From the NCBI RefSeq assembly GCF_020921035.1, contig NC_063150.1:31171826-31235825 (forward strand): a stretch of 64,000 nucleotides of DNA, in the 5' to 3' direction. The stretch is from Rhodamnia argentea (lineage: Eukaryota; Streptophyta; Magnoliopsida; Myrtales; Myrtaceae). Positions within the stretch are counted from its first letter, which is position 1. Each line of letters opens with the position of its first letter. This document shows, in pieces, positions 1 to 64,000 of the stretch. The notes below the pieces were generated by a model, which did no database searches, was not told the origin of the DNA, and saw only the letters and a program-made list of their open reading frames with translations. Position numbers and translations under genes: made by a program.

Positions 1-28
1 TGGTTCATTTTCCGTGAAACAAACGGGG
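1..28. repeat. End of an inverted-repeat transposon cut by the window edge
   Basis: The first 28 bases end in GAAACAAACGGGG. They match the right end of the complete element at 53893-54933, which ends GAAACAAACGGAG. Only the terminus is inside the window, so family and length cannot be set from here. It is inferred to be a non-autonomous DNA transposon of the same group. Confidence 0.5.
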
Positions 29-1620
29 CCAGGAAAATAAATTTTGGGAATACTAACTTCGGGACGATGCCAAAATTAATGCTTTCTAATCAGGAAACAA
101 ATTCATTATTTACCCAAGTTCAACCGGCGTAACATACCATAAACGGCACGTAAAAATTCTATTTTTCCAAACCCGTCTAAAATTTAATTAAAATTAGCCT
201 GATACGGCAAGAAATCTCTGCTTGATTGCCAATGGCTAATCCTAATTAGGGCAAGTTCAAGGGGCATTGTAATCATGGAGTTGCCATTTCAGAGGGATTA
301 GGGCATTGGAGGTTGCATGACCATATCAAGTTATCAACCCCCTCTACAAAGAAGCCAGAAACACATTCTCATTGTGAATTGGACCCAAACACCCTGAATT
401 TTCTTGTGGCAACTTGTGACCAAGGAAAGGGGCAAGCAAAATTGCGTAGCCCACGTGTTTCCCACGTGTTCGGCAACCGCTCGTGGGCCCCCACTTAACA
501 AATAATCTGGACATCATCAGCCGCTTCTGGCTGCTGCCTTAAGGAAAATTTGTGGGGCTCATGGGTTTGAGTTTTCTTTTTCGGAGACAAATGTGATTTT
601 TTTTTTTTTTTTGCGTACGAAGTTAATACCATGAAAAAATCTTAGAAACTGTGCCCACCGTGTCGGTAATAGCCCAATTTTTTTTTTTTTTGCATTACCA
701 AAAATCCTAAATTATGCTCGCTTCGATCTCATGTCCGAATTATTATTTTTTAATCGCCAGAATCACCTAAAGTATTCCCGACGTGACACCGACGCCCCCA
801 AATCTTTATCAATCGGGTCCGATGGTCGAAAAAATACACAATTAAAAGTTCCTCACGGTATTTTCACTTTTGTTATAATTATACGATCCGTGGGATATTC
901 GTTTCATCGGCGATTAATTGGTCGGTAGTAGTGTTTGGTGCTGAATTTCTGGGAATTCTGGAGGACCCAGAAAATTTAGGTGGGCACGACGCCCCCTCTC
1001 ACTTGTGTGGGCCCCACCCAACTACCTATGCTTCGCCTTCGCCTCCACTGCAGAGTCCCCAATATATATAAATTAAAAAAAAAAAAAAAAAGGAGAGCCG
1101 CTAGTCCGACAGGCCGACACGCGCTCGTTCCGCATAGCGACACGCTGGGTAGGGCCAATGCTAACGTCGAAACTGCACGATAAGTTGATGGGTTACGGTC
1201 TTTTTCTGAGGAGACTCGAGTCGACCTCTCTGTTCTTATATGTAACTGGCTCGATCCAGTTAGAACGAGTCCATTGCCCTGGGAGCTCAGAGAACTGTAC
1301 ACACTTCAGTAGATTTTCTTGATAAGAGTAGCAGGTACACCTAAAGTTCCAATGGGATCCTGGAAGAGAAGCTGTTACCTAATTCAGTTGATGCCTGGTC
1401 CTAACACCACTTCCTCCCCTCTGTCACCACCCAACTTTCAAACTTTCAGGCTGCCGCTGCCGCTGCTGCTGCTACCTTTCCTCATGCAGACAACCCCCCC
1501 ACAAGAAAAATGAAGATGAAAATGGCCAAAAAAAGAAAGAAAGAAAGAAAAAATCAATTCTTGCACAAACACAGTTGAGATTAAAGAAGCTTTGTGTGTG
1601 TCTCCCATTTTAGTATGCAA
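29..1620. other. Upstream intergenic region of DQD/SDH copy 1
   Basis: No gene is supported. The stretch holds several poly-T/poly-A tracts and two closely spaced CACGTG G-boxes (452-457 and 463-468). The reading frames present are short, have no recognisable product and are interrupted by homopolymers. The last few hundred bases should contain the promoter of the downstream gene. Confidence 0.6.
452..468. promoter_or_regulatory. Two tandem G-boxes (CACGTG)
   Basis: Perfect palindromic CACGTG cores occur at 452-457 and 463-468, eleven bases apart, in the context CCACGTGTTT. G-boxes are bound by plant bZIP and bHLH factors. They lie about 1.3 kb upstream of the DQD/SDH copy 1 start, so a role there is only inferred. 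Confidence 0.4.
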
Positions 1621-1629
1621 CTATATAAG
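1621..1629 (+). promoter_or_regulatory. TATA box of DQD/SDH copy 1
   Basis: CTATATAAG lies about 155 bases before the ATG at 1782 and is followed by an A/C-rich leader typical of plant 5' UTRs. Transcription would start near 1650. The call rests on motif and position only. Confidence 0.6.
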
Positions 1630-1781
1630 CTAATTAAGAATCAAAGCCTTCACTCACTTTTCCTTACAATAACACTCATAAGACACAAACAACCTTGCCC
1701 AAGCTCTTTGCTCCTGTTGCATCATCCTAGAACCAAACTGAAAGTAACTTCAGGACACTCCAAGCTCTGAATCTCCGAAAA

Positions 1782-4700
1782 ATGGGCAGCCTTCAGGTAC
1801 GTTTCCAGCCGAATGTGACAGTTTCTCGAGCTCGTTTTCCCGATTCTGATCCCGGGTCTTGCGTCTTCTTTTTTTTTTTTTAATGTGTTGTGTGCGCGCG
1901 CGTTTGTTTGTTTTGGCTGGTGGTGTTGAGATGTACAGTTCACTACGTCGGATCTCCAAACGAGCATGCGCGGAGTCCGGAGCAGCCCCACGCTGCTGTG
2001 CACGCCGTTGATGGGCACCACGGTCGACCAGATGCTGGTCGAGATGAGGAAGGCCAAGGAGATTGGGGCCGACCTCGTCGAGATCCGCCTCGACTGCCTG
2101 AGGAACTTCAATCCTCTCCAGGACCTCGAGATCCTCATCAAGCAGTCCCCTCTTCCCACTCTCGTCACCTACAGGTGATTCCTGAAAGCTCTCTCTCGAA
2201 TTTCTCGATACTCGCCATGTCCTTTTTTCGACGCTTGGCGGAGACCCTTTAGTACAGCTGCAAAACCGCACCAGCATCTTTCTTCCTTGTAGTCCTCCAA
2301 GACTAGTCCAAATTTTGTGCAGAAGGAAGCTAGAATTAGCGCCTTTGCTAGTTAGGTGGAGTGAGGGAGATAAGCAGTTGGTTAACTGCAATTTGATTGG
2401 AAAAAGAAAAACCAAATCGATGATATTGTCGGTTTTTAGACTAATTCCGCTCGAGATGGATCCGTTTTTTTTTTTTTTTTTTTTGGAAGTTTTCCTTTTT
2501 CCGGCGTTGAGTGTGGTTAATGACTTGCTTATCAGCAACCCCTGTTGCATGAGATTCTTCTTCATGTGTCTGCCACGGTGTACATTACAGGCCGGTCTGG
2601 GAAGGCGGCCAGTATGAAGGCGACGAAAGCAAGAGACAGGACGCTCTTCGGTTGGCGATGCAGCTCGGAGCTCATTACATCGATGTTGAGCTCGAGGTAA
2701 TTGCCATCCAACTACTCTCCCCTGAAATTGTCATATTGTAGATGATGTACTGTAGGAAAGTTGCTTACCTTAGCATCTACAAAGAAGTATGTAAACTGAG
2801 AATGTTGTCAATACTCCTCCTGCAGGTTGCTCATGACTTCAACAATTCCATTCATGGAAAGAAGCCCGACAACTGCAAGGTCATCGTGTCTTCGCACAAC
2901 TTTCACAACACTCCGTCAGCCGAGGCCATTGGCAATCTCGTGGCGAGAATCCAAGCTACTGGTGCTGATATAGCCACAATCGCGACGACCGCACTAGACA
3001 TTACAGATTGCGCACGGATTTTCCAGATAACCGTCCATTCTCAAGTGAGAAACACTCCCCTCCTCTGACTCCTGAATTGATTTGACGATGCTGCTCCTCT
3101 CTTAACGAGTTATTGCTGTTTCGCAGATTCCAATAATCGGAATTGTTATGGGCGAGAGGGGTTTGATTTCAAGAATTCTTAGCCCCAAATTCGGTGGATA
3201 TCTCACTTATGGTGCACTTGAGGCCGGTGCCATATCCGCTCCAGGGCAACCGACAGCTAACGACTTGTTGGACTTATACAACTTCAGGCTCATCAGGCCC
3301 GACACCAAAGTTTACGGTATCATTGGCAAGCCAGTCGGTCACAGCAAGAGTCCTCTCCTGTTCAATGCGGCATACAAGTCGGTCGGCCTCAATGCAGTCT
3401 ACTTGCATTTTCTGGTAGACGATGTCGAGAAGTTCTTCAACACCTATTCAGCCATCGACTTTGCTTCTGGATGCAGGTACTAAAACTCGACCACTTTAAT
3501 TGGGAGACTTGCAGCTCAATTGGAGGAACAAATTTGAATGTGCTTAGTTTTAACTTGTATAGACGAAGAGTATGTAACTGCTTTGTTCAAAATGCAGTTG
3601 CACAATTCCTCACAAGGAGGCCGCACTCAAGTGCATGGACGAGATCGACCCGATTGCAAAGGTACTTCGAGCTCTTCGAGATGCATTCTCAAAATTAATC
3701 CATGACAAGTCGCATTACGAATTCCTTCTGTTGATTTTCCTCAGAAAATTGGGGCTATCAACAACATTGTGAGAAGGCCTGATGGGACATTGACTGCTTT
3801 CAATACCGATTACATCGGTGCCATTGCTGCTATCGAGGACGGATTGAGAGGTTTGTAATCTATTCTACAGGAAAATGCAATTGTTTAATCAATTTTAAAA
3901 TGGCGCATTGACATTGTGTTTCTGTGTTAATACAGAGTTAAATGGGGTGAGTCCAGGAGCCTCGCCATTAGCCGGTAAACTGTTCGTCGTCCTCGGAGCT
4001 GGTGGTGCTGGCAAGTCGCTCGCTTATGGAGCTGCTCAGAAGGGAGCTCGAGTAGTGGTGGCCAACCGGACATTCGGTAATAGACCTTCTCTCTTCTTTC
4101 ACTGTCCAAAACACAGCGAACTTGAGATTATGGGCGTCGTAGCGACTTGCAGGAGCTTGTCGGTTCCTTTAGGAGTTGACGATCCTAGGAGAAATTTTGG
4201 AGCTTCCTTCTAGATAGAAAGCTAGCGAAACATCGTTGCACTGCCTATCAATTGTGATGATAACTATTCATCGTTTTCATTGTCAGCTAAAATTGTACAG
4301 ATCATCGAACTAATGACCATCTAAATTTACATGTCATTCAACATCTGTCTCTATAAAGCAACGAAATACCGGTTCCTAAGCAACGACATTGCACATTCTT
4401 TGTTCTGCAGAGCGGGCCAAAGAGCTTGCCGAGAAGGTGGGAGGACAAGCTACGACTCTTGCTGAGGTCGAGAACTTCCACCCCGAAGAAGGCATGGTTC
4501 TTGCAAACACGACATCCGTCGGCATGAAACCTAAGATTGATGACACCCCCCTGGCCAAGGTTCGCTTTTCGCTTCCTCTCTCTCTCTCTGTATGTATATA
4601 CATTTGCGAGGATTGACTTTTGCAAGGCAAATCGAATCTACTTCTCCAAAGAAAGCTCGAAAAGTCCTAGGCGATCTCCTGCAAATACAAACACTTGAAA

Positions 4701-5131
4701 CGGTACATGAATTAACAGGACTAATCAGACTACGAAATGTAACAAAATTTACTCGGGTGGAAATAATAGTAAGTGCGTGAAGTGGCTTTCTGGACATTGA
4801 TGCATTGCGATTATCTTTTCCTCTGCAGCACGCTTTGAAACGTTATTGCCTGGTGTTCGATGCCATTTACACACCGAAGGAAACCAGACTCCTACGCGAA
4901 GCGAGAGAGACCGGAGCTGTTATTGTGTATGGAACGGAGATGTTGATCCGTCAAGGCTTCGAGCAATATAAGAATTTCACTGGCTTGCCTGGTAAGACAA
5001 TCCAAGCCAGGCTCTTACACCTCAGCTTATTGCCATCTATTCACAATCCTAAACTCTAAGCAACTCATTTTCACTGTCCTATTCCAGCACCGGAGGAATT
5101 GTTTAGGACGCTCATGGAGAAACACGCGTAG
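1782..5131 (+). CDS. Dehydroquinate dehydratase/shikimate dehydrogenase, copy 1 (dehydratase lysine lost)
   Basis: Eleven exons: 1782-1796, 1939-2174, 2591-2696, 2826-3044, 3127-3476, 3598-3661, 3745-3850, 3936-4076, 4411-4559, 4829-4991, 5088-5131. All introns are GT-AG and the frame stays open for 530 aa. The N-terminal half is type I 3-dehydroquinate dehydratase (LVEIRLD, SSHN, GERGLISR, APGQP). The C-terminal half is shikimate dehydrogenase (GHSKSP near residue 263, TIPHKE, GAINN, NTDY, nucleotide loop GAGGAG near 386). In the family these catalyse steps 3 and 4 of the shikimate pathway, usually in plastids, but no clear transit peptide is visible here. The Schiff-base lysine (Lys241 in Arabidopsis, context VKIATTA) is Thr170 (ACA at 2976-2978, context ATIATTA). 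The shikimate-site residues are kept. I infer a dehydrogenase without dehydratase activity, perhaps acting in gallate or quinate metabolism. Confidence 0.95.
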
Positions 5132-5883
5132 AAGGGCGGCATCCATCCGAGGAATTTCTGATATTCAGCTGAACCGAACGTCCCCGACAGGGAAAAATAT
5201 CACTCTATGTCAAGGCCTTGACTTCGAATTTTGTCATATTCCGATAAACTGTATTGTGTACTGTGTACGAATTCATCATGAGCCAATGAAGGTGTTACCA
5301 ATAATTTCTGCGAAAATTTCTTCCCAGCTCGCGCCTTTGTTTCCTTAAGCCAACTTGATCCATGCCGACAAACGATCGTTCCATCAGATCACTGGAAAAT
5401 CCATCAAAAATCTTCTTAGAGCACATCATTTTGTCCGGCTTCCATTACCTAACCATAAACTGCTGCACACCATCGATTAATCATATCCTTAGTAACAACA
5501 TTGTGAAGAACAGAAGCGTAACGACTCCACAAGCGGCCTCGACGGATGTCATTTTCGCATCGAAGCCGAACTCCCTGTAAAGAAAGTTACTTCTCAGTCA
5601 CAGCTAAAACTGCCGGCGATCGTCCTATTCTTCATCGAACTCTTCATACACACTGAAGACATCTCTCCTGTCGACATGGAGGTTTTGCTTGGATTGCACT
5701 GATATGGGCAAACCCTAATGCGCATAAGTTGCAGTCCGACCACCATAACATGTTTCCAGCCGGACAGTTTCAAAATCACGTTGGTGGGGTCTTCACTAAA
5801 TAATAATTTGAAAAAAAAAAAAACGTTCCATTAGTAGCAATCATAGATTGCAAAGAACGAGTGAAAATGAACGCAGAGAGAGA
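5132..5883. other. 3' flank of DQD/SDH copy 1
   Basis: This contains the 3' UTR of copy 1 and then unique sequence without a recognisable gene. Short frames on both strands have no family resemblance and no splice context that would join them. Confidence 0.5.
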
Positions 5884-5956
5884 TGGAGATGCGGGGTATC
5901 GAACCCCGTACCTCTCGCATGCAAAGCGAGCGCTCTACCGTTTGAGCTACATCCCC
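5884..5956 (-). tRNA. tRNA-Ala (UGC)
   Basis: The reverse strand folds into a complete 73-nt cloverleaf. The acceptor stem GGGGATG pairs with CATCTCC, followed by discriminator A. The D-arm reads TAGCTCAAACGGTAGAGC. The anticodon arm is CTCGC-TTTGCAT-GCGAG, with anticodon TGC (alanine). The T-arm is ACGGGGTTCGATACCCCG. A-box and B-box promoter sequences are internal and intact, there is no intron, and CCA is not encoded, as usual for nuclear genes. It is solitary, lying between the two DQD/SDH copies. Confidence 0.95.
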
Positions 5957-7880
5957 AGGTTGCAGAACCCTTCTTCTTCTTAGAATCACATAATCTTTTT
6001 CTGCTTTGCAGAGCGAATCCAACCGCGTTGACTGAATCCAACCGCGTTGACTGAAACAACACGCGCATTGGAACAACAAGCATAAGAATCTTGGAAATCT
6101 GGTTGCGCCCGCCGTTCAGCAGCTTCCTCTCTCGGGGCAGTCGGATAACCCAACGACGGAGCAGTTCCACAACCGGCTTTCTTGACGGAGAAAGTTCTGG
6201 TCTGGAACGTTCGGCTCATCAAGAAGACGACAGAAAAGGTGTAGCTTTTGGACACATTAGGGTTCGCATGGGACACCAATGGATGTCCCATGGAGTCCCA
6301 AACATTAGATGCAGACCGCTCCTCGGAGAATCACCCTGCCTCGTTCCCCGTGGGCCACGTCGCCGGAAGGAGGAATATTCAGCCGATGATTACTCACCGG
6401 GGAGCTTCGCCCTATGAATAACATCGGCAAGCCCCTGTTTCGGCGGTGATGCAAGAAAGGACACTTTTCTGGCAATGATTTGATTTAATGAGACCACAGC
6501 CGACCGTTCTTAAAGCTTAAATTGTGTCGCCACCTTCGTGGAGAGCTTTAGATCGGTGCCTCTAATCACTTTTCGTTGTTACACATAGAGGTAATAGGAT
6601 CAATCACGAAGAGCATTTCATGTAATAGCAGAAAAATAGGGGCTAACCGCTCACGATACCTTTCTACTACTTTAGTGTGTACAACCACCCCTCCACTTCT
6701 TTGAGTTATTCCTCTATACTTTCTTTGCGTTTCGTGTCAATGGTGTTTTGGGGGATCTAGGATCTCATGTAAGGGAAATCTTTGGTGTGCAATATGTCTG
6801 CGTTGTGAAAGTTGTACTGTAAAAAGATTTATTGTTGAGAGCGTGACTCACTGTTTGATGTTTGTCTAGTTGAGCGGTGTGCGTTGTAATTTTCCTGATT
6901 ATCAAAGAGAGTTCCGTGTGATTGCCTCGTGTCGAACCACATAAATTTGTCTCTCCATCTTTATTTTGTTGCACTTGTTTTGTTTATCGTTTTATCCAAC
7001 GCAAGAATCGATTACGTGTGAAGAATTATCGCAACATTTCAAGTAACTAAATGCTGTAAGCATTCGCGTTTTCCGATCTTTCGGCAATTTCTCTCTCCCG
7101 CCGAGGCCGACCGGAGGACGAGAACCCGAGGCTCGCCGACTCGACGAGCATGGTCTGCTGAAGTGATTTGCAGCACCCCAGGATTACTAACGCATGACAC
7201 ACATGTCCATGATCATGAATGGGTTAGGAAAAGATTTGGTGAGGAATTGAAACTCAGGAACCTCCTAAACTTAAAGCACAAGAGAACCAAACCAGGGCTT
7301 TACGGTACACCTGTTGGTCAAGGTGGTCCAGTTTCTAACAGAGGAAAAGACATTCTTGCATGATTGGGGACGACGAACAGCAACCAAATTCTCCCGTTCT
7401 TTATTGTCCCACGCAATAAAGAATGGGAGAATTTGGGCCAGTAATGGAAGGGTTTCTCTAGTTTTTCAAATGAAAGACATTGAGCTAAGTGGCATGAATT
7501 CACAAAGGTGTTACAATTATTTTTTTTTTATTTTGAATTTTTATTATGCCTGACGGTTATTAGGCGCTCGAACAACTTCTAGAAGATTGTGTCTATTATG
7601 ACTGTTGAAAAGTTGTGCCTATTCGGACATAACTTCTTAATCTTGAAAGATTATGTTTGTTCAAACATTTTCGTTGCAAATTACTGGATGTTTCTACTCA
7701 ATTAATAACTTCCACATATTTTCGTTTCTTTCAAAAGAGAGATACAAGCCTTCTTTCCAATTGTTTCCCTTTTGAGAGTTCTTGGAGAAATATCGGAATT
7801 TAGACTTCTTTCCACATATTTTATTTTCGTTTCGGAGACTTCGTTGTATCCTAAAGGATTTTTGCTAGTAACCAGTGGTC
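5957..7880. other. Intergenic, no gene recognised
   Basis: There is a short tandem duplication of ACTGAATCCAACCGCGTTG near 6013-6051 and a strong hairpin at 7384-7436. The stretch 6450-7010 has the texture of an old long-terminal-repeat fragment but no diagnostic part. No reading frame has a recognisable product. Confidence 0.5.
7384..7436. repeat. Near-perfect 23-bp hairpin
   Basis: Left arm 7384-7406 and right arm 7414-7436 are reverse complements over 23 bases with one G/T mismatch and a 7-base loop (TCCCACG). No larger transposon structure was seen around it. Confidence 0.8.
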
Positions 7881-8325
7881 TATGTAACACCAACACGACA
7901 CGACACGTAATACGTGACATGTCGACATGTGATTTCTCAAAAGATAGGAAATTACGAGACGTTGCATATTAAATAGATATTTTTACGTATACGTGATAAA
8001 TTGTCATGTGTGTATAAAAATATCAGCGATGAGTTTCTTTTTTTTTGTCCATTAGTGGTTCATGATTATTTTTTTTTTTCTTAACCGGTTGGGTATATTA
8101 ATTTTGGGGTGGCTGGGTATATGAATTAGGTACATATATTTCTAATAAATTTACATTTTAACCCATAATTTATTGAAAATACTTAAAATTAACCTCTTGC
8201 GTGTTGAAATAATATGTCGAGGTATTGGACTCGCATGTTTGGAGTGCTGATCACGCAATGTCGGAAAGTATCGGAAAGCGACAGGACACGATACGGAGGC
8301 CGCCCCCGGGGAGAGTGTTGGCAGT
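7880..8325 (-). repeat. Unclassified interspersed repeat, copy A
   Basis: This segment aligns with the reverse complement of 28230-28690 along most of its length. Shared stretches include TATATTAATTTTGG with flanking GGGTATAT, the TGATAAATT.TCATGT block, ATTTCTC.AAA.ATAG, and a terminal block ACACGG/ATACGGAGG followed by GGAGAGTGT. No coding sequence is present, and terminal repeats or a target duplication could not be fixed. Family is unknown. Confidence 0.65.
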
Positions 8326-9900
8326 TGGCACTACATACCATTTGCAACATCGTGGAGGCAAATCTTTTCCTAAAAAAAGTGAATTCACAACTCGAGATCT
8401 AATTTCATTTCTCCTCATTCGATCACTAAATTTTCTCAACCCAACCCCCCACCCACCAACCTCAAAAGAGAGAGAGAGAGAGAGTGTGTGTTTGGTGAAG
8501 AGGTTGCTGGCACCTACCACAGACAGGAGAAGGAAGGAAGGAAGGAAGAGGGAGGGACTTTACCTAAATAATCTAGGAGACGGGGACAGGATCTAACGAC
8601 AGTTTTTGAGGTTCCGAGTGCTCGGCGGTCTTTCTTTCCCACGTTACGACCTAACCCCCGCAGCCGCGAATGAATTGCCGATCTCATCCAATCTCAAAAG
8701 AAAGTATAGGTACCCAAAAAAAAAAATATATTGCGTAAATCACTAAAGAAATCGCCAATTTGAGATCCTCCAAAGTTAGTTGTTCCAATTAAATCAAAGT
8801 ATACGCACCTCCTCAGAATCAATCCTTCGCGTAATCCACAATTATTAGGTGCTCTCAAAGTACAACTTCGAACGTAATTAACGCGTTTTTAAGTCGCGCT
8901 ACACACTCAAAATTACCTGGTTACGTCTCTCTCTCTCTCGAGAGAGAGAGATTTCCTGTTAGATTGTCCGAACGAAAATTAGTGATATTGCCGAAATCCG
9001 CTGTCGAAAATGATAAGCGTCGTGTGAACCGATCTGGTTGCTCCGATGTTATGTATACCACGAGGAACATGAAACCGCGACTAGTTTGAGACGTGGGGAA
9101 CGCAGTGTTTTTCCACTTGCCTTGGCGGCTTATAGAGTTCTAGTGATGACAAGACTTGCGGATTTCCCCGGTCCGACTGACGTCGCATCCTCTTGGCCTA
9201 TCCTCCCACCTAACCATTGGGGCCGCGGGCTGGTCTTTCGAGAGAGAGTCCCTCTTGGAATAGGTCCGCCCCACCCGCCCCCGTCGGCACGAAGGGCAAT
9301 CGCTCGTGAATAAGACCTTATTCAATTAGGCTACCACCTGCATAGTGCCTCGTGACCGATAAAAGCAGAGATCGCCTCGACCTCGGCTCCAGGAGAAAGC
9401 ATTTTATACGGCGGCCACAAATTCATAAGCGGAAAATGAAAAGTCAATCGTTTCCGTAGCGGAGGGGACGTCGCCTTGCGATGTTTAAGGACAGGAATCT
9501 TCGATCGGATCACTCCGAGGATCCGGACTTTGATCGGCCACCCGCGACGAGATACTTCTTTCTCGATCGGAATTTGTTTAGGGCAACCTCGGTAATCAAA
9601 GGAGGGGGAACGATGGAAAGAGAAATCGAATTGATGCGAGTTTTAATTTTCTCCACTCACTCCACTCACCACCTAAATTTTCTGATGTAACCGAAGAGCG
9701 GACACGCGGTCAACGCAACTGCGCCCTCTTGGCCGATGACCCAACTCGCCACGTATTTTGGGGAATTTTACCATATTTTTTGGGTTAAAAAAAACACAAG
9801 AGCGAATTTTCGAACGGTCATCTAACGTTCTTCTTCTTCCCCTTCTTCTCCTTCTCCTTCTGCTTCTTCATCGGCAAGCGAGCGAAGCATGCGCCAACTG
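8326..9900. other. Upstream intergenic region of DQD/SDH copy 2
   Basis: No gene is supported. It contains GA/CT microsatellites (near 8470 and 8930-8952, the latter a CT/GA palindrome) and GC-rich stretches with short meaningless frames. The promoter of copy 2 should lie in its last part. Confidence 0.5.
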
Positions 9901-9918
9901 CTCTTGCTTTTCCTCTGC

Positions 9919-9930
9919 TATTTATATATG
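9919..9930 (+). promoter_or_regulatory. TATA box of DQD/SDH copy 2
   Basis: CTATTTATATATG lies about 130 bases before the ATG and is followed by a CT-rich leader (9955-10010), a pattern common in plant core promoters with a pyrimidine patch. Confidence 0.55.
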
Positions 9931-10053
9931 CACACACCTAACCCGCCACGGAGTCTCTCTCTCTCTCTCTATAGCTGAATATCATCACTCTCTCTCTCTC
10001 TCCCACACCTCTTCGCTCGCTCGTTCCTCTCGATCGCCGCCGCCGTCGCCGCC

Positions 10054-13000
10054 ATGACTCTCAGCAGCATCCCGGTAACATCTCTCTCTCTCTTCCGGTT
10101 CTTCAGCCTTTTGTTTTTCGCAACGAGCCACCCGATTCGGTGTTTCGCGTCCCCTTTGTCATCTCAAATTGTGCTTGCTTCAGTCCGTTCTCGAGTCGAT
10201 AGCTGTGCCGTCGTTGTCTTATCTGGGATCGATGTTGTTGTTGAATGAAAAATCGTGTGATGATCGGGTGAATCGTAGTAGCCCCGTGGAATGGAGTTGT
10301 TCCTGCGGGAAGCAGAACGCATCGGGTCGATTCTCTGTGGGACTAATCTGAATGCGGAGATGGTGTCGGGCGCTCTTGAGTTGCTGCAGCTCTAACTTGG
10401 GATTGCCTCGTGTTGATTGAATTTGCTGTTTATTGAAAATTTGTGCTAGTTGACTACTGCGGATGTTCAAATTGCCGCTGGAGGAAGGAGGAACTTCACG
10501 CTACTGTGTGCGCCGGTAATGGGGGAGTCGGTGGACCAGATGCTGGGCCAGATAAGGAAAGCGAAGGAGCAAGGCGCCGACCTTGTCGAAGTTCGCTTGG
10601 ATTTCTTGAAGAGCTTCAGTCCGAAACAAGATCTCGAGGTCCTACTCAAACAGAGCGCCTTGCCCACTCTAGTGACTTACAGGTGATTGATTAAATATGT
10701 ATGATTGCGGTGTGTTTTTTTTTTTTTCTTTTTTTTTTTGTAGTATATGATGTGATTGGTGGATTTTGCTGCTTGGCGCTTCAGTAGACAGAGACGTACT
10801 TCAATATATTGTATGCAGAATAGCCAAGAAGTCACAATATTAGAAGATCTTTTCAGCGAGGGATGCACTTTTTAGTGAAAGTCACTGATTTAATGTGCAT
10901 TTCTGCCTATACTGTTATTTTACTGCATGCTGTTGAGTTCGAGTCGCATATCTTCCTTCGTTTGAGATTTTCTCATGACATGAATCTTCGGCTCTTCCAC
11001 TGGCAGACCCAAATGGGAAGGTGGTCAGTATGAGGGTGATGACAGCCGGAGATTGGATGCATTACGAGTAGCAGTGGAATCAGGAGCTGACTATGTAGAT
11101 GTTGAGCTTCAGGTCGAATTTTATCTCTATCCTACATGTTTGTTTCGGTATTTGCAGTCATGTGCCTAATACTACAATCCAGCGGATCGAGCCCTAATAT
11201 GGTACTCTAGTCCTCACATGGTACTCTAGATCAAATGAAGCAAGAAGTGCTAATCTAATGATATACTTTCATCTGCAGCAAATGAGAACCAGAGTTAGCA
11301 TCAGAATTATAATGAGATCATTCCCTTGTCAGTTTATGTTTCCATAAGCTTGGTTTTTAAAATGCAGAAAATGCTACAATTGTCTTTTAAATCCATTTTA
11401 GATATAAGATTAGACTTGATGAGTAAAGTGCATAGGAAAAGAGCTTCTGCCAGTAGCTGTTGTTAGCCGGTCACAGAATGACAGTCAACTATTTGAACTG
11501 AAGAGTAGTAATGGATTTGCTTCTGAAGCCTGAAGCTTCTTATGATGCGTTATTATCTAGTGCAATACCAATTGCATCTGTCACCTAATTTACGCCTGTA
11601 GATGTTCTTCAGCTTTTATTTTCCGTCTAGTGCTGACTATCAACAATTTGCTCTTTTCCAAGTCTTCGGTTTTGTGGAAGTGTCATATATAGGCCACTGA
11701 GAGTCTTGCTTATCTGATTGAAGGTTGCTCATGAGTTCTTCAGTTCCATTCATGGGAAGAAGCCTGAAAAGGTCAAAATCATAGTTTCTTCTCACAACTA
11801 TCAGAATACACCATCATCCGAGGAACTGGGCAACCTTGTAGCAAGAATCCAGGCTACTGGCGCTGACATCGTCAAGATTGCAACTACTGCCCTTGATATT
11901 AGTGACTGTGCGCATATCTTTCAAGTTCTAGCACATTCTCAAGTGAGTACTTTGTTGCACCAAAAGAAAACGTTGTGGTAGGCCGTTTGAAATTTTGGGC
12001 TTATATGCTTCGTAGCTGTTTTTACACGATCAAGTTAAATACTTAAATAGTAGCTTCCTCAAGCTTTGACAATGGGGCAGCACATGTCATTGGAAATGAA
12101 TATCAACTTGGTTTTTCAGGCAGAAAAAGAATTCTAATATCTGGTAGACATTTCCAAGTTCCAACCGAGTCCTGCCCTGGGAAATAGGAAGACATCATTC
12201 TCTATGCTGGGTTCATCAGCATTCACTTTTTATAGGCCGTTTACCTCTCTACAAGTTTCAATAGGATAGATATGCCCTTGCAGGTTCCAACTATCGCAAT
12301 TGCTATGGGCGAGAGGGGTTTGATTTCACGGATACTTGCTGCAAAGTACGGTGGATTTCTCACATTCGGTGCAATTGAAGCTGGAGTAGTTTCAGCTCCT
12401 GGACAGCCATCCATAAAAGATCTGCTGGATTTATATAATTTAAGACAATTAGGGCCTGATACCAAAGTACATGGTGTTATTGGAAAGCCCATTGGTCACA
12501 GCAAGAGTCCTCACCTGTACAATGCCGCATTTAAATCGGTCAATTTCAATGGAATCTATCTCCCCCTGTTGGTTGACAGTGTGGCAAATTTCATCAACGC
12601 CTACTCATCTCCAGATTTTGTTGGATACAGGTAAAATATCCTTCTCCAAGTAGTGTGGATTTGCTTAGTTTTCTTTCTGTCGATTCTAAAGGTCCTTCGT
12701 TGGGTTCACCTCAGCAGAGTGACTGATGAATGGCCTTTATTTAATTCCTCCTATTCACTAAATGAAAATCCAAATTTTCAACTTGAAATGTAGTTATACG
12801 ATTCCTCACAAGGAGGATGGACTTAGATGTTGTGATGAGGTCGACCCAATAGCCAAGGTATAAGCATTGTTCCTTACTCGCCAGTTTCTTCTGTTGATGG
12901 AATGTTGTCTAAATACGTAGGGGTTTTTGCTGATAGAGTTACTGTCTAGGCTTCTGACAAGCTTCTGCATCATTGTGTGGTTATACCTGTTTTGATGTCT

Positions 13001-14057
13001 GGATGGTAACTACTACAGGCCATTGGAGCTATCAGTCAGATGATTAGAAGACCAACCGATGGGAAGTTGATCGGATACAATGTTGACTATCTTGGAGCTA
13101 TTGCAGCTATTGAGGAAGCACTTCGAGGTTTTAAATGCACTTAGTAATTTGCTGTTTGTTACTCTGAACCTTGAACCCCTCCGAGAATCTTACATGGTTT
13201 CTCTCTCATGCAGCTTCAAACGGAGCAAGCCCGGCTACCATTTCCCCCTTGGCTGGAAAGCTCTTTGTTGTCATTGGAGCTGGTGGTGCTGGAAAAGCAC
13301 TTGCATATGGTGGTATGGAGAAGGGAGCAAGAGTTGTAGTTGCCAACAGGACTTACGGTAAGATTTTCTTCCTTTAGGCATCTTTTGTTTCGATATAGTT
13401 TCCATGAGGACAAACTTAATATGATATTACTCCTCACTTGTAGAAAAAGCAAAAGAACTCGCCAGTAAAGTTGGAGGGCAAGCAATTACTCTGGCTGAAC
13501 TTGAGAATTTTCACCCAGAAGATGGAATGGTTCTTGCAAACACCACTTCAGTTGGGATGAAGCCAAACATCGACCTGACACCCTTATCTAAGGTCTGGTA
13601 TCTTGATACGCATTCCTCCACAGGACTCATTCATGATATTGCAAATTTAATGGGATCCTTGCATAACGCTTAGTCCTGGAACTATTGACCTTGTCGAATG
13701 ACAAGCTAACATAACGTGGGTTTTCTCTTGGCAGAAAGCTTTGAGTCGCTATCGTCTGGTTTTTGATGCCATCTACACGCCAAAGTTGACTCGACTTCTC
13801 CAAGAAGCTCAGGAGTGTGGAGCCATTCCTGTCTATGGAACGGAGATGTTCATTAATCAGGCCTTTGTACAGTTTGAAAGGTTCACGGGGTATCCCGGTA
13901 AGATGACTCCTAAAGCCTCCATAAATTTTAAATTTCTGCTTGTCAAGCCGACGTGGTATTTGTAGCCCGAATTATATACCTTTCTAAACATGAACTTCTC
14001 CTTTTCCCTGCAGCACCAAAGCAACTGATTAGGGATGCATTGGCAAAGAGTACATGA
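10054..14057 (+). CDS. Dehydroquinate dehydratase/shikimate dehydrogenase, copy 2 (altered shikimate pocket)
   Basis: Eleven exons: 10054-10074, 10450-10682, 11007-11112, 11724-11942, 12284-12630, 12794-12857, 13019-13127, 13214-13357, 13444-13592, 13735-13897, 14014-14057. They total 532 aa, with intron positions and phases equal to copy 1, so this is a tandem duplicate. The dehydratase half is complete, including the Schiff-base lysine (AAG at 11874-11876, context VKIATTA), SSHN, GERG and APGQP. The dehydrogenase half keeps GHSKSP, TIPHKE and the GAGGAG nucleotide loop. However, the conserved Asn of GAVN is Ser336 (13034-13036) and the Thr of NTD is Val352 (13082-13084). These correspond to Arabidopsis Asn406 and Thr422, both in the shikimate site. 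I infer normal dehydratase activity with a changed second-step substrate or product. The start codon is in a GCC-rich Kozak-like context. Confidence 0.95.
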
Positions 14058-17040
14058 AAAGTTTAGTCAGGTCAAGCTCTAATTGCAGCCGAATCCTAGT
14101 CCGCAAATTCCTTTCAAGTTCTGGATTGTGCTATTCATCTGTTAACCTATTTTGTTGTACTAATAATAATTTCTCCCTTTGGTGGAGCAAGGAGTCGTCA
14201 AAAGTTCCTAGCTAGATACCTTATTAGCATCAGAGAAAATCAGTATGAAGCAATAGATTGGTAAAAAAGAAGATTGCATCGTTTCACGTCTGTCAGGGAA
14301 TAGAAGTTTAGTGTCCAGGAGAAATTGCTATGTGAAGATATCCTTCAATGAAGATTTTATTTGGCTATGTAGCACGACTTTGCTTTGGTCTGTCTTGATA
14401 CTCCAGAAAGAGATGCTAAACAGTAAGCTCCGTAAAGAGGGTGATTCACTATCAGTTAAGTGGGAACATCACAGATATCGGATCCCCGGATGGTCGAGTT
14501 CGCTTCCAGCAAATGAGGAATCGAATGAAACGGATCTTTATCTTCTGCTTTGCACGTCTTGGTTCCTGAACTGACCGGCAGGGCCGGTCCTATACTCGAA
14601 TAATACACGTTACCTAGAAAGAAATAAAAAAATGAGCGTAATGACAGTCGTATGGTTCCAGAGTAGAACCATTCCTCGCCATCCGTGCACATGACTTCAT
14701 ATCCGAAAGATTGTACAGACCAAGCTCCAATGCATGCGTGCTAATAATACTAATCTGCATCCGAAGTCGAATGATGCGGTAAACTCTGTTCCTGGCATAA
14801 CTGAAAAATTGTCATGACTCGAGTCAGGTCATACTCGGTCCATGAAATTAGTCGGGGCAATTCACGATCTTGAAGTGTATTGAATCAAGGCGAAGTTCCT
14901 CATCAAGAAGAAGAGAGAGAGGGGAAGAATTTCTAATCCACACACGAGGTTGGGGCCATCAAGTACAATGTACCAGTCTGGCTTGAGTTCAATGAGTGTC
15001 CATGAAACAGTTAGGTTTCTACTTCAGGGTTAGACTTAAGACCGGTGAAAAATAATTTAGTTATGTTCGCTTTCAATTGGGCAGCAATTGAGGGGGATTA
15101 AAGTAGATGAAAGATTTTAAAGATTTCAGTGTGGGAGATGGAGGGCATAAAAGAGGAGTAGATATTCATGGTTCATGGTTGGATAAGAAATTTTTTTAAT
15201 ATAGGAGACAACTTTATTTATTTATTTTTTTGGTAAAATTGTCTGCCCCGGATGATGTTGAGTGAGGAAAATAGAGTGCGACTGAATTCACAAATTTAAA
15301 GGTGAGAAAAATTCAAACAAATGCATGAAGTGAACTTTGCTTCATATAAAAATTTGAAGTGGCATGAATCACCGGATAGGCCAGAAGTTAGTAAGGTTGG
15401 TGAGTCAGTTGGTTAAGTTACTTATGCTCTGAGCTAGAGTAGCATCGCTGGCATTGGCATAAGTAGCAGCTCATTTTCAAGACGAGTCTAAGAACTTGAG
15501 GGAATGTATCCTAAAAGGAAAGACCTTATGGAATGGAAGCGGAGAATATGAAATGGTCTCTCGACCTAGGCCTTTCATCCAGCCTCATTTTCGATAGCAT
15601 TCGAGTCTCGTTGAGACGGTCGCTAAATCCGACATTCTTAGATATTCCGTGCTTGCATGATTGAAGGACTGAAGTCCGATTTTCACTTGATGTAAGGAAA
15701 ACGGATAACGATTTCAAATAAGGGCCTAACCTCTCCGATTGGCTAAATATTATGACCGATCAAGAGCATTTTCGTTCAAAGGCAAGTTTAACTTAAATTA
15801 GATAAAAAATTAAGAAAACTAAAAGTTCTTAAAAAAAAAAAAAACATATGGGCGGGTGGGCCTCTCCGTCGGCCATCGTCAACGCCCCACTGGTAATGGG
15901 GCTGCGGCCACGAGCGGGAGACCTAATTTTTTCTTTTTTCTTTTTTTAGTTTTAGCTTTTTCTTTCTTTTTTTTTAATGGATAAATTTTTTCATTTTTTA
16001 ACCTAATTTAATTCAGATTTTGTGTGAAAATTAGTATTCGAGATCAAAATGACGTCTAAGCGAGGTCGGGCCTCTCCTATGGCTTTCAAGGGTCTCGCCC
16101 GACCCTTTTCAAGCATCACGATTGGCCGGCTACTAGCAAAACGGAAAGAAAAAAAACATAAAAATGAAAAATCTCAAAAAAAGTAAAAGACAAAAATGCT
16201 TTCGACTAGCCGGTGAGGTCATGTCTGCAGCCCTTATTTGAAATAAGATCCGGGCCTTTATTCGGGAAAATAAGGATATTTTAAATCATTTGTTCGAAAC
16301 AATATCCATTTCAGACTTTTATTTGATAAAATGAAAGTATCCAAATCCCTTATTTGAAAATTTTGCTTTAGAGGTTAAAGTTTGACGCAGTAACCGATAT
16401 CGATATTTTCATAGACATAACATATCAAGCAGAAGTAAGTATACATGAATGGCCAGTAGGGATTGGTATGAAATAACTGGATTTACGGCAACCAAATTTC
16501 ACCCATTCATGTTATGTGAGAATTGGCATTCTCTAGTTGGGAAATGGCCGAAAGGACACTATTATTGGAGTTTGGACAAAAAAAACATCGTTACGAGTAC
16601 CACCTTTTAAATATATGAAACATCCTCGTTAGATTCGGTCGAAAAGTGTTCATTGCATCGAATCTAGTTTTCGTTTAGGCGTTAACCTTTTCTGACGAAA
16701 TTAAAACTTAAGTTTTACGATCTGTACGTGAACTCATCCGATTACTACCGAATCGTCTCTTACATGATTCGAAGAATGAAATGCTCCAACAACGTGTTTG
16801 TTTATTTTTGTTTTAAGTAAATGTTTTTCGCATTATGCTTAAATTTTTTAAAATCCTCTTCTATAAGTTTGAAACAAAAAAAAAAAAATGATCGTTTTCT
16901 CTGGGAGAAATAAATAAAATTATGAAATGGCATATTCGGCGAAATGGTAAAAATAGTAAATGCCATGAAATTTGGTAACTCCATCTAATTCGACCAAAAA
17001 AAAAAGAGGAGGAGGGTCGCCGTCCTTCATATTGAGCAAA
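14058..17040. other. Intergenic, repeat-derived, no gene
   Basis: After the 3' UTR of DQD/SDH copy 2 there is AT-rich sequence without a recognisable gene. It includes the foldback segment at 15711-16244 and homopolymer-rich sequence around it. Confidence 0.5.
15711..16244. repeat. Segment bounded by a perfect 15-bp inverted repeat
   Basis: ATTTCAAATAAGGGC at 15711-15725 recurs exactly inverted at 16230-16244. The interior has GC-rich blocks in an AT-rich setting. Similar TTATTTGA and ATAAGG words continue to about 16370, so the full element may be longer. No target duplication was found. Confidence 0.5.
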
Positions 17041-19700
17041 AACCTTCCCTATCCTACAGGCACGAGAAGAGAGAGACCTGCTTCACCGGCGAAAGTATGA
17101 ATCGCTCCTCGACTCCGAGATCCCCGATTCTATAACCTGGTAATGTCATAGGTCTCGTCCTTTTCATTGCCTCTCTCTGTCTCTCTCTCTGTCTCCGATG
17201 ATTCTTCTTTTCGTGCGAATCAGATCGGTGGGAGCTGGCGATCCTGTGACGGAGCTGTCCGAGTCCGTCTAGGGTAATTCGGCTTGTTCGGCCATGGTCT
17301 CCTGTTATCGCCTCTTTGATTGGTGTGGAAGTGTTTTTGAGTCTCAGTGGCTTTTTGAGTGTCGATGGTACCCAATTAGGTAGGCAAGGTGCCATCTTGC
17401 ATCGTCAGGGTTTAGGTCTCAGTTTCTTTTGGAGTGATTGTTTCTTCGTATCCTCCGACGCATAGGTTATTTTGCGGGTGGTTTTTTTTTTTTTTTTTTT
17501 TAAGTGTAAGAGAGGTGGTTTCTGCGTAAGGGTTGATGCTTCTTTCATTGATCTTGAATGGGTTTCTCGTTGATTGTGGTTTTTTTTATTCCACCATATT
17601 TAGCTGTTGAGCAAATTTTCACAAAAGGCTTAATTTTTAACTCTCTCTCTCTCTCGCTTTTTTTATCTCAACTTACATATGTGGGTTTTTGCTGAACTAC
17701 GCCTGGAAAAGCTTAGAAGTGATGCTATTTTTATCTGATGTAGCTGGACATGGTGCTCTCAATACAGATATTATTTCATCTATATCTTCAGTTGCTTCGG
17801 GTAGGACCAGGTAGTCTTTTTAGGTTAGAGTACATTACCTTGTTTTAAGTTCCTAGAGAAAAATGATCGAGGGGAAAAGAAACAGGATAATGTAATGTAA
17901 ACAAATGACTGATCACCCATTTTAACCAATCTTATCTGTTTTCCGTATCTGATGCAGCAGTGCAAAGTTCCTTGTCTTTGCGACAGGTTGTGGCTAGTCA
18001 GAGTCTTTTGTCATGCTCTTACATAGTTTTTGGGTACTGGCCTTGGTGGTCAAAACTTATTGCTTGAATCACAAATTAGGAGAATCTTTTTAGCATCGTG
18101 AATAGCAGATATTGACATGTAACATTTATTAAGCAGCTTCAAAGCAAACATGGGTGACTTATCAATTAGTGAGGACATTTTGGGTGTGTAATGATTACAC
18201 TGTGTAATTGCGAAGGTGGCTATCACAAGGAACATGGGTATTCTGTATTAGCAACTTATATTACCTCACAAATGACATAAGATTCCCAAAAATGATTCTT
18301 ATTATGCTAGAAGTGTACTTTTGCGAAATTTGGCAATACTCATTTGTATCTCTTTTTAGTATAATAGACAAGGTTGAGGGTCCGACAGTTTTATGACTTG
18401 GATCTTTTACAATGTTATTGTAAATATTTGAGGTCGTTATTTCATTCTTTTAAGCTCTTATTGAGAGGATATGAAGAAGGAGATGTCCGAGAATTCCTTC
18501 AATAACATCTATGGTATAAAATCACGTTATTCACAACTCCATAAGTGCATTCTTGGCATCAACCAAGTTATTTTGGCCACTTTGATTACTGAATATCCTG
18601 GGAAATTACCCAATGTAATTCTCAGTCTCCCGAAAACATTAGACATTTAACAACCAGTCTATCCTAAAATTACTCGAGACCTTTTACTGGACTAAGTGAA
18701 TCGTAAATCATGTCTGAATCGTGAATTTTATGGAATTATAAACAAGTGCTGCCTGGAATTTTAACCTTGATTCTTTCCTTGAAGTTGAATCTTTTTGTCT
18801 ATAAACTGAGTCGAACCATATGATGTGAATCTTGAACCATCTGTCCTAGTGACATTGATTATTGTGCCTATATGATCAATGTGATGTAGGTCGAGTGTGG
18901 TAGATTTGAGGTTGGAAATAAAAAGGTTGGGTAGATGGGAAAAGAAAATAACAAGCAATAGAAATCAGATAGGTTGAACTGGAATTGGAAAAGAAGTACC
19001 ACAAATGCATTCAGAATCGTGTGTCGTGATTAATGACAAGAAGGTGAAGTTTGACACTAATAAGGCTTTTGTACCATTTCATGAGTACAAACTGGCTAGA
19101 TAGGAAATATTAGTTAGTATTTGTTATCTTACATTACAAAAGCTATGCTAATCCCGAGTTCCTACATTCTGCATTGTTTGGAAGTTTGCGTGATAATATA
19201 AGGACCTTGTGTTTGAAGTAATGTTTCTGTCTGACAGCATGTTCTTGCTGGTTTAAGTTTTTCGGCATATGAACGTTTTAGTAAATTCTTGGGTGTCTTT
19301 TAAAATAATTTTAAGACCATTTCATTTTCTTTGGATTGGAATGGTTTATGTTTTTATCGTGATCTTGAGATTGCTTTGGTTAAGAGTTATCTTTTCTTAA
19401 AGGTTTTATGGTACTACTATTATAGAGACGTCTTCAGTTGAAGAAATCGTTTTAGTGGAAATTTGTTACAACTTACATGTGGAAGATTAGTAATGCGATT
19501 ATCCTGTTTAGCTATAAAGTGAGAAGACATGTGCATGCATATGTTTGGAATGCTGTGGAAGCAGTTGTATTAATTACCATTTCCCTAAGGAGCTTCTGAT
19601 GTTTTGTTGATGGGTGCAGTTGAATTTTGGTAGGTGGTTGTTGCTTTGGGACTAAAGTTGGCTTGGAACACTGGGAGGAACTGTGTAGCAAGATAGAAAA
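17041..19700 (+). other. 5' leader and long leader intron of the DCD gene
   Basis: A CT-rich leader-like stretch at 17041-17383 is followed by a possible donor (AG/GTAGGC at 17384) and more than 2 kb of T-rich intron-like sequence. An acceptor (GGGTGCAG) ends at 19619, about 80 bases before the ATG. The arrangement is inferred from splice signals only. No coding sequence is seen. Confidence 0.45.
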
Positions 19701-22544
19701 ATGGAAGCTGAAGCACCTCCACATGTGTCCACTGAATTACACACATTGGACCAGGAAACCAAGGAGGCAGTTGAAACACCTACAGATTTCTCCACTAAGT
19801 TGCGGCCTGAGGAAGACGAAAACAAGGAAGCGAAAATAATTGTGGACACAACTCATCCACTCTCAAAGGAGCAGAAAAGAAAGGAAGAAAATGAAGCATC
19901 TGCAGATGCCTCTGAGCCACACTCAATAGAGCTGGGAGGCAAGAGCAAAGGTGCGGAGACTTCCAATGAGTTGCAGGCTCCTAAAAGGAAAACTAGGAAG
20001 GTTTTGAAACCCAGATCAAAAATTGCCAAGAAATCTCCTGCCAGTAATTCCTTGGACAAGAAAAAGGCCGAAGAAATCTCCACTAAGTTGCAGCCTGAGG
20101 AAGACGAAAACAAGGAAGCTGGAATAATTATGGACACAACTCAGCCACTCTCAAAGGAGCAGGAACGAAAGGAGGAAAATGAAGCACCTGCAGATGCCTT
20201 TGAGCCACACTCAATAGAGCTGGAAGGCAGGAGCAAAGGTGCGGAGACTTCCAATGAGTTGCAGGCTCCTAAAAAGAAAACTAGGAAGGTTTTGAAACCC
20301 AGATCAGAAATTTCCAAGACATCTCCTGCCATTAATTCCTTGAATAAGAAAACGGCGAAAGTTACTGTTGCAGAACTCGAGGGGAAAGAAGAAATAAAGA
20401 AGAAAGCAGTATCACTGATTAATAATGGAAATAGTAGCATAGAAGTAGGGACCACAGATGCCTTATGTATGGAGCAGGAAAACAAGGAGGAAATTAAATC
20501 GGCTGCAGATTTCTCTGCTGAGCCACATTCTATGGAGCTGGAAAATAAGAACAAAGTAGCAGGAACCTCCAATGAGTTGCCGGCTCAGCAGAAAAATGAG
20601 GTGGAAATTCAAGCAGCTCCAGAGGTCTCCACTGAGCCACACTCTGTGGAGCTGAAAAAGAAGAGTGAATCTGCGCTGACCTCCGAAAAGATGCAGGCCC
20701 CTAGGAAGAGAACTGTTAAAGTTTTGAAAGCCAGATCAAAAATTGTCAAGAAATCTCCTGCCATTGCTTCATCGATGAAGAAAAAAGTCGAAGCTACCAT
20801 ACCAAAAGTTGAGGTGGAAAAAGCAACAAAGGCGAAAGATGTGTTGTCAGTTAAGAATGGAAATAGCAGCAAAGGAGACTCCTTGAAGCAATCTACTTCT
20901 GGTGATAAGATGCTACGGAATGCAGATGATTTGAGGAGTGAAGGAAAGGATGATTGCAACTTGAAAGGTGGAAATAGCTGCACTCATGTAGAGAAGAATG
21001 CAAAGGAACCAGCTGCAGATAATAGTGAGAAAAATGGATCTGGAGTGCTTGGAAAAAGCAAAAGGAAATGGAAGGAAACAGTAAAACAAAAGTCTAACAA
21101 GAGTTTGAACAATTTGAAGGACAATGAGAAACCTGACAATTTGGAAAAGAAACCGAGAAAAGAAAAGAAAGAAAAACTCGGTGGTTTGATTTTTATGTGC
21201 AACTCCAAGACCAAACCAGATTGTTTAAGTTATGGTGTCATGGGCATCTCCTTGAGTAAAAAGGATCTTGTGTTGGGCGTCAGACCTGGTCTCAAGCTTT
21301 TTCTGTATGATTATGATCTTAAGCTTATGTACGGAATTTACAAGGCCACCTCTCCTGGGGGCATGAGACTCGAGCCTAGCGCTTTTAATGGGGCTTTTCC
21401 AGTTCAGGTCAGTTCTTTATTACCTGGGTTTTCTTACTAGTTGATGGTTTTGTTTGCAAAGGCTGATCAGTTTTAAAATTCTAGGTGCGATTTAAAGTTC
21501 ATCTCGAGTGTTATCCGCTGCCAGAGACTATCTTCAAAAAGGGCATGGGAGAAAATTTTACAACTAAACACAAATTCAAAACAGAACTTTCTATTGAACA
21601 GGTGAGGAATACATGCTACTTGTATGCGCGGTTTCTGCAGTATTTTTCCTGAAAAACAACACTTGAATTTCTTCCAGGTAAGTAGGCTTGCAGCACTTTT
21701 TCGACCAGTAGAGCTCCATGTGAAAGAATTGCCTGCTCGTTCCCCAAGATTGACCAAAAGCAGAATGGGGGATTCTCATGTCAGAGCTCGTGAATCACGA
21801 CATCTATCACGTAGGGAAACATCGTCTAGGGATCCTTATGCTGAACATCAATCTCGAAGACTTCCGGAATTAGCTCATGAAAGTGACCGACCAGTTGTGG
21901 GCCGTGAGCTAGCGCCTAGGCCAAGAGCAGAATCTCGAGAAATGTATCTTACGGAGCAGGAGTATCGAGCATTTGGTCTTAGAGGAGAGAGGAGGAACGC
22001 AGATTTCCGAAGGCATATTTCTCCTACCCTAAGACCATACAGGGAGGATCACGAGAGAGAGCGCATTCGAAGACTACCGGAAGAGATACATAGGGAAGCT
22101 GCTCCGGCGCGGAGGGATAATGCTGTTGGACGTAGCTATACGAGTGACAGGGGATATAGAACTTATTCCCTTCATCCAAGGGAGGAATTGCACAGCCAAG
22201 TTCCTCCTAGGGCAGGTACATCCGCTGCTGCTGCTTTTAACTCCTACCAGGAGGATCCTTATGATGCATATCAGCATGGTGCTGCATCTGCGGACCCATA
22301 TGCACATCGTTCAAGAAGGGAGGACATACCCTCAGGTTCTCTTTATGGTCGTAGTAGGCGGGAAAGTTATTTGACTGAGAAGGACCATCTACGAAGGAGA
22401 GCAGTTGATCGGGATGAATCACTTCCGAGGTATATTGATGATTTACTGGGACATGATCGAGCACACCGTTACGGGACTAATGAGAACAATGCTGCTAGCT
22501 TGCCGGTTTCATCTCGATACTCTTTTGCAGGTCCGAGGATCTGA
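19701..22544 (+). CDS. DCD (Development and Cell Death) domain protein with N-terminal repeats
   Basis: Three coding exons, 19701-21407, 21485-21601 and 21678-22544, total 896 aa. An in-frame stop just upstream at 19686-19688 fixes the start. Residues 1-490 are Lys/Glu-rich and low complexity, with an almost exact 96-codon tandem repeat (see 19791-20366) plus a weaker third unit. The DCD domain (about 493-622) starts [12 protein letters not shown] and continues with [23 protein letters not shown] and PAQV/PVQVRFK-type strands, then IFKKGM and the LAALFRPV end. In this plant-specific family the domain is linked to stress and cell-death signalling, and the biochemical role is not settled. The C-terminal 270 residues are Arg/Tyr/Ser-rich and probably disordered. 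The last exons match the usual intron positions of the domain. Confidence 0.93.
19791..20366 (+). repeat. 288-bp in-frame tandem duplication in the DCD gene
   Basis: Two copies start at 19791 and 20079 (TCCACTAAGTTGC.GCCTGAGG) and run 96 codons each with few differences. Each unit begins [13 protein letters not shown] and ends around SPA.NSL. A diverged third unit follows ([25 protein letters not shown]). The unit length is divisible by three, so the frame is kept. Confidence 0.9.
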
Positions 22545-23562
22545 AATCAGCAAACTTTTTACCCCCTCTTTTTCTTGCATATGAGGGTTTATGTATTTGC
22601 TTAACCTGTTCCTAGTAATATCTTCCTGCACCCGTGCTTCAGAGACTACACTTTTGTCTCAGTGCCGTTCCCCTGCATTATTTGATCATTTGGTCCGAAA
22701 GAGTGTCCATGGATGTTATATATAAGCCTTTGGTTCGCAGATTAAGTGCGTTGTGATTTTCTTTGTAAGGAATTGCTGGTTTTTTATTTAGCTCAAGATC
22801 TTTTACGAGGCTGGATTTTTTGTCGATTTAGAATGAGTTATAGACGTGATTTTTTTCCTTGCAGCCTACAATCGTAAGAATAGGAATTGGCTTTTTATTC
22901 CGTGTCGGACGTTATTCTAGATGATATGAGATTGTCGTCGGTTATTCTTTACCGTAGTAATCAGAAGTAAACCTGTGGCAAAAGAATAAATTTTTAATAA
23001 TAATCACCTGTATCGCTTTCAAAATTAAATATATAAATTATTATTGACAGTGTAAATATTTTTTTAACTAATCATCTCAAATGCTGGTATACCAGATCAT
23101 TCTTAAAAAAATATATATTTTTTTCAATTTATTCATATTTCGCGTAATAAATTGAGCTTTAAGCTAAGATTACGATATTGTTGACTGCATGTAGAGCGAA
23201 TCTTGGATTTGATCGCCGTATAGGTCACCAAAGTTAAGGCACAGACCACCAAGCAAAAAAAACTGGATTGAGCCATGGCCACCCAAAGGAAACGAACATC
23301 ATACATTGCCCAGGAAGTTCAAAAATTTGCTCAGGTATTTTAACTTCTATACATATATCATCATCGAAACAGCAGAGATAATATCACGAAGGCAACTAAA
23401 TACAACACAAGAAACATGCCTCAAGTAGTTTGCAAGTCGGTTGCACAAAACTTATAAAGAAAGCCAGTTAAATCGCAGTGAAAAGACAAAGTTTCCCTTC
23501 CATCACAAGACCTGGATTCAGCCACTGGGTATGCCACTGAATTGTGGCAGATGACTACTGCT
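22545..23562. other. Convergent intergenic region between the DCD gene and cyclin-L
   Basis: It holds the two facing 3' UTRs and AT-rich sequence with no further gene. A polyadenylation-like AATAAA occurs at about 22985. Confidence 0.5.
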
Positions 23563-26206
23563 TCAAGCATATGAATGATGCCTGCGCCTTTCCTTGTCCC
23601 TGGAAGAATATGAGGAACTGCGGTATTCCCGATCTGAAAAGCAAGACAATTGTTCGATGTAACTAAGTATTGAACAAAGAAAGACACACAGAACCGATAA
23701 ACAATTAGGTTAAATGGACAGCTTGCCTCGAGAAGAGTGATGTCTTGATTTATCTGAATGTCCTGCATTTCAAAGTGTAAAATACCCGAGTCAACAACGC
23801 GCAGCAGTTAAAAGTCCAAGGATAGTATGTGTCAACACAGAAAGAATGCTTCAATAGATTGATTCAATATTCAAGTCTAGGACTGAGTTCGACCCCAAAA
23901 AAAAGTCTAGGACTGAGACAATGGATTCACAAACAAACCTGAATCCTTGCCACCGTCTTTCGAGTGACGACGTCTTTCTCTAGCCTTATCTCTGTCGGAG
24001 TCTTCCCGTTCTCTTTCCCTGTCAGAATCCCTTCCTCGGTCACGATCTCTGCACTTTGTTCTCTCCCTCTCCCTGTCCCTATCCCTGTCCCTATCCCTCT
24101 CCCTGTCTCTGTCCTTCTCTCTCTCCTTGTTCCTTTCCCCAATAGCCTCATTTCTGTGCTCAGACTTCGACTTCGGGACAGAATCATCTTTTACCCCACC
24201 CTCAGTTGGCACGTTATTCGATTCATCATCGCTCCTTCTAGATTCCTTCCCATTTGGATCTACTAATTCGTCCTTGGATCCACCGGATTCCAGATTGCCG
24301 GATGATGGGGCAGTCTTGGCAGCATTAGAGTCGCTATTAACCAGGGGGCTACTCGGTGGAACCTCCTGAAAATAATCAAGAAAAATTGCCAGTTCCTTCG
24401 GTGGTGCCCACTTAAGACAATCCCTTTTCAGCTCTATGTGCAGAAACTTTAAATAGGTAGTCCTGAAAATGACAGCATAGCTATTCTATTTGCAAATAGA
24501 GGCAGCAAACCATACTGTCTCCAATCCAACTTTACAAAGGGACATAGCAGGTAATGGAGAGAAAACAATAAAACAATTACCTTCGAAGCTGGTTTAGATT
24601 GTAAATCCGAGGACTTCATGGAGAAAGTAAAGGAGTCTCCATCCTTACATACTGGAATATATTCTGCTTTGGGCAGGCTGTATAAATGAGCCAAAACCCT
24701 ACAAACTTCGTCGATTCCGTCTTTGTCTGCATCAAATGCCTTCCACCATGGTGGATTTTCAGGAAGTGGCACCTTGAACCTACGAGCAGCAGCATATACA
24801 ACGCCACATGCCACAACCTCACTCTTGAAACGAACACACAAGGCAGTACGCAAACTGCTCAACAAGCAAAGAAACATAATGTATAAGATCATATGCACCA
24901 TGACAGAATGCAAATTTATGATTGAATATACTAATATATTCATAAGCAAAGTGTCCATTCAAATTACTTCCACCTGCCAACACAAACAGGCACCCCGCAC
25001 CCAGACAACCCCTTCCTCCCCAAAACACATGCTTCTCTCTCCACACCTACCTCAAAGAAAATAATTTAGTTGCACGGCGACACCAACAGTGAAGTGCATA
25101 AAACATTGACCCACTAATCAAGATTGAGACATCATACAGATAATTACCTATCATTTGCCAGATTCCAGGCTTCCTGTCTCAAATCTGGAGGTGTTCCTAA
25201 TGTAGCGAGGTAGTTTGAAATGAATTTGTGAGGATGCTCAACATGACAGATGAAACCCATCTCTTTCAAAATATGTCTTTCTGTTCTGCTTAACTCTATC
25301 TTCAGTTCTGCATACTTCTGTTTAAAAAATGCAATATCAAATACCTATAAGGATTCCGAAAAAAAAAAAAAAAAATACCTATAAGGATGATAAAAGAGCA
25401 AGTTATCCTACTAAGAATCCAATTCTGACCTTTGAACCCAGGTCCAGATGCTCTATTGGCAAGTTTTCCCTCCTACATTCCATGCGATGGAAAACAATGA
25501 GGACTTGCCTAGCCTTCCTAGGGCTTTCCTCAAGTTTTGATGCTAGCCAAACACTGCTTGCAGCAACTTTCTGCAAGGATTATCACGACCAAATCAACTT
25601 CTGGATAAGCATTTTGCAAGAACATATAGAAGAAAACTTTCATCTCAAATCAAGGCAAAAAAGATTGCTCGAAATTTTGCCACAAGAGATGCGTGACGAA
25701 AGAATAAAGAGTAGACTGAAATAGGAAATTAAGATACCAGGTTACAGTGGAAAAAGAACATATTCAACTTCTGCACCAATGTCACAGTTCAGAATTTCCC
25801 TTTTGGAAATCACAGAAAATGAGATGGAAATAATATAAAAGCTGGTGTAGAGAAGTTAACCTTAACATTGAAACGGGTGAATGACTTCTTGCAATAAAAA
25901 CGATGAAAGAGAACCTGGCCCGTGGCCATCACTGCTTGTGGTCTGTGTGGCAAATTAAGGAAATGATCCGAACAACAGAATGCAGTACAAACGATTTAAG
26001 CATAAATATTGAGGCCTTGAACCATCCATCGGATGGGCATACAGATGAGGATACAGTTTGAGTAGAATGCCACTTTCTTGAATTAAGTCACAACCATAAA
26101 TTCTAAGAGTTGTTTCTGTTGCTTCATCAATTCCATCTTTCCTGGAAGGCGAGTTCTTCAACTGCTCATCCGTCAGGTAGAAGTTGTCGATTGCAGTGTA
26201 AATCAT
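23563..26206 (-). CDS. CYCL1-1: Cyclin-L1 (RS-domain cyclin)
   Basis: Eight coding exons, listed in transcript order: 26206-26055, 25942-25861, 25570-25430, 25317-25148, 24854-24581, 24365-23939, 23762-23727, 23633-23563. They encode 450 aa. The protein starts MIYTAIDNFYLTDEQL and carries two cyclin folds (about 30-250), with the typical MATGQVLFHRFY, WLASKLEE, FHRMECRRE and KEMGFICHVEHPHKF blocks. It ends in an Arg/Ser/Asp/Glu-rich tail containing long RD and RE runs and finishing RRRHHSYA. Cyclin L partners CDKG/CDK11-type kinases and acts in the nucleus on splicing and transcription; the Arabidopsis homologue is CYCL1;1. Intron 7 has a GC donor (CGAG/GCAAGC) with a normal AG acceptor. The closing HSDKSRHHSSR/DRE join matches the known family end, which supports this splice. 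A leader intron (26209-27192) precedes the ATG. Confidence 0.95.
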
Positions 26207-27250
26207 TGCTGATAGAAGAGCTGCATAGATCAAGACATCTAATATCAGGTATATTTCGGCGTCCAAAAAGAAAACAAGTTATCTCAAAATTCGAACACTA
26301 ACAGTGCGAAATGTGAAAGAATAATCTTTATACACTAATTCAACCATGACTCTATGACAAACTAGTTTACACATTGTTACGTTCTCTCGACGCTAAAAGC
26401 TTTCATTGCCTTATTCACGTAGCACAGACAACAGATGCATCACATGAATCAAGCTAAACTGCGCAATTGATGTGACCCGCACAACTGGCCTCAAGTACCA
26501 GTGACTCTGCATAGATGGGTTTTAGAAAGTTAGATGTACTACAATTTCTCAATTGCAGATGTAAGTTTACGTCTCTGTTGGAGACTCTGAGGAGATTCAC
26601 GACCAAGGCACAGTACAAGTCACTCCATATTTTATGCCAGAGGAGCAAAACTAGTCACTTCCAGAGACCCACTTAGTCCAACACGAGGACGGTGAGTCTG
26701 CCCCCCAATGCGTGCACTCGCATATGGAGAGAGCACGCATAAAGTGAGCTGCTCAGGAAGAATGACCACAGTATTTTTCTTGCTTTCTCGATTTTACTTT
26801 CCGGTTGCCGTCTTCTCTCCTACTTAACAAAAACATCAAATCACCACAGTCTATCGAAACCTAATTTCAAATTACCAGAACCGTTTAACCTTACGAGGCA
26901 CGAAACAACTCCACCGGTTGTAGCCCTACGAGGCTCAATCCACACGCAGAGCGTCCCCGCACGTCACCACCCAACACGTCACAACGCGCCAAGATCAAAA
27001 TTTTCTTCACGCAAATCGGAGTTCGACAAGCACAAGCACCACCCGTTGAACCGGGAGTCAACAACAAAAGCCATACACGATCTGCCAACGAATGTCGGAC
27101 AAACAAAGCGCGCAGAGAGAGAGAGAGAGAGAGTAGGCGAATTGAGGGTACCAAGTTCCTGAGACTGCGAAGGAGGAGCGAGTCCAACTCACCTTCGGTG
27201 CTCGAGGAAGTCCGATGAATGAGCCTTCTTCAAGAGGAGAGAAGAGAAGG
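26207..27250 (-). promoter_or_regulatory. 5' leader, leader intron and core promoter of cyclin-L
   Basis: On the minus strand a donor ACCGAAG/GTGAGT at 27193/27192 and an acceptor TATCAG at 26211-26209 define an intron of about 1 kb ending two bases before the ATG. Leader introns are common in plant SR-related genes. The leader exon lies upstream of 27193 in CT-rich sequence. A roughly 80-bp imperfect duplication (GAGAAGGTGCCTTCCCTC at about 27243 and 27321) covers the start region. Confidence 0.6.
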
Positions 27251-27376
27251 TGCCTTCCCTCCTTTGAGTTTCTGTCGCTCCCAAGCGGAGCCCACGGGAG
27301 GAGAGAGCGAGCGCACTAGAAGAGAAGGTGCCTTCCCTCTTTTGAGTTTCTGTCCCTTCCCTTTGATATATATTTA

Positions 27377-27901
27377 GGTTAATATCACAAAAAACTCTAA
27401 ATTATTATATTAATAAATTTATCTTAAATTATTTTTTAATCGTAACAAATCTCAAAATAGTATTTTTATGATAAATCTATCCCAAACTATTTTATTAACC
27501 ATAAAAAATCTTAAACTAGTACATCCGTGACAGATTTATCCTCAAATTAATTTTTTGACCGTAAAAAATCCAAACTGATAAACTTATGATGAATTCAACC
27601 TATGTTAGTTTCCCTTAAATTGAGTTAATACTATGAAATACATCAAACCGATACACCACTAACAAACAAAGGATAAAAGTCCCAAATGAGTATATCTATC
27701 AACTGTCATATGTTATCTAACTCAACAATTTGATGGTAAAATTTAATGAAAAACTAACGGATGGTAAATTTGTCGCAAGTTTACTAATTTTAGGTAAATT
27801 TATCGCAGATGTACCAGTTTATGACTTTTGATGGTTAAAAAAGTAATTTGAAATAAATTTCTTATAGATGTATCAGTTTAGAGTTTTTTATGGTATTAAC
27901 C
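27377..27901. mobile_element. Foldback MULE-type non-autonomous DNA transposon
   Basis: The ends are inverted (GGTTAATA at 27377, TATTAACC ending at 27901), and the inversion extends inward for over 150 bases (AAACTCTAAA / TTTAGAGTTT and further). Each arm is built from diverged units of roughly 65 bases with the pattern AATTTATC..AAA followed by a variable spacer. An 11-base flank ATATATATTTA (27366-27376) recurs as ATATATATTTT (27902-27912), the 9-11 bp target duplication typical of Mutator-like elements. There is no coding capacity. Confidence 0.75.
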
Positions 27902-27912
27902 ATATATATTTT

Positions 27913-28229
27913 GGTCAAAACTGCAAGAAATGTGTGAATTTATTTTCTAATTTTTATTTCTCCATAATCTTTTATTATGATATTTCCACCTATTTTATAA
28001 TGCAAATCCCTTGATTTTTCACATTAGGTTTGTGTTATTTACTTCTTCTTCTTTTTCCATTTATCTACTAAAACTTATTTAATATATTCTATAGATTTGA
28101 ACCTTATTTCTCTCAAAAGAAAAAATCAATACATATGTGTTCCAAATTACAATCTAAATCCGAATGAAGAATTTGCACATATTTCTATAAAATAGATGGA
28201 TAAAACTTGAAATTAGGAGAATGTCGGAG
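27913..28229. other. AT-rich intergenic stretch
   Basis: Very T-rich sequence between two repeats. No gene, RNA or defined repeat was seen. Confidence 0.5.
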
Positions 28230-28690
28230 AGCTTTTATTATAACCTAGGAAGCATGACACTCTCCGGGAGCCTCCGTGTCGAGCTGGACACATCGACATG
28301 TGATCGACAAGTAGTCGGTATTACGAACACACTAGCAACACGAGAGTCTAGCATTGTGACATGCCATTTTGACACGTACGTAATCAATTTTAAACATTTT
28401 CAATATATTATGGTCAAAATATAAATTTAACCAAAATATATATACTTAAGATATATACCCGGGTACTCCAAAATTAATATATCCAGCCAGTAAAAAAAAC
28501 GTAATCTTGTATTCCTAACAAAAGAAGAGGAGGAGGAAACTCACCACCGATATTTTTATTTATACATGATAATTTATCATGTATATATTTTTATATATAT
28601 CTAATAAACAACGTATCTCAATGTATCGAAATTTTCTATTTTTCGAGAAATGATGTGTAGGCGTGATGCGTCGCATGTCGATGCTACTTA
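28230..28690 (+). repeat. Unclassified interspersed repeat, copy B
   Basis: This is the inverted counterpart of 7880-8325 (see that entry). It contains a short palindrome (TACATGATAATTTATCATGTA near 28563) in the place where copy A has a diverged version. No coding sequence is seen. Confidence 0.65.
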
Positions 28691-28734
28691 AATTATGAAT
28701 GAAGAGCTTTTATTAAGAAAAGGGCAATTAAAAT

Positions 28735-28959
28735 TTTCAATTTCGCGTAGGTGGTGAGAATCGAACCCTTTGGCGCCGGCGTAAGCCACGGTCAGGGGTT
28801 CGAATCTCTCCCAACTCATTCTGCGGACTTAAGTGGGGGACCCTTGCTGGTGGGTTGCGGGGCCGGTCTCCCTCCGGGTATAGTCGCATTCACCCCGCCC
28901 GAACGGTGGTTGGTGAGTTAGCGGATCCTGGATTATAAAAAAAAAAAAAATTTCAATTT
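28735..28959 (+). mobile_element. tRNA-derived SINE with target duplication
   Basis: The body 28744-28950 ends in a run of A after GGATTATA. It carries a polymerase III B-box-like GGTTCGAATCTC at about 28798-28809 and an upstream A-box-like segment. It is flanked by TTTCAATTT at 28735-28743 and 28951-28959, a 9-base target duplication. The GC-rich body contrasts with the AT-rich flanks. About 207 bases is a usual size for plant SINEs. The exact family is not recognised. Confidence 0.8.
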
Positions 28960-29317
28960 TGGATGAGAAATGTTGAAGTTTATGTCAGAACATAAGGTTT
29001 GTAGTGCATGAAGTGCAAAAATAGTCTCCTAAATAACATATTCACAACAATTAAAGAACGAATAAAATGAAGAATTGAAGTTCACAAAGTGCAACAAAAA
29101 TTACAATAAAAATATAGGAAGGAAAAGATATCTCCATAAAAATCATCTTATGCATAAGACACCTCGCAACATACCCAAAGCAAAGGCAAGTGGAATTCAT
29201 TATGCTTACACTGGGATATAACAGATTTTCAATGTTCATGACAAAAACATAAGATCTCAGTAAATCTGTGTGCTGCCAACCCAAAAATGAAGAAACAATA
29301 GTGTTTCGCGATCAGAT

Positions 29318-32302
29318 CTAGATGTCTGCATCGCCTATGGTGTCTTCTACGACATTGATGCAAAACCCGACAGACTTCCCCTGGGACATTGCCTTCGCAA
29401 GCTCCACCCGTGCCATGTCGTGGCGGCGCAGCAGCAGGACAGTGTTCAGCACCGACCATCTGACTTGAGAGTCTGCCTTCTTCTGGGTAAATCCCAAGCC
29501 CTTGAGCAATAGATCCAACTGTCCAACGAACGCGAGAATTTCACTCGAGATTGTTGAAAAGTGTGCAGCATTTCGCTCTTTGCTTGCGAATGATCATGGC
29601 GCGACTTAGTAAAAATGGTAGGACCAGAAGGACCGCGCCTCACCTTGTTTATGTCTGCGAGGCCTCCCTCGGCGCATCCAAAGAGAAGATATTCAGTCGC
29701 CACGCCAGCGAGGGCTATGCAGGAGAATCTATTGAGCATCTAATAAGAAGAAACGGCTCAAGTCCCTTAGTGCAGTTATGTCAAATATGCATGGAAATGG
29801 TTACGATCGTAAGCATGTCGGAGAATACGTACCCTTGCCGATACTCTTCCCACATTGACCTGCATGTTGAAGAGAGCCCATTTATGAACAGTGAATTAGC
29901 AGATCACCAGTCTAGAACTATTGTATCAGAGGAGCGAAACACGATTTCGTTTTTCTTTTTCCTGGACCTAACAGGCAACAAGTAATTCCTCAATTGTTGC
30001 CATAAGTTAAACATTTAAATACATCCTCCAATCAATATACTGACAGATTCACATCTTGGTTCTCTCACAGCTCGCTTTGCCCTTAACAGTTTGCTCTGGT
30101 GTTTGCAGTAGCAGGATTAAAGAACAATCATTGTAGACAGGATCACATTAATGAAGGCATGACAAGTCTCTTAGACTTGTCATGACCAATGACCGGTCGG
30201 ATTGTGTTAAAGGGGGTATGACACAACGACTTGCAATGCACATCACCAGACATGAATAACAGATAAGTACCGAGGAGGCAGAGTTATAGAAAATTTACTT
30301 CTTCAAGAAATTCGAAATCTACGAAAGAAGTCCCTGCTTGGACATTGAGAGAGCCTTCCTTCTTTAAAGCATCCAAACTGGAGACTGTATATCCCCTAGG
30401 AAGAATTCCGACCAGGTAAGCAATCAAGAAATGTCCAGCTTCATGCTGCGCAATATTTCAGTCCTTTCGATCAATGACAGGGAAGCTCTCATCACTAGGA
30501 AAATGTTCTCAGACTGAAGAATGTATAATATGCCAAGTTTTAAAAGAGTACAGTGAGAAAAACATGTTAGGGTATTAAGATGCAGCAATGACTTAGTTGT
30601 AGAATATAAATGAAAATAGAAGACTTTCAGGATGCCATGAATAGAGAGACGATAAATATCTCAGTAGGGTTGTGAATGAGCATGAGAGAGAGAGAGATAT
30701 TTGTCTCACTTGAAGAACCCTATTGTGATACTTCTGACTAAAAGTATGGCCAATTGTATCAAGAACCAAGCTGCCAACTCCTCCATTGAAAGATACCTAC
30801 ATGAACAAGCGAATATTTGCATTTTAAACACAGTAAGAATTGCACATTTGCTTCAAAAGACATACAAATGACTCAAAAGACCAAAACAAGTGTAAAAGGA
30901 GCAGCAAATCTATAAAAACTGCAGCACTCCTCTACCGCTTGTGTAGCAGACTTTGTGACAATCCAGCTCACCTCTTCTTTACATCCTCTTAGTCTACTAG
31001 TTACAATTTTTTGCCTCTTTTTGTAGGGGAAAAGCAGTGGGGCATGTTTGTGACCAACCTCAAACTTCAATCTAGATGTCACACACAAATAACTGAAAAA
31101 GGAACAACACCAGAAGTAGCGAACTTTCTGAAGAGTCTAATATTGCCCAACAAATCAATGGTCATTTAACAGGGACCAGAACTATTGGCTATCAAGTTAT
31201 AATCCTTAGGTTAAGCAAATTACCGAGTCAAAAGTCCACAGAAATAAAAGGCCCAAAGAAACATAGAAAATTTGCTGGGGACTAAGACCCAACAAGTTCC
31301 ATGCGGAGAGCCCTCCAGCGACAGCAGCAAGCTGCAGGTTTCTCTCTATAGCACCAAGAGTCGCATCTACCGGAGACAAGAGCAATGCCGCTTCGATTCC
31401 ATTCAACTTCAGTTCATCTAAAGTGTAAAGCCGCTGCGGTAACTGCAATTGGAGCCTAAATAATGAGCACAAGGCACAGCAAATTCGCGACTTTTGAGAC
31501 ATTCCCTTCCAAGAACAACTTCAAATATGGCAACAGCTCGATGGTATTTATAAATTGAATACAAAATTGGCAAGATTCTTATTCAAGATTAGGCATCAGT
31601 CAGTTGCAAAACAGTGCACATCTCCACTCCTCGGCTGTTCCACGAACCATCTTCTTAACCCACCCCAAGACTTTCAACCAGGTGTGTGCTTTGTAACAAA
31701 TCATTGAAGAACGAAGATTGAAAAAATAACTAGAATAACAACCTACGTCATCAAGTCACCATTGCCCACAAAAACACAGGAATTTCCTCCATTCCTTTGC
31801 TGCAATAACCCATCAATGGAAAAAGAACAGGAGAAAGATTACAAGAATCACTGAAAAACTCTGCACAATCCTAGTCTGCATTGCCCACAAGCCACGAAGA
31901 CATGAAAGAAGGTCCAGTTTTGCGTCTGCTCCAACAATGTAAAGGCGTCCATTCATATCTGAGAAGCATACACCCCTCACAAACGAAAACTTTGAGAAAT
32001 GAACCGAGCGCTCTGAATCAAACACAGAATCGTACGCATACGAGCAAGAAGTAATGCAATTGACAAACCTGCCTCGCGGAACCGAAGCAACGGAGACCCC
32101 CGGGCTTGCCGTGCGATTCTTTCACAAGAGCCAGAGCCCCCCTCTCGTTCCCTTTAGCTAGCTCCTCGTCCACTCGCTCAAGAACTTGTCTTCTTGAAAA
32201 TTCGACTTGCGACGACGACGCTCTGACGATGATCGTCTTCAAGATCGGGACTTTCAATCGAGGGTCGTGGGATAAGTTCCCGTAGAAGCCGACAGTCCCC
32301 AT
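29318..32302 (-). CDS. Chloroplast HEXXH metalloprotease-like protein, VIRESCENT3 type
   Basis: Seven exons in transcript order: 32302-32069, 31442-31224, 30796-30710, 30445-30299, 29859-29833, 29739-29644, 29518-29318. They give 336 aa. The start is the ATG at 32302, because the longer upstream frame is closed by a stop and has no earlier ATG. Residues 1-35 look like a plastid transit peptide. One hydrophobic segment (IFYVSLGLLFLWTF, about 136-150) precedes the FtsH-type zinc site HEAGHF (181-186). A later acidic EGGLADINK (about 262-270) could supply the third ligand. No AAA ATPase domain is present. The sequence closely follows Arabidopsis At1g56180 (VIR3), needed for normal chloroplast greening. 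The neighbouring gene on the plus strand is a paralogue. Confidence 0.93.
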
Positions 32303-32639
32303 CCTCGGAGGAATTTGTGTCAGCAGAGGCCAACGTTGCGGGTAGCGGCTTCTGCATGAGTTCAGCACAGCTCTTGGAGGTGGTGTTGCTCGGAGCAATT
32401 ACCGTGTCGTTCATTTCCGACCACACATTAAGGTGGCCTGGCAAGTTAAGCAAGAACCAAAAATTTAAATATATAAAAAAAAAGATATTTGTGATATAAC
32501 AAATTAATTTAATGTAAATATTATAATAAGCAAACTGGATTTATGCCATGACTCGCGAGACTTTACCAAAGTGGGATAATGATGATGATGATGCAGATGT
32601 TGTGGCAGTTTTGCTGGCTGCGGAAGCTGAGCTGAGAAA
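32303..32639. promoter_or_regulatory. Shared bidirectional promoter between metalloprotease paralogues
   Basis: Only 337 bases separate the two start codons, so both leaders and core promoters must lie here or overlap. An AT-rich centre (32455-32540) includes TAAATATATAAAA (32467-32479), a possible TATA element readable from either strand. Shared regulation is inferred. Confidence 0.6.
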
Positions 32640-34992
32640 ATGCATGCGTTGGCGTGCCACAGCTCCACCGGCGTCTCCGACCACCGGCGATGCATCCTCG
32701 CGGCGGACCACGGCCGACGATCCGACCCTTCCGAACGACGCCGAGGATCTCTCCTGCGACTGGACCGGGAGCTGGGGAAGCGTAACTACCGCAACGCCGT
32801 GGCCATCGCGAAGCAGCTGCAGGGTAAGCCCAGTGGTCTCGCCGGCTTCGGCTCTGCCAAGCAGGTATCCTCTCTCTCTCTCTCTCTCTCTCGTGACTGT
32901 GATGCGATATCTCCTTGTTAAATGAATCTTCAGGTTCCGAAAAGAGTGTGGTTGCCTGATGATTTGAAGCTGAATGGCACGGACTTGTCGTATCTTAGTC
33001 CACTGCTGGACTCAACTCTCGATTCGATACAGAGTTGCCTTGATTTTGCTCGAACGGAAGACTCTGTATGTATGCACTTTCACTGGCTCTCTTTTTTTTT
33101 TTTTTAATAAGAACTGGAGAAATTGTGCCGATTGGGTTAGTAGTGTGGGGATGAAATCTGCGATCACATCTGTTTGCCTCGGCTTTGAGTGCTGTCTTCT
33201 GTTGCAGATGCCAGGAAGTGGACAGCAAAGTGTTCCGCTTGAAGAAGGAAACGATCAGCCTCTCGGGGAAGAAGACATCTTCATGTGTTCACAGGTAAGA
33301 GCTCTTCTGTTGGGTCTCTAATTAGTGACTCGAGCGGTTCAGCACTGAGCTCCGATGCCTCATCGAACAAAGACGTGGTTGGCATTGGAAGATTTTAGCT
33401 TCGGTTTTGTCGACTGCAAGACCAGTGATGCATTGTTCGGTTGAGGCACGGAACATCATTCAATGATCAACCTTTGCTCATTTCAAGCTTGGTAGCTGAA
33501 CATGACTGAGCTTGATTTTGCCATCCATCTAATTCCTGTGCCGCTCTGGGTTTTCATGTCTCCTTCACATTGGGGATTTGTTTGAATAGAAGTCCATTTG
33601 TTGCAGCACGAAGCAGGTCATTTCCTAGTTGCTTACCTACTCGGGGTCCTCCCGAAAGAATATAAAGTGCTGAAGAGAGGGAATTCAAGCCAGGATCAAT
33701 TTGCTGGAGGGACTGTGAAATTTGTGGGATTCGAATTTCTTAGAGAGGTAAGGGGGCTCCGACTGTTCGACCAAATCAGGCCACGAGTAAATCGAGGATT
33801 AGGCTGTTCAGTAGGTCAATCTGTAAGGTGCTTTTGAACCGTACTCTGAAATGGTGTGAGTTTATGCAGCTTATATGCCAATTCCTCTCTCCATATGTGC
33901 CCTTTCCTGATTTCTTGAAACACAGGTTCCTGAATTGGATACATTAAGCGAATCCATTGGCGGCAGAAAATCAAGTTATAAAGTGAGATTATTTTCTTCC
34001 TCTGTATGTCATTCATGATAATATCACTTCAGCATTTGAAACCTTTACAACACCCGACTCCACTTCTCACGGGACATCTCCCAATCCCCTGTATGTCACT
34101 ATGAACATGCTTAGCTCGCAAGAGACAAGCTACAGTTAATTTAAGCACAATTATACTTGTCCATAAGCTTTTAAGGATGCTCATGAGGCTTTTTTTTTTT
34201 TTTTTTTTTTTGGTCGGAGCTCATGAGGCTTTGAGTCTCTACATTTTGAATATCTGCTGTTATGGGATAGAAAGTGAAGGAAATTTACTCGAGTCACTTC
34301 CTATATCTTGGGATGAAAAGCTAGAGCCTGTGTTTCGGTTCCAGTTTGCTTCTACTCGGACTTATGCTAATTCTCATATCCCATAAATGCAGGTTAATAA
34401 GAGATGCATATCCTCCAAGGTAGTGTTTTCTTACTTGATTCTTATGATCATGTCTTATTTGATAAAAGAAAACAAAACATGGTTTTTGACATGGTAATAT
34501 TCACAAGCAGAATGTGGTCACTGCTGATTCCATGGGGGGCTTGTATAGTCTGAATTTGTGAAAAAGTACTCCTTTTGAAGCGCTTCACTGCTTATAACAT
34601 GCTCTAAACCTGCAGACTTTCAACAACTTTTCCTGTGTCATTCTGGGAGGCTTAGTGGCAGAGCTTCTTTCTTTTGGCTACTCTGAAGGATTGCATTCAG
34701 ATGTTGATAAGGTCATTTCAACAAGTACTCGAGTTTTGAAGAATATTCACTTAAGTTGTTCTAACCACGTAACATTTGATCTGCTGCAATTCAACAGCTG
34801 GATAGAGTGATCAGATGGTTGGGCTTAACAGAATCTACAGTGAAATCACATGTTAAATGGGCATCTCTGAACACTGCCTTCATCCTGCACCAACACCACG
34901 AGACTAGGCTACAATTAGCCAAAGCTATGGGGTCAGGACAATCGATAGGATCCTGCATTAATATCATAGAGAACTCTCTGCATCAGAAATAA
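32640..34992 (+). CDS. HEXXH metalloprotease-like paralogue lacking the membrane segment
   Basis: Eight exons: 32640-32864, 32934-33065, 33208-33294, 33607-33747, 33926-33982, 34393-34419, 34616-34711, 34798-34992. They encode 319 aa. The parts shared with the minus-strand neighbour are the GKPSGL/GFGSAKQVPKR block, LKLNG, HEAGHFLVAYLLGVLP (zinc site about 149-153), the FNNFSCVILGGLVAELL helix, EGLHSDVDK, and the C-terminal VKWASLNTAFIL/LAKAM region. The stretch that in the neighbour holds the hydrophobic segment and the GGVGSLVLDTIGH exon is replaced here by a short acidic exon (LEEGNDQPLGEED). The product is predicted soluble. The N-terminus is Arg-rich and could be a plastid transit peptide. 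It belongs to the same plant family of ATPase-less FtsH-like proteins, and the substrate is unknown. Confidence 0.9.
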
Positions 34993-35509
34993 AGCCAGGT
35001 AACTCGCTCATTGTTTTTCTTTCCCCTGTATAAGTTTGCAGAGTGATGATGTTGATGCTGAAAAAGTTCAATGGTTTTGTGGATACTAAGAAAATAGAAG
35101 TAATTGAAGGATGAGAAATTCCACAGCCAGAGAATGTTTCCAGGTCTATCCCAATGGTCTGAAAACCAGACTAAACTTGGGCATTCGGAATCAATGCCTT
35201 AAGGCACAAATTGTACTATCTCAAGTTCAAGTTCAACATACATCCTCTTTCCATCTCAATTCACCTAAAGCAGTGAAGATGCCATTTATCCGAGTTATAA
35301 AACCACATGAATAGAATTTCCAGTCTACTTGACATCTAAAAACATGGACAACGAAAAAACCCTTTGATTTGATTCAAACATGATCCTAGTAAGATATCAG
35401 GATTCCCAGCAAGAGAGAACCTGAAAAACCCATATTCAAACATATACACTAGGAGTCCGCCCATGGCAAAATCTCTTATACAAGATCCAAGCTACAAACT
35501 GAAAACTCC
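34993..35509. other. Convergent intergenic region before H2A.X
   Basis: It holds the 3' UTR of the metalloprotease paralogue and the facing 3' UTR of H2A.X. Short frames here have no recognisable product. Confidence 0.5.
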
Positions 35510-36493
<984 letters not shown>

Positions 36494-36522
36494 TCATGGG
36501 TATGGGCCGTTGGATCTGATTC

Positions 36523-36532
36523 TCGCGGGAAA
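36523..36532 (-). promoter_or_regulatory. E2F site in the H2A.X promoter
   Basis: Minus strand TTTCCCGCGA matches the E2F consensus TTTSSCGC. It lies 230 bases upstream of the ATG and about 40 bases from the histone octamer. E2F control of H2A.X has been described in plants. Confidence 0.7.
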
Positions 36533-38377
36533 AGGAAGTGAATCCGAGTTTTTTTGGGGTCTTTCGTGAACTTTGACCGTCCTTCTTCGCGCTTCGTGTA
36601 TTTTGACACTGACACGACGCCGTATTGCGGCCCACGTGAACATGGCCATGGGCTTGTGAATTGCATGTTCTGGACTCGGTGTTCGGCCTAGCGTAGGATA
36701 CGACTGCGCTAAAGAAGATGATAGGGAGTAGGGATGATCGGTTTTCGGGTGAGCTAGTTCTCTCACTTCGGAAATGAACCACTCACAAAGGGCCGGTTTC
36801 ACAAATTGGGAATCAAGAACCGCTCTTAGATTCCTAGATCCACCTGGGAATCGGACCACCCGCCTAGTCCGGTTCTCGGTGGGTCTATAAAACCGGCCAT
36901 GCCTTTCGAGACTCGGCAGTATCCAACACGAGTATGCTTGAAGCCTGGAAATATGTATGTTCCAAAAACCCGCAAGATATAAACACCTTTGAACTTACAA
37001 ATATGCACGTTCCAAAAACCTGCAAGATATTAGAGTGTGATTGCAATGTCAGATTTCTCCACTCCCATTGACATGTCAATAGATTACCTAAATCAAGCAA
37101 CATAATATCGATTTGGTATGCGTGAATTGCATAACAGAACAAACACCGAATATCAATTTTTGTTGCCCCTTTCTTTGATCCAAGTCCCCACCTTCCATCT
37201 AAAATCCATAAATGTGGCAAATAAACATGAGGAACAAATGCGCAATTGAGAGAAAGGGGAGCGACCAAAACACGCCACAAATGCACGAATCCAAGAACAT
37301 AGGGGCGACCAAAACACAAACACATGCACCTGTGAGCACCGAGGGTTGTGAGTCCGTGATCCTTATCATCATCGAGGCCGCCATCTGCGAACGTCAACTT
37401 CGATGAGAGAGAGAGAGAGGAAAGGTCAAGAAAAATTATGTTAGAATTATAAATGAGAGAGAAAGTCGTGAGTTGAGTCGCACAATCATGTGAGGGAGAG
37501 CTTAGGAAGCTCATGCATTGACTATTAGGGAGAGCCAAAGGCGAGGCCGCGGCTGAAGGTGAGAGGTGACCAAGAGTGACTGGTGATTAGAGGCAAGAGG
37601 GTTGAAAGGATCGTGAAAGAGAGCGAGATGAGATGAGTCTATAATTTTGATTGCTGAATTAGGGTTTTGAATTTGTAACATAAAAATCCGATCCGGGTAG
37701 GCGATTCCGCACTGGAATTGGAAAAAGCCCAAAATCAGTTGATTCAGCTTGGTTCGGGCGGTTCCCAATTCTTTTGCTCGACGATGAACTTGATGCCAAT
37801 CGTAGGCAATCGGGAAAATAGGAATTAGGGACTTTATGGCAAGATTGAATTGAGAGAGGATGGTAAGAGCAACTTGTCATTGGATTGGTGACTAAATCAG
37901 CCGTCTCAATGTGGTTGACCAAGTTCAAAGAAAGAGAGAAAACAAAGCCACTTCTGAATCTGTCTTTCCTATTCTATCTTGAACTGAAACACAATAGGAC
38001 TCAGGAAATTGCATTGTACATCCATAATAGGCATGGAAAGGTTCATTCAGTGCCACGTGTAGAGATAGTATTTCTTATCGAAATTCTCGATCGAGATCCT
38101 TGTTTGCAGTGGTTAATTGGCATCCAATTAATGAATTATCCAATAGCAATTATCCTTTTTTAATTGGGAGAAATGACCGAGTGAACTGGATTCATTATCT
38201 CATGTTTGCTTCTCGTGAAAAAAACACCAATTGAAGTGAGGTTTTCTTCAAACAACAAGGAGCTGAGTGACCAATGTACATTGCTAGCATCACAAAATGC
38301 AATAAGTCTAGTCTATAGTATGGTACTGCACAGTGGCAATCTTGGCATAAAGTTAAAAGACCATTTGAGGTATAAGA
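36533..38377. other. Repeat-rich intergenic sequence
   Basis: No gene is supported. Stretches rich in CGGTTC, CCGGTT and GAACCG words (36735-36900 and 37675-37780) resemble the ends of the hAT-type element at 38386 and may be remnants of related copies. A 65-base tandem duplication occurs at about 36945-37030 (GTTCCAAAAACC.GCAAGATAT twice). Confidence 0.5.
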
Positions 38378-39129
38378 ATTTTTGCTAGGGGTGTGCAACC
38401 GGATCGGGTTGACCTGAAACCCGGATCGGACTACCCGAAAAACAAGGTCAAGAACCGATTCTTGCTTAAACCAGCCCAGGAACCGATTCCAATTTTTGGG
38501 AACCGGTTGAAACCTGTCCGGTTCTCGATTCTAGGTGAAGATCCACCCGAACCGGTTTTAAAACCGATTTTAGCTACTGTTAAAAAAAAAAAAAAACTAT
38601 CTTGCTTCTTTTGCCAACCTTGCAGGTTTCAAAGTGGGCTTAAAGTCTTTTGACTTGCAAGACAAAAAGGAGAGATTATTAGTGGATTTTGGTGGTAGTA
38701 CGATACAAAGAATTACACTTGTTAATTCAACATTTTGTAGGATCATTATTGTTTTTGGTGGATTGTAATTTCTATTATTATATTTTGGATTGTTGCTTTT
38801 GATGGATTGTCATTTTTATTGCTTATATCGGTGATTGTTACTTTTGGCGGATAATGATTTTATTATTTACCTTTTACTTTGGATCATTTCATCGATACTC
38901 CCATTATTTTGATGGAAAAAATGAAATTAAAAAACGAAACAAAAGGAAAACAGGTTTTCGGGTAGACCCTAGAACCGAATCGAAAAACAGGGTCGGTTCC
39001 GAAACAGGTTCTAGGATAAACGGGGTTGGTTCTCGGTTCCAAAAATTAGGAATCAGTTATAACATGATTAGTTTGAGGGTCTAGGTCTGGACCCTACCCA
39101 CCCAACCCATGCTCACGCCTAATTTTTGC
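38378..39129. mobile_element. Complete non-autonomous hAT-type element with 8-bp target duplication
   Basis: The element 38386-39121 (736 bp) starts TAGGGGTGTGCA and ends TGCTCACGCCTA, imperfect inverted termini of the hAT style. It is flanked by ATTTTTGC at 38378-38385 and 39122-39129, an exact 8-base duplication. Subterminal regions are dense in CCGGTT, GGTTCC and GAACCG words, as in known plant hAT MITEs. The interior is AT-rich and encodes no transposase. Confidence 0.88.
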
Positions 39130-39545
39130 CACACATTAGCCATTACTCTCCTAATTCATTCTCACTTACAGCTCATACTGATTTGAGCGTCAAACGGTCC
39201 AAAAAATTCCACGAGCCGATGGAACTCAAGCTGGATCAAATGCTGAGAGGCTTGAAGACCCGACATTCAAAAAGATAATTCCACTCAAAGAGGGGCATGT
39301 CCTCGATTTGCTCCACAGCAAAAGTAAGGATTCAATGTGTTTTTAGCCTGTCTTTTTTTTTTGGGAAAAAAAAGGTTTTTTTTATAGCCGAATTACTATG
39401 TACACCATCAATCACACCTTGTTAACCTTACAAACTCTCCGCACAGGACAAACAACAAAATCAAGGCAATTCCCACATGAGGAAAGATTAGGTGCCGTTC
39501 TTGGAACATTTGACTGCACCAATTTAACTCAACAAACTCTCACTC
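39130..39545. other. Intergenic spacer between two transposons
   Basis: Non-coding sequence with poly-T/poly-A near 39350-39385. Nothing further was recognised. Confidence 0.4.
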
Positions 39546-39549
39546 TCGT

Positions 39550-40345
39550 CACCTAATACCCTAAAAAACCTCAAACTTTAGTTCTTGCCCCAATTTTACC
39601 TTTTGTCTCGTAAAAAACCTCCAATTTTAGGTCCCGTCCCAATTGTACCAAAGACTTTCTTTTTTGTCCCATAAAAAATCCTTAACTTTAGGTCATGTCC
39701 CAATTCTACCATAAACTTTTGTTATCCTATAGAAAACGCCAAGCTTTAGATCTTGTCCTCATTTTACCATCCAATCCCAATTTTATATTAAAATTTTTAC
39801 AATCTCATAAAAAGTTATAAATTTTTACTTGAGTTACAAATCTGCCCCCATTAACTCCATCCAGAATTTCTCATTGACAATCGATAAATGAAAAACTCTC
39901 AAGCACAAGCTATTCGAGCATCCGAGCACGAGCTCTCCAACCGCGAGAGATGAAACATTCCCAAGCACGAGAGATCGAAGACCAAGCGTAAAATCTCTAA
40001 GAGCGATTTTGACGAAGGGTTAATGGAGGCAGATTTAGGATTCACGTAAAAGTTGACAATCTTTTACGAGACAAAAAAAATTATAGTAAACTCGAAACTG
40101 GACCTAAAGCTAAAACTATTTTTAGATAAAAAAAAAAATTAGGGTAGAATTGGTACTGGACTTAAAGTTAAAAGTTTTTAGCAGATAAAAAAAACTTAGG
40201 ATAAAATTGAGATTGGATTTGAAGTTGAGCATTTATTATTAGATCAAAAAATATTTAGGGTAGAATTGGGATTGCACAAAAAAGTTAGAGATTTTTAATA
40301 AAACAAAAGGTAGAATTGAGACATTGGTTGAAGCTTAACTTTTTA
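39550..40345. mobile_element. Foldback DNA transposon with tandem units in both arms
   Basis: The left arm (about 39550-39860) repeats a unit of roughly 60-65 bases containing CCCAATTTTACC and AAAAAACCTC.AACTTTAG. The right arm (about 40015-40345) carries the inverted units (GGTAGAATTG.GA and TAAAGTTAAA). The spacer between them is unique. The architecture matches the foldback at 27377-27901. Exact ends and target duplication could not be fixed. No coding sequence is seen. Confidence 0.65.
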
Positions 40346-41368
40346 AGGGCGTCAGGCCTCACTCTCGCTCATGCCACAATGACTACACGACAACAAGAAA
40401 TTTTAGGAAGACTCGACCTGAAGTGCACTCGTGTTGTGCCTGAAAAAGATTCGTTCCCACCAGTTGACCACAACCCACCAACATTCACCCAAAAGTAGAG
40501 ATGAAAGTGCGAGACAAATGGTCCTCATTCATTCCTACACCAAGCTTTATGAGGCAAATAGATAGGCTTAAGACCCACGATGCCTTTTGTGCTCCATTCA
40601 CTCATTGGCCTTTGAAAAAGTAAACATCATCTCATTCCCAGATTATCCATAATCATCCCATTTACTGAGCTCCCATGTGTCTCGTGGACACAGACACATG
40701 GAACCTGTCCCCTGTTTGTCCTCGAAGCTGACAAATTTTTCCATGACCAGCACTACCATACAAAAACCACCATCCCTAAGAAGGAGCTTACCTTGTGAAG
40801 GTGGCCTGATGTTGATTCATGCTTCCATGGGCTTCCTAGTAAGATGAAAGGAAGAAATGTTTTTTTATTTTTTTATTTTGGGGGGGAAATTCATGAGTGT
40901 CTGAACAGAGTTTTCCAACAGATAAGGATTCTGTAGGAGCTCTGTATTATCAGGTAAATGTTTCAAGCTGTCATTGGGTTTTCTTTTGTTGCTTTGTTTA
41001 TGGTTCCCTCATGGAGAATTTCTCCAAGATGATATCAGATTGTTTATTTCCCAGAAAGAATGTAGGCCATAGCAGAAAAATGGTCTTGCTTTTGCATGGA
41101 CAAGAATTTGCAGCTGATGTGCATGGCATTATTGTATCAATCACTTTGAAGGGAAAAGTTCCTTCTTTTTTCGGTTTAATTACACACAATGTCATTGAAT
41201 TCACTTCTGATCCTACCAATGAATCACTGGCAAGCTATGAGAAGAGTGTTGAAAACCGCACCTCAGTCAACCCGTGCCTGAACAGTGAATACATGCTTCG
41301 CATTTTCTCTGTCACATTTCATGATTGGATGAAATTTTCTTTCTATCTGGTGATTGGACCGCAGAACC
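40346..41368. other. Upstream region of the nucleoside hydrolase
   Basis: A long frame without stops runs through 40897-41368 but lacks an ATG start and has no family resemblance. It probably covers promoter and 5' leader. No splice-supported coding exon was seen. Confidence 0.45.
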
Positions 41369-44300
41369 ATGGTATCAACTGGAATTCTCCGGATAATGGT
41401 GTTGATCGGATGTATCGGATTTATGATGAACATCTTGGATGCTAGGTCTCGCCAGATTCTTGTCGATACTGATCTCGACATCGATGACATTTTAGCTCTC
41501 TTTTATTTGTTGAAACAGAACAGGAGTGAATTTGACTTACAGGTCATTTCTTTTCCTTTGAAATTTGAGCAGCTCTCCTGAATTCAACCAGAGTAGAAAC
41601 TTGCATATAGGCCTAAATGATGCTAACCAATCGTTGCAGGCAATTACTATTAATGCAAATGGATGGAGTGATGCTGGGCATGCAGTCAATCATTTATATG
41701 ATATCCTTTTCATGATGAATCGCGACGATATTCCAGTGGGGGTGGGTGGTGAAGGTGGTATTTCGCTAAATGGGGTTATTATGCCAGAAGTTGGCGGTTA
41801 TCTTCCTATTATTGACCAGGTGTTATTATAAAGCTCATTTCAGTTCTTAGTTTCTATTTTCTTTTTATTAATCAAAGCATTCTTTCACAGGGAATGTCAA
41901 CAGAGGGAGGGTGCCGGTATAGACAAGCGATCCCGCTGGGTCTAAGGGGACGGTTGGATATTAACACAAATTACGGCATAAGAAAGGGGTTCCTTCCTAA
42001 GGTAGCCAAAGTTAATGAGGTCAATCATATCACACATCCTCATGTACTGTCATTAATGCACGTTGTCTGTGTTTACTATGATCTAATGCTTGATGTATGT
42101 CTCTTACAACTTCAATTTTTCCAGCTAGATTGTGCTGGATAGAAATGTGCGTTGTTACCTCAACTGCCGCATTTGCCATAATGCATTTAGTTAGTTGCTA
42201 GAATTTGTTTTCTGCTCATTATTAGTAGACAGAAAAGGTTTCGCAATGTGACTAAAATCTAAGCCATATATATTTAGACTTATACTAAAAGGAATAGCTG
42301 TTGCCTTCATCTTCTATTCTCGAGTGTGGAGGTTGGTTTGCAACTGCGACGTGTCATTTTTCCTCTGAATTAAGTACTTTATTCTAGATCTAGCTCTAGC
42401 AACTTGACATTAACAGGGCCACAGGACATATATTCCTCTCAAGCAAGCTAGTGCGCAGCAAGTGATGAAAGATGCGATATCTTCAGGTCCTATCACGGTA
42501 TTTCTGATGGGAACACATACCAATTTTGCGCTTTTTCTCATGACCAATCCTCATCTGAAGAGAAATGTCGAGCACATATATGCCATGGGTGGTGCTATTA
42601 GGTCCACTTGCCCGAAAGTCAGTGACCCTTCTCAACAAGCTGCCTGTGCTAACATTGGCAACTTGTTTCCTCGAGATAGTAATCCGTATGCGGAGTTCAA
42701 CTTTTTTGGAGATCCTTTTGCTGCATATGAGGTAACCTTGTAATCTGGATGCTCTCTTTGTTTGTGAGTGATGAGAAATTTTATCAGGATAAAAAGATGT
42801 AAGCATTCAAGGTCTTGTCTATCCTAAGGGTGTTTTGCAGTCCAGGTACTTCATTCGGGAATTCCAGTCACGCTCGTTCCTCTCGACGCAACGAGAACCA
42901 TTCCTGTTGATAAGAACTTCTTCCAGGCATTCGAAAGGAGTCAAGATACATATGAGGCACATTATTGTTTCCAATCGTTGAAAATGGTTCGCGATACTTG
43001 GTTCAGTGACCGTTTTCATGAGGTACGTCCTGACACATTTCTATTTTCCAGAACTATTGAGAATAGTGCTGTAGCTGCCTAGACAAGATTGGTGATTCAC
43101 GAAATGATCACTTCCCAGAACTATTACATGTGGGACTCATTCATGGTTGGAGTGGCCATATCTAATATGCGAAATCAGCAAAACTTGGAAGAAGAAAATG
43201 CATTTGCTGAGATGGAGTACATAAACATCACGGTTGTTACTTCGAACAAGCCTTATGGAGTTTCAGATGGCTCCAATCCCTTCTTTGATGGGCTTACTGT
43301 CCCAAAGTTCAGACTAAGGAACAATGGAGTGCATAGTGGTCATGTTCAGATGGGAATGCAAGATCCATTTTGCGAAGCAGAGAATAAAGGGACATGTCAG
43401 GTAGTCACTTTTACCTATACCATTATAATTATTATAATTACAGGACTCTGTGGTCATAGTATATGCGCCACGGGCATTAATAGTTTCATTTTTTCCATTA
43501 AGTTAGTTTTAGGCAATAAGTTACGTTTACTTTACCATTTGAATTAGATGACTTTGTGGTAATAATAACCGTGCCCAGCGCATCAATGTTTCTACTTTGC
43601 GATAAGCCAGCATTTTATTCACAAAACTCAGGTGAGCAAGGCCTGCTACGTTCTCAACAAAGTGCTTACAAACCCTATTCATAAAGGCCATCTTCCACTT
43701 CCAGGGCATCAATATTTCACGAGTAATATCATGTACTACTGCATTTAATGGATGACTAGGCAATCGCTATGTTCATTTACTACACATAGTGAAGTGCAAG
43801 ATAATGTGTTTACAGGTATGCTGATATTGTTGATTAAGCTTTATTGTAGGATGGTTACACAGAGGAGGCAACTGGTCCAGAAGCAGTGCGTGTTCTTGTC
43901 GCGACGAAAGCTAAGCCAAGCCAAGACACCAAAAGCTCACTGAACAAAGAGTTCTACGAAAGCTTCTTGAATGTAAACTATCATGAGATCTTTTGTCCAG
44001 AGCACAATATGTTATGTTTTCACTATTTGAAATGAAGATGGTTCTCTTTCTTTTATATGTCTGTGAAGATGAATTTTGACTGGCTGACGACACCAAATAG
44101 AATAATGCCATGCGGATAGATAGCTGCATAGTCCATTGTTTAAGCTGATGTTGTTTATGTTGGCACAATGAACAAGATTTCTGGTGCTGTTTCAGGTTTT
44201 AAACAATCCCGAACAAAGTGGAAGGTTCAACATCACGACACAGTTCCCTCACTACAGGGAAATTATGCTTAAGCCAGACAGTGATATGAGGTCCACCGGA

Positions 44301-46474
44301 AAACCTGTTGTCTTCGACATGGATATGAGTGCCGGAGATTTTCTATCTCTTTTGTACCTTTTGAAAGTGCCGAGGGAACTTATCAACCTTAAGGTAGGAA
44401 TTGAGACCGTGCACCACTCATTGACAAATTAGACTTGGGAAACAATTGACAATTGTTGGAGCCCTTTTACACTTTATGATCTGTAGCTCATATTCTCCCC
44501 TAACCATTTCTAAGCACTGCTGCTAATGTGCTTATGGACAAATAGGGCATAATAGCGGGTTCAACTGGCTGGGCTACCGCTGCAACAGTTGACATTGTTT
44601 ATGATGTTTTGCACATGATGGGTCGGGATGATATTCCGGTTGGTCTTGGAGATGCATTTGCACATGAACAGACAGATCCAACTTTTCCTGCTATAGGGGA
44701 CTGCAAGTACAGAAAGGCAATTCCTCATGGTGGCGGCGGCTTCTTAGATGCCGACACGCTCTACGGATTGTCTCATGATTTGCCTAATAGTCCTAGAAGG
44801 TTTTGCACCTCTCATTGTTATTTCTCTCTTTTGCAAAAGTTGATTATTCTTCTGTCCTGTTATGCATATTGTCTGCCTCAGTAAAAAACATCAGAAAGTT
44901 TAATGGTTGCATGTATGATAGGCTGTCTTGCTTTATATACGTTGGACACTTTCTTGCTTAGCATTTTTTGTAAATTCGTTTCTCTAACTAAGGGGAGGAA
45001 AAATAACTAATGCATTTGAGTTTTTCAGAATATTCTGATCTCGGCTCTTAACTTCTGTGTCAGATACACGGCAGAAAATTCGATGAGGTTTGGAGCTCCT
45101 CGAAATACTGATCACCCTGAATTTAGACAGCCTCTTGCAGTTGATGTCTGGAAATCTGTTGTCAAATCACTAGACCCAGCCGCCAAAATTACCATATTGA
45201 GCAATGGACCCTTAACAAACTTGGCCTCAATCATTCATTTGAAAAACTCAAGCTCGGTGATCCAGGTAAATTCAATGACAAGGATAAACTTGTCGTCACC
45301 TGTTTAAGATAAATGATCCGTTAAGACCAGTGATCGCGCTTGAATTTCAGATTTCCTTATTAGTTTTCAAACATGAGAAACTGAGAACTTCTTTTATAGG
45401 TCATTTTGCACATGTTTGATATCACATCATGAATATCGTTACAATTCTATTTTATCTGCTTCCCTGAAGAAAAATGCCTATATGATAAAATTTTCCACTA
45501 TCTCTATTGTATTTTGCAGGATATATATGTTGTTGGGGGACATGTTGGCGATGGCAATGAAAGAGGAAATCTCTTTACTGTACCTTGTAACAAATTTGCA
45601 GAATTCAACATGTTTCTTGATCCTCTAGCTGCAAAGGCCGTTTTCGCCTCGGGGCTTAACATAACACTCATTCCACTCGGTATGCAAAGGAGGGTCAGTT
45701 CCTTCCCAATGATATTAAACAAATTACAAGTTGCGAACAGGACTCCTGAAGCTTCATTGGCCCATCATTTGCTTGCGACTCTGTGGAAGTTGCAGCAGAA
45801 ACATAACATATATCATCATATGGTAAGAGAGCTTGATCGTCTCTTCATGAATTGGCTGAAGGTCGCGTACATGTGAATATTTACTCTCTGAGTAATACCA
45901 CAGTTAAAGCAATTTACTTTGTCAAGGATGAGTGATCATAGAGTAGTAGTCTGCATTAATTCAAGTAGTTAGGGAAGAAACTCTGAGGAAATATGGCAAT
46001 GGTTGCACAATTTTTTCTGCTTTGAGAATTGACACATCAGAAAAATCTACTTTATAATACATCACTATGCAGGATTTATTCTTGGGGGAAACTCTGGGAG
46101 CAGTGACATTAGCCAGCAACATTTCTCACTTAAATAGGACTTTCGAGTTCAAGCCTCTCAACATCTTGGCCGATGGAGACGAATCAAAAATCGGAGAAAT
46201 TATCATCGACGAAAAGCGAGGAAAACCAGTGAAGATTTTGAGAAGCATTGACGAGGAGGCCTACTATGAGCATTTTGCGGAAGTACTGGGTAATGAAAGA
46301 CAGTCCGCTGTACCGGGGAGCTATGGTGAGCCACAAAGAGCAGATACTGAATCCCAGGCAGGAGTGTCAACAGTCATGAGGGAAGTCAGTAATCTCTTGC
46401 CCTTAGAATTAGGATTGATTCTGTTTTCTCTTTGTTTACACATGATGGTCTGCATAAGAATTAGACAACAGTAG
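41369..46474 (+). CDS. Secreted double-domain nucleoside hydrolase (NSH3-like)
   Basis: Twelve exons: 41369-41542, 41640-41819, 41891-42001, 42417-42731, 42846-43022, 43119-43400, 43850-43972, 44196-44393, 44546-44799, 45064-45265, 45520-45822, 46073-46474. They encode 906 aa. A signal peptide ([20 protein letters not shown]) precedes two inosine-uridine nucleoside hydrolase domains. Domain 1 has the calcium/ribose motif DTDLDIDD (33-40). In domain 2 the equivalent is DMDMSAGD (495-502), so its metal site is degenerate, although GPLTNLA and [12 protein letters not shown] are kept. This matches Arabidopsis NSH3 (At5g18860), an apoplastic inosine/adenosine hydrolase for extracellular nucleosides. 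Oddity: after the expected end (SAVPGSYGE) the protein continues about 50 residues to a hydrophobic stretch ([16 protein letters not shown]) encoded inside a tandem duplication, so this tail may be recent. Confidence 0.93.
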
Positions 46475-47101
46475 AGTACGTGGACGGCATGTTGGCCAAT
46501 ATTCACGAATAGGAAGAGCGAAAAGTTTAAGAGTTGTTGCACTTGTCGGCGAAAAGCCATGTTGTGAAGACAGTTTAAACTTTGGAGATGTTGAAGTTTT
46601 AACTATAAATTGTCAATGTAGGATGAACGAAGTCCTTCTAGAGGTATATGTTGCATTAGCACCAGAAATAGAGCTTGTGACGCAGTGAAAAGGACATACG
46701 ACCAGCTATCTTCTTGGTTTTGGTACAGTTTGGAATGCATTAATATGCTTAGAATTAGGATTGATTCTGTTTTCTCTTTGTTTACACATGATGGTCTGCA
46801 TAAGAATTAGACAACAGTAGAGTACGTGGACAGCATGTCGGCCAATATTCACGAATAGGAAGAATGAAAAATTTAAGAGTCGTTGCACTTGTCGGTGAAA
46901 AGCCATTTTGTGAAGACAGTTTAGACTTTGGAGATGTTGAAGTTTTAACTATAAATTATCAATGTGGGATGAACGATGTCCTTCTAGAGGTATATGTTGC
47001 ATTAGCACCAGAAATGATAATAGAGCTTGTGACGCAGTGAAAAGGACATACGACCAGCTATCTTCTTGGTTTCGGTACAGTGTGGAATGCATTAATATGC
47101 T
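46402..47101 (+). repeat. Tandem duplication of about 346 bp across the hydrolase stop codon
   Basis: Copy 1 is 46402-46747 and copy 2 is about 46748-47101. Both start CTTAGAATTAGGATTGATTC and end GCATTAATATGCT. They differ by scattered substitutions and a few inserted bases near 47014-47020. Copy 1 contains the last 24 codons and stop of the nucleoside hydrolase gene, and copy 2 is non-coding. Confidence 0.9.
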
Positions 47102-48378
47102 CGACGTATGGAAGAGAAACAGTTTAGGACCTCCAAACAACCTCTGTTTTTCCTTATTAAGATTCGTCCTCTGTCTCAGTGGAAACACTACATTATTTGC
47201 TGCTAGTTGCAGTTCTTGATGCATTTCATGTATCTTGATACTCATAATGAGTGTCTCTCACTATTCACAAAACAGCGGTACAAAATTTGAAACTAACTCT
47301 GTCAAAATGATGAGAATGACCATAAGTGACCTTAGACATAGAGCGGAATACGGGAGAAGCAAATGTGTGGTGCCGAGTGCTTTTTTTAGGACTAGAATAG
47401 CTCGTTCTTGAAAGACGGTGATTCGTTCTCGGCCACGATTAGTAAAAAGAAGAGAAATACAACAAGTTATAATTTACTGAAGTGCCATTAAATTAAGACC
47501 TTTCGGTCTTATACGCATCAGACAAGGAGACATCTGCTAACCATCAGTGACAACAGTTGACTTCGAAGGATGCATCAGCTCAATTCATGCGTAACTGACA
47601 TCAAAGTTTGGTGATCAAAGAAACAAAAAAGATAATGCTATTAAAAAAGTAACCTCTGAATTTAAGCCATAAAAAAAATAGAAGATTCCTTTACAAAAAT
47701 GTGGTCTGCATCTTCAAAGTCATACACTATTGACAACCAATGTTCAGCTTCACTGCTTCAGCTCCCTATAAAATCATATCACCAGGTTTTGGCTGGCCAA
47801 CTATACTGGCCGGTCGTTTCACATTTTTTTTTGTTGGGTCAATAGAAGAATAATGCATCTCCTTGCAATGCAAAATCTGGTAAGAGAGTCTGATAAAACT
47901 GGAAGAAAGACTCAGATTCTTAATATTAACATCTGAGAGAGAGAGAGAGGATAATCATGGTCATTGTCTAAAAGGAGGTTAAAACATCAGATTGCTGTCC
48001 TAGAAGCCATGTAATCATCTTCTAGAGATCAGCTCCTCTTCCCCTTCCTCTTTGTAAACATACAAACTTCACTTTATGTGGGCTTTTGGTGATTGGGTAA
48101 CACGCACAATGTTGCCTTGTGCAACCGAAACGCGAGCTTTTTTATAAGAGCAATGAAGAGTTTATTCACATTGTTCTCTTTTGATTACTCATGGATTTGC
48201 ATTTTGCTACAAGAGAAGATCAAAAGCTGATGCCACCACCCAAGTTCTTGCCGAAAACGGGTTAAGAGGAAAAACAAATGAAGGAGGACCATCTCTCCTC
48301 AAATAAAAGCAAAAATAATGGACTCATAGTCACATTTCTTCATTCTTGTAAAAATTTCCTAACTCCATTCCCACTTCA
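47102..48378. other. Intergenic region between the nucleoside hydrolase and AHP
   Basis: AT-rich sequence with a GA microsatellite near 47936-47950, and the 3' UTR of the AHP gene at its right end. No gene was recognised. Confidence 0.5.
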
Positions 48379-49629
48379 TCACACAGGAGGTGACCCACCA
48401 GCTGCCAAAATCTGCTTCTCCAGCTGATTAACCAAACAGAACATTAGGACTTCTGAGTAATTAAGGAAATTGGGAGGAATAATTTGGAAATAATAGGATC
48501 TTCTACTTGATGCTTACATTGAACAGAATCTCAAGCTTATTCTTAATCAGGGAATACTCATGCTTTACTTCTTGCAGACATTTGAGGCACCTACACAACA
48601 AGGGAAAATGAGCGGCCACTTCAAGTAAGGACCGTTTCAAAATGGATCATCATTATCAAAAACTTAAACTTTGTTGCATGGGGAGATTGTGAAGTGGATC
48701 TTTTTCCTTTTATTCTTCCCACTAATGTCATGTTGGTGATGGGGAGGGACTCACTCACCCTTCGACATTCTTGTCCTGGCAGGAGTTGCGGAAGGCGATG
48801 CAGACTCTTTGAACTCTCTGCGCGCCAATGCTGTAATTCCAAAGAACAATTTCATCTCGCTCAGGATTTGGAAATTGAAAGAGCCATCATTCCTGAACAT
48901 AGATGCGACTGTATGCATGATGACCACATGAGTTTCTACTTTTTACTAGTCTTTTTTGTTCGTTCTTTTTTCCAAAGGAGTGTGATCTTCTGTTTCGACC
49001 AGAAAAGACCTTGGACAAACATTTAATGGAACATGTCCATTATATGGGAAAGGGCGACTGTTGCTCAAACTGCTCATGATTTTGCTGTTATAAGCAAATA
49101 GTTTAACATGCTAAAAGAAAGAAAGGAACAGAGTCCTTTGGAAATGGCAAGTACCTGGAGCTGCTGCCTTTCAGCTGATGCACGTGAGCATCCACCTTAT
49201 TGAAATCAATATTCTGCTGATCACTAAACACAAAAAGGGAAAAAAGATAAGAAATGCATAACTTTTTTCTGATTTTGTTCAAGGAGATAATATGTTGAAG
49301 AGGGTATTGGAAAGTTGGAACACATTTGGAAAATCTCACAGTGCTGTGGCCAGCTCATTGAGAAGCCTCTCAGAGTCATCAAAGAACAGTGACACCACCT
49401 CCACAACAAAGTCTGGGTTGTTCTCATCTTGCAGCTGCTGAAGCTGAGTGAACTGCTCATCCAGAAATCCCTTCTCACCAGCAAAATAAACAAGGAGAGA
49501 AACTCATTCTTTGAGGGTACTCTTTGAGGAAAAAGAAAAAGAAAAAGACCAAAGTTTTGCTGTTCTCACCTCATGAAATAGTAGAGTGGTGTACTCAAAT
49601 AACTGCCTCTTCAACTGAGCTACATCCAT
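48379..49629 (-). CDS. Histidine-containing phosphotransfer protein (AHP)
   Basis: Six exons in transcript order: 49629-49570, 49470-49340, 49223-49155, 48830-48759, 48590-48518, 48423-48379. They encode 149 aa, the normal AHP length. The HPt motif [12 protein letters not shown] holds the phosphorylatable histidine. Flanking family blocks are [52 protein letters not shown] and a C-terminus SPPV. AHPs carry phosphate from cytokinin-receptor histidine kinases to nuclear response regulators, moving between cytosol and nucleus. The conserved histidine marks it as an active carrier rather than an AHP6-type pseudo-HPt. A minus-strand TATA-like ATTATAAAA lies near 49687-49695. All introns are GT-AG. 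Confidence 0.96.
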
Positions 49630-49699
49630 GGTTATAGTTTCAGATAGTCTCCATTCATTTAAAAGCAGTAGACACCCGGAAAGAGGTTTTATAATGGCA

Positions 49700-50230
49700 C
49701 TGAACTGAACACTGAGGTTGGGTGAGTATATAAGTAAGATTCCAAAGGATTGGCTTGTCTCATACAGTGTATGCAGTCACTCTTGTCAGGCAGTGTCTGC
49801 TTTTGTTTCTTTTAACTACCTCACTCTCATGATAACACCAATTCTTTTGGAGACAGTCCAAAACAAGAGCTATCAGAAGATCCAAAGCTTGATACCATGG
49901 CCATCCAGTCATTCAGCTTATCATCTTTCTCTTTCAGTAATTATGATGACCACAACCCCCGCCCCCCTCTTCTGTTTATTCTTTTTAGCTGTCAAGTGCA
50001 TTAGACAATTACTAATGTGCATTTACCAAAAGAAAAGACCATTATTAATGTACCAAAAAGTATTAAATCAACGTCTGGAAGTCTGTAATATCTTATTGAT
50101 TTATGAGTTCAAGAACATGTAGTGATCAACTTCTGGACTGAACCAAAAATTGTCCAAGTCGCAAAAAAGCTTCCCTCAAGGCAAAGAGTTAAAAAAAAAA
50201 AAAATGGCATCTTTAAACATGACTTAGAGG
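49700..50230. other. Upstream flank of the AHP gene
   Basis: Intergenic, with no recognisable gene. It probably contains distal promoter sequence of the AHP gene. Confidence 0.4.
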
Positions 50231-52059
50231 CTAAGGATGCGCATGGCAACACTTCTGCTCTAGAAATCAATTTTTGGCTAGAAGATGATTTTTCTACTTT
50301 TGCTCCAGAGTAAATTTCTGAGCATAAGTAGATTGAAGAAGAGTGCTTGAGGGAGAGAGTTTTTCTTTTTTTGGTTGAATAGGGAGAGAGATTGACTGGG
50401 CATTTGATTGTCTCTTTATGATTTTAACTTCGAGAGAGAAGTAATTTTTTTTTACTTCTTATAATGGCTTCAAAACTATGTTTGGAGCAAAAAAACAATT
50501 AAAGAAATAGAAAAATAAAGTTGAGAAACCAAATTAACTTCTGCTTCAGAAATGTTGTCTTACGTGTCCTAAAATTGCCATTTGTCACCTTTCCACTATG
50601 CATGTGAGAATTCTTAGGGAAAAGAATGGAGGAAAGAAATGCTGCAGCAAACAGACAAATGGTGGAACTCTGACATCTTTCGGCGTTGGTAACTCTTACA
50701 GTGACAAGGAAATGAAAAGAAGGAAAAAAAAAAACACATTTGGACTTGCAGATGGAGATGGGCAAAGCACAAATCATTTTCAGTGTCTACCGACTCTCCC
50801 TTAGCTTTTTGCTCCCCCTTATCCCCTTATTTTCACGCCTACGCTTTCTGTCTTTTCGAGATTCTCTCTCTTCAAAATTGCTGTCTTTTTTTACTCGTTT
50901 CTAATCTTTTGCGTATCTCCTGTCGTTTGTGGTGGGGCTGATGTTGTCTTATTGGAAGAAGAAGGTGTGGTCAATGAGCTTAGGGAACAACAATCTTGAA
51001 GGTTCTTGATATCCCGGCGGTGAAGACGGTGTAGTCAGCGAGCATATCAAAACATTTTCACATTCAGCTCCATTTACGTTGTAAAAATTGAATTATTTGA
51101 AAAAAAAAAAAAAGACAAATGCTCACCTGTATTGCTTGAAATAATTAGGATACACATGATAATACTTCTAAAAGTAAATTTTTGCTCTAGAAATTAGGGT
51201 GCGCATGGTAACACTTTCGGGATTTCTACTCCAAAAGTTTGAAATAATTGGGGTGCGCATGGTAACACTTGCTATTTCAAACTTCCGGAGTAGAAATTTA
51301 TTTGGTAATGCAACTTCTGAAGTAGAAATTCGTTTGGTAAAAATTTTTACTTCTAAAATTATTTTTTTCCTTAATTTGAGATGTTACAAAAAATTAATTC
51401 TCAACTCAAGAAGTACTTCTCGTCTCACCCTCTTTTCATTACGCTCTCACCCTCTTTTCAATACGCCTCTCTTTCCCAATCATGCCTTTGTTGTTGTCGA
51501 CAACCACCGTCGATTGCTCGCCATCGACCACTGCCGACCGCCGCAACCCCCTACCGCCAACCATTGTTGCGCACTATTGCCCTTCACAGGCCACCACCGG
51601 TCGCCCCCCGACTTTCGCCTACCGCCGCCCCCTCGCCGACCGTTGTGCCACCCCCTGTTGACCACCGCCAACCACCGCCTCCATTGACCACCGCTCGTCG
51701 TTGCCAACCACCGATCCCGCCCCCGCAACCAAGTCACCATCTTCAGGTGCCGGAGTAAAAAATGAATAATAATTTTTTATTCTTAAAAATTAAAATAATA
51801 TTTTTAATAATAAAAATTATTTTTAAAGAAATTAAAAAAAGAAGTAAAATTTTTTTGACCACCGATAATAATTCGTCGTAGAAGATTTTGTGTTAATAAA
51901 GTTCCGGATGTAGAAATTTTCAACCGTTTCTCCGATCGTAAATCAACTTCTGGAGCATAAGTAGAAAAATCAACTTTTGCTTCTGAGTAAAAGTAAAAAA
52001 ATCTACTTATAGCTAGAAGTTAATTTCTGAATCAGAAGTGTTGTCATTTGCGCCCTTAG
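50231..52059. mobile_element. Nested inverted-repeat DNA transposons (CTAAGG..TGCGC termini)
   Basis: The left end CTAAGGATGCGCATGGCAAC at 50231 is mirrored by the right end ..TTGTCATTTGCGCCCTTAG at 52059. The inversion continues about 100 bases inward (AACACTTCTG, CTAGAAG, TTTTTCTACTTTTGCTCC). Two further copies of the TGCGCATGGTAACACT terminus lie inside at about 51200 and 51253, which indicates at least one insertion into another copy. A GC-rich, cytosine-strand-biased block (51500-51740) lies within. No target duplication was identified, and no transposase is visible. Confidence 0.6.
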
Positions 52060-52189
52060 TCACTGAAAAATATTTTCATTATCAACGACAATTTAGGTTT
52101 ACACATTTTCGTAAACAATGAAAATGTTTTGTATTCATTCATTTTCGTAAACGAGTAATTATTTTTGGAAAATGTTTCCCAAAAATATT

Positions 52190-52843
52190 ACCAAAAGGTT
52201 CTAACCCTATTGTGATTGGGCCAATTTTGTCCTAAATCTTTTTTTTTTTTATCAATTTTGTTCTTAACGTTTTGTATTCATGTCAATTTATTCCTTCCGG
52301 CCAATTTTGGCTGAAAATCGTTGGCATGGCGCTGCCGGCACTAACGTGATCAATTTTCAATAATATTTCAATTTTGTCTTATTTATTGTTGTTTTCTTGT
52401 TCTTTTTCTTTCTCTTCTTGTTCTTGTTCTTATTCCTGCTCCAATTGGCCAACGAGCCTGGCAAAGCTTGCCGGAGGTAGGCAAGGCTCGCCCTCACCAA
52501 TGGCCATCGGGGTCGAGCTTTGCCGGTCCTTGCCTTTAGCTTGTCTCTAGGCTCGTTGGCTGATTGGATGAGGAAGAAGAAGAAGACAAAAAAGAAAAAT
52601 AAAAAAATAGAAAATAAAAAAGAAATAGAAATAATAATTTTTTTGAAAAATATTAAAATATTATAAAAATTATTCACGTCGGCGCTTGTGACATCATATA
52701 AGCAATTCTAGCAAAAATTGATCGGAATGATTGAATTGACACAAATGCAAAGAGTTAATGATTGAATTGACATGAATGCAAAATGTTTAGGACTGAATTA
52801 ACACAATTGCAATAGATTTAAGACTTTTTTGGTAATATTCCCT
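52190..52843. mobile_element. Foldback DNA transposon with internal GC-rich inverted repeat
   Basis: The left arm (52190-52300) contains ACCAAAAGGTTCTAACCC, CAATTTTGTCCTAAA and TTTTGTATTCATGTCAATTT. The right arm (52680-52843) carries their inverted counterparts (ACATGAATGCAAAATG, AGGACTGAATT, AGACTTTTTTGGT). The centre has a second inverted pair, GGCCAACGAGCCT (52447-52459) and AGGCTCGTTGGCT (52549-52561). Flanking AATATT on both sides may be part of a target duplication. Non-coding. Confidence 0.65.
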
Positions 52844-53892
52844 ATATTTTTAAATTTTTCATTTTTCATGAAATAAGTGGATCTTAAGTGATTAAATTCT
52901 CCTCGTATGAAAACCATGGAGGAGAAAAATTGGAAGTAAAACGGCTTCTTCAATTTGCTGTATTTTCTAAAGGCACTATTTGTATTTCTCGTAAAGTTGA
53001 TGTTATGAGTCCAACTAGATATATTGATGAGTTTGGACTCGAGTTCATTTTTAGAGATCTGACGAACGTGTAAATTGTGTTAGGAAATTCCCACATTAAA
53101 CAATTTGTGTTGGCGATCTCCATCCCGAAAAGTCTCGCATTAAATCGGATGGAGGTATCGGATTTGTGCCGTGTGTGCGTTGCGCATTAGCCACGTGTCG
53201 CGAGGTGAGGGCATCATGTAAGAGGGGCTTTTTGTTGCAGTTCTATGGGTGGAACCAGTATCGCAACAAGTGTTGAAAGCAGGGTACTTCCAAAGAGGGA
53301 CCTTATGATCTGGCATCTGATTCAATTCCACCTCCACATCATTAGAAATCTGAAGATCTCTGCAATGTGCCATCTTCCATCAGCAAAAAGACTGTTTGAT
53401 TCTTTTTTATTATTTTATTTTGTGGTGAGACAACATCTTGGATCACTCATGCACAAAATTGTACCTCTCTAGTATGGTAAGAGAATTAATTTTTCATATT
53501 TATTGAGGTTTAAGGTTATGGTTTATCTTATAATTAGGACAACCCTCTTGAGGTTTCGCCGGCGCAAAATGAAACCTTTCGTTTAAAGGGTACGTTTAAT
53601 ACTCAGAAGTCGAGAATGGATTGAAATGGAATTAAATTTGAAAAACCTCTCGTAACTCTTCTTTTCGATTATAAACAATGGAATCGTCCATCCCGAAACG
53701 CTCATATCTTGACTCGTGCTTTGATCATGTCTTTCGCATCAAATCGTATTCATTTCCAATTATACTCTTTATGTTTCCCCTTGCCTTTGGCACTTTTTAT
53801 TTGAGAAATAATTGCAATTTGAAATGTAAAAGTTTTTTCCATCGCAAAGTATGGTCCACATGCTACATGCAGAAAACTCGGAAAAACAAAGG
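52844..53892. other. Intergenic, no gene recognised
   Basis: AT-rich sequence. The GC-richer stretch 53095-53290 could be an old transposon fragment, but nothing diagnostic was seen. Confidence 0.4.
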
Positions 53893-54933
53893 CTCCATTT
53901 GTTTCGTGGAAAATAATTTTCGAAAAAATATTTTTTGGATTTTTTGGAGTTTGGTTCACAAAAAATAAGCTAGTTTAGGAAAACATTTTCCAACTATAAA
54001 AAAAAAATGCAAAAGTGGGGAAAATGTTTTCCTCTTTTTGAGAAGAGGAAAACATTTTCCTCCTCTTTCCTTCCTCCTCTCTGTCACATTTCTTTTCTTT
54101 TCATTTTATAATTTTATTTAAAATTTCAAAAAATAGGTTTTTTATTTTTCTCTTTTCTTTTCTTTTTTTTAAAATTTTTTCTTTCCTTCTTCTTTGGCCG
54201 GTCGCCGGTCATGGTCACTGTCAGCGACTAGCCACAGGCGAGGCAAGGCTTCGCCGGCCTAGAGCGAGGCCAGGCACCGCTAGATCTAGCGAGGCGAACA
54301 AATCCCAACCCGAAAAAACATACTCGAATCCAATGACAGTTGAACGCAATGCAACAAACACATGACAAACAATCAAACCATGCATGCAACATCCGAACAA
54401 GCAGGGAGCCATGATAGCTCAATCACAGACAACGAAAACCGGCAAAAACACTCGGAGTAATTTTGCGGGAGAGCAGAATATACCCCAGGAAGAAAGTGAG
54501 GATCCCGCCCTTTGACCGATAAGCCACCGTCGACGAGTAACCCGGCAGCTTTGGCACCAGGAAGGCAGGAAGTGGAGATTCGAGGAGAAGCCAAACTAGA
54601 GGTCCGAGAGGAGAGCGCTCGAGCTAGCCGGAATCCGGCTAGCTCGAGCCTCGCTGGAGGCTCAACGGCCGATCTCCAGCCGAAGATGAAAGAAAAAAGA
54701 AAAATAAAAATAAAAAAGGAAAATAATTAAGAAATTGATTTTTTTAAAAAATAAAAAGTAAAAATAATAAAAAAGAATTATTAAAAGGCCTGTACAGTTG
54801 AAATTGATTTCCCTTACGAAATGACGGAAAATATTTTTCAGTTTGTTTTCAAGTTTCAATCAAACACCGGAAAATATCGCCATTTTTTCGAAAAACGATT
54901 TTCTGGAAAACATTTTTCATGAAACAAACGGAG
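53893..54933. mobile_element. Inverted-repeat DNA transposon (CTCCRTTTGTTTC termini)
   Basis: The left end CTCCATTTGTTTCGTGGAAAA (first 20 bases shown in part) is mirrored at the right by CATGAAACAAACGGAG, with GGAAAA/TTTTCC words continuing inward on both sides. The interior contains GC-rich inverted material, including a 16-base perfect palindrome arm pair at 54617-54649. The same terminus is cut by the window start at 1-28, showing a multicopy family. It is non-autonomous. Confidence 0.65.
54617..54649. repeat. Perfect 16-bp palindrome with one-base centre
   Basis: GCTCGAGCTAGCCGGA at 54617-54632 and its exact reverse complement at 54634-54649 flank a single A. It lies inside the transposon at 53893-54933 and would form a very stable cruciform or hairpin. 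Confidence 0.85.
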
Positions 54934-57003
54934 TAGAAAAAGAAGATTTGGTTGAATTTTTTCTGTTAGTTTCATTCTTTTTAATAAAAAAGATGAGAGA
55001 AAATTTGCCCACACATTGATTTTTTTCACCGAGTCTCAAATCTCCCTGCACATTCAACAACCTGATTTTTTTTTATCGAGATTATCGATCTCCTGAAGCT
55101 GCTAGTTCTTTTGCCCCCTACGAAAGTAAAGGTGTTGATGAAAACGCATTTTCTAATAATAAATCTCAACGTGGCCCCGGTGTTGATAATCTCGAAGAAA
55201 CTAGTGGTGATTTTTAAGCACGCAATCAGATTTAGGACTAGAGTAAAAGTCGAGAATTAACTCGGGACATAATTGTAAATTGTCTGGGATGCTTTTAATA
55301 GGGGAAATTGGTCATAAAATATCATCACCAATCGAATTTTTGACAGTACAAATTTCCGAAAACATTTTCTCGAATGGAAGATAGGAGGATAAAGGCATCT
55401 CAACGACAAATCCTAGCATGAGGGCTTGTCGTTTACTTGCACCTCGGGCTGGGTGGGAGGGACCCGAAACCATCAAAACTCTGCTTCGGAATACGACGTT
55501 CAAAGCTGTTAAACGACAAAGGCCTTTGCCTCCTGTCCCTCCTTCGCCCTTTAATTCGTGGTCCTCAGGCCCAAGCGGACAGGACTGCCCAGGCACGCCT
55601 GAGACTCGATATAATAGTATGGTACCGTGAGTTTGGTAATTTCTAAGGGAATTTCTTGTCTGGATCCCATCGGCCATACATCGAGAAACTGTATGATTTG
55701 CTGCTTTAATGAATCCCACGTGAGGGTCACATCATCCGACCGTCCCGGTACATGATCCACGACGGTTCGAGCCCATATAAGAAGTCGTTTTCTGTTCTCG
55801 CAAGCTCTCCGATTCAAACCCCCGTCTCGAGCAACTTGCCCATGATCCGACCGGAGAAGTGAATCTAACCTCGTGCGTGGTAGTTCGAATGAAGGTTGCC
55901 ACCTAACAATATGAACGAAAGGACCGCTTTAGGGGTAGGACTGTTCTTCGGAATAATTTGAGCGGACATGCTCTCTAGTATGGTCGGAGCTTTCCTATGT
56001 TTTTCAGTGCTCATTACTGAGATTGTTGTTGGATGAACCTGTTGGAATAAATTCAAGTTTAAATTTTGTTTGTGTGTAGAACAACATTTCAATTGGGTTC
56101 GGAGTTGGATTTCCAGATTCATCGGCATTTGAAGCTCACAGAGAATGTTGTTGCAGGAGCATCCGAATGAAGTAAATAAACACAGCAACAACACTAGTGC
56201 ACTTCGTCTTCGCAAGATTGCTGGGACAGAGGATGCGAAGGCACCAAAAAAAAAAAAAAAAAACACCCGAAACTCAAACCAGCCTGAAGACTTGGGACAC
56301 ATGCGATTCGGGTATCGAGTCAGTTCGGGGCAGGTCGAGCACACTTTCATTTAGGCTAGGTGTCCGGTGGCTAACTTAAGGTTCTGCTGCAATTGCAGTG
56401 TTGCTGATAGCACTTTTTTCCTACTGATATATGCAGCTTTCTACGGAAGTTCATGACACAGGCTATTCACAAAAGCTAGATAGAAATCTGCCAAATTCTC
56501 AAATTTCCGCTCCTGCAAGTGCAATGCAGAAAAGGAAATAAGACAAGGGACTTCGCCGTAAAGAAACGCAGAAGAAGCTCAAAATCCTGTTCTCTATGTT
56601 CTAATAAGTTCCACCACAGCATCACATTACAGTATCCCCGCATGTACTAATTCAGACATATATACACGAAAGGAAAAGTCTGTAAGAGCCTAGGGAGAGT
56701 TTGTGTCCACGAAAAACAGTTTCCTCTCATGTATTTTCGGGAATTTGACAGGAGAGGATCATGTTCCCGCGTAAGAACTGAATGATGAGTTCGGATTCGC
56801 TATAATCCGACTAATGCTAACCGGTTGAATATCTCATCCAGGGCTTGTGTCTTGAAGATCATAAATGGGTTCACAGGCCACGAAATAGCAGCACATGCAT
56901 TACCAGGGGACTCCTAAACACTCTCTGGCTCGAAAAAAAAAAAAAGGTTCTATTTGACTAATGCCAACCGGTCGAATATGTAATGCAATGTGAACAGTCG
57001 GTG
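54934..57003. other. Intergenic region with 3' flank of the kinase gene
   Basis: No gene is supported. Moderately long frames at 55312-55817 on the minus strand have no recognisable domain and no family match from memory. The last few hundred bases should hold the kinase 3' UTR. Confidence 0.45.
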
Positions 57004-60000
57004 TCAAGAGCTCAAAGCCACCTCGTTGTGGCGTTTGAGATCGCTCAAGTACCTCGTCGAGTTGTATTCTTGCGCGTCCAGGAGCTCTTCTGAGTAGGTT
57101 CTCTGGAGGGAACGCCTCTGACCTTCTTCTGTACACTCCGACATGAAACTTTCTCCTCTCAGCAATATGGTGACCTGCATTCCAGCAGAATGACACGTGA
57201 AGTTACCACATGTGATCACGCACATAGAGAGACAATCAATATTTAGAAAAGACAGCAAGGGCTTCAACCGAAATCTTAAAAGTTAACATCTCCCTAGTAA
57301 GGAATGATATAAATGCCTTCAGCTGTCGAAACATGCCCAATCGAGAAAAGGATGCATCAGACGGCTAGACTTTGAACTGGAAAATCTTTCTCATCCATTT
57401 CCATGACGGAGACATTGACAAATAACAAATCTCTGAGCTTCTTACTGAGGCTAAAATGCCCAAGATATTCTTTAAAAGAAAAGCAACCAACAACGATGAA
57501 TAACGAGGAAAGAGAGGAAATGTGCTGCACAACATATGTATGGCTCATCCTTTGGCCTACGTTCATTGGCAAATAAGGGGCAGAAATTCACCATAGTGTG
57601 AAGACCATAGAAAATATTGCAAACCCCTATCCCCCAATTATCTGATGTTTCACAAGACTTAATGCCCGACATCATATTTGTGAACCCAAATGGTTTTCTC
57701 CCAAAAAACTATGACCAGCATGTCAAAACTGCGTTTCCACTACATATCAATCTCAGATAATGATCTTTCCTTCTCAGGAGATAATCATAGAATTTGAGTA
57801 ATCGTGTTTGATAGACACTGTAAAGATGATATTCTTCATCGCGCACATCGGTAATCCTAGAAGCATTCTTTGTACGTTTAAATGTTACAGGTTACAGAGT
57901 AATTCATAGGTCATTAATCTTTTCCCTCTTCTGTATTTCATCTATCCACAGTTGAAAAAAGGATGAGTACCTGCATCAAACAAACGGCAAAGGTAATCAT
58001 TCACATAACGATTCTCGCTAGATGGTTGCTAATTACTTTAGCAAGGTTAAAGATACGCATGAGATGTGAGTCTCAGGGAATAGGCTTGCCTGATTCATTT
58101 GAGGACGCAGAATAGGAGACTGCTCGATGCACAACGAGGCAGTCATTATCACACAATCCATTTCGTCGGAGTTGTAGTCATCACCAAGGGAAGGATCAAT
58201 AAGACCCTCAATAACATTGTCATCCAGGAGAGGTTTTGCCTGCAAGGGGGAACGAAATTATACTAACTTTATAAGGACATCATCAAATGTGACCACCGAC
58301 AGAACATGGATTTACCCAAAGAACTAGGCTTCTGCCTAGATGATCCAATGCTTTTTGCCCAGTAATGAGCTCCAAAAGCAGAACCCCAAAGGCATATACA
58401 TCAGTCTTCTCGTCCACTATCCCGTGCATGAAGTACTCGGGGGCGAAGTAGCTGTCAGTAAATATCCGGATGAGGATCCGATGGCAACATTTAGCTAGTT
58501 GAAAATAATAAGCATAAGCCTTACAGACCCAAATGTTCCTTCAAATTTGGACACATTGTGGTGAGTCCACTGTTTTGGTAGCCATTTGGCAAGCCCAAAG
58601 TCACATATCTGTAAACAATAGCAGTAATTAGTAAATTAATGACCAAGAGAATAGGATGAGGCGCAAAACAACTTCCCATAGACAACAGAACAATTTAGAC
58701 TTGCAAAAGAAAAAAATGGGCTTTCATAGGGGATAGAAATAGACAAAGTCATCTGCTGTTGATGGCCTAAGAAAAGAAATTCATCTGCCGTTGCATCTAA
58801 CGGCCGATTTGCAGATGATTACAAAAGCAACATTTCGTTTTATCCGTTTCAAATGACAAAAGCATTTCAAAGACAAGAATGGAACTGAAGATCAACAGCA
58901 GAAGCGTTACACATTAGAGGCATTGACATCTATCTAGGATTTGAATTTCTCGGTACCTCATTAAGGTAGAAATCATTGAGATACGCAATTGGCTTACCAA
59001 AGAAAAAGCTATTTAACTGTTCCTACATACATAAGCTGAAATGCAGTCTTTTGCCACTTAAAAAGCAAAGGCTTTGGACTGCAAAGTTGGAAACCGAAGG
59101 CAGTCTATTCTGCAAAAGTCAAATGCTTCCTAAAATCATTCTCAAAGTAAGATGTAAAAGTATGGAGGCAGAACAAGATAATATACATAATGTAAGCTTA
59201 ACCTTCTGATAAGGACATGGCATTTACAACGGCGAGCATGCCAACTCTAGCAGACTCGTTCATTTTAAAGTCACAGAGCCAGGGTTTTAGGCTCTAATTT
59301 GCTTTAATTATCAAGAAAAGTAGACATTGTACAATCTAAGTTTGAATACTATGCTGATTGGTAGTATTTTTCTGCATGAATGTTTGCTAATAAATAGGAA
59401 TATCAACAAGAAACAGACAGTGCGCCCGGTCCAAAAATAGCTTGGTGAGTGAAATTGTTAATTCTGAAGTGCTCAAGTTCAACTATTTGTGGTAACTTTG
59501 TATTGCTATCTTCCCCAGTGGATTCTCTATGATGAACATTTTAGCATTCATTAAGGCACTGACGCAGCTGGCAGTCCTCTTCCAGCTATTTAATTGACAT
59601 AAATATATACATCCATGTAGTATAGACATATATACATGAATTAATACATGAATGCATATGTCTGGATGTGAAAATTTATTGCCTCCAAGTTGTCAATTGC
59701 TAATGAGAAAGAACTTACACTGAGAAACATTTTCAGGACAAATCAAAGTAACAATGCACCACAAAATATGTGCTTTTTGAAAATGAATGCAGCCTATGAC
59801 CCTGACAATATTGTTTATCAAAGCAACTTTACCTCGTAAGAATTCTTTTTCCACTCCGATAAGATAAACCACTAAAACAATGCAAATGTTGGCCAAAACA
59901 TTGAAACCATATTGTCCACTCCATTCGATAAATACCTGAGGTTCGAAATCCTTGGCAAGAAGGATGTTATCAGCCTTGATATCTCTATGGATGATTCGCC

Positions 60001-61113
60001 TTTGACAACTTTCATGTAGATAAAGAAGACCATCTGCCGTCCCTAGAGCAATTTTATACCTCTTATCCCATCCTAGATTAGCCTTCGATCCTGGAAAGCG
60101 TAATACGAGGGCAAAGAAAAATTTACAGAGCTGTATGCGAAAACGGAAGAAAATTCAAGAGCTTCATTGCATAGGACATGAACCAACCATGAAGAACAGA
60201 TCCTAAACTTCCTAGAGCAGATAATTGAAAAACGATGTGCATTCCTCCTTCAACTCCGCAGCCAATTAACTTAGCGATGTTAGGGTGATTAACATGGGCA
60301 ATGGTACCCAATTCAGAGAGAAAACTTGCAATCCTTTCATCTGCTGTTCCTTTGTTCAGCCGCTTCACCGCAACCAACTGTCCGTTTTGCAGAGACCCCT
60401 TGAATACTTCAGCATATCCACCCTTGCCAATTAAGTTTTCTGCATATAGTTAGGCACCTCATACATTTGATGATCATATAGAGAAGAAATCGGTCTCTAG
60501 ATGCATTAAGACAACTAATGCATTCAATTCATTGATTAAACTACATACCAGGGCTAAAGTTGTTGGTTGCCATTTGTAGCTCAGAAAAGGTGAAATGCAA
60601 CAATGAGGACTTGGAGTTGTATATATCACTCAACACAGGAGTTATGTTCTCTCTAGTGCTCCCGCTCTTTCTCTTGGATAGTTTCGGCACGGCAAGAGGA
60701 GGAAAAGAGGCTAACCGTTTGATTGATTTTCTCTTCCATAAAGTGAAAAATCTTCTCCAGTGAGAAAGTGCCCTTGAATTTGAGCAGTGAATTTCCTCTT
60801 CCTCGCATTTGTCCTCGTGAGATTCCGCTTCTGGTTCCAATCTTCTGATGCAGGCTTCTATTACTCCTCTTGGGGATGACTCATCGTGTTTTCCCTTTTC
60901 CATGTCTAAAAGTCTCAAATCTAACAAACAAGTAGCAGAAGCATGACGCTGAGACAGAAAATGCAAAGATGCTGATAAAGCAATAAGCAAGCAAGGATAG
61001 GCTTTACAATTTCTGCTACCTTGAGCAGAAGCAGATGAAGTTAATACAGCATGTCGCTTTTTACGATTTACTGGATCTATCAGTATCTTCACGGGCCTTC
61101 TGCCATAATCCAT
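57004..61113 (-). CDS. Receptor-like cytoplasmic kinase, class VI
   Basis: Eight exons in transcript order: 61113-61020, 60920-60549, 60439-60188, 60090-59936, 58608-58529, 58451-58316, 58239-58090, 57174-57004. They encode 469 aa. There is no signal peptide or membrane segment. A basic, Ser-rich N-terminus (1-150) precedes the kinase domain (about 157-420): [11 protein letters not shown] loop, VAVKRL lysine, [11 protein letters not shown] catalytic loop, DFG, and GTFGYFAPEY activation end. The HRDIKADN and [22 protein letters not shown] wording is typical of RLCK VI, whose members bind ROP GTPases (Arabidopsis RBK1/RBK2 group) in defence and growth signalling. The intron after exon 7 uses a GC donor (CAG/GCAAGC), supported by the conserved [10 protein letters not shown] join. 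The intron between exons 4 and 5 is 1.3 kb. Confidence 0.93.
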
Positions 61114-62434
61114 ATCACGATGCCTAACAATATTACAAATGCAAGATCAAACGAGGAGATGGAAAAATATGAAAACTTGGGGAAAATAGAATCTGCTAAT
61201 TTGTTTCTCTGTCATGTACGTGTGAGAGGGATGGAGGTGAGCGTGCACCAAATGACAACACAAGACATCATTTTCTTCCAACAATGGTGCACTTTTGCAG
61301 TTGAAGTTCATATTGATAGAAAAAAACTGCCAAATTCATCTCTGATACACATTGAAAGGACCAGTAGCCTGTTAATGGATAACTGCAGCAGATCTTTATG
61401 AAAGCTTGCAGAATCAAAAGCTACATAAAGCTGCTATTGGCATGACAACCACAAGCAAAAGTTTGACAACATATGCCCAAACCAGATGGATATTATAAAT
61501 TAGAAGCTTCCCTTGTCGAGAGTATACTACAAAGACATAAACTGTACTTCATCAATATGAAAAGAAGTTCCAAAATTCAAATGCAGATGCAAAATGTCAT
61601 TTTTATGCGCATGCAAGTCCTACATTCAAAAACTAAATCTGAGAGAGTAATCACCAAGAGATCTGATTCTAATAAATAGGATTTTAAGAAAAAGGGAAAA
61701 TGATCAAAAACATCCCCCGACAAAAATACTATCCCGAACCTCACAACATCATATTTCTTTCTGGGACCCAACTTCTAAACCTCATAACAAGTAGCATCAA
61801 CCCAACAACCGAGGTTGAATTAGCCACAAAAGGGAATTTTTTTTTTTTATAATAAAACACGAAATGTAGCAGCAAAAATCCAAGAAGATATCTATAGCTC
61901 AGTGTAGACAAGGATCGATTATTCACAAAAGTGCAATGACGAGCTCATGCTTCCACATCAAAGGATCATCTCAAAGAGAGACAAAAAATGATGAACCCAG
62001 GAGCTAACAAGGCATAACCCAAATGATCGAACAGGAAGACGAAGAAGAAGACAAAGCATACCATAGATAACCAGAAAAAAAGAAAGTAGGAGGTGCCATT
62101 CTTGCTGCAACCTCCGCCATGAACAGACGCACAGCTCGTCACAGAAAGGAGGGACAAAAAGGAAAAAAAGGAAGGGGAAAAAAAAAAGATCAAAAGCCCA
62201 GAACAGACATTAAAATAAAATCACCAAAGAAGTAGAAGAAGAAGAGAGGTAGAGCAGAGTTTACCATAGATAGACCAATGTGAAGCTCTCAGCCTCTGAA
62301 GCCAATCACCCTGAGCTGAAAAACCGGGACATTATCAACCCATAAACAGAGACATGGATATTATGAAAACACCAACACTAAGCTCCACCTATGGGTGAGA
62401 ATTCACTATGGTTAAACTTTTATAAGAGACGGAA

Positions 62435-62467
<33 letters not shown>

Positions 62468-62480
62468 GCTGGTTGTTGAC
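61114..62480 (-). promoter_or_regulatory. 5' leader, leader intron and promoter of the RLCK gene
   Basis: On the minus strand an acceptor (TTGTTAG near 61131) lies about 10 bases before the ATG. A donor (CTATCTATG/GTAAAC) near 62266 would start a leader intron of about 1.1 kb. A GA/CT microsatellite at 62431-62468 lies in the likely core promoter. The structure is inferred from splice signals. Confidence 0.5.
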
Positions 62481-63348
62481 AGGTGGTGAATGCTTCGCCT
62501 GCGACTTCTGCTCTCCACCTTAAAAACCGCTTCCAAACGCAATGAAAGAACGCATTGCTTCTCTTCTCTTTCTTGTCTGTTTCATCTTTTCTTTTCCTTG
62601 TTTTTCTCTTTTCGCCCTTTTTGTGTGTCTTTCGGTTTTTTGGGTTTCGATTTCGAAGAGAGAACGTCGAAAGAAGAAGACGGGCGTCTGTTCGAACGTA
62701 GGAACGTGTTGTTTCTTTTGGAGGGCGAAGGCCAAAATCAAAACTTTTTGGGTCTCATTCAGACAAAAATCCTGCAACTCCTTTCGTGTATTGATCTGTA
62801 CTTTCCCCGAGTTTTGAGGTTTGGCTGACTTGACTCTCTTCTCTTTTGGTAAGCCCATAAATTCTCTTCCTTCCGCTCAGCTGCTGCTTCTTTTTTCTTT
62901 CAATGGTTGTTCTCACCATTTATTATTTCCCTTCTGGAACCACCTTGAATTAAAATCAAATAATGTTCCAGGAAAAAAGAAGGATGGTAATTCTTATGGT
63001 TTGATGGTATGTTTCCAGCCAGGAAATTTTTTCTAAATCATGCCCCTATAATCCAGTATCCTAAATTTGGGTTAATGTTGATAATAGTTAACGGCAATTA
63101 ATCCAATTTATCGGTACTTGATAAACAAGTCAGAATGAAAACTCAAAACAATAAATGAAATCGAATGAGATTTTCGATTAAAAATAGAAACGAAAAAACG
63201 TGCAAGGTCCCACGTAAGCTGTTTTTACTGGGAAGGTCGAAGAAAGAATGCATCTTATAAATATAATCAGTAGAAAAAACCATTTCAATCCTTTCGTGGG
63301 CGTCTCTCTCTAAAGTATTCACCAAGAAACTGCATGATCACAGGGACA

Positions 63349-63384
<36 letters not shown>

Positions 63385-64000
63385 TGAAGTGCAGAGACAC
63401 CAGAATCTTAGGATGTTAATGCAGAATCTGCAAATTATTGTTGCCAAGGAGATGTCATGTCGTGTGTAATCAAATTCAGAGCCTTCTCATCTTTTAGCTT
63501 TTCCTACCCCAAGCAAAGTTGTCTCTTGCTTAACATATAATATGTATCTGATCAAATGGAAGTAATGAAGGAGTAGAAGAAAATGGATATTTTGGAGCAC
63601 GTACAAATTGAATAGGGGCTGTGATAGAGGCTGAAGCTCTTACTGTTCCCTGGCTGTCCCATTAAACATTGTGTATCATGAATCATTTAAGGCAATGCAG
63701 CTCTTTTGGTAATAAACAGTAACTGTATTCAATCACCAAGACTTCCTTTTCCTTTGCCATGTTAGGTAAGAAAGTTAAAAGTGCATTAAATTTGGCAGCA
63801 GCCCATATTTCAATACATATCTTCCAATTTCCGCATAAGTGCTTAATTCTTTTGAAACTTCTCGATGAAGGAATCAACTATTTTTTTTTTTTTCAAAAAA
63901 GAAAGACTTTTTATGGCAAAGTTCACTATCGACTTTGAGATGATGTGATGAATAGAGTCACTTATAGAATAAGATCCATTGAAAAGTATGTCCCGAAAAG
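62481..64000. other. Right end, no gene recognised
   Basis: Pyrimidine-rich sequence at 62540-62840 could be the leader of a plus-strand gene outside or beyond recognition, but no coding exon is visible. A GA microsatellite lies at 63352-63380. The rest is AT-rich. Confidence 0.4.

Follow-up and report, generated by a model that had tools for sequence, protein, structure and literature searches.

The window analysed here, a 64,000-nucleotide stretch of the Rhodamnia argentea genome, carries two DQD/SDH genes in tandem (Table 1). Both gene models are predictions from splice rules and protein homology; all ten introns in each copy have GT/AG borders, and the ten exon junctions fall in the same alignment columns and phases in the two copies, as expected from the original prediction of two full-length genes with shared intron positions. 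Of 528 aligned residues, 363 (69%) are identical in the two proteins. Searches of the window with both proteins (tblastn, E up to 1) found no DQD/SDH remnant in the spacer and no third copy or remnant elsewhere in the 64 kb, of which 1.8 kb lies upstream of copy 1.

Table 1. Features of the tandem DQD/SDH locus (positions in the window)
Feature	Position	Strand	Description	Basis
Copy 1, DQD/SDH gene	1782-5131	+	11 exons: 1782-1796, 1939-2174, 2591-2696, 2826-3044, 3127-3476, 3598-3661, 3745-3850, 3936-4076, 4411-4559, 4829-4991, 5088-5131; encodes 530 aa; of group III/B type, apparently corresponding to EcDQD/SDH3 and E. grandis H04427	Splice sites, open frame, Pfam, PDB 2GPT, residue numbers
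Thr170 codon (ACA), copy 1	2976-2978	+	Schiff-base lysine position (At K241)	Alignment
Asn336-Asn337 codons, copy 1	3760-3765	+	At N406, T407; group III signature change T407N	Alignment; signatures in PMC4892741 (excerpts)
Spacer	5132-10053		4.9 kb	tblastn, ARAGORN
tRNA-Ala (UGC) gene	5882-5957	-	In spacer	ARAGORN
Copy 2, DQD/SDH gene	10054-14057	+	11 exons: 10054-10074, 10450-10682, 11007-11112, 11724-11942, 12284-12630, 12794-12857, 13019-13127, 13214-13357, 13444-13592, 13735-13897, 14014-14057; encodes 532 aa; of group IV/C type, apparently corresponding to EcDQD/SDH2 and E. grandis H04428	Splice sites, Pfam, PDB match, residue numbers
Lys171 codon (AAG), copy 2	11874-11876	+	Schiff-base lysine kept	Alignment
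Ser336-Gln337 codons, copy 2	13034-13039	+	At N406S, T407Q; gallate-type pocket change	Alignment
Val352 codon (GTT), copy 2	13082-13084	+	At T422V; gallate-type pocket change	Alignment

In both copies a type I dehydroquinase domain precedes shikimate dehydrogenase domains in a single chain, as indicated by Pfam (copy 1: DHquinase_I, 221 bits; Shikimate_dh_N, 82.3 bits) and by matches to PDB 2GPT (copy 1, residues 21-529, E = 9.1e-226; copy 2, residues 21-528). This two-domain layout is that of AtDQD/SDH, the classical Arabidopsis enzyme of solved structure (PDB 2GPT, 2O7Q, and 2O7S; 64-67% identity per domain), which, unlike either copy, has all of K241, N406, T407, and T422. The NCBIfam aroE model (cut-off 200.2) passes copy 1, at 204.1 bits, but not copy 2, at 181.7; with the aroD model (cut-off 139.3) copy 2 scores 211.9 and copy 1, although it has no Schiff-base lysine, still reaches 199.6. 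In a tree for which the Arabidopsis PDB chain served as the sole plant DQD/SDH sequence from outside the window, the two copies are sisters against Arabidopsis (support 97/95).

The shikimate pocket has changed in both copies (numbering is that of the Arabidopsis 2GPT/6BMB chains, anchored on Thr381). Copy 2 has N406S, T422V, T407Q, and C380Y, the first two accounting for the two altered pocket residues originally predicted; copy 1, thought to retain the pocket, nearly does so, keeping N406 and T422 and changing T407 to Asn. S338, T381, and the NRT motif are kept in both. Excerpts of PMC4892741 give N406/N407/T422 as the signature of group III and S406/V422 as that of group IV; copy 1 carries the group III/B signature (including S338, T381, and NRT) and copy 2 the N406S and T422V of group IV/C. 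The T407C usual in group IV/C is absent from copy 2, which has Gln, and the same excerpts name EgSDH2 as the one exception to Cys407 in group IV; with EcDQD/SDH2 also having Gln (Gln337), the residue marks the Eucalyptus branch of group IV.

The Eucalyptus enzymes offer a more specific assignment. Six residue numbers are printed in the excerpts of PMC7752791: Ser336, Gln337, Val352, and Gln510 of E. camaldulensis EcDQD/SDH2 (LC487989; EgSDH2, Eucgr.H04428, group IV) coincide with copy 2, and Asn337 and Gln508 of EcDQD/SDH3 (LC487990; EgSDH3, Eucgr.H04427, group III) with copy 1, which also shares the NRT motif and N406/N407/T422. The coincidence supports the predicted start codons of both copies as well. 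From these residue numbers and signatures, rather than from an alignment, we infer that copy 1 is probably the counterpart of EcDQD/SDH3 and copy 2 that of EcDQD/SDH2. The excerpts describe EcDQD/SDH2 and EcDQD/SDH3, taken together, as substituted at N406, T407, and T422, and then discuss Asn337 alone for EcDQD/SDH3; copy 1, changed at T407 only, fits this sentence if it is collective, but not if it is meant for each enzyme.

In the dehydratase half, the original prediction that copy 1 lacks the Schiff-base lysine and copy 2 retains it is borne out by Thr170 and Lys171, respectively; by this residue copy 2, with its catalytic histidine and binding arginine also in place (H144 and R209), matches what is expected of an active type I dehydroquinate dehydratase and copy 1 does not. 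Eight other dehydratase sites (E124, R126, R155, E159, H214, R279, S300, and Q304) are kept in both copies. K241, H214, and R279 are invariant in all 65 prokaryotic relatives, and N406 and T407 in the 55 of the 65 that cover them, so K241T and the changes at N406 and T407 are not chance differences; no relative in viral contigs was found among 60 pattern matches. Thr170 is encoded within exon 4, which covers residues 120-192 of copy 1, and a shifted splice site would therefore probably not bring the lysine back. A decaying dehydratase domain in copy 1 was considered and rejected, as there is no excess of changes: the copies have 22 and 23 unique changes in this domain (copy 1 and copy 2; Tajima chi-square 0.02), and dN between them is 0.188 in the dehydratase domain and 0.193 in the SDH domain. 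Synonymous divergence between the copies has reached saturation (pS 0.71).

Very probably, the two genes are gallate-forming DQD/SDH paralogues in a tandem of the type found in Eucalyptus (Myrtaceae), with copy 1 in group III/B and copy 2 in group IV/C. According to the excerpts of PMC7752791, EcDQD/SDH2 and EcDQD/SDH3 both form gallate, and both keep measurable dehydratase and SDH activity; NADP+-dependent gallate formation has been measured in print for these E. camaldulensis enzymes and would hold for the present copies by analogy. The Eucalyptus gallate-forming enzymes are co-expressed with UGT84A25/26 and yield gallate on joint expression in N. benthamiana. Both copies would thus use NADP+, through the NRT motif, to oxidize 3-dehydroshikimate to gallate, the unit from which the tannins of such trees are built; the reaction leads into the hydrolysable tannins of tannin-rich species and bears on aluminium tolerance and plant defence. 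The tannin role first suggested for the pair agrees with the group signatures, the residue numbers, and the published gallate kinetics of the apparent orthologues. In copy 2, Ser406, Gln407, and Val422 may shift 3-dehydroshikimate into a position in which its C5 proton is removed, and the intact dehydratase domain would still provide this substrate. In copy 1, Asn407 may permit shikimate and gallate formation alike; loss of the lysine would be expected to abolish or strongly lower dehydration, so that 3-dehydroshikimate would have to be drawn from elsewhere, namely from copy 2, a classical enzyme, or shikimate oxidation. Several points count against this interpretation: the wording on N406, T407, and T422 in the PMC7752791 excerpts, if meant per enzyme; the separate E. 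camaldulensis contigs and the dehydratase activity of EcDQD/SDH3 (both discussed below); and, in tea, the conservation of Lys-241 and the location of the counterparts in cytoplasm and nucleus (the Eucalyptus enzymes are predicted to be plastid).

The age of K241T is a separate matter. There is a little under an even chance that the loss is recent, the lysine and a weak dehydratase being the rule in group III and the lysine having gone missing in this species or allele; such a history is compatible with a gallate-forming pair and bears only on when the lysine disappeared. In its favour, EcDQD/SDH3 has measurable dehydratase activity (kcat 3.67 per s; about 5% of the dehydratase activity of EcDQD/SDH1; PMC7752791 excerpts), which is hard to square with K241T if EcDQD/SDH3 also has Thr there. 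Searches of the literature by residue name turned up a single statement on the group III lysine, from the tea paper, which gives Lys-241 as conserved in tea's third and fourth groups (a match to 'Lys170' concerned a bacterial enzyme), and the unaccelerated dehydratase domain of copy 1 is as expected of a recent loss. Against it, the change spans two adjacent residues, AT in copy 1 where Arabidopsis and copy 2 have VK, and copy 1 is the sole group III sequence compared. It is unlikely, though conceivable, that copy 1 is a working gallate-forming enzyme whose type I dehydroquinate dehydratase domain naturally does without the Schiff-base lysine and is nevertheless kept under normal constraint; the domain would either still dehydrate 3-dehydroquinate, if EcDQD/SDH3 shares the Thr, or survive without catalysing anything, binding substrate for the dehydrogenase half or channelling it there. 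Depending on what the E. camaldulensis enzyme carries, the missing lysine may matter either because a bifunctional enzyme has recently lost one of its halves or because it calls into question the lysine requirement of type I dehydratases.

A strict division of labour, with copy 1 as dehydrogenase only and copy 2 as dehydratase only, jointly replacing one bifunctional enzyme, is improbable. The complementary substitutions, at sites that do not vary in those prokaryotic relatives that cover them, would fit it, as would the lean of the family-model scores (aroE toward copy 1, aroD toward copy 2). So would kinetics in the PMC7752791 excerpts: kcat/Km (per mM per s) for the dehydratase is 96.2 in EcDQD/SDH2, 4.16 in EcDQD/SDH3, and 135 in classical EcDQD/SDH1, and for shikimate formation 5.32, 65.6, and 805, respectively, so that by our division the ratio of the two efficiencies is about 18 for EcDQD/SDH2 and about 0.06 for EcDQD/SDH3. 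The same source, however, reports shikimate oxidation as better in EcDQD/SDH2 (71.3) than in EcDQD/SDH3 (22.2), all three activities, gallate formation included, in both enzymes, and a separate classical enzyme, EcDQD/SDH1. By analogy with these enzymes the pair would represent a skew of activities, not a split; of the predicted separation of two half-reactions, the direction is partly supported and the completeness is not.

A role of either copy in quinate metabolism is barely credible and appears contradicted by the sequence: quinate dehydrogenases did arise in this family, with loss of dehydratase residues there too, but their signature (groups II and V, S338G with T381G; Thr381Gly gives the activity and Ser338Gly enhances it) is absent from both copies, which retain Ser338, Thr381, and the NRT motif, and in the PMC7752791 excerpts quinate formation and oxidation occur only with EcDQD/SDH4a and with neither EcDQD/SDH2 nor EcDQD/SDH3. 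Of the divergence toward quinate or gallate originally envisaged, the gallate branch is the one that fits.

Group III and IV genes in tandem, and what they do, have been published before, so the pair brings no new example of a division of labour and by itself adds little. Passages of the Syzygium cumini genome paper (PMC10693344) and of a study of bergenin (PMC10794647) contain nothing on these residues or on a tandem. A tea QTL interval was set aside as evidence of adjacency, as its four SDH genes are spread over an interval of about 3.65 Mb. In the draft genome of E. camaldulensis, the models for enzymes 1-4 bear different contig numbers (PMC7752791 excerpts), so that a tandem is not shown in that species. 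In E. grandis the groups III and IV genes have consecutive locus tags (H04427 and H04428), implying a tandem. The grapevine genes VvSDH2, VvSDH3, and VvSDH4 are clustered within 34 kb on chromosome 14; VvSDH2 (group II) has no equivalent in the window, which takes in 1.8 kb upstream of copy 1, and VvSDH3 and VvSDH4 are clustered group III and IV genes linked to gallate formation, much as proposed for the R. argentea pair.

The two DQD/SDH genes lie 4.9 kb apart, and each encodes a protein that combines a type I dehydroquinase domain with shikimate dehydrogenase (SDH) domains. Alignment to the chain of the Arabidopsis crystal structure begins at residue 21 in both proteins and runs almost to the C-terminal end; this similarity and the spliced gene structure indicate plant DNA. 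The ten exon junctions fall in identical alignment columns and phases, and the proteins are 69% identical (363/528). These junctions and the residue check below confirm the original prediction of a tandem pair with shared intron positions and complementary active-site changes. No third DQD/SDH copy or remnant was detected by tblastn within the 64-kb window. Third-codon-position GC contrasts strongly between the tandem copies (0.615 in copy 1 vs 0.423 in copy 2), and a tRNA gene, the only one in the window according to ARAGORN, lies between them.

Features of the DQD/SDH pair and its surroundings
Feature	Position	Strand	Description
Copy 1 (DQD/SDH)	1782-5131	+	11 exons, GT/AG borders, 530 aa
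tRNA-Ala (UGC)	5882-5957	-	
Copy 2 (DQD/SDH)	10054-14057	+	11 exons, GT/AG borders, 532 aa
Open frame	19689-21437	+	583 codons; Development and Cell Death domain (PF10539)
Tandem repeat in open frame	19789-20356		period 288 bases, 2.0 copies, 92% match
Exon-like stretch	42414-42740	+	inosine-uridine nucleoside hydrolase (PF01156)
Exon-like stretch	45433-45873	+	inosine-uridine nucleoside hydrolase (PF01156)
Exon-like stretches	59696-60449	-	protein kinase (PF07714/PF00069)

Residues were numbered as in Arabidopsis AtDQD/SDH with Thr381 as anchor, which places N406, T407, T422, D423, NRT 483-485, Y550, Q578, and Q582 at their published positions. Of the nine sites checked in the dehydratase half, copy 1 differs at one, the Schiff-base lysine K241, where it has Thr, as predicted; all nine are intact in copy 2. 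H214, K241, and R279 are named in a study of tea (PMC6797610); the other dehydratase sites follow bacterial active-site motifs. Among 15 checked sites of the dehydrogenase half, copy 1 is changed at one (T407N), and the expected retention of its shikimate pocket is almost, though not fully, correct. Copy 2 carries C380Y, N406S, T407Q, and T422V; the two pocket changes foreseen for it, alongside an intact lysine, are borne out by N406S and T422V.

Prokaryote genomes were scanned with two peptide patterns, neither covering K241, H214, R279, N406, T407, or T422, yielding 110 stretches, 65 of which encode relatives (best-segment identity 29-43% across all 65 loci), with matches across both halves in many Planctomycetota. 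K241, H214, and R279 are invariant in all 65, and N406 and T407 in all 55 with coverage (10 of the 65 lack it); residue 422 is Thr in 52, Ser in one, Leu in one, and a gap in one, with 10 lacking coverage. Because of this near-invariance, the residues changed in the two copies are at highly constrained sites. Two Woesearchaeota records also match across both halves. In a 35-row tree the two copies group together to the exclusion of Arabidopsis (support 97/95), and a branch at 100/100 separates the three plant rows from all others; these plant proteins lie among Planctomycetota rows, on branches that are in part weak.

The pair is of a kind already known. Of the five DQD/SDH groups defined by Bontpart et al., group III is marked by Asn at 407 and group IV by Ser406 and Val422, usually with Cys407, Eucalyptus grandis EgSDH2 being the exception (PMC4892741). 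By these residues, copy 1 would be placed in group III and copy 2 in group IV, with the EgSDH2 exception. Tahara et al. list Ser336, Gln337, Val352, and Gln510 for E. camaldulensis EcDQD/SDH2, all four of which recur at the same numbers in copy 2, and Asn337 and Gln508 for EcDQD/SDH3, both of which recur in copy 1 (PMC7752791); this agreement suggests Eucalyptus or a close relative as the source of the window. One sentence in that paper ascribes substitutions at N406, T407, and T422 to both enzymes jointly, whereas copy 1 is changed only at T407, so that the two agree only if the sentence is collective.

VvSDH2, 3, and 4 of grape are grouped in a 34 kb cluster. A mapped grape region also holds three such genes (PMC8976690), and pomegranate has DQD/SDH genes in tandem (PMC5999313). 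In E. grandis a tandem is implied as well, since EgSDH3 (group III) and EgSDH2 (group IV) bear the successive locus tags H04427 and H04428 (PMC4892741). Both gene types share one QTL interval in tea, but this spans ~3.65 Mb (PMC11891478); the E. camaldulensis draft gene models are on differently numbered contigs (PMC7752791).

Tahara et al. (PMC7752791) report kcat/Km values (per mM per s) for classical EcDQD/SDH1 and for EcDQD/SDH2 and 3, respectively, of 135, 96.2, and 4.16 for the dehydratase, 805, 5.32, and 65.6 for shikimate formation, and 23,200, 71.3, and 22.2 for shikimate oxidation, the latter two with 3-dehydroshikimate or shikimate as varied substrate; gallate formation is 0.304 for EcDQD/SDH2 and 0.0700 for EcDQD/SDH3. 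These kinetics thus partly support the predicted division of the two half-reactions: the complementary pattern recurs as a bias, with each enzyme retaining all three activities, and shikimate oxidation departs from it. Their structural models ascribe gallate formation to a re-placed 3-dehydroshikimate, strongest in EcDQD/SDH2, and they propose that dehydratase and shikimate-oxidation activities supply this substrate; both genes are co-expressed with UGT84A25/26 (PMC7752791). By analogy with these counterparts, copy 2 would be the better gallate former, with its own 3-dehydroshikimate supply, and copy 1 would incline toward shikimate formation. Gallic acid is produced in N. benthamiana when such genes are expressed jointly (PMC11921145, PMC10587339).

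The Schiff-base lysine is a mechanistic hallmark of type I enzymes (PMC4114755), and EcDQD/SDH3 has a dehydratase kcat of 3.67 per s (PMC7752791). If EcDQD/SDH3 shares the Thr, this turnover would need to arise without the lysine; if it has Lys, the residue was lost in copy 1. The tea paper, whose text leaves the aligned sequences unstated, describes Lys-241 as conserved in the third and fourth groups (PMC6797610), a statement that favors a putative lineage-specific loss. No group III gallate-type protein lacking the lysine came to light in the literature searched, Fig. 8 of PMC7752791 and supplements aside. Since the copy 1 dehydratase domain shows no excess of change, the loss may be recent, the domain may be retained for a role other than turnover, or activity may persist without the lysine. 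Simple decay of that domain is opposed by the unique changes (22 in copy 1 vs 23 in copy 2; 25 vs 21 in the SDH domain) and by similar between-copy dN in the dehydratase and SDH domains (0.188 and 0.193, respectively). Alternative splicing is an unlikely source of the lysine, because the codon at the K241 position lies within exon 4.

Elsewhere in the window, the repeat in the PF10539 open frame has a period that is a multiple of three. The two PF01156 stretches could belong to a single gene carrying two hydrolase domains or to two neighboring ones, and the protein kinase stretches occur on the opposite strand.
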